From Diabrotica undecimpunctata (lineage: Eukaryota; Arthropoda; Insecta; Coleoptera; Chrysomelidae), in NCBI RefSeq assembly GCF_040954645.1, contig NC_092803.1:85360417-85424416 (forward strand): a stretch of 64,000 bases of DNA, written 5' to 3'. Positions 1-64,000 of this stretch are shown in pieces; positions within the stretch are counted from its first letter, which is position 1, and each line of letters starts with the position of its first letter. A program made the position numbers and the translations under genes. Under the pieces are notes generated by a model. That model saw only the letters and a list, made by a program, of their open reading frames with translations. It made no database searches and had not been told where the DNA came from.

Positions 1-910
1 TATTTTTCTTCACCAGCATTTATATATCACCAAGCAAACCAGCAAACAGCATTTATATTTATTCTTCTTTTCAATATACCAATATCCAATTATTATAAGT
101 TGATTTATACTAATCTCCAACCATAACATAATTTAATTTCTTCCAATATACCTTTTTTAATTATATTAAACAATTGGACTATTTGTACTTGATTCACTGA
201 CTCCAACTAACTTTCATATTTCTTACTAAACTTTTCTGACTGACTTCTTGAAAATTCTGAACAATTTACTACACTAACTAAATGTGTCTACTAACTTTCA
301 TAATGAACTGGCCTGACTTCTGACTAAAAACTCCCCCTTGAATCCAAATCACGGGTATTTATATCTTTTTGGATATTCCAGAATCATCTGGTAAGAAACC
401 ATGTTCGATCTCGTTCTATTTCTTCGATATGGATGTTCTCGAAAAAATATCTGTTCCATCCACCGACATAATCATTATTCCAGAATGTTCGACCGTAAAC
501 AATGGTCACACTCTGCACTCTGGAGAATTCGTTAATGTTCCATTGATAATTTTGTTGACATTTAGGCTTTTCAGATCAGAATAAACACTTAAATCATTAA
601 ATATATATAAATTAAACATTTTAAACTAACATTATTATTATAACCCCACTTTATATTCCTTATAATTCTTAATTTCTATCTGTCACTTCGAGAGTATTTT
701 TGGTTGCCTATGCACATGGCTCACTTAAATATATTTACAACATTAAAATACAACTTTTTACAATTATTATATGATAATTTCTTAAAAATACCCTCACATA
801 AATAATTTTTATTAAATTCTCTAGTATATAACTTATTTAAAACAACCAAATATCTAATATTATGTAGTATATAACTTATAAATTATTTTCTATAAACCCT
901 AATCGTATCA
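1..910 (-). mobile_element. LTR of a Gypsy-type element (family A), cut by the window edge
   Basis: The reverse complement of this stretch aligns with 28867 to about 29780, the 3' LTR of the family A element further right. It starts TGATACGATTAG (position 910 leftwards) where the other copy starts TGATATGATTAG. The window begins inside the LTR, so about 400 bp of its 3' part and any attached internal region lie outside. It is a second, independent copy and contains the undisturbed version of the site into which a 1,535-bp unit inserted in the right-hand copy (around 850-858). The sequence next to its start is TA-rich. Confidence 0.85.
318..490 (-). promoter_or_regulatory. LTR promoter with TATA box and heat-shock-element-like sites
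   Basis: On the minus strand a TATAAATA box lies at 363-356, with AGTCAG initiator-like sequence about 30 nt downstream (about 325-320). Upstream of the TATA box there is a three-unit alternating motif TTCCAGAATGTTC at 478-490, which matches the TTCnnGAAnnTTC form of an insect heat-shock element. Single TTCnnGAA dyads occur at about 376-383 and 436-443. The related LTR at 28867-30225 carries equivalent sites. The TATA/initiator is well supported by the two copies; heat-shock function is inference. Confidence 0.55.
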
Positions 911-1948
911 ATATATACACATATGTATGTATATCAAAGTCTAATAAAATTTTCTTACTTTAAATTTTTAGATTTCTGACCTGGTTTAACTTGAAATCAA
1001 CCTTTTTCTGCTTTGTAAATAAAATTGTATGTAAATAAAACACAATTTTATGTGAAACATTTTTACAGACCCAAAAGTAAAGTGAATGTTTATATTAATT
1101 TTGTTTTTTAATATATTGTGGTAAATGTATATTGGACAAAAGATAAAATCTGTATTGTTCAATGGAAATGCAAGAAATGAAAAAGAATATAAAATACAAT
1201 TTTTTATTTAAAAAGCGATGATAGGTACATAATTTTAAAATTCGAACAATATTACCGCTTGATTTAGCATTGCCGAATGAAAATTAAGGTTCCCATATGA
1301 CGTCACGCGTTCGCCTTTCATGCGCAAGAACATACCGGTAGTCTGTGTATCGTGGGACTACCTAAGTCTGACGTCACAATGAGCGGGGATTTTAAAAAAC
1401 TTACCAAACATTTCGAATTTGTGTGTATTTGTTCAATAAGATGTTGGAAATATTGTTTTTTTTAATTGTTTGAAAAATAAATTAGAACTTTTGGTTAAGA
1501 ACATTCATTCTGTGCGATTGGTATTATTTGTTGTTCATGAATTTGTGAGGTAAGAATATCAAAGTATACTTTACAAATTTGCTTCGAGTCTATGTACATT
1601 TTTCCAAATTTGCTTTTAAATTTTCCACATCTGCATGTATATGTTATCTTTCCTTTATACCAGCTTCTTCCGTGGACTTCCAGAATCATTCTATCCACTT
1701 ATCCCCAAGTTTAATTTCAATATTATGGAATAATCGGTTTGGAAGGAATATCTAATGCACCTTTAAAAAAATCAATCAAACTAAATTTGTACTTTATTAC
1801 TGTATTATCACAAACCTAACAATGCTGTTAACTGTGCATATGTACCACCTGTTGATAATGTGCCCCAAAAAGCTTAACAATTAATATTTGACTGCTCACA
1901 AGGGATTTCTGTTGACTTTTCAGTCTAATAACCACACAGGTTGCATAG
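911..1948. other. Unassigned AT-rich stretch containing a dispersed repeat
   Basis: No gene is recognised. Positions 1354-1564 recur in inverted orientation at 35071-35280, so part of this is a dispersed repeat. A 67-residue minus-strand reading frame at 1495-1698 has several Cys and Lys residues but no family I recognise and overlaps the repeat. Confidence 0.5.
1354..1564 (+). repeat. Dispersed repeat, copy 1 (inverted partner at 35071-35280)
   Basis: The sequence from the CTACCTAAG block through GAGCGGGGATTTT to the GGTAAGAATATCAAAG end is found as its reverse complement at 35071-35280, with scattered substitutions and small indels. The match ends sharply at 1564 and 35071. No coding content is recognised; it may be a non-autonomous element or the end of a larger one. 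Confidence 0.65.
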
Positions 1949-2293
1949 TAATACCACAGAATAATAAACAATCAGAATGCCCACTCTGTTTGAAAAAATA
2001 AGTACGCGCATCTCGTTCGCGCAGACGGAATCAGCCATGTTTTAAACGGAACCAGTAACTATATAGACATAATATGCACTATTTTATTCGTACTTTAAGT
2101 TGAAGAATAGATTAAATTATTTCAAATGTACTAAATTATTAATCTCTTACGTAAATAAGTTCTGTCGTAGCTAGTCACCAATTTCTCAATTCGAGTCTAA
2201 GTTTCCGTTTAAAATATGGCGATCGCGTGCTGACAAACTTCAAAGGCGGCATCTGAGAGTGGGCATTCTGGTGGTTATTTATTCTGTGGTAAC
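1949..2293. mobile_element. Foldback/MITE-like element of about 345 bp
   Basis: The left end (1949-1987, containing CAGAATGCCCACTCT) and the reverse complement of the right end (2256-2293) match over about 38 bp. A second inverted match inside (TTTTAAACGGAA near 2040-2051 and its complement near 2203-2215) shows that the inverted repeat extends inward. There is no reading frame. This is typical of a non-autonomous DNA transposon; the superfamily is not determined. Confidence 0.7.
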
Positions 2294-3202
2294 ACCACTG
2301 TAGAAACTAGATCTTCCTGTTTTTATCTGTAGATTTGCCATCTTACAAACTTTTGAAGTCAACAATTCGGTATCCATTAAGATATTTTTGTTTTACTGGT
2401 TCTTTTTTAATTTCTAGGGGATGATTGTTAATGCTAAAATTGAAACATGTTTGTTGGTAATTAAAAAGACACCATATATTTTACTTTCATATTATTTACC
2501 TTTCATATTCTTCTGTAAAAATTAAGCTGAACTCATGTAAATGAGGTTGATTGCATTGCATCTTTGCTAAAAAACAAAAGTGTTGCTGTCTTATATCTTG
2601 TCAGTCCATGTAAACTTAACACAATCTTAAAATAAAATTGGGTATGGTTGTAGTTTTCAAAATGCGTCTTTTTAAGTCTTTTGTTATAATAAGATATTCT
2701 AAATCCATTCCTTACTGCTTACAGAATGACACAGAAATGACTGGAGCATTTTGAATAAGGTTATTTACACTAAATTGATCTAAAATTAGTTCCTGAATGT
2801 GCATTCTTTTTATGGAGAGTATTTATAACAAAAGACAAAATTTACGTGATACTGACAATACTTTTTCACATTATGACCATTTTTCAAGCAATGTAAATAA
2901 ATAAATATAAGTACAGGTACTTACTTCTCTTTGGCATTTGTAGAACCACAAGCTACTATATCTACTGAAATTTTCATTTTTATTATTCTGACATTTAATC
3001 AATGTATGACTAGGCTTGGTAGATCTTTTATTAAAGGACTTCAACCTGGGCATTTTGTTCACACCTGAAAAATATTTAATAGATAAACTTTGGCATAACA
3101 TTAAAATAAAAATAAAAGCACAAAACAAAATCACCGTTATTTAACTAATACTTAAATACTATATAGAAACACTACCCATGTTAACATAAAACAAAAACAA
3201 AA
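2294..3202. other. Unassigned AT-rich stretch
   Basis: I see no gene or clear repeat structure. The 87-residue minus-strand frame at 2871-3134 has a hydrophobic start and is Lys-rich, without a recognisable family. Confidence 0.4.
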
Positions 3203-3359
3203 ATGATTTTTTTTTTTTATTAGAAAAAGATGTCGCATCCACCAAAAGGTTATTAGCGACGGAACAAAATATAAATAACAAAGTTAAACACCTACAGATT
3301 ATACAAAATGTTTATGGATCTAAGATAATTCACTATATTGTCACAGGAACAGTTTTGAC

Positions 3360-3790
3360 CTAAAGCCTGTGGTAGAGCGAGTGGATCTTGTAGCGCTGTC
3401 TTTCTTGGTCATATTTACTACAAATTGTTAAAAAGTGTTCGACTGTTAATCGGACGTTACACTGATCACATATAGGTGGATTTTTCTTTGTGAAAAGGTA
3501 GGAGTGCGTTAATCTGGTATGTCCTAGACGTAAACGCGCAACCGCAATTTGTTCTCGTCTATTGCGCGACGATGGAAACCACTGAGACACATTATTTTTG
3601 ATTTTATTTAAATTGGAATTAGTTTGAGACCACTCATTTCGCCACAAACACAACACTTTTTAAAATAAGCTTTTAAGTCACTGGAAACACACTTGTCTAT
3701 CGGCTCCGACAAATCACTTAAAATTGCCTCTCGTGCAATCCTGTCAGCTTCTTCATTTCCTGTTATTCCGACGTGTGAGGGAACCTCACA
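3360..3790 (-). pseudogene. LINE ORF2 C-terminal remnant (RNase H end and Cys/His tail)
   Basis: The minus-strand translation upstream of the 98-residue frame reads PSHVGITGNEEADRIA, the H-x-G-I-x-G-N-x-x-A-D block that ends RNase H domains of LINE ORF2 proteins. A frameshift near 3655 separates it from the terminal domain, which carries C-x2-C, H and C (ICDQC, VEHFLTIC) as in the C-terminal zinc-binding tails of this group. With no endonuclease or RT it cannot be functional. It lies directly downstream of ORF1 because of an internal deletion. Confidence 0.75.
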
Positions 3791-5351
3791 CCTGAGAGTT
3801 AGATGATACTGAACGATTGTCTACAGAAGAGTCACTATCTAAGTCAGAAATCTCTTTCCCTAAGTGGTTGTGTAGTTTCTTTTGAAGTTTTGTAAACTTG
3901 CTTTTTGTAGATCTATCATTTGCGTATTGATAGCTGCTTTGTAAAAGATGGAGTAAACCAGCCATATCAGTTGTAAATTCTTTTACGACGCTAATAGTGT
4001 CGGGGGAGCCTTGGACATTATCAATCAGTAAGGACAATTGGTGGCAATTTAAAACGAATGGTGGGGTATGATTATCAATGAAATTTTCAAGAGTTTCCCG
4101 TGTAGATTGGACTTTAGATGAGCGTGGTTTTTTTGGTTTAGAGAGTTTGGGTTTTGCAAACAGATTTTCTGATGAAATTGCTGAATCTGAAGGAGGCGTG
4201 TCGATCTCGCCAATACTGCGTTTTATGGAAGAACTTGCGTTTTCGCAATTGCTATTAGAGTTTTCACTTAGATGATGTGGCTTTATTACATTTGGAAGTA
4301 CTGGAGCAAACTCATTGGTAGTGACAGAAGTCGAGCTTGTAGTTTTATTTGTAAGATTGGTTGAATTGGTTGTTTCAAAAAATTGTGGTGATGTATCAGT
4401 TTTATTAGAATTTTCTGCAGTTGTATCTAATGGAAAAGGAGCTGATAGATTGGAAAATATTGCTTCCGAAGTTTGTGAAAACGGTATTGCCGCTGAAGGA
4501 GGTTGATTAAAAGTGTTGCTATGAGTAGGAGTATTAGTAGTTTCTTTGTCGTGGAGATTTGTAGGTGTAGGTGATATGCTCGGATTTGATAATGGATAAC
4601 TTGATGACTGCTGTGTGTTTGGTACCTTGTGTAGTATACTTGTTGAAGTTTGATTTGGTACTTCATTGTTTGACTCAATAGGAGTTGATTCCGTTACTGA
4701 ACTGGTTTTGCATTGGGATGATATGTGTCCTGCATTTTTGCAAATAAAGCAGGTGAGTGTACCTTGTGACAAAAATATGCGGTAAGGTGTTTGGTCGAAA
4801 TTTATTAGAATAGAATCTGGAATTGGTGATGTTATAGGGCTTATATAAACTTGCCTCCGAAAGCTCAATATGTGACTATATTCGGGAAGAGTCGAGCTAA
4901 TTTTCAGAAATGTTATTGGGGAAATAAGCTTTAAACCGATATTCTTTAATTCTTCAACTAATACTTGATGAGGAATTGACGGGCAGACTCCAGACAAGAC
5001 TAGTCTTTCTGCTGGAGAGACAAGTCTTCGTGCTGTTACAACTTCGCCGAGTACTTCTATAGAGCCATGTTGTGTCATGAAGTTATCTACTACGGTTTTG
5101 TTTGCCAAATACATGCAGATTCTATTATGAGATAATCTAGATGAAAAAATAATATTTTTTGGGTTGATGATTGTACCCAAAGGAATGAGATAATCCTGCA
5201 GTTTAGCATTATCGATACAACTAAATACAATTGCTTGGTTCTTACTCGGAAAAGAATGTGAAGCGGCTGAAGCATAACTGTTTGTGATATTCGAACGTTG
5301 ATTTACTGGACTGGTTAGATCGGAAGGTGTATTTACATTGTGTGAAGTCAT
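3786..5351 (-). CDS. LINE ORF1 protein (gag-like, CCHC zinc knuckle)
   Basis: This 521-residue open frame has the layout of an I/Jockey-group ORF1. About 195 residues resembling an RNA-binding fold (with a block LVLSGVCPSIPHQVLVEEL) are followed by one zinc knuckle at about residues 199-213 (CFICKNAGHISSQC, C-x2-C-x4-H-x4-C), then a long Ser/Thr/Asn/Pro-rich low-complexity stretch and a short Lys-rich region (KPKLSKPKKPRSSK). ORF1 proteins coat the element RNA. The frame is uninterrupted, unlike the ORF2 remnant beside it, so the copy is either fairly young or this part escaped mutation. Only one zinc knuckle is obvious, whereas many relatives have two or three. Confidence 0.75.
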   Translation of the reverse strand: MTSHNVNTPSDLTSPVNQRSNITNSYASAASHSFPSKNQAIVFSCIDNAKLQDYLIPLGTIINPKNIIFSSRLSHNRICMYLANKTVVDNFMTQHGSIEVLGEVVTARRLVSPAERLVLSGVCPSIPHQVLVEELKNIGLKLISPITFLKISSTLPEYSHILSFRRQVYISPITSPIPDSILINFDQTPYRIFLSQGTLTCFICKNAGHISSQCKTSSVTESTPIESNNEVPNQTSTSILHKVPNTQQSSSYPLSNPSISPTPTNLHDKETTNTPTHSNTFNQPPSAAIPFSQTSEAIFSNLSAPFPLDTTAENSNKTDTSPQFFETTNSTNLTNKTTSSTSVTTNEFAPVLPNVIKPHHLSENSNSNCENASSSIKRSIGEIDTPPSDSAISSENLFAKPKLSKPKKPRSSKVQSTRETLENFIDNHTPPFVLNCHQLSLLIDNVQGSPDTISVVKEFTTDMAGLLHLLQSSYQYANDRSTKSKFTKLQKKLHNHLGKEISDLDSDSSVDNRSVSSNSQV

Positions 5352-5400
5352 TTTAAGCTGCGGTGGCGAAGGCCTTACTCCGACTCTGGTAAATGAAAAA

Positions 5401-6111
5401 CCAATCGCATGCTACTATAAGCTACTTATAGCAGCTAACCTCACAAAATGATTGTACGGTAGTGTATATTTATTATTTGACGTTTTCTTTTCACAATAAT
5501 AAAATAATAATTACGTATAGATGACTTACGTAGTAGTATCTAGTAGATAAACACTTTAATTTTAAAAAACTATTTAATAAAACCACTTGTTTTTATTAAA
5601 AACTAGGAGTACGATATCAGTAGGTACAACTTAACCGTACCTTGCCAGGGCCGGTCTCCCAACAAATATAATTGTGTGGGTGGCCATGACCACCATTGTC
5701 AAATGAACTTTTACACAAGAGTTATAGCAATAGGTACTTACCTAACTATTTTCTTCACTATTAGGAAACAAGTCTGGTATACACTATTTAAAATGTTTAT
5801 TAAACCAAAAAAACAACACTTAACACAAATAAACAGCAACTTAACTTGAAAGGTAAGTAAACAACAACACAACACAATACAAAAATTAAAAAATTATATG
5901 GAATGATCCAATCCGAAAAATTAGAATTTGTGAAACTTCAATTATAATAGTACTTGGCCTCGTTGGCAACAATGTCGATGTTCAGAGAATTCAAATTTCG
6001 GGAAAATTAAAATATTAGAATACGTGCTCGTGCTGCCATCTACTCAAAAAATTGTTAAACATTAGTTTAGTTAAGTGCCACTCATTTTAACTGCGGCTTG
6101 AAAATATCCCC
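5401..6111. other. Unassigned; possible LINE 5' UTR and AT-rich sequence
   Basis: The first 200 bp may be the 5' UTR of the adjoining LINE. No coding sequence, RNA gene or repeat structure is recognised in the rest. Confidence 0.4.
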
Positions 6112-6693
6112 TTAAGATATTTACTATGAATGTTCATATTTTAATGTTGTTATTGTTTGATTAAAACTTCAATTATTTTTTTAGTATGTTTCAAGGTATT
6201 TTGTTGTTTTTATCAGGGTTATTTCAAAATAAATCAATAAATTATTGAATTTATTTACGAAGTTAAAAAATATGTAAATTAATGTGTTATTCTATTTTCG
6301 CTGCCAATGATTTTATCGTGTTAAATATTTAAGATATTCGTTATCTCGTAGTTTAAGTTGTAATAGGTATAACATTCTGTGGAAAGATTTCTATCAAATT
6401 ATAATAGTTTTTGAGTTTATTTTTTAGATCTGGGCATATAATGGCTAGTAAACATGTGTTGAAGATATCCAGTATTACTGAATTTTCCAGCAATGACAAT
6501 AAAACTACTATTAACTATTTAAACTACAAGAAAACGAATATATTTAGTCTTTTAGGGGATAAAATCACTAGCAGTTAAAAAAGATTAAAACATTAATTTA
6601 ACAAAATACCTTAAAATACAGTAAAAAACAATTAAAGTTTTAATCAAACCATAAAATAACCTTAAAATTGAACATTCATTAGTAAATATCTTC
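6112..6693. mobile_element. Foldback element with inverted repeats of about 95 bp
   Basis: The left arm (6112-6210: AAGATATTTACTATGAATG onwards) matches the reverse complement of the right arm (6598-6693) along its whole length with some substitutions, including the TGATTAAAACTT and AAGGTATTTTGTT blocks. The central 390 bp carry no reading frame. It directly abuts the LINE fragment that starts at about 6703. Confidence 0.75.
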
Positions 6694-6780
6694 ACGTGCA
6701 GAAGGGACAAAAATAATTTTACCGCCAAGAATCTAAAGAACTTTTCTCAAATAAGTCAAGTACCTATCTGGCGAGAGAAT

Positions 6781-7213
6781 TGTAGTGAATTTATTTAACT
6801 GCTATGTCTTTATTCAATTTATAATGTCTTTATTAATTCTAATTTAATGTTCTTATCATAATTTACTAAAGGTTCAATATTTATAACACTTACGAATTTA
6901 ATTTATTTTTATTTATATTAATTTATCTTACAATAATTTATATATCCGAACGTAACAATTAAAATCGCGAGCGCGTCTTCAAAATAAACTAACTCCTTCA
7001 ATGAAAAATCCGTTATTATATATGAAAACACAACTGGCCTAGAATTCAGGAGAATCCCTCTGATTTATACTAGAAGGTAAATCCGGGTCATCGTCTGACC
7101 GGTTTTCTTTCAGGTTTCTGCCAGCTGCTAGAAAATCTCGTACAATCTACAACATATTAGTGAATAAAAATATGTTTACAGGTTTTTAATATGACTCATA
7201 TTTTTACGTAACA
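6781..7213 (-). repeat. 3' LTR of Gypsy copy 1 (433 bp)
   Basis: It is almost identical to 10444-10877. Differences by eye include GCGTCTTC/GCGCTTCTTC context changes near 6977, CATAAT/CTTAAT near 6856 and one extra A in the other copy. Confidence 0.92.
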
Positions 7214-7232
7214 TTGCCCCCCTCTCAAAAGA
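7214..7232 (-). promoter_or_regulatory. Polypurine tract of Gypsy copy 1
   Basis: In the sense direction CTTTTGAGAGGGGGGCAA runs directly up to the TGTTACG start of the 3' LTR. It would prime plus-strand DNA. Copy 2 has the equivalent tract. Confidence 0.8.
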
Positions 7233-10200
7233 TAGTTGTATAAAAATGACAAGGGACGGTTTTCTCTCCGCACCAGTAACTATGCGGATTGCTACAGACT
7301 AACACCTGGACTTCGGTGTCTTTAAAGATCTCCTCCACCATATTTCGGATAACCCTCCAATCTAATTGGCGGCACTCCAACTTTGGCATGGCTAACTTTT
7401 GCACGTCGGACTCTAGTACGTGCTCTCTCAATTGAAGTAAGGCTTCCCATACATCTCGGTAGGTAGGTTGGTCACGGGCAGTGTCTTTTGTTACCAGGTA
7501 GAAAAGGTAACGTGATGCATCTTGGAGTTGCCAACTGATGCATTGGAAATATCCGAGGACTCGTTCCTGTGCTCCTTGAATCTGAGACAGCACTCCTCCA
7601 ATTCCCACATTACTTGCATCCGTATCTAAGATGAACTCTCCTTCTGGCAGTGGATACCCTAAAATTGGTGCTGTTATTAAATGCTTTTTCAACGTCTCAA
7701 AGGCATTTTGGCAGTCTGTATCCCAGCGGTAATATCTTGCTTCCTCCGTAAGTCGTGTTAATGGCTTAGCGATATCTGCAAACTTCTTAATAAACCTCCG
7801 GTAGTAAGTACATAGTCCAAGAAAACTTCTCACTTGATGTTTGTCAGTTGGTTTTGGCCATTCCTTAATGGAATCGATTTTTCCCTTATCCACGGCCACT
7901 CCTTCTTTACTGACTATATGACCCAGATAATTGACTTTACCCTGAAATAGCTGGCACTTCTTGGGGTTTAGCATCAATTGGGCAGCTTTAAGTCGATTAA
8001 AAACGTTTTCTGAATTCTTCAAATGTTCTTCGAATGTCTCTCCCAAGACGATTATGTCATCTAAATAAACCAGGCATGTTTTCCAAGATAACCCTCTCAA
8101 CACATTTTCCATAAGCCTCTCAAATGTCGCAGGAGCATTACAGAGTCTAAATGGCATAACGTTGAATTGTCACAATCCAGATCCTGTGGTGAAGGCTGTC
8201 TTTTCTATATCTACTGGGTCCATTTCTACTTGCCAGTATCCAGACTTCAAATCCAAAGTAGAAAATAATTTACTTTCAGCCAATGTGTCCAATGTGTCAT
8301 CGATTCGAGGCAGAGGATAACTATCTTTCTTGGTAACGTTGTTCAGTAAACGGTAATCCACACAGAACCTCGTCGTTCCGTCTTTCTTCTTAACCAGGAC
8401 CACCGGAGAGACCCATGGGCTCGTAGAAGGTTCTATCACCCCGTCTTTCTTCATTTCCTGAACAATCGTTTCAGCTTCCTCTCTTTTCGCCTGCGGTAAT
8501 CGTCGAGCTGTTTGACGAATTGGCTTAGCATTACCAGTATCAATTTTATGCTTAACAGCGGTAGTTCTTCCCGTCTTTCCTTCTTTCGGTACGAAAAGAT
8601 CACGATACTGCCGAACAAATTCCCTTAATTTCCTTTTTTTAATCTGATTCAGAGACTGTCCTGCAACTGCAACCATTTGGTCGAATTTGTAGTTATTAGA
8701 TTTATATGGAATTATCAGATGTTGTCGTCTGACGGATTATGGATGTCACAGGTACACAAGTTCCTACCTTTGTCTCTTTCTTGATGGTCACTGGGTAGAC
8801 GTTGACATTGATAAGTCTCACAGGAATTTCTTTAGCCGAAGTCACCAATACCTTTCCAATTATGATTCCTCGGCCAACCTCGTCGTCATGGTTCCAAGGC
8901 TCCATCATAACAGGTGTTCCTTCGTCCACAATGCCCTGTAGCCGCGCTACTATGATCGTTTCACTTCTCGCAGGCACGACTGTATCTTCTTTAACGGCTG
9001 CTTGCATAGTGTTGTCATCAGGTGGATGGAGAAATACCTCTTCGTTGCCAACTTTGATTACCTTATTCTTAAAATCCAATTGGAATCCATGCATATTCAT
9101 TACGTCCATTCCTAATATAACATCCTCTTCGATGTCAGCAACTATAACAGTACGGACAAGCTTTTCTGCTCCAACTCCCAATTGTACCTGGATTTCTCCA
9201 TAAATGTTGGCATTTTCACCTGTAGCGGTCCGAAGTCGCAACCTCGTTGGTAACAGTTTCTTACGGCTGTTTATAACTGTCGGGCGTATAATGGTTCTGG
9301 TCGCTCCGGTATCCACCAACAACGTATGCTTTTTACCATTTATTTCTCCATCTACATATACACTATCTTCACGACATTTCAAAGAAGCTATTAGCATGAG
9401 AGGGTCTTTGGAAAAGTTTTGGGTCAAAGCTGCCCCCCTAAGGCTGACCCGTTCTAGTTTTCCTGGTGGTGAGTTTCTTGTTTTGATGGTCTTCTTTTTC
9501 TTGCATGTCATGCTTTTCATCATATTAATGAGCTGGCCAAGTTTATCTTCATCTCCTTCCTCTTTTACAGTCCTAGCTTTACTGTACCCGCCAGAGGCCT
9601 GCGTAGCTGACTCGTATTCGAGGGCGGCGGATAAGACATCAACCAGCGTCTTGTGACGAGCTAATCGCAGTGTTCTCTGCATTTCATGATCACGAAGACT
9701 ATCAATAAACGTTTGAACGGCCAACTTTTCCATCATGTCTTCGGGAGCTGTTGGATAAGCATATCGTACTAATCTGGCAATATCTACCTCATATTCTTGA
9801 AGAGCCTCATCTTTCTTTTTTCTTCGATTTTTAAGCTGTGACTGATATACATGCTCCAAATGTTCGTGACCATATCGCATATTTAACCTCTTCTTCAGTT
9901 GTTCGAAATCATCCGTCTCCTCTACGGCTATGGTCTGAAGCACATCTAAGGCATCTCCTCGAAGAGAGATAGTCAGGTTTACAGCCTTTTCTTTTTCAGA
10001 CCATCCATTCGCTCTTGCAGCTGATTCGAACTGTTTCATGTAGTTGATTTTAGAAACTTTCAAAATATCGTCAGAAACTTTGTTCTCTAATGATGCGATG
10101 TCACCAGAAACTTTTGAAATATCGCCAGAAACTTTGTTCTCCAATGATGCGATGTCACCAGAAACTTTCAAAATCGACGAGAGGACAGCATCATGTTTGT

Positions 10201-10352
10201 CTTCAAATATATGTTTCTGGATCTAAACCATCTTGCTCCAAAGCGTTCTTTAGTCGTTGGACTAACTCAGCCTTTTTCCCGGTAGAAGCTAATTCTCTGT
10301 CTTCGAGATATCTTCTTAAATTAGTTACTGTCAGCTCATAAATCGTCGTCAT
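7225..10352 (-). pseudogene. Gag-pol pseudogene of Gypsy copy 1
   Basis: The ATG is at 10352-10350 (MTTIYELTVTN), giving a SAP-like domain; a frameshift near 10215 breaks it. The heptad-like KVSGDIASLENK repeats follow, shortened and fused by a deletion to the capsid-like region (ORF 10171-8702, which also has protease LVDTGATRTII). A break near 8690 precedes the RT start (8676-8170); a stop near 8160 splits the RT, and the last frame (8157-7225) has YLDD and the RNase H start LDTDAS. It then jumps in frame from RNase H to the second half of the macrodomain (LQDASRYLFYLVTKD), removing about 2 kb including integrase. The CCCH finger is cut after its first Cys. It is defective. Confidence 0.9.
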
Positions 10353-10422
10353 TTTCACAATTTAAAAATATTCTCTTCGGAACAACACGTTATGATTGAT
10401 TACTATAAGTCTAATTTACTTT

Positions 10423-10441
10423 GATCCCACTTCTGACACCA
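10423..10441 (-). promoter_or_regulatory. Primer-binding site, tRNA-Leu type
   Basis: Two bases after the 5' LTR the sense strand reads TGGTGTCAGAAGTGGGATC, which is complementary to the CCA end and T-arm region expected of a eukaryotic tRNA-Leu. The assignment is from recall of tRNA-Leu 3' ends, not from a search. Confidence 0.65.
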
Positions 10442-10443
10442 TT

Positions 10444-10877
10444 TGTAGTGAATTTATTTAACTGCTATGTCTTTATTCAATTTATAATGTCTTTATTAAT
10501 TCTAATTTAATGTTCTTATCTTAATTTACTAAAGGTTCAATATTTATAACACTTACGAATTTAATTTATTTTTATTTATATTAATTTATCTTACAATAAT
10601 TTATATATCCGAACGTAACAATTAAAATCGCGAGCGCTTCTTCAAAATAAACTAACTCCTTCAATGAAAAATCCGTTATTATATATGAAAACACAACTGG
10701 CCTAGAATTCAGGAGAATCCCTCTGATTTATACTAGAAGGTAAATCCGGGTCATCGTCTGACCGGTTTTCTTTCAGGTTTCTGCCAGCTGCTAGAAAAAT
10801 CTCGTACAATCTACAACATATTAGTGAATAAAAACATGTTTACAGGTTTTTAATATGACTCATATTTTTACGTAACA
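10444..10877 (-). repeat. 5' LTR of Gypsy copy 1 (434 bp)
   Basis: It pairs with 6781-7213. It ends at the target duplication GAAT (10878-10881). Confidence 0.92.
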
Positions 10878-11655
10878 GAATTCAAATCGCAGACACAGAT
10901 CATCAAAGATAATAGTGGAAATACCATAACAAACTCAGACAGTATTGCAGAGGTGTGGAAAGAATATTGCGAAATACTATTCCCTAACAACGACTCAGAC
11001 AATAATACAGAGAAAAGAAGTTATGAAAAAGAACCTTAAATATTGAAATCAGAAATTGAGGCGGCAATTAAAAAGCTAAAATTCAGAAAAGCAGGAGAAG
11101 ATGGAATTACAGCTGAAACACTCAAAGAAATGGGAGAATTAATGAGATCTGGAATACCGGAAAGTGGCCAAATGACTGTGGTAAAATCACGTTTATTCCC
11201 ATGTATAAAAAAGGTTCACCGACAGATTGCAGTAATTACCATACAGTAGTATTGATATCACACGCGAGCAAAGTACTTCTAACCATCATCAATGAAAGAC
11301 TAAAATCAATTCTCTCACCACAAATTTCCCAAGAACAATGCGGATTCGTCCCAGGGAGAGGAACAAGAGAACATATTCTTAATATTCGTCAAATTATCGA
11401 AAAATCTCGAGAGTTTAACATAGAAACATATTTATGCTTTGTTGACTATTCCAAGGCATTCGATGTCGTAAAATGGGATAACATGTGGCATATACTTAGG
11501 GAAATGGGTACGCCAGAACATCTAATCTATTTATTACAAAACTATCTGTAAATAATACTGCTAATGTAAGAGTTAATAATGTGGTTTCGAAAAACTTCAA
11601 ATAAAAATCTGGAGTTCGACAGGGATACATAATATCCCCTATTATATTCAATATA

Positions 11656-11832
<177 letters not shown>

Positions 11833-11835
11833 AGA

Positions 11836-12744
11836 CAATAAAGCCCCAGGAATCGATGACATCTGTTCGGAAATGTATAAAAAAGGTGGTGATCAACTTT
11901 TTGCAGCAATCCATAAACTAATAGTACTTATATGGCAGAATGAATGGGTACCAGAAGAGTGGCTGAAGGGAATAATATGTCCATTGCATAAAAAGGGGGA
12001 TCAACTGGAGTGTAAGAACTATAGAGGCATTACTCTGTTAGCATCTGCGTATAAGATCTTCGGCAATGTATTATCTGAAAGACTTAAACATTTTACAAAG
12101 GATATTGTTGGTCAATATCAATGCGGATTTACTGCTGGAAAGTCAACTACACATCAAATTCAAGCACATAGGCAGATTCTAGAAAAGTCATTAGAATATA
12201 ACATAGAAACACACCATCTCTTCATTGACTTCAAAGCAGCCTATGACAGTGTGAAAAGAACTGCATTATATAATGCAATGATAGACTTTGGGATCCCACC
12301 TAAGTTAGTTAAGTTGTCCCAACTAACAATGCAAAACGTAAGCTCATGCGTTAGAATTGAAGGAGAAAACTCTACGTTCTTTGACGCAAATTCTCGCATT
12401 CGCTGACGATATAGTTATAGTGGGCAGAAGTATGAGAGACATGGTGCAGTGTTTTACAAGGCTTGCGGACGCAGCAAGTGAATTAGGACTTGTGGTAAAC
12501 GAGGAAAAAACCAAATATATGTTGGTTTCTAAAAACCCTCGAAATATCCAACAAAGAATTCAAATTAACAACCATACCTTTGAGCAAGTCAAAGAATTTA
12601 CATATCTTGGATCGCTAGTAAACGCAACAAACACGACAAGCGACAAAATAAAAAGACGCATAGCAATAGCAAACAGAACTGTTCACGGCCTCCAGAGACA
12701 TTTAAAAAATAAAAATATAAAACGTGCACTAAAGCTTAATATAT
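11836..12744 (+). pseudogene. LINE reverse transcriptase, first part (broken)
   Basis: Frame 1 reads [18 protein letters not shown], then [33 protein letters not shown] and [11 protein letters not shown], which are RT blocks 0-3 of a LINE (block 3 carries the first catalytic Asp). Just after this a deletion removes the GLRQGD region and shifts the frame. The second frame begins at [11 protein letters not shown], block 5 with the catalytic Asp pair, and continues to FTYLGS. The protein then runs into the LTR of Gypsy copy 2 at 12745. It is inactive because of the deletion and frameshift. Confidence 0.85.
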
Positions 12745-13058
12745 TGTTACGATAAATATACTGGCCTAACTTTTATGACTAATTATTCTGTTTTATTGTA
12801 GAAATTTCGGTGGAAGTCTAGATTCAAATTATGGTGAATTCTCCAACTTGATGTTCTCGACTATTCCAGTATATCAGGATTTCGTATATAAATACAACAT
12901 TTTTATATGGAGAGTTAGTTAATTCTGAACCCGCGCTCGCGAATTTGTTACGTACGGATATAATATATAAATTATTGTCAGATAAGTTAATATAAATAAA
13001 GAAATAAATTAAATCCGTAAGTGTTATAAATATTGAACCTTTTAATAAATTCACAACA
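12745..13058 (+). repeat. 5' LTR of Gypsy copy 2 (314 bp)
   Basis: It matches 18550-18863 throughout by eye. Its last ~170 bp (from GCGCTCGCGA) resemble the LTR of copy 1, while the first part does not. AATAAA-like signals occur near the end (ATAAATAAAGAAATAAATTAAA). Confidence 0.95.
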
Positions 13059-13060
13059 AA

Positions 13061-13079
13061 TGGTGTCAGAGTGAGATCG
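13061..13079 (+). promoter_or_regulatory. Primer-binding site of Gypsy copy 2
   Basis: TGGTGTCAGAGTGAGATCG begins two bases after the LTR, in the same place as in copy 1. The first 10 bases match the tRNA-Leu-type site of copy 1; the rest diverges, so the primer tRNA could differ. Confidence 0.6.
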
Positions 13080-13136
13080 AACATAAATTAGACTTATAAT
13101 AATAATACAAGTGAATACGTAAAATAAATTGTGAAA

Positions 13137-16100
13137 ATGGCTACGATTTATGAGCTCACAGTGACGAATTTAAGAAGACATCTCGAAGACAGAGAATTAG
13201 CTTCTACCGGAAAAAAGGCTGAGTTAGTCCAACGACTAAAGAACGCTTTGCTAGAAGAAGGACTAGATCCAGAAACTTATATATTTGAAGACAAGCATGA
13301 TGCTGTCCTCTCGTCGATTTCGAAAGTTTCTTCTGATGTAGCCAAAGTTTCCGGCGACATCGCATCATTGGAGAACAAAGTATCCGGCGACATCGCTTCT
13401 TTAGAAAGCAAAGTTTCTAACGAGATTTCTTCTCTGGAAAGCAAAGTTTCTGCTAACATCTCTAAAGTCACTTCAGAGATATCTGCTCTTGACGATAGAG
13501 TGTCTTCGTTAAAAAACCAAGTTGCTGCCGATATGTTGGCCTTCGAAGAAAAGATATGGAAAGAGATGGAAAGGAAGATGGAGGAAACAGGGACAGCAGA
13601 GAGAGGTAACAATCCGATTACAGTGGAGATAAAAGAAGACGAGACGAAATTTAAGTTGGAGACACGGCCGAAATTTGAAGGAAGTGGAGGTTCTATTCAT
13701 GTTAAAGTCCCAACTTTCGACGGAAAATCATCATGGAACAACTACATGAAACAGTTCGAATCAGCCGCAAGAGCAAATGGATGGTCTGAAAAAGAAAAGG
13801 CTGTAAACCTGACTATCGCTCTTCGAGGAGATGCCTTAGATGTGCTTCAGACCATAGCCGTAGAGGAGACCGATGATTTCGAACAACTGAAGAAGAGGTT
13901 AAATATGCGATATGGCCACGAACATTTGGAGCATGTATATCAGTCACAGCTTAAAAATCGTAGACAGAAGAAAGAGGAGGCTCTTCAAGAATATGAGGTA
14001 GATATTGCCAGATTAGTACGATATGCTTATCCAACAGCTCCCGAAGACATGATGGAAAAATTGGCCGTTCAAACGTTTATTGATGGTCTTCGTGATCATG
14101 AAATGCAGAGAACACTACGATTAGCTCGTCACAAGACGCTGGTTGATGTCTTATCCGCCGCCCTCGAATACGAGTCAGCTACGCAGGCCTCTGGCGGGTA
14201 CAGTAAAGTTAGGACTGTAAAAGAGGAAGGAGATGAAGATAAACTTGACCAGCTCTTTAATTTGATAAAAAGCATGACATGCAAGAAAACGAAGACCATA
14301 AAATCAAGAAACTCACCATCGGAAAAACCAGAACGAGTCGGCTTTAGGGGAGCAGCTTCGACCCGGAACTTTTCCAAAGACCCTCTTATACTAATAGCTT
14401 CTTTGAAATGTCGTGAAGATAGTGTATATGTAGATGGAGAAATAAATGGTAAAAGACATACGTTGTTGGTGGATACCGGAGCGACCAGAACCATTATACG
14501 CCCGACAGTTATAAACAGCCGAAAGAAACTGTTACCAACGAGGTTACGACTTCGGACCGCTACAGGTGAAAATGCCAACATTCATGGAGAAATCCAGGTA
14601 CAATTGGGAATTGGAGCAGAAAAGTTCGTCCATACTGTTATAGTTGCTGACATCGAAGAGGATGTTATATTAGGAATGGACGTAATGAATATGCATGGAT
14701 TCCAATTGGATTTTAAGAATAAGGTAATCAAAGTTGGCAACGAGGAGGTATTTCTCCATCCACATAATGACAACACTGTGCAAGCAGCCATTACAGAAGA
14801 TACAGTCGTGCCTGCGAGAAGCGAAACGATCATAGTAGCGCGGCTACAGGGACTTGTGGACGAAGGGAGACCTGTTATGATGGAGCCTTGGAACCACGAC
14901 GATGAGGTTGGCCGTGGAATCATAATTGGAAAGGAATTGGTGACTTCGGCTAAAGAAATTCCTGTGAGACTTATCAATGTCAACGACTACCCAGTGACCA
15001 TAAAGAAAGAGACAAAAGTAGGAACTTGTGTACCTGTGACATCCATAATCCGTCAGGCGACAACATCTGATAATTCCAACGACAAATTCGACCAAATGGT
15101 TGCAGTTGCAGGACAGTCTCTAAATCAGATGGAGAAAAGGAAATTAAGGGAATTTCTGCGGCAGTATCGTGATATTTTCGTACCGAAAGGAGGAAAGACG
15201 GGAAGAACTACCGTTGTTAAGCATAAAATTGATACTGGTAATGCTAAGCCAATTCGTCAAACAGCTCGACGATTACCACAGGCGAAGAGAGAGGAAGCTG
15301 AAACGATTGTTCAGGAAATGAAGAAAGACGGGGTGATAGAACCTTCTACGAGCCCATGGGTCTCTCCGGTGGTCCTGGTTAAGAAGAAAGACGGAACGAC
15401 GAGGTTCTGTGTGGATTACCGTTTGCTGAACAACGTTACCAAGAAAGATAGTTATCCTCTGCCTCGGATCGATGACACATTGGACACATTGGCTGGAAGT
15501 AAATTGTTTTCTACTTTAGATTTGAAGTCTGGATACTGGCAGGTAGAAATGGACCCAGTCGATAAAGAAAAGACAGCCTTCACCACAGGATCTGGATTGT
15601 GGCAATTCAACGTTATGCCATTTGGACTTTGTAATGCTCCTGCGACATTTGAGAGGCTTATGGAAAATGTGTTGAGAGGGTTATCTTGGAAAACATGCCT
15701 GGTTTATTTAGATGACATAATCGTCTTGGGGGAGACATTCGAAGATCATTTGAGGAATTTAGAAAACGTTTTTAATCGACTTAAAGCTGCCCAATTGATG
15801 TTAAACCCCAAGAAGTGCCAGCTATTTCAAGGTAAAGTCAATTATCTGGGTCATATAGTCAGTAAAGAAGGAGTGGCCGTGGATAAGGGAAAAATCGATT
15901 CCATTAAGGAATGGCCAAAACCAACTGACAAACATCAAGTGAGAAGTTTTCTTGGACTATGTACTTACTACCGGAGGTTTATTAAGAAGTTTGCAGATAT
16001 CGCTAAGCCATTAACGCGACTTACAGAGGAAGCAAGAGAATACCGCTGGGATATAGACTGCCAAAATGCCTTTGAAACGTTGAAAAAGCATTTAATAACA

Positions 16101-18560
16101 GCACCAATTTTGGGGTATCCACTGCCAGAAGGAGAGTTCATCTTAGATACGGATGCAAGTAATGTGGGAATTGGAGGAGTGCTGTCTCAGATTCAAGGAG
16201 GACAGGAACGAGTCCTCGGATATTTTAGTAAAGTTCTTTCAAAACCTGAGCGGAATTATTGCGTCACGAGAAGAGAACTTCTAGCAGTAGTTAAATCAGT
16301 AGAGCACTTCTATCAATACCTCTATGGAAGGAAGTTTTTAATCCGAACCGACCATGCCGCCCTTAAGTGGTTGATGCAGTTTAAGAATCCAGAGGGTCAG
16401 ATAGCCAGGTGGATCGAACGACTCCAAGAATACGATTTTAAGATTGAGCACCGAGCCGGAGTTAGCCACAGAAATGCTGATTCTCTTTCCAGAAGGCCAT
16501 GCCCCGCAGAGTGTTCCCACTGCAACAAAACGGAATCCAAGGAAGCAGCAGTGCTAAGAACGACGATTGTCAACGACGACTGGACGCCTACTAAGATAAG
16601 GGAAGAACAAGAGAGAGATCCAGTTATACAGAAAATCCGAAAATGGAAAGAGGAAAACCGTCGACCACCTTGGCAGGAAATATCAAACCTATGCTCAGTA
16701 GTTAAGACGTATTGGGCCCAGTGGGACTCATTTATCATCGAAGATGGCTTGCTCAAACGAGTCCTGGAAAATGATGACGGTTCAGAGAAAAGAAGACAGT
16801 TGGTGATCCCAAAGAGCAGAATAGCCGAAGTACTTCGTCAGTTACACGACAGTCCATCGGGAGGGCATTTTGGTGTAAGGAAAACCTTTCAGCGAATTCG
16901 GGAACGGTTTTATTGGATGAACAGTTCCGACGACGTAAAAGACTGGTGTAAGAAATGTACTATTTGTGCTACGAGTAACGGGCCTCACCGGAAAAGGAGA
17001 GCTCCTATGAGACAATATAATGTTGGAAGCCCGTTTGAAAGAATAGCTTTGGACATTGCAGGGCCATTTCCAGAAAGTGAAAATGGGGGCAAGTACATGT
17101 TGGTAGTAATGGATTACTTCACTAAGTGGGTCGAGATTTATGCACTTCCAGACCAGAAGGCCGCCACCGTTGCAGATAAGTTGATCCAAGAATATATCAA
17201 CCGATTTGGAGTGCCTTTGGAGATCCATAGTGACCAAGGCAGGAACTTTGAAAGTGATCTATTCCAAGGAATATGTGATAGACTAGGCATGAAGAAAACA
17301 AGAACTACCGCGTATCATCCGCAATCGGATGGTATGGTAGAACGAATGAATAGGACAGTTGGCAAGTATTTGACAAAGATGGTGTCCGATCATCAGCGAG
17401 ACTGGGACCAATACCTTCCGTTCTTCACAATGGCCTACAGATCTGCTGTTAACGAATCAACGGGCCAGACACCAGCCAGAGTCCTATTCGGACGCGAAAT
17501 GCGACTACCTTGTGATCTAGAATTTGGGTGTCGACCTGGAGAAGATGTAGCAGGTGAAGATTATGTGATCGAATTACGAAGAAGAATGGACGATGTACAT
17601 GAGTTGGTCCGTTCCCACCTTCAGATCGCTAGCGACCGAATGAAGAAACGGTACGATACACAAGCCGAAAAGGGTTGCTTTAAGAAGAACGACAAAGTAT
17701 GGCTGTATAATCCCAAGAAGCGAAAAGGTTGTTCTCCCAAATTGCAGCAGTTTTGGGAAGGTCCATACCTCATCATGGAGAAGATCAACGATGTCATCTA
17801 CCGAATAAGCAAGATTCCGAGGGGAAAGCCGATGATAGTACACCATAACCGGCTGGCGTCTTTCGAAGGTGACCACGACGTAGATGAAGAAGTGGAAGTA
17901 AACCAAGTCCAAGACGTGTCTGACCTCACGTTTGAGGAATTCATGGGTGCCTATGGAGGTACCGGTAAAGCAAGACATGGTGTTACCACTGAAGAAAAGC
18001 AAGATCTACTCGCGCTCCCCGATGACTACTCGCTGGCCCTCACCATCCCGGCCAGTATCAAAGACGCACCAGGGTTGGCATCCGTCTTTCGAAGGAAGTT
18101 TGGTCGAGTTGCAGAACTTCAATGCCAAGTGCCAGCTCCCGGTAAAACCTTGAAACTCCAAGATGCATCACGTTACCTTTTCTACCTGGTAACAAAAGAC
18201 ACTGCCCGTGACCAACCTACCTACCGAGATGTATGGGAAGCCTTACTTCAATTGAGAGGGCACGTACTAGAGTCCGACGTGCAAAAGTTAGCCATGCCAA
18301 AGTTGGAGTGCCGCCAATTAGATTGGAGGGTTATCCGAAATATGGTGGAGGAGATCTTTAAAGACACCGAAGTCCAGGTGTTAGTCTGTTGCAATCCGCA
18401 TAGTTACTGGTGCGGAGAGAAAACCGTCCCTTGTCATTTTTATACAACTGGAAGTTGTAAAAGAGGGTCCAGTTGCCGATACCAGCATACAGTTCCGGTT
18501 CCAGTCCCGACAAGGTTCCAGGAGGAACTATCTTTTAAGAGGGGGGCAATGTTACGATAA
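13137..18560 (+). CDS. Gag-pol polyprotein with SAP domain, TARG1-like macrodomain and CCCH finger
   Basis: A single frame of 1,807 codons encodes structural and enzymatic proteins for retrotransposition. I take the ATG at 13137; an upstream GTG at 13131 is in frame but unlikely. Order: SAP-like DNA-binding fold (about 3-45, LRRHLEDRELASTGKKAELV); coiled coil of 11-residue repeats (about 58-150); capsid-like gag (about 185-350), with no CCHC knuckle seen; protease DTGAT (D446); RT with YLDD (D859, D860); RNase H TDAS (D1006); integrase zinc motif (H1237, H1244, C1274, C1277) and D1306-D1366-E1402 (D-x35-E), with a GPY module near 1542. Unusually it then has a macrodomain (about 1623-1752) resembling ADP-ribose hydrolase TARG1/OARD1 and a C-x7-C-x5-C-x3-H finger (C1766-H1784). 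There is no frameshift between gag and pol. The stop lies 11 bases into the 3' LTR. Confidence 0.93.
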   Translation: MATIYELTVTNLRRHLEDRELASTGKKAELVQRLKNALLEEGLDPETYIFEDKHDAVLSSISKVSSDVAKVSGDIASLENKVSGDIASLESKVSNEISSLESKVSANISKVTSEISALDDRVSSLKNQVAADMLAFEEKIWKEMERKMEETGTAERGNNPITVEIKEDETKFKLETRPKFEGSGGSIHVKVPTFDGKSSWNNYMKQFESAARANGWSEKEKAVNLTIALRGDALDVLQTIAVEETDDFEQLKKRLNMRYGHEHLEHVYQSQLKNRRQKKEEALQEYEVDIARLVRYAYPTAPEDMMEKLAVQTFIDGLRDHEMQRTLRLARHKTLVDVLSAALEYESATQASGGYSKVRTVKEEGDEDKLDQLFNLIKSMTCKKTKTIKSRNSPSEKPERVGFRGAASTRNFSKDPLILIASLKCREDSVYVDGEINGKRHTLLVDTGATRTIIRPTVINSRKKLLPTRLRLRTATGENANIHGEIQVQLGIGAEKFVHTVIVADIEEDVILGMDVMNMHGFQLDFKNKVIKVGNEEVFLHPHNDNTVQAAITEDTVVPARSETIIVARLQGLVDEGRPVMMEPWNHDDEVGRGIIIGKELVTSAKEIPVRLINVNDYPVTIKKETKVGTCVPVTSIIRQATTSDNSNDKFDQMVAVAGQSLNQMEKRKLREFLRQYRDIFVPKGGKTGRTTVVKHKIDTGNAKPIRQTARRLPQAKREEAETIVQEMKKDGVIEPSTSPWVSPVVLVKKKDGTTRFCVDYRLLNNVTKKDSYPLPRIDDTLDTLAGSKLFSTLDLKSGYWQVEMDPVDKEKTAFTTGSGLWQFNVMPFGLCNAPATFERLMENVLRGLSWKTCLVYLDDIIVLGETFEDHLRNLENVFNRLKAAQLMLNPKKCQLFQGKVNYLGHIVSKEGVAVDKGKIDSIKEWPKPTDKHQVRSFLGLCTYYRRFIKKFADIAKPLTRLTEEAREYRWDIDCQNAFETLKKHLITAPILGYPLPEGEFILDTDASNVGIGGVLSQIQGGQERVLGYFSKVLSKPERNYCVTRRELLAVVKSVEHFYQYLYGRKFLIRTDHAALKWLMQFKNPEGQIARWIERLQEYDFKIEHRAGVSHRNADSLSRRPCPAECSHCNKTESKEAAVLRTTIVNDDWTPTKIREEQERDPVIQKIRKWKEENRRPPWQEISNLCSVVKTYWAQWDSFIIEDGLLKRVLENDDGSEKRRQLVIPKSRIAEVLRQLHDSPSGGHFGVRKTFQRIRERFYWMNSSDDVKDWCKKCTICATSNGPHRKRRAPMRQYNVGSPFERIALDIAGPFPESENGGKYMLVVMDYFTKWVEIYALPDQKAATVADKLIQEYINRFGVPLEIHSDQGRNFESDLFQGICDRLGMKKTRTTAYHPQSDGMVERMNRTVGKYLTKMVSDHQRDWDQYLPFFTMAYRSAVNESTGQTPARVLFGREMRLPCDLEFGCRPGEDVAGEDYVIELRRRMDDVHELVRSHLQIASDRMKKRYDTQAEKGCFKKNDKVWLYNPKKRKGCSPKLQQFWEGPYLIMEKINDVIYRISKIPRGKPMIVHHNRLASFEGDHDVDEEVEVNQVQDVSDLTFEEFMGAYGGTGKARHGVTTEEKQDLLALPDDYSLALTIPASIKDAPGLASVFRRKFGRVAELQCQVPAPGKTLKLQDASRYLFYLVTKDTARDQPTYRDVWEALLQLRGHVLESDVQKLAMPKLECRQLDWRVIRNMVEEIFKDTEVQVLVCCNPHSYWCGEKTVPCHFYTTGSCKRGSSCRYQHTVPVPVPTRFQEELSFKRGAMLR
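18531..18549 (+). promoter_or_regulatory. Polypurine tract inside the end of the ORF
   Basis: CTTTTAAGAGGGGGGCAA precedes the 3' LTR start at 18550. The gag-pol frame reads through it (residues KRGAM), so the tract is both coding and the plus-strand primer. Confidence 0.8.
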
Positions 18561-18863
18561 ATATACTGGCCTAACTTTTATGACTAATTATTCTGTTTTA
18601 TTGTAGAAATTTCGGTGGAAGTCTAGATTCAAATTATGGTGAATTCTCCAACTTGATGTTCTCGACTATTCCAGTATATCAGGATTTCGTATATAAATAC
18701 AACATTTTTATATGGAGAGTTAGTTAATTCTGAACCCGCGCTCGCGAATTTGTTACGTACGGATATAATATATAAATTATTGTCAGATAAGTTAATATAA
18801 ATAAAGAAATAAATTAAATCCGTAAGTGTTATAAATATTGAACCTTTTAATAAATTCACAACA
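18550..18863 (+). repeat. 3' LTR of Gypsy copy 2 (314 bp)
   Basis: It is identical by eye to the 5' LTR and contains the gag-pol stop codon TAA at 18558-18560. Confidence 0.95.
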
Positions 18864-19322
18864 ATATACAGGACCTTAATAAGACCAGTTTTGATATATG
18901 GGGCTGAAACGTGGATCTTATCTCAAAATGATAAAAGACTTCTTGGTATTTTTGAGAGAAAAATTCTTAGAAAGATTTTTGGGGCCGTAAATGAAAATGG
19001 GCTATGGCGTCGAAGATACAACTTTGAACTGTATCAGTTATACACCGATCCAGATATTGTGAAATTCGTTAAAGTGCAGAGACTTAGATGGGCTGGACAC
19101 ATTGCTAGGATGTCAGATCACGAATACACGAAGAGATTAACATTTTCAAAACCAGAGGGCACAAGAAGCAGAGGACGACCACGAATGAGATGGATTGATG
19201 ATGTGGAAGAAGACCTACAGATTCTAGGGGTTAGAAGATGGAGGGAAGTTGCCAGGAATCGACAGGAGTGGCGACTTCTTTGTGAGCAGGCCAAGATCCA
19301 CAACGGATTGTCGAGCCACTTA
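18864..19322 (+). pseudogene. LINE reverse transcriptase, C-terminal part
   Basis: It continues the same protein after the Gypsy insertion: LIRPVLIYGAETW, then LRWAGHIARM, GRPRMRWIDDVEEDL and a Trp/Arg-rich end, the usual C-terminus of RTE/CR1-like ORF2 proteins in insects. It ends at a TGA at about 19323. Confidence 0.85.
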
Positions 19323-19334
19323 TGATGATGATGA

Positions 19335-19351
19335 TATATATATATATATAT

Positions 19352-19440
<89 letters not shown>
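19335..19440. repeat. (TA)n microsatellite
   Basis: TA dinucleotides with two GG interruptions, following the LINE 3' end. Confidence 0.97.
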
Positions 19441-19444
<4 letters not shown>

Positions 19445-20799
19445 CCACTATCGTTTTAAGCTCTTTTCACGTTGCAGTCATTTAGCATCACCAAGAAATG
19501 CTATCATTTTCTATTTATAAGTCGTGTATGTTCGTTTAGTGCACCTTTGTAGGCTTGGCACCGTTGTCGGTTTTTCAATAATCCGATTTTTTTATAAATT
19601 AAATTTTTTACATCAAACCATCATTTTAACATTGGGAGGTAAAATTACTGTATTTGGTATCATTTTAAAGCCAATAGATGTTGCCAGTGTTAATACTTAA
19701 ATAATATTTGAAAACATAAAAATATCGATCGGTTTTGGGTCAAGTTCAAATGAAGACATTGAAACTACCTGCCGACCGGCTGGGGTCAACCAACTAGTTT
19801 TTTTTATATCAATGTTCAGTTGTTATATTTATTCAATTTAGATATTTTTTCCCAGAGAGTTGTATAGAGGAATATTTTACATATTTCCAAGCTGTTTAAT
19901 CGAAGCTATCAGTGAATAGTTTAAGATAAATATTAGATTTTTATGGGATTAGGTCAAAAATATTGGTTGTGATTGGGATGAGAATCACATTTTTAATTAT
20001 TTAATGTTTAACATTTTGATTTAAATTCAGGAAATCGTTCTCAAAAAACGTTTTTTGTACAAAATGTGTATACACATTTTTACATAATTTGTACAATAAA
20101 CAAGGTTAAATATTGGAAATCGTATCGTTAAATATTAGTTAATTAAAAATGTAATTTTGAAAAAGACGTACAGTTGATTTTGCTTTGTTTTCTTAAACAA
20201 TCTTAAAAGGCAAAATAAAAAATTTTGCTTATAAAATGTTTTGTATACATTCTAAAGAAAAATAATTTAAATAAAAGTTGTAGACCATAAAAAGTTTTCT
20301 ATGCAGAGAAATACCAAATTTAAATACATAAATAATTGAGATAATTCCAAAAAACCATAAACTCTAAGATATTATATGTTTGTAGTAATTTATAAATGTT
20401 AATAACTTTGTTTTGTGACTAACGACAGATAATATAACTACTTGAAATCATGGCAATTGATGAGTTATTAAAGTGTGCTAAATATCAAGCAGATCAAAAA
20501 ATATTTTACAATTTATTCAATTTGTTTATCACAGAAAGCAATTATTTAAACAACTGTACTTGTCCAAACTCGTATGACTATAAGTATTTTGTAACTTGCA
20601 ATCGATTCTTTGCGCTTTCAGTTTTAGGGTATATTAAAAAAACTTTTAACATATTATTAAATTTTTTATTAAAAACCAGTTTGAATAGGGGACTTTTTAG
20701 TTTTTAGACCACTTAACGTTTTTTTAGTTTCTTTGACAAGTGAGGATTAGGTTATTTCTTCATATGGGCTATGAACAATTGTCTAGTCAAGTCAACACT
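19441..20799. other. Unassigned AT-rich stretch
   Basis: No gene is recognised. An 85-residue plus-strand frame at 20450-20707 starts with ATG but has no recognisable domain; its Phe/Asn/Leu-rich composition fits AT-rich noncoding DNA. A near-palindrome occurs at about 20057-20085. Confidence 0.4.
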
Positions 20800-22070
20800 A
20801 TTATAGTTACCTATATTTTTCCAGTAGTCATGCAGACAGTTCATTTTAGCTCGAGAAAAGTCTTTAATTCTGTTTGTGTTGTCTCTTTCCAAAACGCAAT
20901 CCTCGATTTTTCTGAACGACTTTGTGCAAGTATTTTGTCAGTCACTTCCACCATTCATTTAATCCACATCGTCCTCGCCCGATGCTTCTAACAATGATTG
21001 TAATTCAGCAGTGGTCAATCTACGTTTATGTTCACATCTAACTTTTTTAGATGTCGAAGACATATTATTTACATCCATTTCTTTATAAATACTATAACTC
21101 ACTTTTACGGAGGTAATTAACAATAAAAACGTTCTACTGGAAACTATCAACTTACGACTTCCAATACTATAAGGCCACTTGAGCTACAATACGTTTTTAC
21201 TCAATAATAGTTCCTGTATAAGTAAAATTGTTTTTTAATGTGCTTCATTGAAGCACACTAGATATATTTCAGTTTTGCCATCACATTCTTCAGACTTCAG
21301 AGTATGTTTTAACTTTTTTAACTTTTCTATAGGCCTTTCTACTAGTCATGCTTCTTCTTAAAACTTTGTAACATCTTGTACACTTTCTTCTCTTTGTATT
21401 ATCTACATCGCTTTACTTAGATGGTATTTTTGGGTGTAACTGGTCATGAGGGTTACAACATTTCTTTATTTGTAAACGCCTTCGCGAACTCCAGTCTGAA
21501 CTCAAGGATAGGTTGTCGCTTTTTTTACGTTTTCTATTATTTAGCAACTAAGCATTGACTACTGCGGTATTAAATATTAATTCCATTGCCACTTTCCGGT
21601 ACCACTTCAGAATTTTGCGTATTGGGCTTTGGTAAGAAGCCACTTGATCACTAAAATCAACACTCTTTTTCACCAAGTTTAATCGAGAATAATTTGTGGT
21701 TTTAGTACTTGTGTATAATTTTTCTTTTTATTTGATTAAACCAAGATACAACTATTATGTTTAAATGTTGCAAGGATTAAAACTGGTCTTTTGTCAACCC
21801 ATTTTATCACTCGTAAAATCAATAATGGGGTTAAATTTCATCGAGAGTAACTGGTTGCAACTTTTTTAATCGAGATTTTATTTTTACATGTTTTTAGAGT
21901 AAAACATCTGTACATGAATAATTCGTTTCTTGAACAATGATTTCAATTCATCGACCAATATTCTAAAATAAGGTGTTATTACGTCGCGTCGTTCAGAATA
22001 TTATAAACTGGTTCTCTTTCATAAAACATTGGAAATATGGTTTACACTCTATATTTAGAAAAATCTTTTA
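20800..22070 (-). pseudogene. piggyBac-like transposase relics
   Basis: On the minus strand, from right to left: a block reading as WVDKRPVLILATFKHNSC (about 21830-21760) and, after a gap, DFSDQVASYQSPIRKILKWY then AVVNA (about 21660-21550). These match the C-terminal half of DDE_Tnp_1_7 (piggyBac) transposases. Further left, an acidic N-terminal segment (RRLTTAELQSLLEASGEDD, 21100-20960) and a short following block (about 20950-20800) are the start of a transposase, so N-terminal sequence lies downstream of C-terminal sequence. This suggests remains of two copies or a rearrangement. All frames are broken. Confidence 0.7.
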
Positions 22071-22099
22071 CTGCAACTCTTGTTCGACCTAAACTAAAT

Positions 22100-22440
22100 T
22101 AATACACAAAACAAATTAATCTATTTTTTTTATAGAAATGCAGATTCCTGTCGGATTTTTATCAGTGCGGCATGAGTCACTGGTGTCTCGTATATCCGGA
22201 CCTCTTATCGCATTACAAACATAATTCTTAATTAGCAGTGCGGTACAAGATACATTTATGTCGTATAATCTGAAAGCCGTAATAAGACCATAAGACCGTA
22301 TGTTATAAATAAATATATTCCTAAAAGAATTATCTTGAAACATGAAATAAATACACTAAAAAAGTGCAATATTAAGTGTTATTTAAAAAATGGTATGTCA
22401 TTCACGACGGGCGTACAGTTAAAAACAAAAGTTTTCAGTG
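22100..22440. other. Unassigned stretch
   Basis: No gene or repeat recognised; a 75-residue minus-strand frame (22116-22343) has no known features. Confidence 0.35.
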
Positions 22441-22449
22441 TTCTATTGC

Positions 22450-22740
22450 TTGATTATTATCATCTGGTATTCTGAAAATGTTGACATTTTTTCCTGGTCT
22501 GATCTTCCTCAACTAACGTCATCTTTCTTAATTTGTGGGTTGTGCTGTTCAGGTCTTTTTAAGTGTTTTTGTTGGTATCCATACTGAATGATCTTCTTTA
22601 GACAATGTACTAATGTAGTGTTCAAATGTGGCATTGCGTGCGTCATGTAGCGCTGATCTTAATTGTCTAATTAGTCCATTATATTTGTGTTCGTCATTAA
22701 GATTTCGGCTTCTTGGTCACCTAACTCTTGCTCTTCATTT
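22450..22740 (-). pseudogene. Jockey-like LINE ORF2 fragment (endonuclease-RT linker)
   Basis: The minus-strand translation includes LIRQLRSALHDARNATFEHY and then DHSVWIPTKTLKK, the linker between endonuclease and RT in Jockey-type ORF2 proteins. Stops and frameshifts are frequent. The fragment has neither catalytic domain. Confidence 0.65.
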
Positions 22741-22934
22741 TTCGACTATTAGTTGTATAATATAATTCGGAGTGTTACTTGTGTTTTCTTGATTTGGAAT
22801 TGTTAATCGTGTAGCTCCATATGAAATAGTAAAAGATGAAAACGGCAGCATATTCATGCATAAAAAAAGGTAACGCGATAAAGATATCTGAAACAACTGT
22901 TTTATGTTATAAGAGATGAAATAGTCCGAAATTT

Positions 22935-23090
22935 CCAGGTGAACAGGGTACTATAAAGAGGAAGTAGAATTAGCTATGAAACAGCTTAAATGGGGAAAAG
23001 AAGTAAGCTTAGACCAAATACCAGCAGGAATTATTCAACTGGGGAAAAAATTAAACGGATAACAATATTCACTCCATTTACAGAAAAGGG
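22935..23090 (+). pseudogene. Short LINE RT fragment
   Basis: The plus strand reads as YYKEEVELAMKQLKWGK then DQIPAGII, the block just before the RT palm in RTE-like LINEs, and soon decays. It is in opposite orientation to the neighbouring Jockey-like fragment. Confidence 0.6.
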
Positions 23091-23735
23091 GGTGACCCGC
23101 AAAAATTTTAAGAACTTCTTTAATAGCCTCCAGTCAACAATTTCCTAATCATGTTTAAAAAACGTACGGAATGCACTGTATATACTAACCCAAACCGTCA
23201 ACATACTTGTTGTTGCAGTTATGTATTACGATCAACTTAAAGGTTATGCACGACTCCCCTTGCATAGGTACACAGGCATGCACCCGTGCGGGAGAAAAAA
23301 GATTTGTCATAACGTTACATTATGTCACATTTTAACGTTGAATATTTTATGGTCCCCTTTGGATTATAAAACGAATGATCGACTTTTTCTCGCACAGATC
23401 CCGCCTATGTAACTTTACAAAGCGAGTCGTTTGCTGGGTATTAAAGAAACGTCTATGGCCATCATATAATTTGACGCTATTTCACGTTCTACGACGCATT
23501 CCACGTTTGACACACTGTCTTGTTTAGTTTTCTGTCATTTTATTTGTTAAATCCTATCTCATTCTCGTCACAGCGTCAAGGAGCAGTAAATGTGTGCAGT
23601 GAACGGGAGGAATATGTTTAACAGTGAACGTTGGAGATTTTTCGAGTCTTTCATATTTTCTTCTTTGAGTGCCTCTCCTATCGGAGATTGGATATCATTA
23701 GGGCGATTCTAATTTTATTTACTGCTGTTTTGAAT
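23091..23735. other. Unassigned stretch
   Basis: No gene or repeat structure is recognised. Confidence 0.35.
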
Positions 23736-23965
23736 AATTCACTCATCACTAACTCATCAGGTGGCCAAAGTGTTTAAGTTTTCTCTTTTTTATATTCAGT
23801 ATAACTTCTGGATCGTTATGTATTCTACGTATTACCCCTTCATTTGTAATTTTATCCACTCAACTTATTTTTAGTATACGGCAGTAGCACCACATCTCAA
23901 AGCTTTCAAGATTTGTAACATTCTTCTGTTTAAGAGTCCATGCCTCAACACCGTAAAGCTAAGTA
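23736..23965 (-). pseudogene. LINE 3' coding fragment
   Basis: The minus strand reads LYGVEAWTLKQKN, then LESFEMWCYCRILKIS and ITNEGVIRRI, ending KLKHFGHL. This is the region after the RT in RTE-like LINEs. One in-frame stop is visible. Confidence 0.7.
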
Positions 23966-24169
23966 CTGAATACATACTAAGTAGTTAACTAAAAGTGGAC
24001 GTATGCAAAGAGATGTATGACGTAATCGTATGGTATTTGATAAATTCTGTCACGTAATATGCCACATACCTCTGTGCGTAAATTCGTTTTATTGCTGCCA
24101 GTTTAAGGTGTTATTAGATGCAGCCATGTTGAATTTCTCTCCACTATCGTATTATCTTCGTTAAATCCT

Positions 24170-24990
24170 ATCATTTTAGGCTCCATATATCCTGATTAGA
24201 CCTATAGGACCTGAGATACGCAACTAAGGCTCTTTTGACATAACATATATAGGAGCAAAGATATATACCTAAGGTCCTTTTGACGTGTTGATGTATTTGA
24301 TTTCTACGTCGTAGTATTCTATTGGTTAAATGTTACCATTTGAGGTACTGTACGTCACGATTGGGCTAATAAAAACGAAGATACGTAACTAAGGCCCTTT
24401 TAATATTTTGCTGTATTTGATTTCTATCTCATTGTATTCTATTAGTTAAATTCTATCATTTGAGGTATCGTACGTCACGATTGGACTAATAGGACCGAAG
24501 ATACATAACTAAGGCCATTTTGACATGCTACTTTATTTAATTTTTATACCTCATTGTATTTTATTTGTTAAATCCTTTCATTTGAGGTACTGTACGTCAT
24601 GATTGGACTAATAGAACTAAAGATACACAACTAAGGCCCTTTTGACATTGTTCTGTATTTGATTTTTGTATTCCATTGTATTCTCTATGTTAAATCCTAT
24701 CATTAGAGGTACTATACGTCACGATTGGACTAATAGGACCGAAGATACGTGACTACGGCCCTTTTGACATGTTGCTGTATTTAATTTTTTTATTTCATTG
24801 TTTTCAATTCGTTAAATCCTGTCATTTGAGATACTGTACGTCACGATTGGACTTATAGAAACGAAGATATATAATTAAGGCCTTTTTGACATGCTGCTAT
24901 ATTTGATTTTTCTGTCTTATTGTATTTTATTGGTTAAATCCTATCATTTGAGGGGCTGTACGTCGCGACTGGACCAATTGGAGCGAAGAT
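24170..24990. repeat. Tandem satellite, unit about 121 bp, roughly 6-7 copies
   Basis: The marker block AAGGCCCTTTTGAC, with variants, recurs at about 24225, 24265, 24392, 24512, 24633, 24755 and 24876. Between markers each unit contains TGTATTTGATTT, ATTGTATTCTAT, GTTAAATCCTATCATTTGAG, GTACGTCACGATTGGACTAA and GAAGATAC in the same order. Units differ by point changes. The first copies are partial. No coding potential. Confidence 0.92.
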
Positions 24991-25065
24991 ACCATAGGTA
25001 GTTGCAATATATCATATCCCGTTACTTTTAACCAACCATGATGCCGGAATGATTTGTGGATGAAA

Positions 25066-25066
25066 A

Positions 25067-25141
<75 letters not shown>
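25066..25141. repeat. (TA)n microsatellite
   Basis: Pure TA tract of about 76 bp. Confidence 0.97.
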
Positions 25142-25144
<3 letters not shown>

Positions 25145-25559
25145 TTAAATTTACTATTTTATTGTGGGTAATATTATATTCAACAGCGATGCCAAATTTC
25201 TGATGCTAAAATGATTGATAATGAAAGTGGGATATACATTTTCATGTATATAATGGCAGCGAGTAAACGGTAAAACCCTGAACTAAATATATATAATATT
25301 TTTACTGTACCATTTTAGACTCAAACATTTTCTGGAATAAACTTGTATAACTCAGTAAGGGATAAAAAGAGAAAGCGGATATTTTAAAATATCAACACGG
25401 TATCAACACTCTAATCAATGAGATGGTTAAAATTCTTGTAACAAGTACAGGAAAAAAGTTATTAAGGTCTTGTAAAGTAGCGTCGATATACAGATGCTAC
25501 TTTGCAAGACGATGCTAAATTGATGGTAAAAGCATAATGTATCGATGCGAAAATGATAG

Positions 25560-25567
<8 letters not shown>
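25142..25567. other. Unassigned stretch between two (TA)n tracts
   Basis: No gene is recognised. The sequence has short, loosely repeated words (GATGCTAAA/TGATGCTAAAT near 25200 and 25510). Confidence 0.35.

Positions 25568-25627
<60 letters not shown>
25568..25627. repeat. (TA)n microsatellite, left flank of family A element
   Basis: TA tract ending at the LTR start TGATATG. The element's right end also enters a (TA)n tract (30226 on), so it inserted within one tract. Confidence 0.95.
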
Positions 25628-25629
<2 letters not shown>

Positions 25630-25807
25630 ATATGATTAGTGTTTAAAGAAAATAATTTATAAATTATATACTACATTGTCCTCGACGCATCAAGGAATTT
25701 GGATATCGGTTAAAATACTTGGGAATTCCAAGGTTGGCCAAATCCAAATTTCTAATTGATTCGATGCAGGGAAATTCCACTTTCGCTTCGTAAAACAAAG
25801 GATTTGT

Positions 25808-25848
25808 TTTACATAAAAGCAGGTAGAATTTCTCTCATCGGTCAGTCG
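25808..25848 (+). promoter_or_regulatory. Putative promoter of the 1,535-bp unit
   Basis: ACATAAAAGCAGG (about 25810-25822) is TATA-like, and about 28 nt later GGTCAGTCGAG carries a TCAGT initiator near 25842. Spacing and motif fit insect LTR promoters. Inferred from sequence only. Confidence 0.45.
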
Positions 25849-26066
25849 AGCTTGCCTCTTCTACTGTAGACCTAGTCGGTGCTATTATTGTTCCAACTAA
25901 GTTATTGTTTTATTTCTGATTTTCTGTATACCTTTTTATTTTAGCATTATTGTATATTCAGACCTTTTCAGGTTAGAATAATACATTGATCTATATTTGT
26001 TCATGTACTGATTGTTTGATATTTTATTTGATTATTTTGATTGTTTATTTTTCTTGTATTTTGTGT

Positions 26067-26971
26067 CTAAGTTGTTCCTCCGTAAGTTAAGAACACTTAG
26101 AAATATTTATCTTGCTTTTTCTATTTTATATTTTGATTTGTACTTTGTCTAAGTAGTTCTTTCCGGTAAGTCAAAGAACTCTTAGAAATATTTCTCTGAA
26201 TATTTGACTTGTTATTTTAATTGTGCGTCTAAGCCATTCTTTTCCGGTAAGTCAAAAGAACACTTAGAAATATTTTCATAATCATTGTTGCATTATTATT
26301 TTCGATATTTTATTTAAGATATTTTCTTCCTTAAGTTAAGAAAATACTTAATACATTTGTCTCTTTCATTTTCTATTTTATGCTAAGTTGTTTCTTCCGT
26401 AAGTCAAGAAACACTTAGCAATATTTCCACATCTTTTCTGTATTTGATTTTTCGTATTTGTAAGTCGTTTCTCCCGTAAGTCAAGAAACACTTGTAAATA
26501 TTTGTATTCTTATTTTTGCATTTTATTTTCTTTCTATTCTATATTACAAGTCGTTTCTTCCGTAAGTCAAGAAACACTTGTAAATATTTATATTCTTGTA
26601 TTGCATATTTGATTCTCTTGTTGTTTTTCTGTTCTAAGTTGTTTCTTCCGTAAGTCAAGAAACACTTAGACATATTTTCACATATTGTTTTATATTTACT
26701 TATTTCATTTGTTTATATTCCTCTCTTAAGTTGTTTCTTCCGTAAGTCAAGAAACACTTAAGAACATTTCTGCATTCTTTTACCTTGTGTATTTTTACTC
26801 ATATTTCTGCATTTTTCTATTCTTTGATCTTGTACATTTTTACTTTTCATTCTAAGTTGTTTCTTCCGTAAGTCAAGAAACACTTAGAAACATATTCTTT
26901 GCACTACATTTATCATACCATTTTATTTTATTGTTTACCAAGTTATTCCTTCCGTAAGTCAAGGAATACTT
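26067..26971 (+). repeat. Array of 11 covarying stem-loops with conserved loop CCGTAAGTC
   Basis: Hairpins lie at 26067-26100, 26149-26185, 26229-26267, 26314-26351, 26381-26420, 26462-26493, 26544-26583, 26633-26670, 26724-26763, 26850-26889 and 26940-26971. The usual form is an outer stem (CTAAGT/ACTTAG), an unpaired T, an inner stem (GTTTCTT/AAGAAAC) and loop CCGTAAGTC. Variants keep pairing: TATTCCTT/AAGGAATA, TATTTTCTT/AAGAAAATA and AGTTCTTT/AAAGAACT inside; TTACAAGT/ACTTGTAA, TCTTAAGT/ACTTAAGA and TGCTAAGT/ACTTAGCA outside. The first hairpin has a shorter, imperfect inner stem. Spacers of 40-90 bp are unrelated, AT-rich and often begin AATATTT. Not a CRISPR: the repeats are palindromic, variable and eukaryotic. 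Confidence 0.9.
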
Positions 26972-27119
26972 AGATTATTTTACCTGTTCTGTTTTCCATT
27001 TTTGATCTGTTATTTTGTAACTGTTCCTTGGAACCGTTACCTGTAACAGATACTTGTCGCTGTAACGGTTATTCTGTAACGGCAACAGTACTGACCCATT
27101 TCACTAGCGACAAACGAAG

Positions 27120-27211
27120 ATGGTAAACACCCGTTCCAATTCCGGAGACAGGAAAAAGTCCGAAGAGCCGGCGATGGGTCCTACAGGCCCAAATGCCCCC
27201 TCTCGGCAACA
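27120..27211 (+). CDS. Gag-like N-terminus, 31 codons, cut at the insert end
   Basis: An ATG at 27120 opens a frame reading MVNTRSNSGDRKKSEEP, a start seen in gag proteins of several LTR-element families. The frame belongs to the inserted unit only up to 27211; the following residues come from the family A LTR and are not part of the protein. In a complete element the frame would presumably continue past the LTR. It has no function here. Confidence 0.5.
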
Positions 27212-27482
27212 ACATAATATTAGATATGAAAAGTATTTGGTTATTTTAATAAGTTATATACTAGAGAATTTTATAAAAATATATTTATGTGAGGGCATTT
27301 TTAAGAAATTAGCATATAATAATTGTAAAAAGTTGTATTTTAGTAATTATAATGTGGTAGATATATTTAAGTGAGCCATGTGACTAGGCAACCAACTATA
27401 CATATGAATGACAGACAGATATATATACTCTCCAAGTGACATTTTAAATAATTAGGAAGTAAAGATAGATTTTGAAGAAAAA

Positions 27483-28427
27483 ATGGTAACTTTGGAAGGG
27501 CAAATAATTAAATTTATGCAGAAAGATGAGGTGGAAGAAGGAATAAGAGTTGATAGGATATTATTAAAAGGAAATAATGATATTTGTGAAGAAGAAATAT
27601 ATTTTGATGATAGGGAAATGTCCCAAAAGAATGTAAAGAATAATTATTGTAGTGAATATTTAAGGAATGGAAATTTTAAGCAGATGGATGCCTACAAGGT
27701 GGAGTGCGTAAAATTGGAAGCAAGGAATAATGAGTACATAATGAAGAATAATTTTATTTGTAAAGAAGATATGATAAAAGTTTTAAATTGCCCTGAAGAA
27801 TATAAATCAATAGTCGTTTCCATATTGCAGCAACACAAGGGACTTGTCAATAAAGAAAATAGAATTGCACAAAATTATATCCATAGTATAAAAGTTAAAG
27901 AAGAAAAAGATTTTAAAACAAAATCATACCCAATACCATATAAATACAGAGAAGAAGTAAACAGAACGATTAATAATATGTTAGAAGACGGAATACTAGG
28001 AAGAATTACAGGAATGTCATTTTTCACTAAAATCGATTTACAGCATAGTTTCTGGTTAATACCTTTAGAAAGAAAAAGTAGACAGTATACAGAATTTCAG
28101 ATAGATGGAGTAGTATATCAATTCAAAGTAGTACCGTTTGGACTTCAATCATCTTGCAGTGCTCTATGTAGATGTCTTCATGATATTTTGGATCAATATG
28201 AACATTTTGTAATTCACTACATTGATGATATATTAATTTTTTCTAAAACGGCTGAAGATCATGAGAAACACCTAAAAATTATAATAAACAAATTAGACAA
28301 AGTTGGACTAAAAATAAATCAAGAAAAATGTACATTTTTTCAAAAAGAAGTGATATATTTAGGTTATAAACTTAACACTAATTATAATTACACTAACAGT
28401 TTACTGATAGATCCATTTCATAGATAG
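27483..28427 (+). pseudogene. Gypsy pol fragment (RT) of the family A element
   Basis: The N-terminal 150 residues resemble the pol segment before RT (YIHSIKVKEEKDFKTKSYPI, VNRTINNMLEDGILGR). The frame then jumps from the first RT block straight to FFTKIDLQHSFWLI, so the block with the conserved Lys/Asp-Gly and Arg is deleted in frame. FGLQSS and YIDDILIFSK (catalytic Asp pair) and FFQKEVIYLGY follow, and the frame ends soon after. RNase H, integrase and protease are absent. Inactive. Confidence 0.85.
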
Positions 28428-28866
28428 ATGATAGATTTAATTATTGTGAATCAATTTGACATCATACTTGTTGTCTTATACATATGGAAATTATTTTGTA
28501 CCCTAAAAATCATAATTTGGAGTTAGACACAAAATTGATAATATAATTGCTATAAATGTCTTTCTAATATAATAAAGTGTAAAACTTACCAATTCATATG
28601 GATGAAAGCCTGTTGAATGGAAATAATTCCTAGGTTTTGTCTATAAATAAACATAACACAATAATAGATGATTAGATTATATATGTTTATTTTCTCATAT
28701 TATAGCCTCCATTGTTCTATTTGACATGACAGTTTGACATAGACAGCGAACAGAGGTGTACTTAATAGAACACATTTTAAATAAGAAATTAAATTATTGG
28801 ACAAGAAAATTAATATTTAAAAAAATAATAAGTAAATTATTTATTTTAAATATTATTTTGGGGTAT
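28428..28866 (+). other. Residual internal region of the family A element
   Basis: AT-rich sequence between the pol fragment and the 3' LTR with no domain recognised. A short G-run (GGGG at about 28859-28863) lies just before the LTR where a purine tract is expected. Confidence 0.45.
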
Positions 28867-30225
28867 TGATATGATTAGTGTTTAAAGAAAATAATTTATA
28901 AATTATATACTACATAATATTAGATATGAAAAGTATTTGGTTATTTTAATAAGTTATATACTAGAGAATTTTATAAAAATATATTTATGTGAGGGCATTT
29001 TTAAGAAATTAGCATATAATAATTGTAAAAAGTTGTATTTTAGTAATTATAATGTGGTAGATATATTTAAGTGAGCCATGTGACTAGGCAACCAACTATA
29101 CATGTGAATGACAGACAGATATATATATACTCTCCAAGTGACATTTTAAATAATTAGGAATATAAAGTGGGGTTATAATAATAATGTTAGTTTAAAATGT
29201 TTAATTTATATATATTTACTGATTTAAGTGTATATTCTGATCTGAAAAGCCTAAATGTCAACAAAATTATTAATAGAAAAGTATGGAATTCTCTAGATCA
29301 CCGGAAATGGCCTTGTTTGCGAAATGGTTTGTTCCAGAAAATTCAGACATGTATTTAATAGAACAAATGGAACATGATTTCTTACCAGATGGTTCTGGAA
29401 CATCCAAAAAGATATAAATACCCGGTGATTTGGATTCAGAAGTCAGTCAGAAAGTTTAGTAAGAAAGTCCATTCAGTTAGTCAATCAGTTATGAGTTTTT
29501 TAGTATGAAAATTAGTTAGAGGCAGTAAATCAGTTACAATTGTTCAATATAGTGAGTTAAATCAATATTAAGAAACAGTATAAAGAAAATAATATTGAAG
29601 ATTAAAAATTATGTTATGTATAAATGATAATTGGATAATGGAAGAAGTATTAATTGAATATTAAAATTAAATAATATATGTATTTGGTGATTGGATATTG
29701 GTATATAGAAAAGAAGAATAAATATAAATGCTGTTTGCTGGTTTGCTTGGTGGTTTATAAATGCTGTGAAGAAAAATATCTTAAATTGGTGGAAGCTGAT
29801 AATTGGAAAAAGTAATTTCATAAAAACAAGGATAACCGAAGCTGAGAAGAAGACATTTGAGTGGTGATTATAATCTATATAGTGGAAAACAGTTCATTTA
29901 GGCATTCAGTGACAGAAAGGTACAAAAATTTTGTTAATATAATTTAGTTAGTGTCATAACAATTTCAATTTTGAAGATAGTTTGTATAAATTTTACATTA
30001 TCTATAGAATTTAATTAGTTTCATAAGAATTTCAATTTAAAGATAGTTTATTTTAAATTTACATTAGCTAGTTTAGATATATATGTGTGTTTCATAGTAG
30101 ATCTAATAAAGATAATTTAAAAAAGTACTTACAAACTAATTCTTTGAGAACCGCGATAAAAACCCTATATATTATATTATTAAAAATACTCATTGCTCAT
30201 CATTCAATAACAATACATCATAACA
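28867..30225 (+). repeat. 3' LTR of family A element (1,359 bp)
   Basis: It starts TGATATGATTAG and ends CATAACA against (TA)n. It aligns with 1-910 (reverse complement) and with the interrupted 5' LTR. Confidence 0.85.
29332..29447 (+). promoter_or_regulatory. LTR promoter with heat-shock-element-like sites
   Basis: TATAAATA at 29413-29420 is followed 30 nt later by TCAGTCAG (29443 on), an arthropod initiator. Upstream, TTCCAGAAAATTC (29332-29344) is a complete three-unit TTCnnGAAnnTTC heat-shock element, and TTCTGGAACATCC (29393-29405), close to the TATA box, has two good units and an imperfect third. The copy at 1-910 has comparable sites. Confidence 0.6.
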
Positions 30226-30445
<220 letters not shown>

Positions 30446-30700
30446 CAGTGATGAGTGTCTTACCACCCGGCTTTTTAACGTAAGAGATAGAAAACACAGT
30501 TACCTTGTGAAATAAAAAGAGATGAAACTCGTAGAGGTGGGAAATAATCGGTAGAAACCTATAATTTACATTACATTACATTACCACTATCGATAGTCTC
30601 ACACCTTTAGACGTTAGCTTTGAGCTAAATCACCTCGGTCATAATTATTATGTCTAACGTCGTATGTGTGACGTATTTCCATTTTTAATTTGGCATAAAG

Positions 30701-31586
30701 GCTTGAGACAAGGATGTTGTCTTTCCCCCACCATATTCCAAATATATATCCAAGAAGCACTGCACCAGTGGAGACAAAATGTGCGGGAATGGGGTTGAAG
30801 CTTAACAACCATTATCTGACAACGCTGTTCTTTGCAGATGATCAAGTACTAATTGCAAGCTGTGAAGAAGATGCAGATTATATGCTTAGAAAGCTCAAAG
30901 ATGAATACGAAAAATGGGGGATGAGTATGAATATGTCTAAAACAGAATATATGCGAATAGGCAGTGAAGACGAAGACCCGGATTTGGAAATTAGACAAAT
31001 GAAAAGGTGCTACCAATACAAATATTTGGGAAGTATTATCTGCAGTAAAGGAACAACGGAACGAGATATAGACTATAGAGTGCAACAAGGCAGGAAGAGT
31101 GTTCAAATTCTGAATTCGATACTTTGGTCCAACAAAGCTACTATGAAAACTAAAATGACTATCTACAAAGTAATTGTAGAGCCCATTCTTATATATGGAG
31201 CAGAATGTTGGCAAATGACAGTAAAAGGAAAGAAAAAAGTTGACACGGTTGAAATGGACTACCTAAGAAGAGCTTGCCGTAAATCAAGAGTAGAACGTAT
31301 ACCTAATTCTGAAATTAGAAGAAAAACAGATAGAGTACATACAACTTCTGAAAGAATAGAAACTAGACAGTTAATATGGTATGGACACGTGCAGAGGATG
31401 GACGACAACAGATGGCCAAAAAGAGCTATGGAATACAATCCAAGTAATAGAAGGAAACGAGGAAGACCAGCCAAGTCTTGGATACAAGGTGTTATGGAAA
31501 CCATGAAAGACAGAGCCATTGATGAAGACACCTGGAGAGATAGAAAAAGATGGCGATCGAAATGCGGGAAGCGGCAGAAGCTGTAG
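30701..31586 (+). pseudogene. LINE reverse transcriptase C-terminal half
   Basis: The first segment reads LRQGCCLSPTIFQIYIQEAL to a stop near 30797; after a frameshift the next frame gives LFFADDQVLIA, the catalytic Asp pair block, then YLGSIICSKGTTERDI, AECWQMTVKGKKK, IWYGHVQRM and KRGRPAKSWIQGV to a stop at 31584-31586. The 290-residue frame is open, so only one frameshift is seen. Without the endonuclease and first RT blocks it is dead on arrival. Confidence 0.85.
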
Positions 31587-31605
31587 GATCCCCGCTTATA
31601 TATAT
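30701..31605 (+). mobile_element. 5'-truncated LINE with 14-bp target duplication
   Basis: The duplication AATTTGGCATAAAG stands at 30687-30700 and 31606-31619 and delimits the insertion. It starts in the RT at the GLRQG block and ends in a TATATA tail after the stop. This is target-primed reverse transcription with 5' truncation. Confidence 0.9.
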
Positions 31606-32261
31606 AATTTGGCATAAAGTAAAAACTGATTGACCACAATAAAGCAAAAATGTGAATAAAATAATTTAATTAATAGTGATTATTTAATCTAAAGTTTTAA
31701 ATTATTAACCAAGAATAATTTCTACTATGATTTGAGGAGTTTCATACACTCTTGTCACAGAATACCACATTGTGGTTCTTTTTTTTTTTCATCATTTTGC
31801 TTTGAATCACTAAACATTTATGTTACTCGTTACTAGTATTAGAAGTGTTTAAAGTTAAACATAAATATCTTATTGAAAAAACAGTATCGTCGTACTTTCG
31901 AAAATAAAGTAAAAATTCTTCAAAATTAAAAGAACGTTTAAAGAATGTTTAAATAAGTAAAAATTCTACAAAAATAAACTGTACAGAGGACAGAGAACTG
32001 TAAATCTACCTGTACAGAGGAATTGATATTAACACTGAGAATTTAGTGATGGATTTGACATTAAACAGTCTTCACCGGATTATTTTGCATTCACAACTGA
32101 AGACTGTAAAACTGGAATTGAATTTGAATTATTTTACATTTCTATTTTATAACATTAGAATAAGAATAAATTGTAAATAATGAGTTTTTCGAAAACTTGT
32201 TATCTAATATGTATCATATTTTCTATTATTTTTTGATTGAGTAAAACAAAAATTTTATCCT

Positions 32262-32335
32262 TAGTGTGAATTGAACCCCAATCTTCTTGTCAATAGACCA
32301 CGTCTCTAACTATTACACCAATTCCACATACAATA
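32262..32335 (-). other. tRNA-like sequence, probably a SINE head or tRNA relic
   Basis: On the minus strand TTGGTGTAATAGTTAGAG resembles an A box and, about 35 nt later, TTGGGGTTCAATTCACA resembles a B box, at tRNA spacing. The T-arm does not pair well and no good acceptor stem is seen, so I do not call a functional tRNA. Confidence 0.4.
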
Positions 32336-32652
32336 ATTGTTTTCGGACGGAACATACCTACCTTTAGTTTAGTCAAATATTTCAGTTGAGTTATTTTTAT
32401 TATTAAATAAACTTAAAGATTTATAATTTAAAATCGCTACTAATTAATGTTTTTTAATATAATATATCTTAATTTATTGAATCATTTATTCTAACATCAA
32501 AAATTATTAAAATAAATATTTTCGAGGTCATCCGTATAATTATGACTGAAGTCAAATAGCCACGTCTAATAACTAGCTTTATCTCGTACTATCTCACAAC
32601 TTAATCTGTCTTCTATCCTTTCCGCTATTTTGCCGGGTGGTAAGACACTCAT

Positions 32653-32794
<142 letters not shown>

Positions 32795-33253
32795 CTGGTG
32801 ACACTGTTATGTTGGCGTCATCACCAGAAGAACTGGAACAAATTATGAATAGGCTAGTAGGCTAGTCACGGTGAGTATGAAAAATAAATATGCAGAAAAC
32901 CAAAGTGATGATCATCGATAGAATCAGAAACAACTAGGCAGAGATAAGAATCATGGCAGGTTACGAAGTGGTCAGGTAATTGAATTACTTAGGCTCCGTT
33001 ATTACTAACAGTGGAGGATGCGAAGACGAGATCCTTCTACGCATCACAATGGCCAGATTGGCAACAGACAAACTCACAAAAATTTGGAAGAAAGCTGACA
33101 TAAAAAAAAAAACACAAAATTACGCCTTGTTCGAGCATTGATATTTCTTATCGCCACCTATGCTTTAGAAAATTGAAAAATAAAACAAACTTAACATAGA
33201 AATTAGACTCATCATAACTATCAACCAAAATATATTGAGATATTTTGGACATA

Positions 33254-34811
33254 CACTCGCGATCATAAAATCCGGGTCACCTTGAAAATCACCGATATTT
33301 CATTTTTAACGAGCTTTATCGTAAATAATAATAACACAAATACAAACTAATGCACGTTTCTGAGAATTGTTGTCGGCTTAGCGGTTTCCTTTGCAACAAA
33401 GAATTTCAATAGTGCCGATTTTGCGGAAAACTGCACACTTCCCAAAATGAATGGTACCTGTAACTGCCGCTTGTTTTAAATGTCTCATTTATGCTTCGAC
33501 TTTCTGTTCAAACGCAACGAACAAACGTTTATTATTGCCACCATTAGTGTTTGTTAGTGCCATTATTAGTGTTTATTATTGTTTATTATTTGCCAAAAAT
33601 ACCCTTGACTGTTGTTGAAACGGCACAAATTGTTGCGCTTGTGAAAGACCGTCACACTCAACGGCAAGTCGCAAGAACTGTTGGCTTAAGTCTTTCTACG
33701 GTTCAACGAGTGCTTCAACGCTTTCAGGAGAAGGGTTTGCTATCCAGACGACCTGGCTCTGGACGAAGAAGAATAACCACGGTACAAAATGACCGTTTTC
33801 TTATGTTTCAGGCTTTACGAAACCGGACCTCAACTGCGATTATGCATCGAAATCGTCTGCGTTAGCGTCGTGGCTACAGGACCGCCACTTCGCCTGGCGC
33901 ATCGAGTTGCACGACTAGCTTTTGCTCGACAATACGCGCATTGGGGAATTAATGATTGGAGCAAAGAGTTATTCCCAGATGAATCCCGTTTCTGCCTAAC
34001 TGGATCCGATGGACGTGTAAGAGTTTGGAGGAGAACCGGTGAATGATTTTCACAAGCTTGCATTGCTCCAAGAATGCCATTTAGTGGAGGCTCAGTCATG
34101 GCTTGGGGAGGTGTATCAGAAGATACAGAATTCGCACAGAATTACCCTTCACCGAAAATGGGTCCTTAACTGCACGAAGGGACATTACGGAGATTCTGGA
34201 AGAGCATGTTATGCATACCATGGCAAAGCTTGGAGAAAACGTCGTTTTTATGCAGAACAAAGTGCGAACGCACGTTGCCACGATTAGTATGCAATACTTG
34301 GACGAGGTTGGAATTACGAGATTACCCTGGCCAGCTAGGTCTCCGGACCTGAATCCCATCGAACATATCTGGGACGATTTGAAAAAACGTATTCAACCCC
34401 TAACATCTCCTCCTAACAACGCACAGGAGCTTAAGGATCTGTTAGTGAGAGAGTGGAACAACGTACCACAACATGTAATCCGGAGAAAAATTGAGAGTAT
34501 GCCCCGTCGTCTGCAAGAGGTCATTAGAGCAAGTCGAGACAATACACGATATTAATCATTGAAATTTCACTGACATTTTACAACGTTCTGTATTTTCCAT
34601 TTTTTTTTCGTATGCCTGTTTTATCAACAATTTGATTTGTTTTCTGCTTTTTCAATAAAAACAATAAAAACCCGTTTTTTTTTTTCAAAACAAACATTGA
34701 TGACTAATAAAAAATACGTTAGCCTAAAAAAAGATTATTACTGCACCAGAGGCAAAAATATTTCAGAAACTTGAAATTTTCAAGGTGAGCCGGATTTTAT
34801 GATCACGAGTG
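33254..34811 (+). mobile_element. Tc1-like DNA transposon copy 1 (1,558 bp)
   Basis: Inverted ends CACTCGCGATCATAAAATCC (left) and its near-complement at 34780-34811 are flanked by TA on both sides (33252-33253, 34812-34813). The left TIR is about 32 bp. A second copy lies at 55959-57422. Confidence 0.93.
33586..34555 (+). pseudogene. Tc1-like transposase, frameshifted
   Basis: The helix-turn-helix region reads PLTVVETAQIVALVKDRHTQ and LSLSTVQRVLQRFQEKGLLS, followed by a GRRR linker. Frame changes occur near 33860 and 34045-34103. The first catalytic Asp is in FPDESRFCL; the second, expected in the FM-Q-D-N-A-x-x-H block, reads FMQNKVRTHVA, so Asp is replaced by Asn; the Glu is in LNPIEHIWD. 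The pattern is DD34E. The usual start ATG is not visible (TTG at the expected place). Lack of the second Asp and the frameshifts make it inactive. Confidence 0.88.
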
Positions 34812-35070
34812 TATAACTAACAGAAGAGGCGTGAGAAAGGCATGGAGCGAATGATAGTTGAAGGTAACGTAGCGGGTAAAAGATCTAGAGGAAGATCTCC
34901 AGTACGATGGTCGGACCAAATAAAGGAGATGACTGGTTACTTATTCTCCGAAGCAAAACAACACGCACAGGAGAGAGATAATTGGACATAAATAGTCAAA
35001 CAAATTACAAGACACCACTACATCCTTACGACGGAGAAAAGATTGAGGAGGAGGAGTAAATATCTTAATC

Positions 35071-35280
35071 CTTTGATATTCTTACCTCACAAATTCACGA
35101 ACAACAAATAATCACACAGAATGAATGTTCATAACCAAAAATTCTTATTTATTCTTCAAACAATTAAAAAAAAAAACAATATGTCCAACTTCTTATGGGG
35201 CAAATACACACAACTTAGAAATGTTTGGAAAGGTTGTTAAAATCCCGCTCATTTTCACGTCAGAGCTTAGGTAGTCCTTA
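35071..35280 (-). repeat. Dispersed repeat, copy 2 (inverted partner at 1354-1564)
   Basis: Reverse complement of the left copy, beginning at CTTTGATATTCTTACCTCAC and ending in the CTTAGGTAGTCC block. It abuts the LINE 3' end at 35058-35070. Confidence 0.65.
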
Positions 35281-36166
35281 TCTGTGCTGGACGAGAAAGG
35301 AGAAATTAGAATAGAACATGTTCTATAGTTCGATGTTTCATGCTATTTTGATGCAATTTATCATCACAATTCATGTTGTCAATATAACAAAATTTATAGT
35401 TTAGCATAAAACTTAAGCTTAGTCTGTAAGTCTAAATGTTAATTATTGGATGTAACAATTTGTAATTTATATTTTAATATATTTAATGCTGGACTAAAAT
35501 TTCCAAGTGAAATAATAACACGTTGCTATCTTCACGCCTGTTGGCAGAATAGATAAAGATGTGCTCACTTACTCTCACTTTGTTTTGTATACTAATTCTG
35601 TGATACCCACTGAGTCAACTGAGTGCACTGAATTAAACAAAACAGCTCCGAACGCAGATTACCAGATTCAGATACATTGTGAATTAGTGAATTTGTAATT
35701 TGTGTATTTTACCATTTAAACATTGCAAAGTATATGGTGGATATAGTAATTGATTAGGAATATTTAGAAGAACAGAAGTCTTGAATTTTTTAAACCACAA
35801 CAGTATTGAGGTGAACAAATTTTAATAGGAAGTGAAAAAACCAGAAACCACTGATAAGAATCCGGATTCCAGTTAAGAATTTTTGGACGTGACAGTAGTC
35901 CGCCATTATTCTCTTTCAATCATCGAAACGAAGTGTAGTGTTCCATTACATAGACTGGGAGTGATTAAAAGACTAATTATTTAGGAAAAATACAAACAAA
36001 AATTTCAACAATTATTATCTCCTTAATAATATGAGGTGTTCTTACATCAAATACTATAGTGATAAAACCAGTGAACTGTTTAGTACCTTGTGTTGACTTT
36101 TTACTGTCTTGTGTCCTTTGTTTTGTATTTTTTCGTGATAAGACTGTAGTTTCAAATTATTTAGCG
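35281..36166 (+). other. Upstream region and probable 5' UTR of drk
   Basis: No transposon similarity is seen from about 35460 to 36166, unlike its surroundings, which fits a conserved promoter and 5' UTR. The frame upstream of the drk ATG stays open back to about 36059, but drk proteins start at the ATG at 36167. The transcription start cannot be placed from sequence alone. Confidence 0.45.
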
Positions 36167-36244
36167 ATGGAAGCGATAGCAAAACATGAATTCAATGCCA
36201 CAGCTGACGACGAACTCAGTTTTAGGAAAGCTCAAGTCCTAAAA
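36167..36244 (+). CDS. drk: drk (GRB2 orthologue), first coding exon
   Basis: The exon encodes 26 residues, [20 protein letters not shown] and six more, the start of the N-terminal SH3 domain (ALYDF-type motif here AKHEF). It ends with AAA followed by the donor GTAAGT at 36245 (phase 0). The ATG context is GCGATGG. Drk is a cytosolic adaptor: its SH2 domain binds phosphotyrosine on receptor tyrosine kinases and its SH3 domains bind the Ras exchange factor Sos, linking receptors to Ras-MAPK signalling (known for the family). Identity is certain from near-complete agreement with insect drk. Intron 1 is 16,865 bp and full of transposons. Confidence 0.95.
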
Positions 36245-37870
36245 GTAAGTTTCAGGCAAATAATCAACAGCAATGTTTTCATCTATAAATATTTGGTTTT
36301 TATCTTAGTATATCGTTCTTGAATGACTCAATATCTTAATAACATTGAAAATATTTTATAAATATCATTCCAAGCAGTTTTTTCTGGTTGTTTAATATTA
36401 GCAAATCAATTAAGTTTTGGGTACTAAAATTGTAAATAATGATATTCCTCCGTGCCTCTATATTCATTGGTTATGGATCGTTATGTTAGCTAACATTTGC
36501 CTAGTTATTTTGCATTGTGTATTAACAATTCAGTCCTAGATGTTATAAAATCGTTTCAGTATGTTTGTGAATACTTATAAGATAAAAGCTGGTAAAAGAA
36601 ATATCAATTAATTACTTTTATTTACTTATTTGTTAATATTCATAAGATAATAGATGATATCAACTAACTACTCTCATATGTTTAATGCTTTCTTAGTTGC
36701 CTTTTAAATTGCCATGTAGGAAATATAACAATATACTGAGTAATGTTCTAATAATGTCATTGACAAAAATGCTTGAAAGGACAAGGTTCTTCAAACAATT
36801 GACAATTTTCTCACAGGTTCTCACTTATAATGGCTTTGTGTACAGGTTTAGTGATAATACTTAGAGGTCAGATTTTTATATAGAGGAACTACTTAAGTAA
36901 ACTTTCACTATGATTTCTGTAGATATGAACAAAGGAAACATGTGCTCATAAAACAGGTTTAAACACTTACAAATCTTTTTAAGCAAATGACACTTTAAGC
37001 AAAGAATATAGAGGCATATAGAAGAACATTTCAATGTCACTGCACTGTCATTTTTTAGTCTCAGCTGAAGTTTCGCAAGTTGAACAAGATTTTATTTTCT
37101 TACTATACCACTAGGAAACGCTCATGTGAGCTCTATTACTGCTTTTAAAATTTGAAAAAAACATGCAACAAGATATTTTTATTATTACAAAGCTTAACAT
37201 TAAATTTTTGCATTTTATAAAATTAGAGATCAAGTCCTACTCATGCACCATATTTTTTTTTAAAGAAAATAAAATATTTAAACTTTTGATAACTGAATAT
37301 TTAAAAAATATATATTGTGATTCAAATTTTTAATTTAAATGTGTATAAATCTACAAATAATATAATTAAAACTCTCATCTTATAAAATATAAAGAAAATT
37401 AATTAAAAGTCAAATGACTGGGACGTCAGAATGAACTTCTACAATTCTATAAAACATGTTTTATACAAGTTAAAGGGACCCTGTTGGTGAACTGTGCTAA
37501 CAGGTGTACAAAAAATGGATGACTGAAGTGGTGAAGATTATGGAGGGCCTGTGGGAGACAGCAGACTTAATAAGGTTGATCTAAATAATATGGCCAAACG
37601 CCCCATTGTCCTCACCCACATCCCTGAGAAAAAGGTTGATGAAGAAACCATTAGGATCCGTCCAAAGAGGCCAAATCAAGACTTTAAGACAGAAGACTGC
37701 TTGTTGAAAAATAGAAAGATCAAGGAGAATATTATATAGTTGAATATACTATGCATTAATTAAACATGTAGTTAACATTTGGCTTCATTTTTGATACCAA
37801 TCATAAAAAAAATCAGTTATGAAGATTATATTTTAGTAAATGTCATAAAATTTATTTTAATTTTAATCAT
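36245..37870. other. drk intron 1, start: no element recognised
   Basis: AT-rich intron sequence. At 37490-37740 a more GC-balanced stretch contains a 62-residue frame (KRPIVLTHIPEKKVDEETIR) without a family I recognise; it may be a fragment of a processed transcript or of an unknown element. Confidence 0.4.
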
Positions 37871-37874
37871 TTAA

Positions 37875-40800
37875 CACATTTACTGCCGCACGCATTTCTC
37901 AAAAAGTTTCATGGTGCGCCACACCAAAAAAGTTGTTTAATTCTTGGAAGCCATGTCAGACAGATATGACTGACGGAAATTTTTACGGTGAGGCCATGTC
38001 ATGACACGATAGCTTTTGAATACCCTTCTATCACTCAAAATTACATGAAGATATATGGATTTTTATATACAATTTTGTTGTTGTGGCATCCAGTGATACT
38101 TCATTAAAATATTGGTGGCACTCCAAGAAAAAATAATGAAAAATTAAAAGAAAAAATAGTTTTTATTTTTGCCATACAAAAGTGAAAAAAAAAAAAACAG
38201 GAAAATATAAATTTATTACGTATGAATATTTTTAAAGCAGTCCATGCACATATAAGGTTGATCAGGACAACCACAGCAATAAGTCATTACTTTTTTCACT
38301 TTCTTTCTGGCTTCCGATCTTCCTAGAGAACCAATCAAATGTCTGTAACAAGGCTTGCAAATAGGACAAATTTTTTGGTCTTTGGTCAATGCATGTCCTA
38401 TTTTTTTATAGCTTCTTCTCTTGGTTCTATGTCTAACATTTGCTGAACCAGCTGTTCTCTACACCTTCATATTTGCATATTCTTTTTCTTTGAAACCATT
38501 TTCATTACCAGGCAAGCATTGACAACACTAATGCCGAGGAGATATTCCATGGCCAGCTTCCTGAACCACTTTACCTCTTTTCTTAAAGTTGTCACATAAG
38601 AAGACATTTGGTCAGATATGTCTATGCCAGGTTTTCCTCGATTGTAAGCCACTACCCTACTTGGTTTTATTTTAGTTTCCTTTCTCTTCTTTTTCTTAAG
38701 TTGTTTACTAGTTGATGGTGTAGATATGGTTGTGTTCTCTTTATTTTGTGAGGTATCGATCAAGTCAGGAGCATGTTGGGTAGACAGTATATTTTCCATC
38801 ACAAGTGTCTCGCCACTTGAGAATTACTATTCCATTTTCATCTTCTCTATGTACATATTCACCTTTCATTAGCTTTTTCATCATAACTTTTTTTGGAAAA
38901 TGTTTTCTTGAGTTCCTTAACCTTGATTTAGAAGGCCCTGCGACAATTTTAGACACACATGATGACCCAAACCTAGATTTGTGTCAAACGTTTCTGTTTT
39001 GCCTTCATAAATGCTCATAGTCCAGGTATATCCATTTGTTGCACAAAGTTTGAATCCTTTTATCCCATATTGGTGGGCTTTATTGGTAATATATTAACCA
39101 AAAATTAATCTACCTCTCCATGGTACCAAAGTTTCATCAATAACAAAATATTCACCTGGGGTATACACATTTTGATATTTTGTATTCAATGCATCAACTA
39201 AAGATTTGATTTTATCAATACGACTTATAGTAGGTGTCTCTGGATCTGTAAAATGTATAAACTTCAGCAAGAATTCATATCTGTTTCGAGACAATATTTT
39301 AGGTGTCAGGGGAATATTATAAATACTGAACTATATGGTAGACCAGTAAGCATGAATATTTCCTATCTTTACCAGACCCATCCATAAAGTGAGGCCCAGA
39401 AATTTTTTTATTTCAGTACTATTCGTAGGAATCCATTTTTTAATCTAGACCCATGTTGTATTCTTGTGTTCTCGATTACCCTTGCTGCATATTTATTTGT
39501 AAATTCCACAATATTATTTATAATCTCATCATCTACAAACAAGCAGTATGCCTTATAAGCTGTTATATCTTTAGGGATATCAATTTTTAGTCCAGAAGGC
39601 CCTAAAAAATTATAATTTAATTATTCATTCAGAAAATTATTTATATTCATATTACCTTGAAAAGAAAATTTTTTATGACATCCTGTATATTCTGACAACT
39701 GGGGATTATAACTGTGAGGATCGTTTTTATTTTCTGGTTCTAGAACATTTAATTCTAAAGCCTCTTTATCTTCATTTTCTGCCTCTCCTCTTTCTTCCTT
39801 CTCTTGCATATAATGTAGTAATGCCTCAATACTATCATTGCCGGGTTCTTCTTCAGAGGGAAGCCAATCTTCGTCTGAATCATCTAACTTAAAATTATCA
39901 TTGTAGCTACCTGTATCGCTTTCACTGTATTGTAATTGATCATCTTCATCAGTTTCTAATAAAGCAGTTTCCAATTGTTGCTCTGTCCAATACTTTTGAT
40001 ACTTTTGCTTGGACATTGTATTTTTCAACAATGCGAACACCCAAATTGTAAATTAAGATACAAATCTTATATACTAAAACGCTAAGCCCTTTTCTTGTCC
40101 ACCACTTTACTCAAAAACCATCTTAGATAATTAAAATATTTTTTCTGAATATTATTAGTATTACGTATGAGATTGTCAAGATATACTTTTGGTACAAAAA
40201 TTCACTTCCGGTTTTGAGATGACCGGAAGTTAAAATTTACTTTAAGTTTTAGACCCCACAATGTATATATGGATCGAAAGGTCTCGTCGAGACGAATCTA
40301 AATATGTACTTCTGGTTGCGATCCGACACCGGAAGTGACCCGAAACGCGCATAAAACGTCAAGATAGAGCAAATCTGACACCGGATTTGTGATCAGATGC
40401 AAAATTAACTGCTAAATGATATCCATGTCGACATTTGATGAACTAAAAATTGCATTCCGGTTTTGAGGTTGACTTCCGGTTTCGTTTTTATTAGTCAAAT
40501 CAATAGAGAATTCAACGTAGAGTTCAAAAATGTAAGTTCACGAAATTATCATTTATAGTTTTTGAGTTATTGATAAAAATATTTTTACTTCCGGTCATTG
40601 TATATATTGTATATTTTTCTCGCAAAATAAAAATTTCATTTAAAAAACTCGATGTCGAGTTGGTCCGCTAGTACCTATTATTTTCACAACAATTAACCTT
40701 TAAATCGTCACGTGAATGCTAATGACATGGCCTCTACCAAAATAATTTTTCGGGCAGGCCACGTCAGTCACAATTGGGTGACGATTTTAAATAAACAAAA

Positions 40801-40970
40801 CTAATGTTTTTTATCATCCAATAATATATCTTCTTTTTTTTGCTGTGGCCTCCCACGAACTTTATTAGAAAATGCCTGTGGCCCCCAGTGTTGTCACTCA
40901 TATATGACTGACATGGCCTACAGCAAAAAATGTCTGTCAGTCAATTTTGGGTGACGTGGCAGTCAATGCG
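37875..40970 (-). mobile_element. piggyBac-like transposon with TTAA ends
   Basis: TTAA at 37871-37874 and 40971-40974 flanks the ends CACATTTACTGCCGCACGC (left) and CGCATTGACTGCCACGTCA (right, complement). 3.1 kb with a minus-strand transposase relic. It lies in drk intron 1, antisense to the gene. Confidence 0.88.
38215..40040 (-). pseudogene. piggyBac transposase, broken
   Basis: Reading from 40017 leftward: ATG (MSKQKYQKYWTEQQLETALL), an acidic N-terminal domain ending near 39621, then after a stop DIPKDITAYKAYCLFVDDEI, later NRYEFLLKFIHF, YFVIDETLVPWRGRL (catalytic Asp of the IDE motif), a stop, IKGFKLCATNGYTW, further stops, then GKPGIDISDQMSSY with VVNACLVM, and a Cys-rich tail (ICPICKPCYRHL, CCGCPDQPYMCMDCF), the C-terminal zinc-binding domain of piggyBac proteins. 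At least five stops or frameshifts; inactive. Confidence 0.88.
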
Positions 40971-40974
40971 TTAA

Positions 40975-41675
40975 TGTCATCAATTTATGTGATAAAGACC
41001 ATATTGTAATAATTGCATCAATATTTATTTATTCATTGTGAAAATTATGTTTTACTAGTAGTTGTAAAAGAAGATTAAATAGTACCCATACAGCATGAAA
41101 ACTTTCACACAGTATATTCATGAAAAGTTACTGTTAAATATTTCAAAAATAATTTAAGAATGCTTTTAGTTTTTATTAAAAGATTATGGATGAAAAATTT
41201 CGGTGAAATAGAAAATTTCAAGTTTTATTGAATACTTTTTTGAACAGCACAATTGTCTAATAAAATAATTTCGAGAATAGTCTAAAAAATTTAACAAAAA
41301 ATCTTGAGAAAATTGACATTTTTGGTTGAATATATTTTGAAAATTTTTTAAAAAGTGTCGTAAATTTTTGGCAGGAAAACAGTATAATAAAAAGTTACGT
41401 AATGGTTTTTTGTTGTTCTGAAACAAACCTATTTTTAATCCAAATTTATAAAATTTTATTAGCATGTAATAAAAAAAAATAAATACTTTTAATATTGAAA
41501 ATTTTATACCTTTTTAAGTTTTATACATTTTATATATTAAAAGTTTAACAATTTAATATATTAAAAGTAAGGATTTTATTGTGAAAAAAAAAGTTATCAA
41601 ATCAATGGCATCAAGATTTTATTAAGTGTGGATGCATAAGTTAAATAGCTTTGTTCATATTCATTTTCCAGTTCC

Positions 41676-41676
<1 letters not shown>
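40975..41676. other. drk intron 1, unassigned AT-rich sequence
   Basis: No element is recognised; long A/T-rich stretches rich in AAAATTT words. The 93-residue minus-strand frame at 41184-41465 is compositionally biased and not a credible gene. Confidence 0.35.
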
Positions 41677-41960
<284 letters not shown>

Positions 41961-42650
41961 GATAATGATTTTAAGCCCAGGGCCATGGTTTGAGTTTATG
42001 CAGTCACCCTCTTCAGGAGTGTTTTGAAGTATAGTAACTGTCACCAAATTGTCCATTTGAAATGTCCTTCTATATGCGTTTATATTCTTTGCTTTAAGTA
42101 TTCAAATTTATCACAACTGATTAAAATAATCACTTAGGCTGACGGGGAGTTCTCAAAACCATTGTGTTATTGATGGTTCATTCAATGATCTTGACTTTAG
42201 TATCACTATTTATGTAAACTTTGCACTTATACACTTAAGTCCATTTTTTTTTCTTAAATTTTCCTCCATTTCTTTCCTTGTTTTTATGTCATTTCCTTTA
42301 TCTCCTTTAACCCTTTTATTTCTAATGGGTTATATTTGCCCAATAGATAATTAAAAAAAAAAAAAATTTTAAATTTTCTCACAATTGAAACAAAGGGGTT
42401 GTCTGCATAGGAGAAGTGTGTTTTATTATTTTTGTATTAGTTATAGTTATTCCTTTGCATGGATACTTTTTATAATGGATAGTTAAGTCAATAAAATACT
42501 TTAATATTGTATTTTACAAATAATTTAGTGTAGGTACTAATTTTTATTATTGAAAAATCTATGTTGCGACATATGAGTCCCACTACAATTTTAATATGGA
42601 ACATATTTATCCCTCTCGAATCATACCTTGCATTTTATTACAGAAAAAGA
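41961..42650. other. drk intron 1, unassigned
   Basis: No coding sequence or repeat structure is recognised. Confidence 0.35.
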
Positions 42651-42654
42651 AAAT

Positions 42655-43015
42655 TGAATGAACATTTGCACAAACAATTTAAATTTTTTTGCTGATAATT
42701 TATGGAATGAATCTGATGATGAAGAAGAGCTCTTCGGATAGCGTTCAGAATATGCACCATCCTCTGACAGTTCTTCTAATTTGAATTTGAATGATAAATG
42801 TTTATCTGATAATGATACAGAAAGTGAGACTAATTTTGAAGTTGAAGAATACGAAGAGTTGTCCCAATAACAACCTGATGATGAGTAGCCCTAAGAATAA
42901 CCTGCTGATATTACTACAACTTCTAGTACAATACTAAATGTATCTCAGATTGTTTCTAAAAAATGTTGGCAACACTGTGCGCCATCGACTTTCTACTAAA
43001 CTGCTTCTTTGATCT
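42655..43015 (+). pseudogene. piggyBac-like N-terminal relic, interrupted by copia
   Basis: The plus strand encodes an acidic stretch (NESDDEEELFG, SEYAPSSDSSSNLNLNDKC, ESETNFEVEEYEEL) with stops, like the N-terminal domain of piggyBac transposases. It is followed by the copia LTR at 43016. No catalytic part is recognised beyond the copia element, so it may be only a fragment. Confidence 0.55.
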
Positions 43016-43270
43016 TGTTAGAATATCCAACATAAAAAGTGGATGTTGTTCTATATGAAGTGACATTGTTGACAGTGCAATGAGTAATGTCATAAATAGG
43101 TCATAAACTACTGTCAGTCAAGTTTTGTATTGTTCTGTATGTAAGAAGGAATACAGTCTAATTGTTGATGACCAGACGTTTATTGGTGCATATTTCTTAA
43201 AGTACATATTTCCTTGCCTCTTGATGTCTTCAAACTAGATGGAGGACTTCACCTAACTTAAATTATAACA
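43016..43270 (+). repeat. 5' LTR of the copia element
   Basis: 255 bp, partner at 44662-44916. Confidence 0.92.
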
Positions 43271-43287
43271 GGTTTTGGGCCCAGTCC
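43271..43287 (+). promoter_or_regulatory. Copia-type primer site (half initiator tRNA-Met)
   Basis: GGTTTTGGGCCCAGTCC follows the LTR directly. Drosophila copia is known to prime with a 5' half-molecule of initiator tRNA-Met cut in the anticodon loop, using GGTTATGGGCCCAGTCC-like sequence; this site differs from that by one base. Confidence 0.75.
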
Positions 43288-43360
43288 ACGTGTGAACTGT
43301 GAACAGATTAGGTTCGTACTTCATTCAGTTTTGTTTGTTGTTATTCTCGGTGAATAAAAT

Positions 43361-43882
43361 ATGGCGACCAGCAATAACGATTATAAAATTCAAGTTGACA
43401 AACTCGAGGGTCATGAAGACTGGGCAAAGTGGAAATGGCACGTTTTGATGTTATTACGTTCGTATGCACTTGAAGACATTGTAAACGGTATGTGTAAGTG
43501 TCCTGAGGTTAGTGAAGATTCAACTTCAGCGGAAATACAGAAGCATCAGCAATGGTTAAAAGACGATGCGAAAGCGGCAAGTTTGTTAGCAGGTACGCTA
43601 GGAAAAACTGTTGCCGAGCTCGTGTTGACGTGTACTCACGCTAGTGAAATATGGGACAAATTGCGTGCGAGATGTGAACGTAGCAGTACGCAACGGTTAA
43701 ACATGTTAATTGAAGCCTTTTTTAGAGTCCAACGTGATGAAAAAGAAGATATTAGTACACATGTTGCGAAGTTGCAGAAACTGTTTGTAGATTTAAATGA
43801 TGAACTGCAGAAGCATGATGAAAATGTTTTATCCGAAAGAATGTTAAAGAAAGATTTGGTCATCAGCATAAGCAGCATGTAA
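43361..43882 (+). CDS. Copia Gag fragment
   Basis: The ATG at 43361 opens a 173-codon frame (MATSNNDYKIQVDKLEGHED, WAKWKWHVLMLLRS) typical of copia Gag, with the UBN2-like block SEIWDKLRARCERSSTQRLN and ISTHVAKLQKLFVDLN. It ends soon after KKDLVISISSM, before the zinc knuckle, because a deletion joins it (out of frame) to integrase. A truncated capsid could be made but would lack nucleic-acid binding by the knuckle. Confidence 0.85.
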   Translation: MATSNNDYKIQVDKLEGHEDWAKWKWHVLMLLRSYALEDIVNGMCKCPEVSEDSTSAEIQKHQQWLKDDAKAASLLAGTLGKTVAELVLTCTHASEIWDKLRARCERSSTQRLNMLIEAFFRVQRDEKEDISTHVAKLQKLFVDLNDELQKHDENVLSERMLKKDLVISISSM

Positions 43883-43890
43883 AGAAGGTA

Positions 43891-44667
43891 TTGAAGAAAA
43901 TTAATATAGACATTGATGGGTGCAAAGAAAGCTTTTGCGATGGATGTGCAATTGGAAAAATGCATAGATTGCCATTCAAATCTAGGATCAATCGACCACA
44001 AGTCACTGGTGAGCAGATCCATGCAGATGTGAATGGGCCCATGTCTATAGAATCACTGGAAAAAGCATGTTATTATGTATATTTTAAAGATGATTTTAGT
44101 AAGTTTCGGAAAGTTTTCTTTATGAAACACAAAAGTGAGGTATGTACTTTCTTAGAACAATTTTTAAATGAAGCTAGTACAAATGGCCATGTAGTAAAGC
44201 AACTGAGATGCGATGGAGGGAGAGAGTTTAGCAATAAAAAGGTATCTGAACTTCTTGCGAAGAGAGGTATAGAGCATTGTATCACTCCGCCCTATACACC
44301 TCAGCAGAATGGTGTTGCTGAAAGGGAAAACCGCACCATTGTAGAGTGCGCACGTTCCATGTTAAACACATGTAAGTTGTCCAAACAATTGTGGGCAGAA
44401 GCATGCAATACTGCAGTGTACATTCTGAATCGTACAGGAAAGTCATCAATTGAAAGTAAAAGTCCCTATGAATTGTGGTATGGAAAGCCAATTGGAAGTT
44501 TGAAACATTTAAGAATATTTGGCACTGAATGTTATGTTCACGTTAACAAGAATCTTCGCAGTAAATTTGATGAGAAGGTGATACATGGTTATTTAGTTGG
44601 TTATGTGAATGACAGGGATGGTCTATTATTTAGCTTATCTACTTTTCATGTTGAGGGAGAGTGTTAG
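43891..44667 (+). pseudogene. Copia integrase fragment
   Basis: The frame begins in the integrase zinc region (CDGCAIGKMHRLPF), then the DDE core: Asp in IHADVNGPM, Asp in LRCDGGREF, Glu in NGVAERENRT, followed by KSPYELWYGKPIGSLKHLRI. It ends just after HVEGEC, reading through the purine tract into the 3' LTR. It has no start codon of its own (the first Met is internal) and no RT. Confidence 0.85.
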
Positions 44668-44916
44668 AATATCCAACATAAAAAGTGGATGTTGTTCTAT
44701 ATGAAGTGACATTGTTGACAGTGCAATGAGTAATGTCATAAATAGGTCATAAACTACTGCCAGTCAAGTTTTGTATTGTTCTGTATGTAAGAAGGAATAA
44801 AGTCTAATTGTTGATGACCAGACGTTTATTGGTGCATATTCCCTAAAGTACATATTTCCTTGCCTCTTGATGTCTTCAAACTAGATAGAGGACTTCACCT
44901 AACTTAAATTATAACA
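44662..44916 (+). repeat. 3' LTR of the copia element
   Basis: 255 bp; preceded by the purine tract TTGAGGGAGAG (44651-44661). Confidence 0.92.
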
Positions 44917-45163
44917 GACCAGTCGCCAATAATTTGTCATTATAGGTGGATGTTTAAAGCGTTAACAGTGTAGATCTTTAATTTATTGTTGTAAATAATA
45001 TCTGTTTATATTCCCGCAGAAAAAGTTCAAATAATACAATGGTTTTATGGTGGTAATTCTGGACAAAAGTGTGTAGATTTATTTTCTGCGTTTTTTTGAG
45101 AGGAGACCAATTCTTTGCGTATAGTCAATTCTTAACCCTCTATTGTATATCCCTACATTGTAT

Positions 45164-45243
45164 ATGGGTATATCAGTAACACACAATACACATCTAAGAA
45201 CATTTGTTCTTAGATGTGTATTGTGTGTTACTGATATACCCAT
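45164..45243. repeat. Perfect 38-bp inverted repeat with 4-nt loop
   Basis: The left arm (45164-45201, ATGGGTATATCAGTAACACA...) and right arm (45206-45243) are exact reverse complements, separated by ATTT. It lies in drk intron 1 between the copia element and a piggyBac relic. No reading frame. Confidence 0.93.
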
Positions 45244-45599
45244 CAGTTGTTTGAATAATTAGCAGTTTTGTTTGAAGTGACCTTAGAGTATGTTGTTCGT
45301 GGAGCACATGTATTTTATTTTCGAATATTAGCTAAAAATAAGGTAAGTTTGAGAAATAAAAGTTATATATGCGTTTATAAGTGTAAGTATCTACTGATAT
45401 ATTGAAATAATAAAAACACTTTGTTGTTGTTAGTATTTGACCCAAATTGTTACTGTTCCTGTACAGGAACATTGTGCACTAAGGGTAAATTTTGACACTG
45501 AAAAAAGGAAATATTTAATAGTTTGTATAGTTGGTAGACTTCTTTAATGCATTATTGGTTTAAATAAATCAATTTGAATAAACGTGAAGTAAACTTCCT

Positions 45600-47217
45600 T
45601 TTCAGAAAAAAATGGATGAATTTGAGAGTATCCAACAACATCCTTTTACAAAAATTAAGCAATAACTATTAAGCCCTATAAGTTACGATAGATTCCTTCT
45701 GAAAGTGAAGATTCGGAACTATCTGATGAAGATAACGTTGAGCCGTTAGCTGCACAAACCACCGGGGCTAGAGTAATCATTGGCAGTCAAGAAGATTCTG
45801 ATAATGAAGATGATGATTTATCAATCGATGAATCGGATATTGAACTACCTATGAAACAAAAATCTATCAAAAAAAGTCATATGACATGGCGTGCTTAAAA
45901 AACTGTGCGAAATGTAGATGAACTGCATTTTGAAGATAGTGAATTACTTCCAACCAACATATTGCAGCTCAATTTTCCTTACAAATTGTTTAGTTTTTTT
46001 TTTGACACCAGATTTTATAATTAAGGTAGTTCGACAAACTTGTATATACAGCGCTTGAACAAATCCACAAAAGCCCATTACCACATGTCCTGTAGAAATT
46101 GAAAATTTTATGGGGATATTGCTGTTGATATTGCTCTAATAAGACGACCTACTACAAGACGCTATTGGGCTCTGACAACAATAATAATTTAGAAAATATG
46201 TCTTGATAAAATCTTGCCCCTGATTGAACAAATAAAAAGATCGTGTTTGCAGATACCTTTAGAAGAACACTTATCTTGTGAAGAATAAGTTATATCATTC
46301 AAAGGATGTTCGAGTATGAAGACATACAATCTCAAAAAGCCTCATAAATGTGGATACAAGATGTGGGTTCTCTCAGGAATCTCAGGATTTTCATATAATT
46401 TTGAAATTTTGGCTGGAAAAGATGGTTACACAGTATTACCAAATGAAGTAATTTTGGGAGCTGCTAGTAATGTTGTAGTTCGATTGAGCAGAGAAATACC
46501 GTCCAATAAACACCACAAACGCTTTTACAATAATTATTTTTCAAGTATACCACTGGTGTCATATTTGCCAAAACGAGGCATACATTCTATCGCAACAATC
46601 CGTACAAATCGAATTATGAATTATAAAGGTTGGCAAAAGAAAGCAATTAAAAAAATACAAAGGGGAAGCATTCAGGAACACTCTGGTACTTATGAGAATA
46701 CTGCAATACATACATTCCAGTGGTGTGACAACAAAATTCAATTGAAGAATTCATAGAACCAAATCAATAGCCAAAGTGGAAAGATTCTTTCGCACCGAAA
46801 GAACTAGGAAAGAAATTGATTGCCCAGACATTGTACAACAATATAACAGGCATATGGGTGGTGTGGATCTGCAAGATTCCTTATTGGGATTATATCAAAA
46901 TCAAAAAAATCATATTATGCTGGATGTAGCAGTAGTCAATGCTTGGCTATTAGACAGACATATCAAAAAACAAATTGTAAAAACTGAAGAGATTATACCA
47001 CTGCTGAATTTCAAAACAATTCTAGCTGAACAACTAACTAACAGTGTTGTTTTACAAAAAAGAGAAGTAGGTCGCCCTAGAAGTTCCACACCTGAACAAC
47101 CACCCAAAAGAAGATGCATTGAACCTAGACCCAATATATATGTACCGGGTTTCTCATTATATTTTGACCCCCACTTATTTTCCTTAATTTCGGGAATACA
47201 AAAAAAAAGTTTAAAAT
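45600..47217 (+). pseudogene. piggyBac-like transposase (DDE_Tnp_1_7), broken
   Basis: It starts about 45611 (MDEFESIQQHPF). An acidic N-terminal region (DNEDDDLSIDESDIELP) is followed by stops. 46316-46756 encodes LKKPHKCGYKMWVLSGISGF, RFYNNYFSSIPLVSYL and IATIRTNRI, and 46776-47219 encodes QQYNRHMGGVDLQDSLLGLY and AVVNAWLLDRHIKKQ, the C-terminal catalytic block with its Asp (GGVD). The middle with the first catalytic Asp is decayed. The C-terminal Cys-rich domain is missing. It differs clearly from the other piggyBac copies and belongs to a PGBD4-like branch (inference). Confidence 0.85.
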
Positions 47218-47397
47218 AAAAGTTGTATTATTTTATCTATACCGACCAACAATGTAGCAACAGACCAAATTTTGTATACAAGGAGTGCCCAATAAAATGC
47301 ATCTTCAATATTTCAAATGGGACACCCTGTATTTTTTTATAGTTTTGAGTAGCCCTGCATTTCCTGATTACCAATATGAAACAATTATTAATTTATT

Positions 47398-47675
47398 ATA
47401 AACTATTAGTCCTCATACCGAAACGGGTTATACTGCAGATGAAAAAGTAGATATATTCTCAATTTATGTAAAAAATAATAAAAAGAAGCAAACGGTAAGA
47501 CGAGAATATAGGCTGATTTATCCAGATCGACAGACTCTTTCTGCAAATACATTTTTATATAATAATTATCGTCATGTCCTAAATGATAAAATGTTTGAAC
47601 AGAAGAAACGTACTATCGTAGGAAATGATAGTGAAGATCTTAATACTTTGCTTTACTTTGAAGGTAAAAATTAAA
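47398..47675 (+). pseudogene. Transposon fragment with DUF4817-like N-terminal domain
   Basis: The frame reads EKVDIFSIYVKNNKKKQTV, REYRLIYPDRQTL and ANTFLYNNYRHVL, resembling the DUF4817 helix-turn-helix found at the start of some insect mariner-like transposases. A similar fragment is at 57943-58125. A block CAAATGGGACACCCTGTAT precedes both. Confidence 0.6.
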
Positions 47676-47734
47676 TATTTAAATAATAGATTATCCATAA
47701 CATTTTTATTTTAGAAAATTCCAAAACTAGTCTA

Positions 47735-48935
47735 AACAATGCAATAAAACGAGGCTAGAACCGGAAGCACCAGAAATTACCACAAATGAAGAACTTAATA
47801 TAAATGTACAGGAACTTCGGAAAATACTTGAAAAACTGAAGAACAGAAAAGCAGCAGGTAAAGACGGGATACCAAACGAATTACTGAAATATTGTGGAGC
47901 AGCAATGACAGAACAATTAACAACATTGATTAATAAAATACAGAGGTATAAACTTGTTAAATACTACGTTAAAACTTACAACTAAATTTTTACAAGTTCT
48001 AATAAGTCAGGGGATAAGCTTAGCAGATGAACAACAGGGTTTTTGTAGTGGAAGATCGTGTACAGATGCAATATTAGTTATAAAGCAAATTACTGAAACA
48101 TCGTTAGAGTATAATAGACCAGCATTTATGCGTCTGATTGACATAAAGAAAACGTTTGACAGAGTAAGATTCATAATCCATCTTCTGTATAATAGAGAAG
48201 TTCCATTAATATTATAAAAACCATCGAAAATATTACCAAAACAACAAAATGGAAGTCAGAATAAATGGGCAACTTACAGAACCCATAGAAATAGGCAACG
48301 GAATAAGACAAGGGGATTCATTGAGCCCCATGCTCTTCAATTTGATCATGGATGAAATGATCAAAAGCGATAACAAAGAAAGATGATACAGAATGGGAAA
48401 CAAAGAAATAAAAATACTCTGTTACGCAGATGACGCAATATTGATAGCCCAAGATGAAGATGGTCTGCAAAGACTGGTCTAAAGATTTAACATAAGAGCA
48501 AAAGAATTTAATATGACAATCTCATCTCAGAAAACTAAAACAATAGTAGTCAGCAAAGAACCAACCAGATGTAAAATAGAAATTGATGGCATCAGTATTG
48601 AACAAGTAATAGAAATAAAATACCTGGGAATTACACTGTCTAGCTATGGAGACCTGGATAAAGAAGTGAGAGATCAAGTACAAAAAGCAAATAGACTAGC
48701 AGGATGCCTTAATAACACTATATGGCGAGACACATTCACACTGAGAATAAGTCAAGAATTTATAAAGCCAGTGTAAGACCAATAATGACATATGCCTCAG
48801 AAACAAGACCCGACCCAGCCACAACGCCAAGGGTTCTGGAAACTGCAGAGATGAGAGTACTGAGAAGAATTACAGGAAATACGCTGAGAGATCGAAAGAG
48901 AAGTGAAAAATGGAACAAAAGTTACTTGCTGTCAG
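47735..48935 (+). pseudogene. RTE-like LINE reverse transcriptase, decayed
   Basis: Successive frames give ELRKILEKLKNRKAAGKDGI, QQGFCSGRSCTDAILVIKQI with MRLIDIKKTFDRV (the catalytic Asp block; the usual F-x-D is I-D), GNGIRQGDSLSPMLFNL, CYADDAILIAQDED (catalytic Asp pair), IEIKYLGITLS and RPIMTYASETR. At least four frameshifts or stops. No endonuclease is visible. Confidence 0.85.
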
Positions 48936-49660
48936 TGTAACATTTGGATTGTTTTAAAATATTTCATACATGATAAATAATGTTATTTTATATGGGTTTC
49001 TACAATAAAAACTGTTTTGTGTTTCCTCCTTTCATCTAGTTTTGCAACTACCGAAACGTAATTATCAGCTGGAGGGACATATGTCCCATGGTGATATTAA
49101 TCAAAATATTGTTTAATCAATTTGACAAAAGCTGCAAAATGTATAAAAATAACATTTAGAGCCTAAATAACCCAAAAAACTTCCTAGTTCATAAAAATTA
49201 AAAAGTCGAGGCTAAAAGGTTAAGTTATATAGTCTACAATTATTTAGAACTTACATTGTCTTTTCTTACTGGTCACTATTTTTGTGATATTTATATATTT
49301 TCAAAGACTAGTTGTTTATATGTAAATGAAAAGTGAAAAAATAAATGTCACATTTAAGATACATATATATCTTTTTGATCATTTTCAACAATAAATTTGA
49401 CAAAGCTTAAAAAAGTATAAATACTTGAAGTTTTTTCTGTATAGTATTTTGGATCAAGTATTTGTTTAATATTGATAGAAAGCTTACATCTTTTCAATAG
49501 GTTTCTTTAGTTGGGAGTCTTGCCAGAATTACTAATTCTGTTTTTAGAAACATTAATTGAGTTGGTCAAATACACTAGCTAGATACTAAAAGTATGTTCA
49601 AAAAATTATTTTTTCTTAGAATTTTTTGAGAACTTAATATATGTGGTTTGGTATTGAATA
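48936..49660. other. drk intron 1, unassigned
   Basis: No element recognised in this AT-rich stretch. Confidence 0.35.
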
Positions 49661-49992
49661 TAGTAGAACCCCGAATAACCGTGCTCCACGGAAACGGACG
49701 TGGTACTGATAATTGAAAAGCACGGATAATTTGAACATTTAGTTCTTATATATGATATATAAATGTATAAACTATAAAAAGATAACAGAAAAAATAAATT
49801 TCATAAGTTTAAATTAACGTTTAAATTGCATAAACATATACATAAAAAGCAGTATTTTTAGTCAGCTGTGATTAAAAAAAAACAGTCACTTTGGTTTGTG
49901 TTCTTCGTCTTCGATTTTTTTTTAATCTTCTGACAGATTCTGTGCAAGTCCAAAATATCGACAAGGTCTGAAGGTTCTCATTGTTCAAAATA

Positions 49993-52370
49993 CAGTGGTA
50001 CCTCGATATACGAGCGCCCTAATATACGACTGTTTTGAGATACGAGTCGCAGAGTGAGCGATATTTTGCTTTGAGATTACAGCTAGATTTGAGATACGAG
50101 GAATCTGTTTTTATTCAAATTCATACCTTTTATTTGACTACTTCTAATTTGCTTTATAAATAAAAGGTAGTTGTCCTGGTAATAGATCTTTACGGCCTCG
50201 CCGTAAAAATCATTTTACGGGTCTGTTCGTGACTATTACTTGGACCGACAAATTAAATGTTCATTGGAAGTTAAATCCGACAAAAATTGGGATTCTAATA
50301 CTGACCATATTGCACTCTCGATGTCGGTGTAATTTACTGTGTAAATTTTTACTATAGACCTCAATCTGTCTGCTTTGCTTGTTTCCTTCATTTTGGAAGT
50401 ATTGATGATACGTTGGGCTCGCGTTTTGTGCTGTTTGTACATTACAATATTACATTTATTTTTACAATCATGGGTTCGAAGAAGAAGATCATGTCTATTA
50501 AACTAAAAGGTGAAATCATTGAAAAATATGAGCAAGGCGTACGAGTAACTGACTTGGCGAGAATGTACGGGCGTACCACATCAATGATATGTACTGTACT
50601 TAAACGGAAGGAGGTGATAAATGGTATAATGCCAGCTAAGGACGTTACAATAATTTCTAAGTTTCGGACTTCTCTCCATGAAAAGATGGAGAAACTACGA
50701 ATGGTGTGGGTGACAGAAGCAGCTTCAAGGAGGAACCTTAACACAAAGCATCATATGTGAGAAGGCACGAGCGATTTACGAAGATTTGCTGAAGCAGATA
50801 CCACACACTTCCACAATTGATGAATAGGAAGACTCGTTTAAAGCCAGTCGAGGCTGGTTTGACAACTTTAGGAAAAGGACCGGCATTCACTCCGTCGTCA
50901 GGCATGGTGAGGCAGCAAGTTCGGATGTGAAAGCAGCTGAGGTTTATATCAAAACGTTTTCCGAACTGATAGAAGCCAAAGGATATATCCCCCAGCAAAT
51001 CTTCAACTGTGACGATACAGGGCTTTTCTAGAAAAATATGACGAATAAGACTTACTTAACCGCAGAGGAGAAGACGATGCCAGGTCACAAACCTATGAAA
51101 GATATATTAACTCTACTACTTTGCGCCAATGCGAGTGACTCATTGGCCAAATCAAACTTCTTCTAGTGTACCATTCAGAAAATCCCAGAGCCTTTAAGTC
51201 ACATAAGATTTTAAAAGAAAAACTGCCAATTATGTGGAGGGCAAATCCAAAGGCGTGGGTCACCAGGAAAAATTCTTTGTGGAGTGGATAAATCTGGTGT
51301 TTGCCCCTTCTGTTAAAAGATATCTACAGCAAAACAACTTACTTATGCAACTCCTTCTTGTCCTCGATAATGCCCCTTTTCACCCACCAAATCTCGAAGA
51401 TGATTTACTCCAAGAGTTCAAGTTTGTAAAGATTCTCTACCTACCAGCCAACACCACTCTATGGATCAGCAAGTGATTTCTAATTTTAAGAAGTGGTATA
51501 GCAAGCACATTTTTCGGCGCTGCTTTGAGGTGACGGAGAACACAAACCTTACCCTTCGAGAGTTTTGGGAGGACCACTTTAACATAGTAATATGCCTAAG
51601 AATTATTGAGCAAGCCTGACTAGGTATTACAACAAGGACCTTAACCTCTGCATGGAAGAAGCTGTGGCCTGAGTCTGTAGATGAAAGGGCCTGCGAAGGA
51701 CTGGAACCCGAAATGTCAGTGGTAGATGAAATTGTTTTTCTTGGAAAATCCATGGGTCTGGAGGTGGATGAAAGAGATGTGAACTAACTTGTCGAGGAAC
51801 AGTTTTAGGAGCCGCCGACAACCGAGGATTTAGACGAACTACATTCGCAGCAGCATATGGCGGTTCAACGAAAAATTAGTTTTGAAGAGGAGCCAGAATT
51901 GGAAGACGTTGTCTCTACAAGAGATATAAAGGAGATCCTGGGAATGTGGGAGAAAGTTGCAGAGTTCGTGGATAAAAATCACCCCGAAAAAGTTACAACT
52001 TGTCGTGCATCGGTGTTGTTCAACGAAACTTGCCTAACACATTTCCGCAATATTTTGAAAGGGAGGAAGAAACAAACCTCATTGGACAGTTTTTTTGACA
52101 GTGGAAGACCACTGACGAAAATTAAGCACTTCACTTTTTCTTATGTTTTTACAGAATATGTATGTTTTTTTTGTTACTTATAAATAAATGTTTCGTCTTT
52201 TAAATACATTCTTCTTATTTAAAAACACTTATCAAAAACAACTAACCTGCTTTTTTGGGGCCTGGAACGGATTAATGGCGTTTCACTTAATTTCAATGGG
52301 GAAAATTGCTTTGACATACAAGCAAGATTATGGAACCAACGAATTACACTCGTATGTCGAGATACCACTG
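49993..52370 (+). mobile_element. Inner Tigger/pogo-like transposon (2,378 bp)
   Basis: Ends CAGTGGTACCTCGATATACG (left) and CAGTGGTATCTCGACATACG (right, complement) are inverted, with TA at 49991-49992 and 52371-52372. It contains its own transposase relic. Confidence 0.92.
50470..52180 (+). pseudogene. Tigger-like transposase (CENP-B/jerky type), broken
   Basis: The N-terminal CENP-B-like helix-turn-helix is at 50470-50757 (MGSKKKIMSIKLKGEIIEKY, VTDLARMYGRTTSMI). After a frameshift comes the CENP-B-type second DNA-binding region (SRGWFDNFRKRTGIHSVV). The DDE_1 catalytic core follows: FNCDDTGLF (first Asp), a stop, LLVLDNAPFHPPN (second Asp, 51234-51476) and YLPANTTLWIS. The C-terminal region is at 51857-52183 with acidic runs. 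Several stops make it inactive. Confidence 0.88.
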
Positions 52371-52419
52371 TAGTCTAGTAGAATATTGGTAGCTTCCTCA
52401 GCCTCCTGATTACTTATTC

Positions 52420-52640
52420 TTTTGATTGATACTGTCTCATTTTTTTCTTCATTTTGATTCTCATTTTCGGATGAATCAATCACTTTGAATTTATTGATGT
52501 GGTATGTTGTTTGCTTGCCAACTTCATACATTCGTGATAATGATGTGACACATACCCTTTTCGCTTCTGTTTAAAATCCCTAGTTTTTGTTTAATTGTTA
52601 ACATATTTCTCAATAACAATATTTCTTTGTGTTTAACACT
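52420..52640 (-). pseudogene. N-terminal relic of the outer Tigger transposase
   Basis: The minus strand reads LTIKQKLGILNRSEKG and then YEVGKQTTYHI, the psq-type helix-turn-helix that begins jerky-like transposases. It is in opposite orientation to the inner transposase; the rest of the outer protein is missing or deleted. Confidence 0.65.
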
Positions 52641-53064
52641 AGTTATTATCATTTTCGAAACAAGTGTTATGAATATAGCATAGTAGCGTGTCTTCTCTAG
52701 CGCGCAACTAAATCTCATACATTCGGCGTAACACACAGCAGAAGAGGACAAGCGAATAATTTTCAGGGATTCCCCGAGCACTGTTGCTATCATATTGCAT
52801 TATGCGTCTCCCTCACGACGTATAGAGTTTTCGTTGAGTGATTTACGGTGACGTTAGTTCGATAAAAACTTAAAATGCAATTTGAATAATGAAAAATCAA
52901 GCAGGGTTCTACTGTACTACCAAGAGTTTTACCATTTTTTTTCTATATTTAAAACAATTCAAAACATTAGATACTTAATAATAAAAAAACGCAATGTTAT
53001 TTTTTCTTTTCTCTTGTTATCTTCAAAGATTAAGCAGTTCGCTCGAATCAACTAATTGATTTGA

Positions 53065-53208
<144 letters not shown>

Positions 53209-53334
53209 TAAGTTTCCAAACATTTGCTATAAATGTGTATGACACAATTGATAAATTAGTAAATGTAAGAGTAACAAATTTTTATGGGTCATTTGAGCCA
53301 GCATGAATCACATATAAAACAATACTACAATATA

Positions 53335-53700
53335 TAATAACAACTTAAGAAACTATGCCGTCAGTTCTTATCGGTACAGGTGAGTCGCAGGAAAGATAAA
53401 CTTACCACTCAAGGGGCTTTTTGATCAAACATGTTTGTACTTACGGCATTTATAACTTAGGTAGGTTTCAAAACCTGCGACCTAATGTTGTACAAAAATA
53501 TTAGTACTAGGAGCAGGAAAAATTTTTCTCCTTTTTCGGGAATTTGACAGTGTGGCATTCGTACACGAAGTTTCGGATCGGTAAATAGATTAATTTTTTT
53601 TGCAATACAGTATATTAAGGTGGAATAGGTGTTAAGATTTCCCATGCTTTGAGTACCGATAAGAAATGGGGGCATAGTTTCTAAAGTTTTTATTACATAT
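53335..53700. mobile_element. Foldback/MITE-like element of about 365 bp
   Basis: The left arm (about 53342-53378, AAGAAACTATGCCGTCAG, TTCTTATCGGTAC) and the complement of the right arm (about 53651-53690) match over about 40 bp with a few differences. No coding content. Confidence 0.75.
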
Positions 53701-53824
53701 TAGTAGTATTGATTTATATGTCATTCATGTTAAGTCAAATGACCTCCTAAAAATCTCCCATGGGCTTGTAGTGCATTGGTAGAGTGGAATTGAAAAATAA
53801 AATGAAAAATTTATTTAAAAATTC

Positions 53825-54345
53825 CTTTATAAACCAAATCCTCTTCCTCCTCTACCCTTTATCCTTCGTGAGGATGTGGTGACGTTATGGTAACTGACGA
53901 ATGGTTGCTATCCATTCTTCTCTTTCCTGGGCGCGGTGTGCTGCCTCAGACAGAAAGTAACCGGTAGCGCACTTTATGGTCTGACCATCGGAGTGGCGAT
54001 CTTCCTCGAGTTCTTTTACCATTTACCTTGCCTTCAACCACCAACCTCTCCATGCCTTCCATTCATTTGGTAATGCGTCCAAAGTACTTCAATATATTTT
54101 GGTTGATGATTGTGGTAAGCCTAGTATTGATGTCGAGTTCTGTCAATATTGAGACATTTGTGCGATGTGCTATCCACGGTATGCGCATCATTCTACATAT
54201 ACCCACATTTCAAAACCACCATTATACGTCGTGAGTCGGACTTTTTAATGGTCCAAGTTTCTGACGCATAGGTAGCGATAGGAAAGATAAGCGTCTGTAC
54301 TAGGCGCAGTTTCGTGTTCCTGGTTATGTCTGTATCTTTCCAGAT
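53825..54345 (-). pseudogene. RTE-like LINE 3' coding fragment
   Basis: The minus strand reads ASETWTIKKSDSRR at its start and, near its end, LSEAAHRAQEREEW with DGQTIKCATGYF before it. This is the same C-terminal region as the LINE at 34814-35058. The frame is broken in several places. Confidence 0.75.
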
Positions 54346-55087
54346 TTTAGTAAGTTTGACCAAATAAACCAAATACCAGGTACCAAATGTTTCATAATTT
54401 TTACTTCACCTTGTATAATTATTATTTATACCATTGGATAGCATTTTTTAGTCTTTTCAATGATGTATCACAAGTAGGGGTTTGCAATTTAAACTTTTTT
54501 GGTTGTGATGGGTGGGGCCTAGGGGGTTGATGGGGGTGAGTTCTCTTTCATGTCATTTTAGTTCCCCCTCACTATCCTAGAAACGGTTTCAAGCATTTTT
54601 CGATATCAGCTTTTGTTCGTGAGATAGAGCCCATTGTAAGTTTTGAAATTGACACACTGTATAAGCATTAACAAGTACTTTGCTAGAATGGATTGGAGTG
54701 ACTTTTTCAAGGCTACATTGAGATGGACGCACAATACTTGGATGAAATTATTCAGCATGCTTTTGCCTAATTTGTACTACTTAAAAAGAGGTGTCTATCC
54801 AATATACAAGATGGTTTACTAGAGAACTTAAATAGCTGTTTTTATCTAAGAAGGCCCATAGTATAAAATATTCATTCATTCGTAACTATCACATTTTAGC
54901 ATAGTAAAAGTGGAAGTAAAATAATTTCTTTGTTGTGTTATAAAAACTAAATTGTCTGATAGGTCTCCAGGCTGGACACCTGTTTTCAGAGTGACTTTAG
55001 ACAATTCTGGAGCTTTATCAACTAGCATAAATCAGGTAATAAAATTCCCAATTCCATGCACCTCTCTGATATAGCTACTGATTCTAA
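54346..55087. other. drk intron 2, mostly unassigned
   Basis: No transposon is recognised. It contains an exon-like stretch, listed separately. Confidence 0.4.
54963..55035 (+). other. Exon-like stretch in drk intron 2
   Basis: 73 bp are bounded by AG and by GTAAT, and are less AT-rich than their surroundings. After exon 2 (phase 2) it would read ESPGWTPVFRVTLDNSGALS and five more codons without a stop, but would put exon 3 out of frame, with a stop after seven codons. The upstream pyrimidine tract is weak. It may be a cryptic or poison exon, or chance. Confidence 0.25.
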
Positions 55088-55764
55088 GGTAGATACAGTC
55101 CATCTAATTTACTTACCGTTGCACGTCATTATCATTGACAGAGATCGAAGTTGACATAGTTGTCAAAGTATAAAAAAATCCTGAATCCATTTTAAATCAA
55201 TTAGGTCACATAATTATTGCAAAAGTGGATTATACAACAAAACAAATTAATATTTAATGTAAATAAATAGAAACAAAACAAGAGTTAAAAAATAATCTTG
55301 TTAAAAACAATTTGAGCCGCTTGTATGCGTCGTATAAAGATTTAAAATGGAATACTTAAACAAAAACAACACTTTTGTTTCATTACTTATTAACATTAGG
55401 CAACACCGCAACTGTCAAATAAGTGTTACCAATTTATGCCAAAATATCACCTTCATTCGATTATAGTTACAGTGTGTTCCGAACAAATGTTCTTCATAAA
55501 AACGCTTTATAATACATTTATACAAATTGAATGAAACATATTATTGTGTATTTCTTTAAATTAACATTAATAGAAATCTTTACATATTATTTCTACGCGT
55601 ATATAATAAAATATGTCTAGTGGCTGTAATGCCAGTGTACTTGGCAAAGTGATTCTAAAAAAGAACACACCTACCGCGTAAATATTTCGTGTTGGTATCA
55701 TGTGACCTCACGGGCCATGACGCGGATGACGTGCAACGGTTTGTAAATTAGATGAAGTATATGT
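55088..55764. mobile_element. Non-autonomous element of about 675 bp with inverted ends
   Basis: The left end reads CATCTAATTTACTTACCGTT then GCACGTCAT; the complement of the right end reads CATCTAATTTACAAACCGTT then GCACGTCAT. The right 155 bp recur as the reverse complement at 63849-64000. No reading frame. Confidence 0.8.
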
Positions 55765-55958
55765 CTGATTTATTTACTAATTTTTGGTACACTAAACTTG
55801 ATACATGTAGATTCATTCCATATTAGCTCTATAAAGTTTAATTTGGTTGTTAAGTTTTTTGAGGTATTAGGGCACATTGAGGTATTAAGGATAAATTTAG
55901 TTCTGGATCAGATAAATGCCATATCTTTATTCTCTCAAAACCCATATACACTCGCGAT

Positions 55959-57422
55959 CATAAAATCCGGGTCACCTTGCATCTGGTGCAGTAATAACCT
56001 CTTTTAGGCTAATGTATTTTTATTTGTCATCAATGTTTGTTTTGAAAGAAAAAAAACGGTTTTTTATTGTTTTTGTTGAAATTGTTGAAACAGACATACG
56101 AAAAAAAAAAAAAAATGAAAAATACAGAATGTGGTAAAACATAAGTGGAATTTCAATGACTAATATCGCGTATTGCCTTCCCTTGCTCTAATAACCTCTT
56201 GCAGATAACAGGACATACTCTCAATTTTTCTCCGGATTACATGTTGTGGTATGTTATTCCACTCTCTCACTAACATATTCGTAAACTCCTGTGCGTTGTT
56301 AGGAGGAGGTGTATGGGTTTGAATACGTTTTTTCAAATCGTCCGAGAGATGTTCGATGGGATTCAGGTCCGGAGACCTAGCTGGCAGTTTAGCAATTAAC
56401 ATTAGTTTGTAATTCCAACCTCGTCCAAGTATTGCATACTGATCCTGGCAACGTGCGGTCGCCCATTGTTCTACATAAAAACGGCGTCTTCTCCAAGCCC
56501 TGCCATGGTGGACACAACATGTTCTTCAAGAATCCCCGCAATGTACCTTCGTGCAGTTAAGGACCCATTTTCGATGAAGGATAATTCTGTGCTGAAGTCG
56601 GAATATACACTTCCCCAAGCCATGACCGAACCTCCACCAAATGGCATTATTGGAGCAATGCAAGCTTGTCAAAATCGTTCACCGGTTCTCTTCCAAACTC
56701 TTGTCCATCGAATCCAGTTAGGCAGAAACGGGATTCATCTGAGAATAACACTTTGCTCCAATCATTAATTCCCCAATGCGCGTATTGTCGAGTAAAAGCT
56801 AGTCGTGCAACTCGATGCGCCCGGCGAAGTGGCGGTCCTGTAGCCATTACCCCATTACCCGAGAAGATAGTCCACAAGAACGAAGTCTTCTCCTGACTGT
56901 TGCAACGCTAACATTTCAATTTCGTACTTCCTGTAGACGATTTCGATGCATAACCGCAGTTGAGGTCCGGTTTCATAAAGCCCGAAACACAAGGAAACGG
57001 TCATCTCGTGCTGTGGTCGTCCTTCTTCGTCCAGAGCCAGGTCGTCTGGTTAGCAAACCAGTCTCCTGAAAGCGTTGAAGCACTCGTTGAACAATAATAA
57101 ACACTAATAATGACACTAATAAACACTAATGGTGGCAGTAATAAACGTTTGTTTGTTGCGTTTGAACAGAAAGTCGAAGCACAAAAGAGGCATTTAAAAC
57201 AAGCGGCAGTTAAAGGTACCGTTCATTTAGGGAAGTGTATAGTTTTCCGCGAAATTGGCATTATTGGAATTCTTTGTTACAAAGGAAACCGCTAAGCCGA
57301 CAACAATTCTTAGAAACATGCATTAGTTTGTATTTGTGTTATTATTATTATTTACGATAAAGCTCGTTAAAACTGAAATAACGGTGATTTTCAAGTTGAC
57401 CCGGATTTTATGATAGCGAATG
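55959..57422 (-). mobile_element. Tc1-like DNA transposon copy 2 (1,464 bp)
   Basis: It has the same ends as copy 1 (CACTCGCGATCATAAAATCC at the left; complement CATTCGCTATCATAAAATCC at the right), flanked by TA (55957-55958, 57423-57424). The transposase runs on the minus strand, opposite to drk. Confidence 0.93.
56160..57090 (-). pseudogene. Tc1-like transposase, copy 2, broken
   Basis: The helix-turn-helix region is decayed near 57000-57090. 56877-56647 reads LAFTRQYAHWGINDWSKVLF and SDESRFCLTG (first Asp). The second catalytic block reads FM, stop, NNGRPHVA, so the Gln-Asp pair is destroyed by a stop (about 56475). LPARSPDLNPIEHLSDDLKK supplies the Glu (56402-56160). DD34E type, inactive, same family as copy 1. 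Confidence 0.88.
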
Positions 57423-57942
57423 TATTTATTTTTTAATGTTAAGTATTATCGCAAGAAAATTTTCCCTGTTCATGGTTGTCTAGCTGTATTGTTCATTTTT
57501 TAAACTGAGCATTTTAATATTAAGAACTATACTTCAATTAGTATTTTGTCAACTATAACTTATTAACCAGATACATCATTATCGTTTACAGTGTAAAATT
57601 GCCTTTTTCATTATATAGGGTGCTGTCAAAATTGGCGTCCTAAAACCGGCATCCTAAATTTTCGCCTAATTCCATTTTTTCAAATGGGACACCCTGTATG
57701 TGATTAATAATTTTAGAAAAATATGATTTTCACTATCGATCTGTATTGGTATTTCCTATACCTATCTCTTTCCGTTTTCAAAAAAATTAACTTTATACAT
57801 TTTTGTCACAAAAAATTTATTTAAGCCTATGGAATATTCTGACAAAAATATCAGTTATTGCTAATTTTTAATGGTAACCTTGTTGTATTCCATTGGGTGA
57901 CAGTTATAATAATAATTTGCCTAATTTTGTTGACAAAATAAT

Positions 57943-58125
57943 AATGGCTCTTTTAGAATATACAAATGATGATTTTTAAAATTGAATTATAATTTATGGT
58001 GAGTGTAAGAGAACAGTATCCAGAACTTGCCGTGTTTTTGCTGAGAGATATCCTGAGAAGCCTCGACCAAATCGTAAAACGTTTGTTGAACAACTGTTTC
58101 CAGTTTGGTCAGTTTATAAGTATAG
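57943..58125 (+). pseudogene. DUF4817-like transposon fragment
   Basis: The plus strand reads MALLEYTNDDF, a stop, then YGECKRTVSRTCRVFAERYP and RPNRKTFVEQL, the helix-turn-helix start of some mariner-like transposases in insects. Same type as 47398-47675. Confidence 0.6.
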
Positions 58126-58127
58126 GT

Positions 58128-58222
58128 AATGGATTTTGACAAGAGCCATGACCTTGTAAATAACAGGTAAACTTGTATACGGCATCGGCATGACTCATAG
58201 CTCTTGTCAAAATCCATTAAAA
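58128..58222. repeat. Inverted repeat, arms about 24 bp
   Basis: AATGGATTTTGACAAGAGC (about 58130-58148) and its complement GCTCTTGTCAAAATCCATT (about 58200-58218) enclose about 50 bp. It follows directly on the DUF4817-like fragment. Confidence 0.7.
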
Positions 58223-58410
58223 AAAATGCTCTAAAAGGATACACTTGATTAAATAGGTATTGAAGGGATTCGTTTATTGCCTCATATCAGCTTTTCAAAA
58301 TTATCTTTTGTAAATTTTATGTTGTTTGTTTAACAGTTATTGTGAGCTGTTTCTTGGCTAGGAATAAAACTTTTCTCCAAATATGAATGTCGTAGGTTAA
58401 AAATGAATAA

Positions 58411-58925
<515 letters not shown>

Positions 58926-58929
58926 AAAG

Positions 58930-59225
58930 AGTTTACTTACGTAAGACTCCTAGCATGTTGTTTTGTTAAGTATTTTGAGAAGCTGACGATTTCTGATTTA
59001 TATCTGAGTTCGAATCTCGGCACCAACAACGACATGTTCATTTTTTAAAATAATACGAGCGTTCACCGTGTTTCGGAGGGCATGTAAAACCGTCGGTCTC
59101 CCTGGCCCCTGGGCTAGTATGCATCGATACTAGCTACTTGAAACAGGGTTAAAGATGCAATTGGCGCCGTAACCTGTCTGAAAGCAATCTCCCCGGCAAA
59201 AATGCCATACTATATTATTATTATC
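58930..59225 (+). mobile_element. Possible tRNA-derived SINE
   Basis: GAGTTCGAATCTCGGCACC (about 59009-59027) is a good B-box/T-arm sequence. It is followed by a GC-richer body (GGTCTCCCTGGCCCCTGGG) unlike the neighbourhood and a TATTATTATTATCC end. A convincing A box is not seen, so this is tentative. Confidence 0.45.
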
Positions 59226-59358
59226 CAGATTTAGCCATACGGCTCACACTCCCTCTAAGGGGAAAATTCACTCATCCCAGATACCTACGGTATCAAAAGG
59301 ATTGAGCTCTGGTGGGACTCTTTCTGGATGTCGAAAGTAGCACAGCTTTCTGCATGAT

Positions 59359-59392
<34 letters not shown>

Positions 59393-59831
59393 CATTTAGA
59401 ACCAGCCTTTTTATGTTTTTTAGGAGGTTCTTCGGAATGACTCAAGTGGTAGAAAGAATAATAGGTATCGTCTGAGTACTTTCCATTCTCCAATGTCTCC
59501 TTATTTGTATTTCCAGATCTCGGTACTTGGCGATCTTTTCGTTGTACTTAACACGCAGATTATTGTTGTTAGGTATCGTTACATCGATTACTGTTCTTTG
59601 TCTCGTTAGTGTATTAATTAGCACGAGATCTTGTCTATTATGTGCTACAGTTTGGACTGTGAGCACAGTGCGATCCCAGTATAGCTTGTAGTTGTCATTC
59701 TCAAGCATACTCTCAGAAACGTATTGAAAATATGGGAGATGGTTTGTTTGTAGAAGTCCCAGTTTAAAGCTATCTCTTGATGGAGGATCTTCCCTACTGA
59801 GTCATGCCGTTCCTTATATTCAGTTCCGATC
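59226..59831 (-). mobile_element. R4/Dong-like LINE, short 3' copy
   Basis: It aligns with the 3' part of the neighbouring copy (59832-60480): the 88-residue frame 59708-59442 (MLENDNYKLYWDRTVLTVQT) and the 3' UTR block ATACGGCTCACACTCCCT repeat there with substitutions. A deletion and a short (TA)n insertion (59364-59390) shorten the coding end. The sense-strand 3' end runs into ATAATAATAATA. Confidence 0.8.
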
Positions 59832-62415
59832 CATCCATACTCTCACAGCCATACGGCTCACACTCCCTATAAGGGGAAAATTCGCTCATCCCAGATACCT
59901 ACGGTATCAAAAGGATTGAGCTCTGGTGGGACTCTTTCCATGTTATCGAGTCTTAGGTGACTTGGTACGCCGGTGTATCTCCCAAAAATTTTCGCACGCA
60001 TCTGGACGTCGAAAGTAGCACAGCTTTCTGCATGATCTTGTATAGATGTTCATTTAGACCCAGCTTTTTTATGTTTTCTAGGAGGTTTTTCGGGATGACT
60101 CCAGTGGTAGAAAGAATAATAGGTATCGTCTGGGTACTTTTCATTCTCCATTGTCTCCTTATTTGTATTTCCAGATCTCTGTACTTGGCGATCTTTTCGT
60201 TGTACTTAACACGCAGATTATTGTTGTTAGGTATCGCCACATCGATTAGTGTTGTTTGTCTTGTAAGTTTATTAACTAGCACGAGATCTGGTCTGTTATG
60301 TGCTACAGTTTGGTCTGTGAGCACAGTGCGATCCCAGTATAGCTTGTAGTTGTCATTCTCAAGCATACTCTCAGAAACGTATTGATAATATGGGAGATGG
60401 TTTGTTTGTAGAAGTCCCAGTTTAAAAGCTATCTCTTGATGGAGGATCTTTCCTACTGAGTCATGCCGTTCCTTATAGTCAGTTGCAGCAAATGCCTGGC
60501 AGCCCCCGGTAAGATGTTGGGTGGTTTCTTGGGCTTTACATCCATGTCGGCATTTGTCGTTTTGGACCTGAGGCTCTTTGACGATATATTTCAGGTAATT
60601 TTTGGTTGGTATAACCTGATCCTGAATGGCGAGTAATGAACCTTCTGTTTCAGGGAACATCTTTCCTGATGTCAGCCAATAATTCGACGATATATTGTCG
60701 ACATAGTCTTGATTGACTTCATTCGGATGTCGCCCGTGCAGAGGTTTACCCATCCAGATGCGCATTTTTTCGTTCTTAGTAAGATGGTTTATGCGCATTT
60801 CTTGTTCCCTCAGTTTAATCGGTGTTGTGTCATCTACTGCACAAATCGCGCGATGAAGAGTAGATGTCTCCGCCTGCACCTGAAAATAAGTTCGTAAATT
60901 AGTAATCTGTTTTTCTAATTGCTCGCTTATATCAATAAGTCCTCGTCCTCCTAAATACCGCGGTAATGTCGTTCTTTCTACTGCACTTCGAGGATGGTGT
61001 TTTTGTGCCTTTGTGAGGTGTGTTCGTACTTTTCGCTGAAGGGTTTCTATATCCGTTTTAGTCCACTTAATAATCCCAAATGAGTAGCTAAGCGCGGAAA
61101 ATGCGTAGGTGTTTAATGCCTTAAACAAATTTTTACTATTAAGATGTGAGCGGAGTAGCTGTTTTACTCTTCGTATGAACTCTGATGTTAATTCGATTTT
61201 CATTTGTTTATGGTCAATTTTCCGCGCTTGCTTTACTCCTAGATATTTATACATGTCATTTTCGCCCATAGCCTTGATGTTTTGGCCATTTTGCATATCG
61301 AATCCTCCGGGCTGAACCTTACCCTTGACTATATTTAGTACACGACATTTGTCTAACCCAAAGTGCATACTGATATCATTTGAAAAAGTTTCTACAGTTT
61401 TTAGCATTTGATCTAAGTGATTTCGAGTGGAAGCCATTAGTTTCAAATCATCCATATACAACAGATGATTAAGCTTCGCCACTACAGTATTGTTGTTTTT
61501 AATGCTAAAACTTGAGTCAGTGGAGTTCAATAGCTGGGATAATGGGTTCATCGCTAGACAGAACCACAATGGACTCAACGAGTCTCCTTGAAATAGGCCG
61601 CGGTTAATTGCGATATTTTCCGTTTCGATATTGCTTTCACCAGGTATTTGGAGGTGAATTTTAGTCTTCCAATCTGTCAGTATATGTCTTAAAAAGGCCA
61701 CTATATTATCATCGACTTTATATATTCTTAATATATCTACCAGCCATTCATGCGGCACTGAGTCAAAGGCTTTCTTATAGTCAATAAAGGCAGTGAAGAG
61801 GTTCCTTTTTTTGGTGTATGCCTGGTTAGAAATGACTGAGTCGATAATAAGTTGTTCTTTGCAACCCATGGAACCCTTAGCGCATCCTTTCTGTTGAGGT
61901 TCTATGATATTGTTTAGTGCACAGTGTTGGTAGATACGCTGGGCTACACAGGATGTGACCAATTTGTACAGAGTTGGAAGACACGTAATTGGCCGGTACT
62001 TGGCTGGATCTTGGGTATTATTTTGATCCTTCGGTATTAAATAAGTTGTTCCCTGAGTTAGAAATGATGGTATTTCCTGCGGATTAGAAATAACACGATT
62101 AGTTAGTGTTGACAAGCACTCATGAGCACTCCAGAACTTCTTAAGCCAGAAGTTTTGAACTCCGTCTGGTCCAGGAGATTTCCAGTTATGAAGCTCTTTG
62201 ATGATATTTGAGACTTCTTCTGTGGTGAAGGGTTCATAGACAGTTGTACGGTAGTGTTGACAGCTGTGCGCCGTATCTTTTATCCATCCAGCATTGGTGT
62301 TAAGAGCAGCTGGTGTGGAAAGTTGATTTCCCCAAAACTCCTGAATTTCATCTTGGCTTGGATATGCTTTATTGGCACTTTCGACAGTGGAATTGAGTTT
62401 CCGATAGAACGCCTC
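59832..62415 (-). mobile_element. R4/Dong-like LINE, long 5'-truncated copy
   Basis: It contains RT and endonuclease followed by a 3' UTR that matches the shorter copy next to it. The 5' end stops abruptly at about 62415, inside the coding sequence before the RT. Confidence 0.85.
59953..62415 (-). CDS. LINE ORF: reverse transcriptase with restriction-like endonuclease (R4/Dong-like)
   Basis: The frame is open for about 820 codons; it has no start because the copy is 5' truncated (a TTG at 62115 is internal). Order: NWKSPGPDGVQNFW (upstream RT block), KYRPITCLPTLYK, TAFIDYKKAFDSV (first catalytic Asp), GLFQGDSLSPLWFCL, LLYMDDLKLMAS (Asp pair), MYKYLGV, then a Cys/His motif (CRHGCKAQETTQHLTGGC) and an endonuclease block RPDLVLVNKLTRQTTLIDVA, the PD...D-x-K-like signature of R2/R4-type LINEs. 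Uninterrupted coding suggests a young insertion. R4 and Dong are the closest families I can name; Dong is known to favour TAA repeats, and the neighbouring copy ends in such a repeat. Confidence 0.85.
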   Translation of the reverse strand, partial: EAFYRKLNSTVESANKAYPSQDEIQEFWGNQLSTPAALNTNAGWIKDTAHSCQHYRTTVYEPFTTEEVSNIIKELHNWKSPGPDGVQNFWLKKFWSAHECLSTLTNRVISNPQEIPSFLTQGTTYLIPKDQNNTQDPAKYRPITCLPTLYKLVTSCVAQRIYQHCALNNIIEPQQKGCAKGSMGCKEQLIIDSVISNQAYTKKRNLFTAFIDYKKAFDSVPHEWLVDILRIYKVDDNIVAFLRHILTDWKTKIHLQIPGESNIETENIAINRGLFQGDSLSPLWFCLAMNPLSQLLNSTDSSFSIKNNNTVVAKLNHLLYMDDLKLMASTRNHLDQMLKTVETFSNDISMHFGLDKCRVLNIVKGKVQPGGFDMQNGQNIKAMGENDMYKYLGVKQARKIDHKQMKIELTSEFIRRVKQLLRSHLNSKNLFKALNTYAFSALSYSFGIIKWTKTDIETLQRKVRTHLTKAQKHHPRSAVERTTLPRYLGGRGLIDISEQLEKQITNLRTYFQVQAETSTLHRAICAVDDTTPIKLREQEMRINHLTKNEKMRIWMGKPLHGRHPNEVNQDYVDNISSNYWLTSGKMFPETEGSLLAIQDQVIPTKNYLKYIVKEPQVQNDKCRHGCKAQETTQHLTGGCQAFAATDYKERHDSVGKILHQEIAFKLGLLQTNHLPYYQYVSESMLENDNYKLYWDRTVLTDQTVAHNRPDLVLVNKLTRQTTLIDVAIPNNNNLRVKYNEKIAKYRDLEIQIRRQWRMKSTQTIPIILSTTGVIPKNLLENIKKLGLNEHLYKIMQKAVLLSTSRCVRKFLGDTPAYQVT

Positions 62416-62815
62416 GACTCAAAAAATGCCGTAATTATGGGTATTAACAATGATAGTTCAGGGAAATAAGCAAAAAAAACTACCCTGTTTGTACACTCTA
62501 GCCAAACGAGAGTTGTTTTGAGTAGTATGGACCTCTATAGCAAGAACCTATATATGTTTCCTGCAGTCTTTTTTTGGACTTATCTTAATTATTACATTCA
62601 AAGTAGTCCTGGTTTGTTCAAATTTCAAGATTTTAAATTTCAGATGTAATGATTGGATTTGTAATAGTGTGGTCTAAAAGATTTTTTTTTTAGCACAAGT
62701 TTCTGTAGGAGGAATACTAGGACAATATTAAATTAATACCCCAATATTATCGACCCACAGCCCCCTCCTTCCACCCTCACCCCAGCCCCTCCCCATCCAT
62801 TCATCCATCCATCCG
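62416..62815. other. drk intron 3, unassigned
   Basis: No gene; a pyrimidine-rich stretch with CCATCCAT tandem words lies at 62758-62815. Confidence 0.4.
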
Positions 62816-63345
62816 ACGTATGAACTCGTCGAAGGTCTCTGCATTTAATACTCTGTTTCACTGTAGTCTGGCCAAAGGATACTGACATATTAGCCTCGCC
62901 ATATCTATTAATTAGCTCACCAGTTGCTGTTTTAAGCCTTACTGTTGCAGGCGATAATTTAAGATGACCTCGTACTACTTCTGGACGTGCAATAGTTCTT
63001 GTTGCACCTGTATCTATCAAAAACGATTCAACTGTCCGATTAAAATTCTTTTACTGAACATAATAGCAGTTCCCTTTAAATTCATAACTCTTACAGGAAC
63101 GACATCCCGAACTCTCACCAAAACTTTTGCCGTTAGGAACTCGGCATTGTCCACATCTTCGACCATCTTTAAACTTCCAGTGACCATCAAGTCTGGTCAT
63201 CAGAATTTTCTCACTATTACCGGGTATTGTTACGTCACGAGTGGTTAGTAAGCTGATAACATCTTTGTCTTCATGAAACGGCAACTCTTTACCACTAATC
63301 TCGAGAACTCTATTTTTGATATTTAATACAGAACCAACTTTTCTT
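62816..63345 (-). pseudogene. Gypsy protease-region fragment, rearranged
   Basis: The minus strand contains two pieces of gag-pol. Right piece (about 63300-63060): LTTRDVTIPGNSEKILMTRL and, after a frameshift, AEFLTAKVLVRVRDVVPVRV, which normally lie after the protease. Left piece (63025-62830): LIDTGATRTIARPEVVRGHL and LKTATGELINRYGEA, the protease itself. Their order is therefore reversed, so either two copies or a duplication/deletion is involved. It resembles, but is distinct from, the protease region of Gypsy copies 1 and 2. Confidence 0.75.
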
Positions 63346-63848
63346 ATAGTTTAGCCGCTGAAAAGAGGGAATGATCACGTGAATGGCACGCACTCTTAAA
63401 CGTTTCTCTCCCTATGTTATCACTTTTCCCACGTTTACACCGCTCAACAAAAATGAACTAACTCTCGCTATAATACATTTATACAGTTTTTTACAGGTTA
63501 TTGATTTATATTAAATTTAAACATTTTATTGGCTTTTGCGTATAGATTTAAACTCTAAATTTTAATTTTTATAGGGTGGACAAATAAAAAAGTTTATATA
63601 ATATTTCAAAAGTAGTAAACTTAAAAAAAAAAAATAAGAGATAAATTCGGTTTATAAATTTGATGGAATGCGATTCGTTTGCATAGAATATCTTTATTCG
63701 CAAGAATCGGTTGACAAAGAAATATATGATTTAAATGATTGAAAAACACGTTTTTGTTTCGATATACATTATAGTAGAGTAAAGTGCCCTAATATCGGAT
63801 ACTTTTTTTTGAACAATAATATTAGTTTTAATACGTCAATTAATTTAT
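63346..63848. other. drk intron 3, unassigned
   Basis: No gene or repeat recognised. Confidence 0.35.
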
Positions 63849-64000
63849 ACTTCATCTAATTTACTAACAGTTGCACGTCATCCGCGTCATAGCCCGTGAG
63901 GTCACATAATACCAACACGAAATATTTAGGCGGTAGGTGTGTTCTTTTTTAGAATCACTTTGCCGAGTACACTGGCATTACAGCCACTAGACATATTTTA
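63849..64000 (-). mobile_element. Second copy of the 675-bp non-autonomous element, cut by window end
   Basis: From CTTCATCTAATTTACTAAC onward it is the reverse complement of 55608-55764 with few differences. The rest lies outside the window. Confidence 0.8.

Follow-up and report, generated by a model that had tools for sequence, protein, structure and literature searches.

A very abundant Ty3/Gypsy LTR retrotransposon of the beetle Diabrotica undecimpunctata carries, in frame behind its integrase, a macrodomain of the human TARG1/OARD1 type followed by a CCCH zinc finger; in hosts, such a domain normally removes ADP-ribose from proteins or nucleic acids. The element occupies positions 12745-18864 of the window, the whole 64,000-nucleotide stretch of DNA analysed here, and is flanked by LTRs that are identical over 315 bases. 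The position of the macrodomain, its homology and the state of its catalytic Lys-Asp dyad were observed directly. On balance, it appears probable that a Gypsy lineage captured a TARG1 module which was ancestrally an ADP-ribose eraser, and that the domain of the family represented in the window (F1) now serves as a repurposed binder or a Lys-only remover.

Element architecture and identity of the macrodomain

The element is a Ty3/Gypsy LTR retrotransposon, as seen from its LTRs, the protease-reverse transcriptase-RNase H-integrase order and the p58_C/GPY module. The TG...CA end of the 5' LTR lies at about 13058, and the target duplication, read by eye, is likely the 4-base ATAT. The features of the window element, from Pfam scans of the Gag-Pol ORF in three pieces unless otherwise indicated, and those of a nearby relative are as follows.

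6780-10877, - strand: Copy 1, an older deleted relative (macrodomain fragment 7234..7536)
12745..13059, + strand: 5' LTR, same sequence as the 3' LTR across 315 bases
13131..18560, + strand: single Gag-Pol ORF, 1809 codons from GTG 13131, with an ATG at 13137
13155..13250, + strand: SAP domain at the Gag N-terminus (PF02037, 28.3 bits)
13812..14096, + strand: Gag capsid (Retrotrans_gag)
14430..14690, + strand: aspartyl protease (PF13975)
15378..15860, + strand: reverse transcriptase (PF00078)
16125..16433, + strand: RNase H (PF17917)
16806..16979, + strand: integrase H2C2 zinc-binding domain (PF17921)
17034..17321, + strand: integrase core (PF00665)
17760..17858, + strand: integrase C-terminal p58_C/GPY-like module (PF22938)
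17997..18386, + strand: TARG1/OARD1-type macrodomain (sequence, profile and structural matches)
18195..18197, + strand: Lys aligned with the TARG1 catalytic Lys84, motif LVTK (alignment)
18303..18326, + strand: shortened phosphate loop and next residues, ECRQLDW (TARG1 Gly123 and Asp125 absent)
18420..18488, + strand: CCCH zinc finger (PF00642)
18550..18864, + strand: 3' LTR (repeat comparison)

The Gag of the window copy has no CCHC knuckle downstream of the capsid. No envelope domain was found in the three scanned pieces, and because the ORF extends into the 3' LTR, where its stop codon falls, there is no room for env behind pol. Scans of the C-terminal pieces likewise returned no chromodomain after the integrase; the macrodomain occupies that place.

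The preliminary description, made from the sequence alone, had proposed a TARG1-type macrodomain after the integrase and beside a CCCH finger, and this proposal held. Pfam scanning gave no match for the stretch that separates the finger from the integrase C-terminus. The same stretch matched human TARG1/OARD1 (C6orf130) with E=1e-21, and a profile built from ten relatives matched it with E=4e-36, so that the absence of a macrodomain profile match, named beforehand as an outcome that would count against the proposal, did not occur. The nearest solved relative of the fold was TARG1, with DarG structures next. Chance similarity to TARG1 was ruled out by the sequence match and the structural alignment. 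The finger scored 28.8 bits against a gathering cut-off of 20.5 and has the C-x-C-x-C-x3-H spacing; among solved structures it was weakly closest to the CPSF4 fingers (profile match, E=1.4e-5). Its CCCH type and this weak closeness suggest that it may bind RNA, which is a guess.

With human TARG1, of the ALC1/TARG1-like class, the window domain shares the fold, the motif order, Lys84, Asp20 and Gly43, but it is fused to a retroelement integrase and in F1 lacks Gly123 and Asp125. TARG1 residue numbering assumes N-terminal residues that we take to be correct and is consistent with the published Lys84 and Asp125. The macrodomain of the DarG antitoxin, the second-best structural match, likewise has the Lys and lacks the Asp. 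DarG, however, is a bacterial toxin-antitoxin partner, its identity to the window domain is 19-25% over the structural alignment, and the window domain scored 28.3 bits against the NCBIfam DarG equivalog, below the cut-off of 250. Viral macrodomains (alphavirus nsP3 and others) belong to a different macrodomain class, and their carrier differs in element type.

Other repeats were observed in the window: a Copia-type element at 43016-44917 with terminal repeats 98% similar, a reverse transcriptase ORF at 27209-29132 between 98% similar 224-base repeats, another reverse transcriptase ORF at 59956-62115 (- strand), a tandem array with a 122-base unit at 24301-25031, and an 86-base unit present in seven copies at 26376-27016.

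Copies, relatives and origin

A copy search covered the genome of 1.74 Gb. All 150 F1 matches scored, out of 5,412 candidates, were identical in protein over 143 residues, so that 150 is a lower bound on the number of identical F1 copies and the scored copies are young. A second family, F2, surfaced with a Nilaparvata query (150 scored of 5,032); in the 30 loci read, its domain shows 41-44% identity to the window domain, and a complete or partial CCCH finger comes after it. The earlier claim that the domain is a family trait is supported by its presence in at least 150 copies and in relatives from other beetles and Hemiptera. Copy 1, which had been offered as the proof, does not serve as such: it is deleted, with the RT/RNase H region fused straight to a later part of the macrodomain and the finger cut, and it holds a macrodomain fragment only. 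Its LTRs are ~81% like those of the main element over 177 bases.

Open frames among the 150 F1 copies reached at least 1,780 codons in 47 and about 1,400-1,440 codons in 65. Loci L051-L069, chosen by open-frame length from the F1 and F2 matches, were compared for knuckle and frame (window region 14250-14320). A form with a Gag CCHC knuckle and with Gag and Pol in different frames was seen in 3/3 F1 loci (L051-L053) and 3/3 F2 loci (L055, L068, L069), and a fused Gag-Pol form without an intact knuckle in the window copy and 8/8 F1 loci (L056-L063) and 5/5 F2 copies (L054, L064-L067). The knuckle losses of F1 and F2 differ in sequence, and the single-ORF, knuckle-less Gag-Pol therefore probably arose at least twice. 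Splicing was rejected as the source of the fusion: the missing stretch, examined by eye, lacks GT-AG borders, and the difference in F2 is of another kind.

Protein searches, one of which listed the best 120 of its 200 matches, recovered comparable domains in Diabrotica virgifera, Psylliodes, Gonioctena, Leptinotarsa, Acanthoscelides, Aromia, Molorchus, Exocentrus, Brassicogethes, Pyrocoelia and Holotrichia, and in the hemipterans Nilaparvata and Macrosteles; many of the relatives listed have integrase or protease domains. Of 125 proteins collected, 15 without a domain stretch of at least 105 residues were left out of the tree. In a 117-row tree, the element domains formed one clade of 63 rows (100/98), with the beetle proteins P0066 (Aromia) and P0068 (Rhynchophorus), whose sole Pfam domain is Macro, as sister (98/88). 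A row was labelled as an element on the basis of a Pfam list together with the linker and finger motifs; the 14/63 clade rows without the label are short gene models, and hemipteran rows may include genes. Short OARD1-like gene models of Diabrotica, Leptinotarsa, Nilaparvata and Macrosteles fall inside the clade, and P0049, beside the Nilaparvata rows, carries an integrase C-terminus.

Three clade members, P0049, P0058 and P0059, have an integrase C-terminus and a common ending after the domain without the CCCH finger; P0049 and P0059 group with Nilaparvata and Macrosteles rows. Several public insect gene models (P0007, P0010, P0011, P0057, P0063 and similar), some of them named OARD1-like, resemble element pieces, and P0011, a tachykinin-receptor model, joins an element-like piece to unrelated sequence.

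A host TARG1-like gene, L071 (G000:C3:100933771-100934703, - strand), was the only one of 118 scored matches to cover the full span. Its ORF has 760 residues with the Lys and the GCGLD loop intact, and its unlabelled C-terminal region is common to Aromia P0066. A second tree with L071, drawn after removal of 45/118 rows that were near-copies or had long branches (fly and snail duplicates included), kept 34 clade rows together (100/99) beside three beetle host-like genes (95/89). The element domains are nested among TARG1 homologues in a tree drawn without the ALC1, MacroD and PARG classes. The simplest account is a single capture of a TARG1 homologue from an insect, probably a beetle; one origin is strongly supported, with the finer forks limited by an alignment of 137 columns. 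Sequence, model and tree are together consistent with a Ty3/Gypsy lineage having acquired, most likely once, an insect TARG1 macrodomain by in-frame fusion behind its integrase; most known members have the CCCH finger after it.

P0069, which lies outside the Gypsy clade, combines a TARG1-type macrodomain with an aspartyl protease behind it. The same order was seen by eye only in P0117, and no protease was seen in P0088. Holding the Gypsy clade together with these three proteins was rejected at p=0.013 (AU test), a result weakened by the fact that the group was named with the first tree in view; in the second tree P0117 stands apart from P0069 and P0088. P0069 and P0117 represent a second, probably separate retroelement association of this macrodomain type. 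Viral contigs gave no pattern match in one search and 17 and 3 matches in others, none a confirmed relative. Twelve phage records (H1-H12) hold similar proteins, such as Bacillus phage G gp437 (32% identity), and TARG1-like domains would thus also travel in phages.

Active-site residues and constraint

Outside the element clade, Lys84 and Asp125 were both present in 53/54 rows. Inside it both were present in 50/63 rows, the Asp in 51/63 and Gly123 in 53/63; two rows end or gap at the Asp. Aromia P0002 and Nilaparvata P0007 retain both catalytic residues. F1 was correctly described beforehand as keeping the Lys (LVTK aligns with Lys84, and the residue is retained in 7/7 F1-type tree rows) and as having an Asp loop two residues shorter than the GCGLD loop of TARG1; Gly123 and Asp125 are both lost with this deletion. 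The suggestion that the Asp had shifted to D1729 did not hold, as P0001 has Lys and P0004 has Asn at that position. F2 has the Asp, with Gly123 changed to Ala and Lys84 to Arg.

Among 34 near-invariant columns, 21 were unchanged across the five F1-type rows compared, P0005 and P0006 of the seven being left out. Changes fell in 9/13 pocket-loop columns versus 4/21 elsewhere, a grouping made after the column list had been seen, which counts a column as changed when any row differs and includes some conservative replacements; Lys84, Asp20 and the core were unchanged. The loop-less form also occurs in the relatives P0001, P0003 and P0004 at 58-72% identity. Because this form persists in relatives and the core is kept, the F1 domain looks weakened or repurposed, not decayed. 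Between F1 and F2 the macrodomain showed 43% identity with dN 0.53 and dS too high to estimate, versus 60% identity and dN 0.33 over 482 upstream codons, mainly integrase; by these distances the upstream integrase stretch is the more constrained. Within F2, macrodomain dN/dS for ten chosen pairs was ~0.2 to 0.9 in nine, with no synonymous change in one. No conclusion was drawn from these values, since selection of the copies had gone by protein similarity and stops or frame slips interrupt part of the upstream stretches compared.

Proposed function and alternative explanations

The earlier idea of an ADP-ribose-removing module divides accordingly by family. It is plausible for the clade, since 50/63 rows keep both catalytic residues, but doubtful in the window family, where removal activity is called into question by the pocket-loop changes. 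ADP-ribose binding could have been lost with them as well. With the Asp and the phosphate-loop glycine gone and the fold and Lys kept, the F1 domain is most likely no efficient protein ADP-ribose hydrolase. In the scheme that we favour, the ancestral domain was most likely an ADP-ribose eraser borne by the integrase or virus-like particle. Its task would be to strip host-placed mono-ADP-ribose from element proteins, chromatin factors or nucleic-acid ends, and so to protect integrase, cDNA ends or element chromatin, while the CCCH finger would hold the module near RNA or DNA. As the preliminary description suggested, the module might act against PARP-type host restriction or at DNA ends. The F1 domain would now act mainly as a repurposed binder; alternatively, it might take ADP-ribose off nucleic acid with the Lys alone, as DarG does. 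The Arg at the Lys position of F2 and the changed pocket loops of F1 speak against the eraser reading, as do the higher conservation of the mainly integrase stretch between F1 and F2 and the 14/63 clade rows without an element label. DarG keeps the Lys alone and SCO6735 works without either residue (PMC9411070, PMC5087735), and SIRT6 silences L1 via mono-ADP-ribosylation of KAP1 (PMC4695847). No report of insect hosts ADP-ribosylating such elements turned up in literature searches directed at other questions.

The domain may instead be a structural or protein-interaction module, an integrase tail in the chromodomain's place with no ADP-ribose role in any family. We regard this as possible but rather unlikely: the loss of the Asp in F1 and of the Lys in F2 within one genome, while the core is conserved, agrees with it, but retention of both residues in 50/63 clade rows and of Gly123 in 53/63 would be unexpected for a pure scaffold. 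The narrower proposal that the F1 domain is a Lys-only, DarG-like remover acting on DNA or RNA and protecting the element cDNA ends during integration seems improbable. The Lys is kept in every F1-type row with the Asp lost as in DarG (PMC9411070), DarG structures rank next after TARG1 and the domain adjoins the integrase; against this, the phosphate loop is shortened, its glycine is lost and other pocket columns have drifted.

LTR elements are able to acquire random pieces of host sequence. A functionless passenger, transduced by accident and replicated with the element, would be compatible with this and with the identity of the 150 scored copies over the domain stretch. Such a passenger is nonetheless very hard to credit: relatives in Hemiptera and in several families of beetles still have the domain in open and recognisable form, nonsynonymous change is limited against synonymous change beyond estimation, and the dyad is largely conserved. 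Beyond the favoured reading of an ancestral eraser, a more far-reaching version is offered as a tentative speculation: insects would ADP-ribosylate against retrotransposons, a beetle Gypsy lineage would have stolen its host's eraser and tethered it to integrase and an RNA-binding finger, the domain would have lost catalysis twice in Diabrotica (the Asp in F1, the Lys in F2) and become a decoy or reader, and a TARG1 domain would have been taken up independently by a different group of retroelements.

Retroelement macro domains and enzyme capture by LTR elements are already known. Fish epsilon-like endogenous retroviruses have macro-domain ORFs (Basta et al. 2009, as cited in PMC4977317) and are likewise retroelements with a macro domain; there, as far as that account describes them, the domains are additional ORFs, whereas here a TARG1-type domain is fused behind a Gypsy integrase with a CCCH finger, and the fish domains may be of the same or another macro subclass. 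LTR retrotransposons of bdelloid rotifers have likewise gained enzyme modules, as extra ORFs for dUTPase, DEDDy exonuclease and GDSL esterase (PMC5408684), and the terms "ADP-ribose" and "macro" are absent from the main text of that paper. No report of a TARG1-type macrodomain in an LTR retrotransposon or Gypsy element was found in the literature searched, mostly outside subscription journals.

The finding may explain the OARD1-like genes that resemble element pieces in the gene sets of Diabrotica, Leptinotarsa and perhaps Nilaparvata and Macrosteles. Because relatives in other beetles keep the catalytic residues, it also hints at interference by the element with the host ADP-ribose tagging system. 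Probes exist on both sides: the host TARG1 homologue L071, the element enzymes that look active from their residues, and two families with different residue losses. If the dyad-intact relatives are active, they would point to control of insect retrotransposons by ADP-ribosylation.
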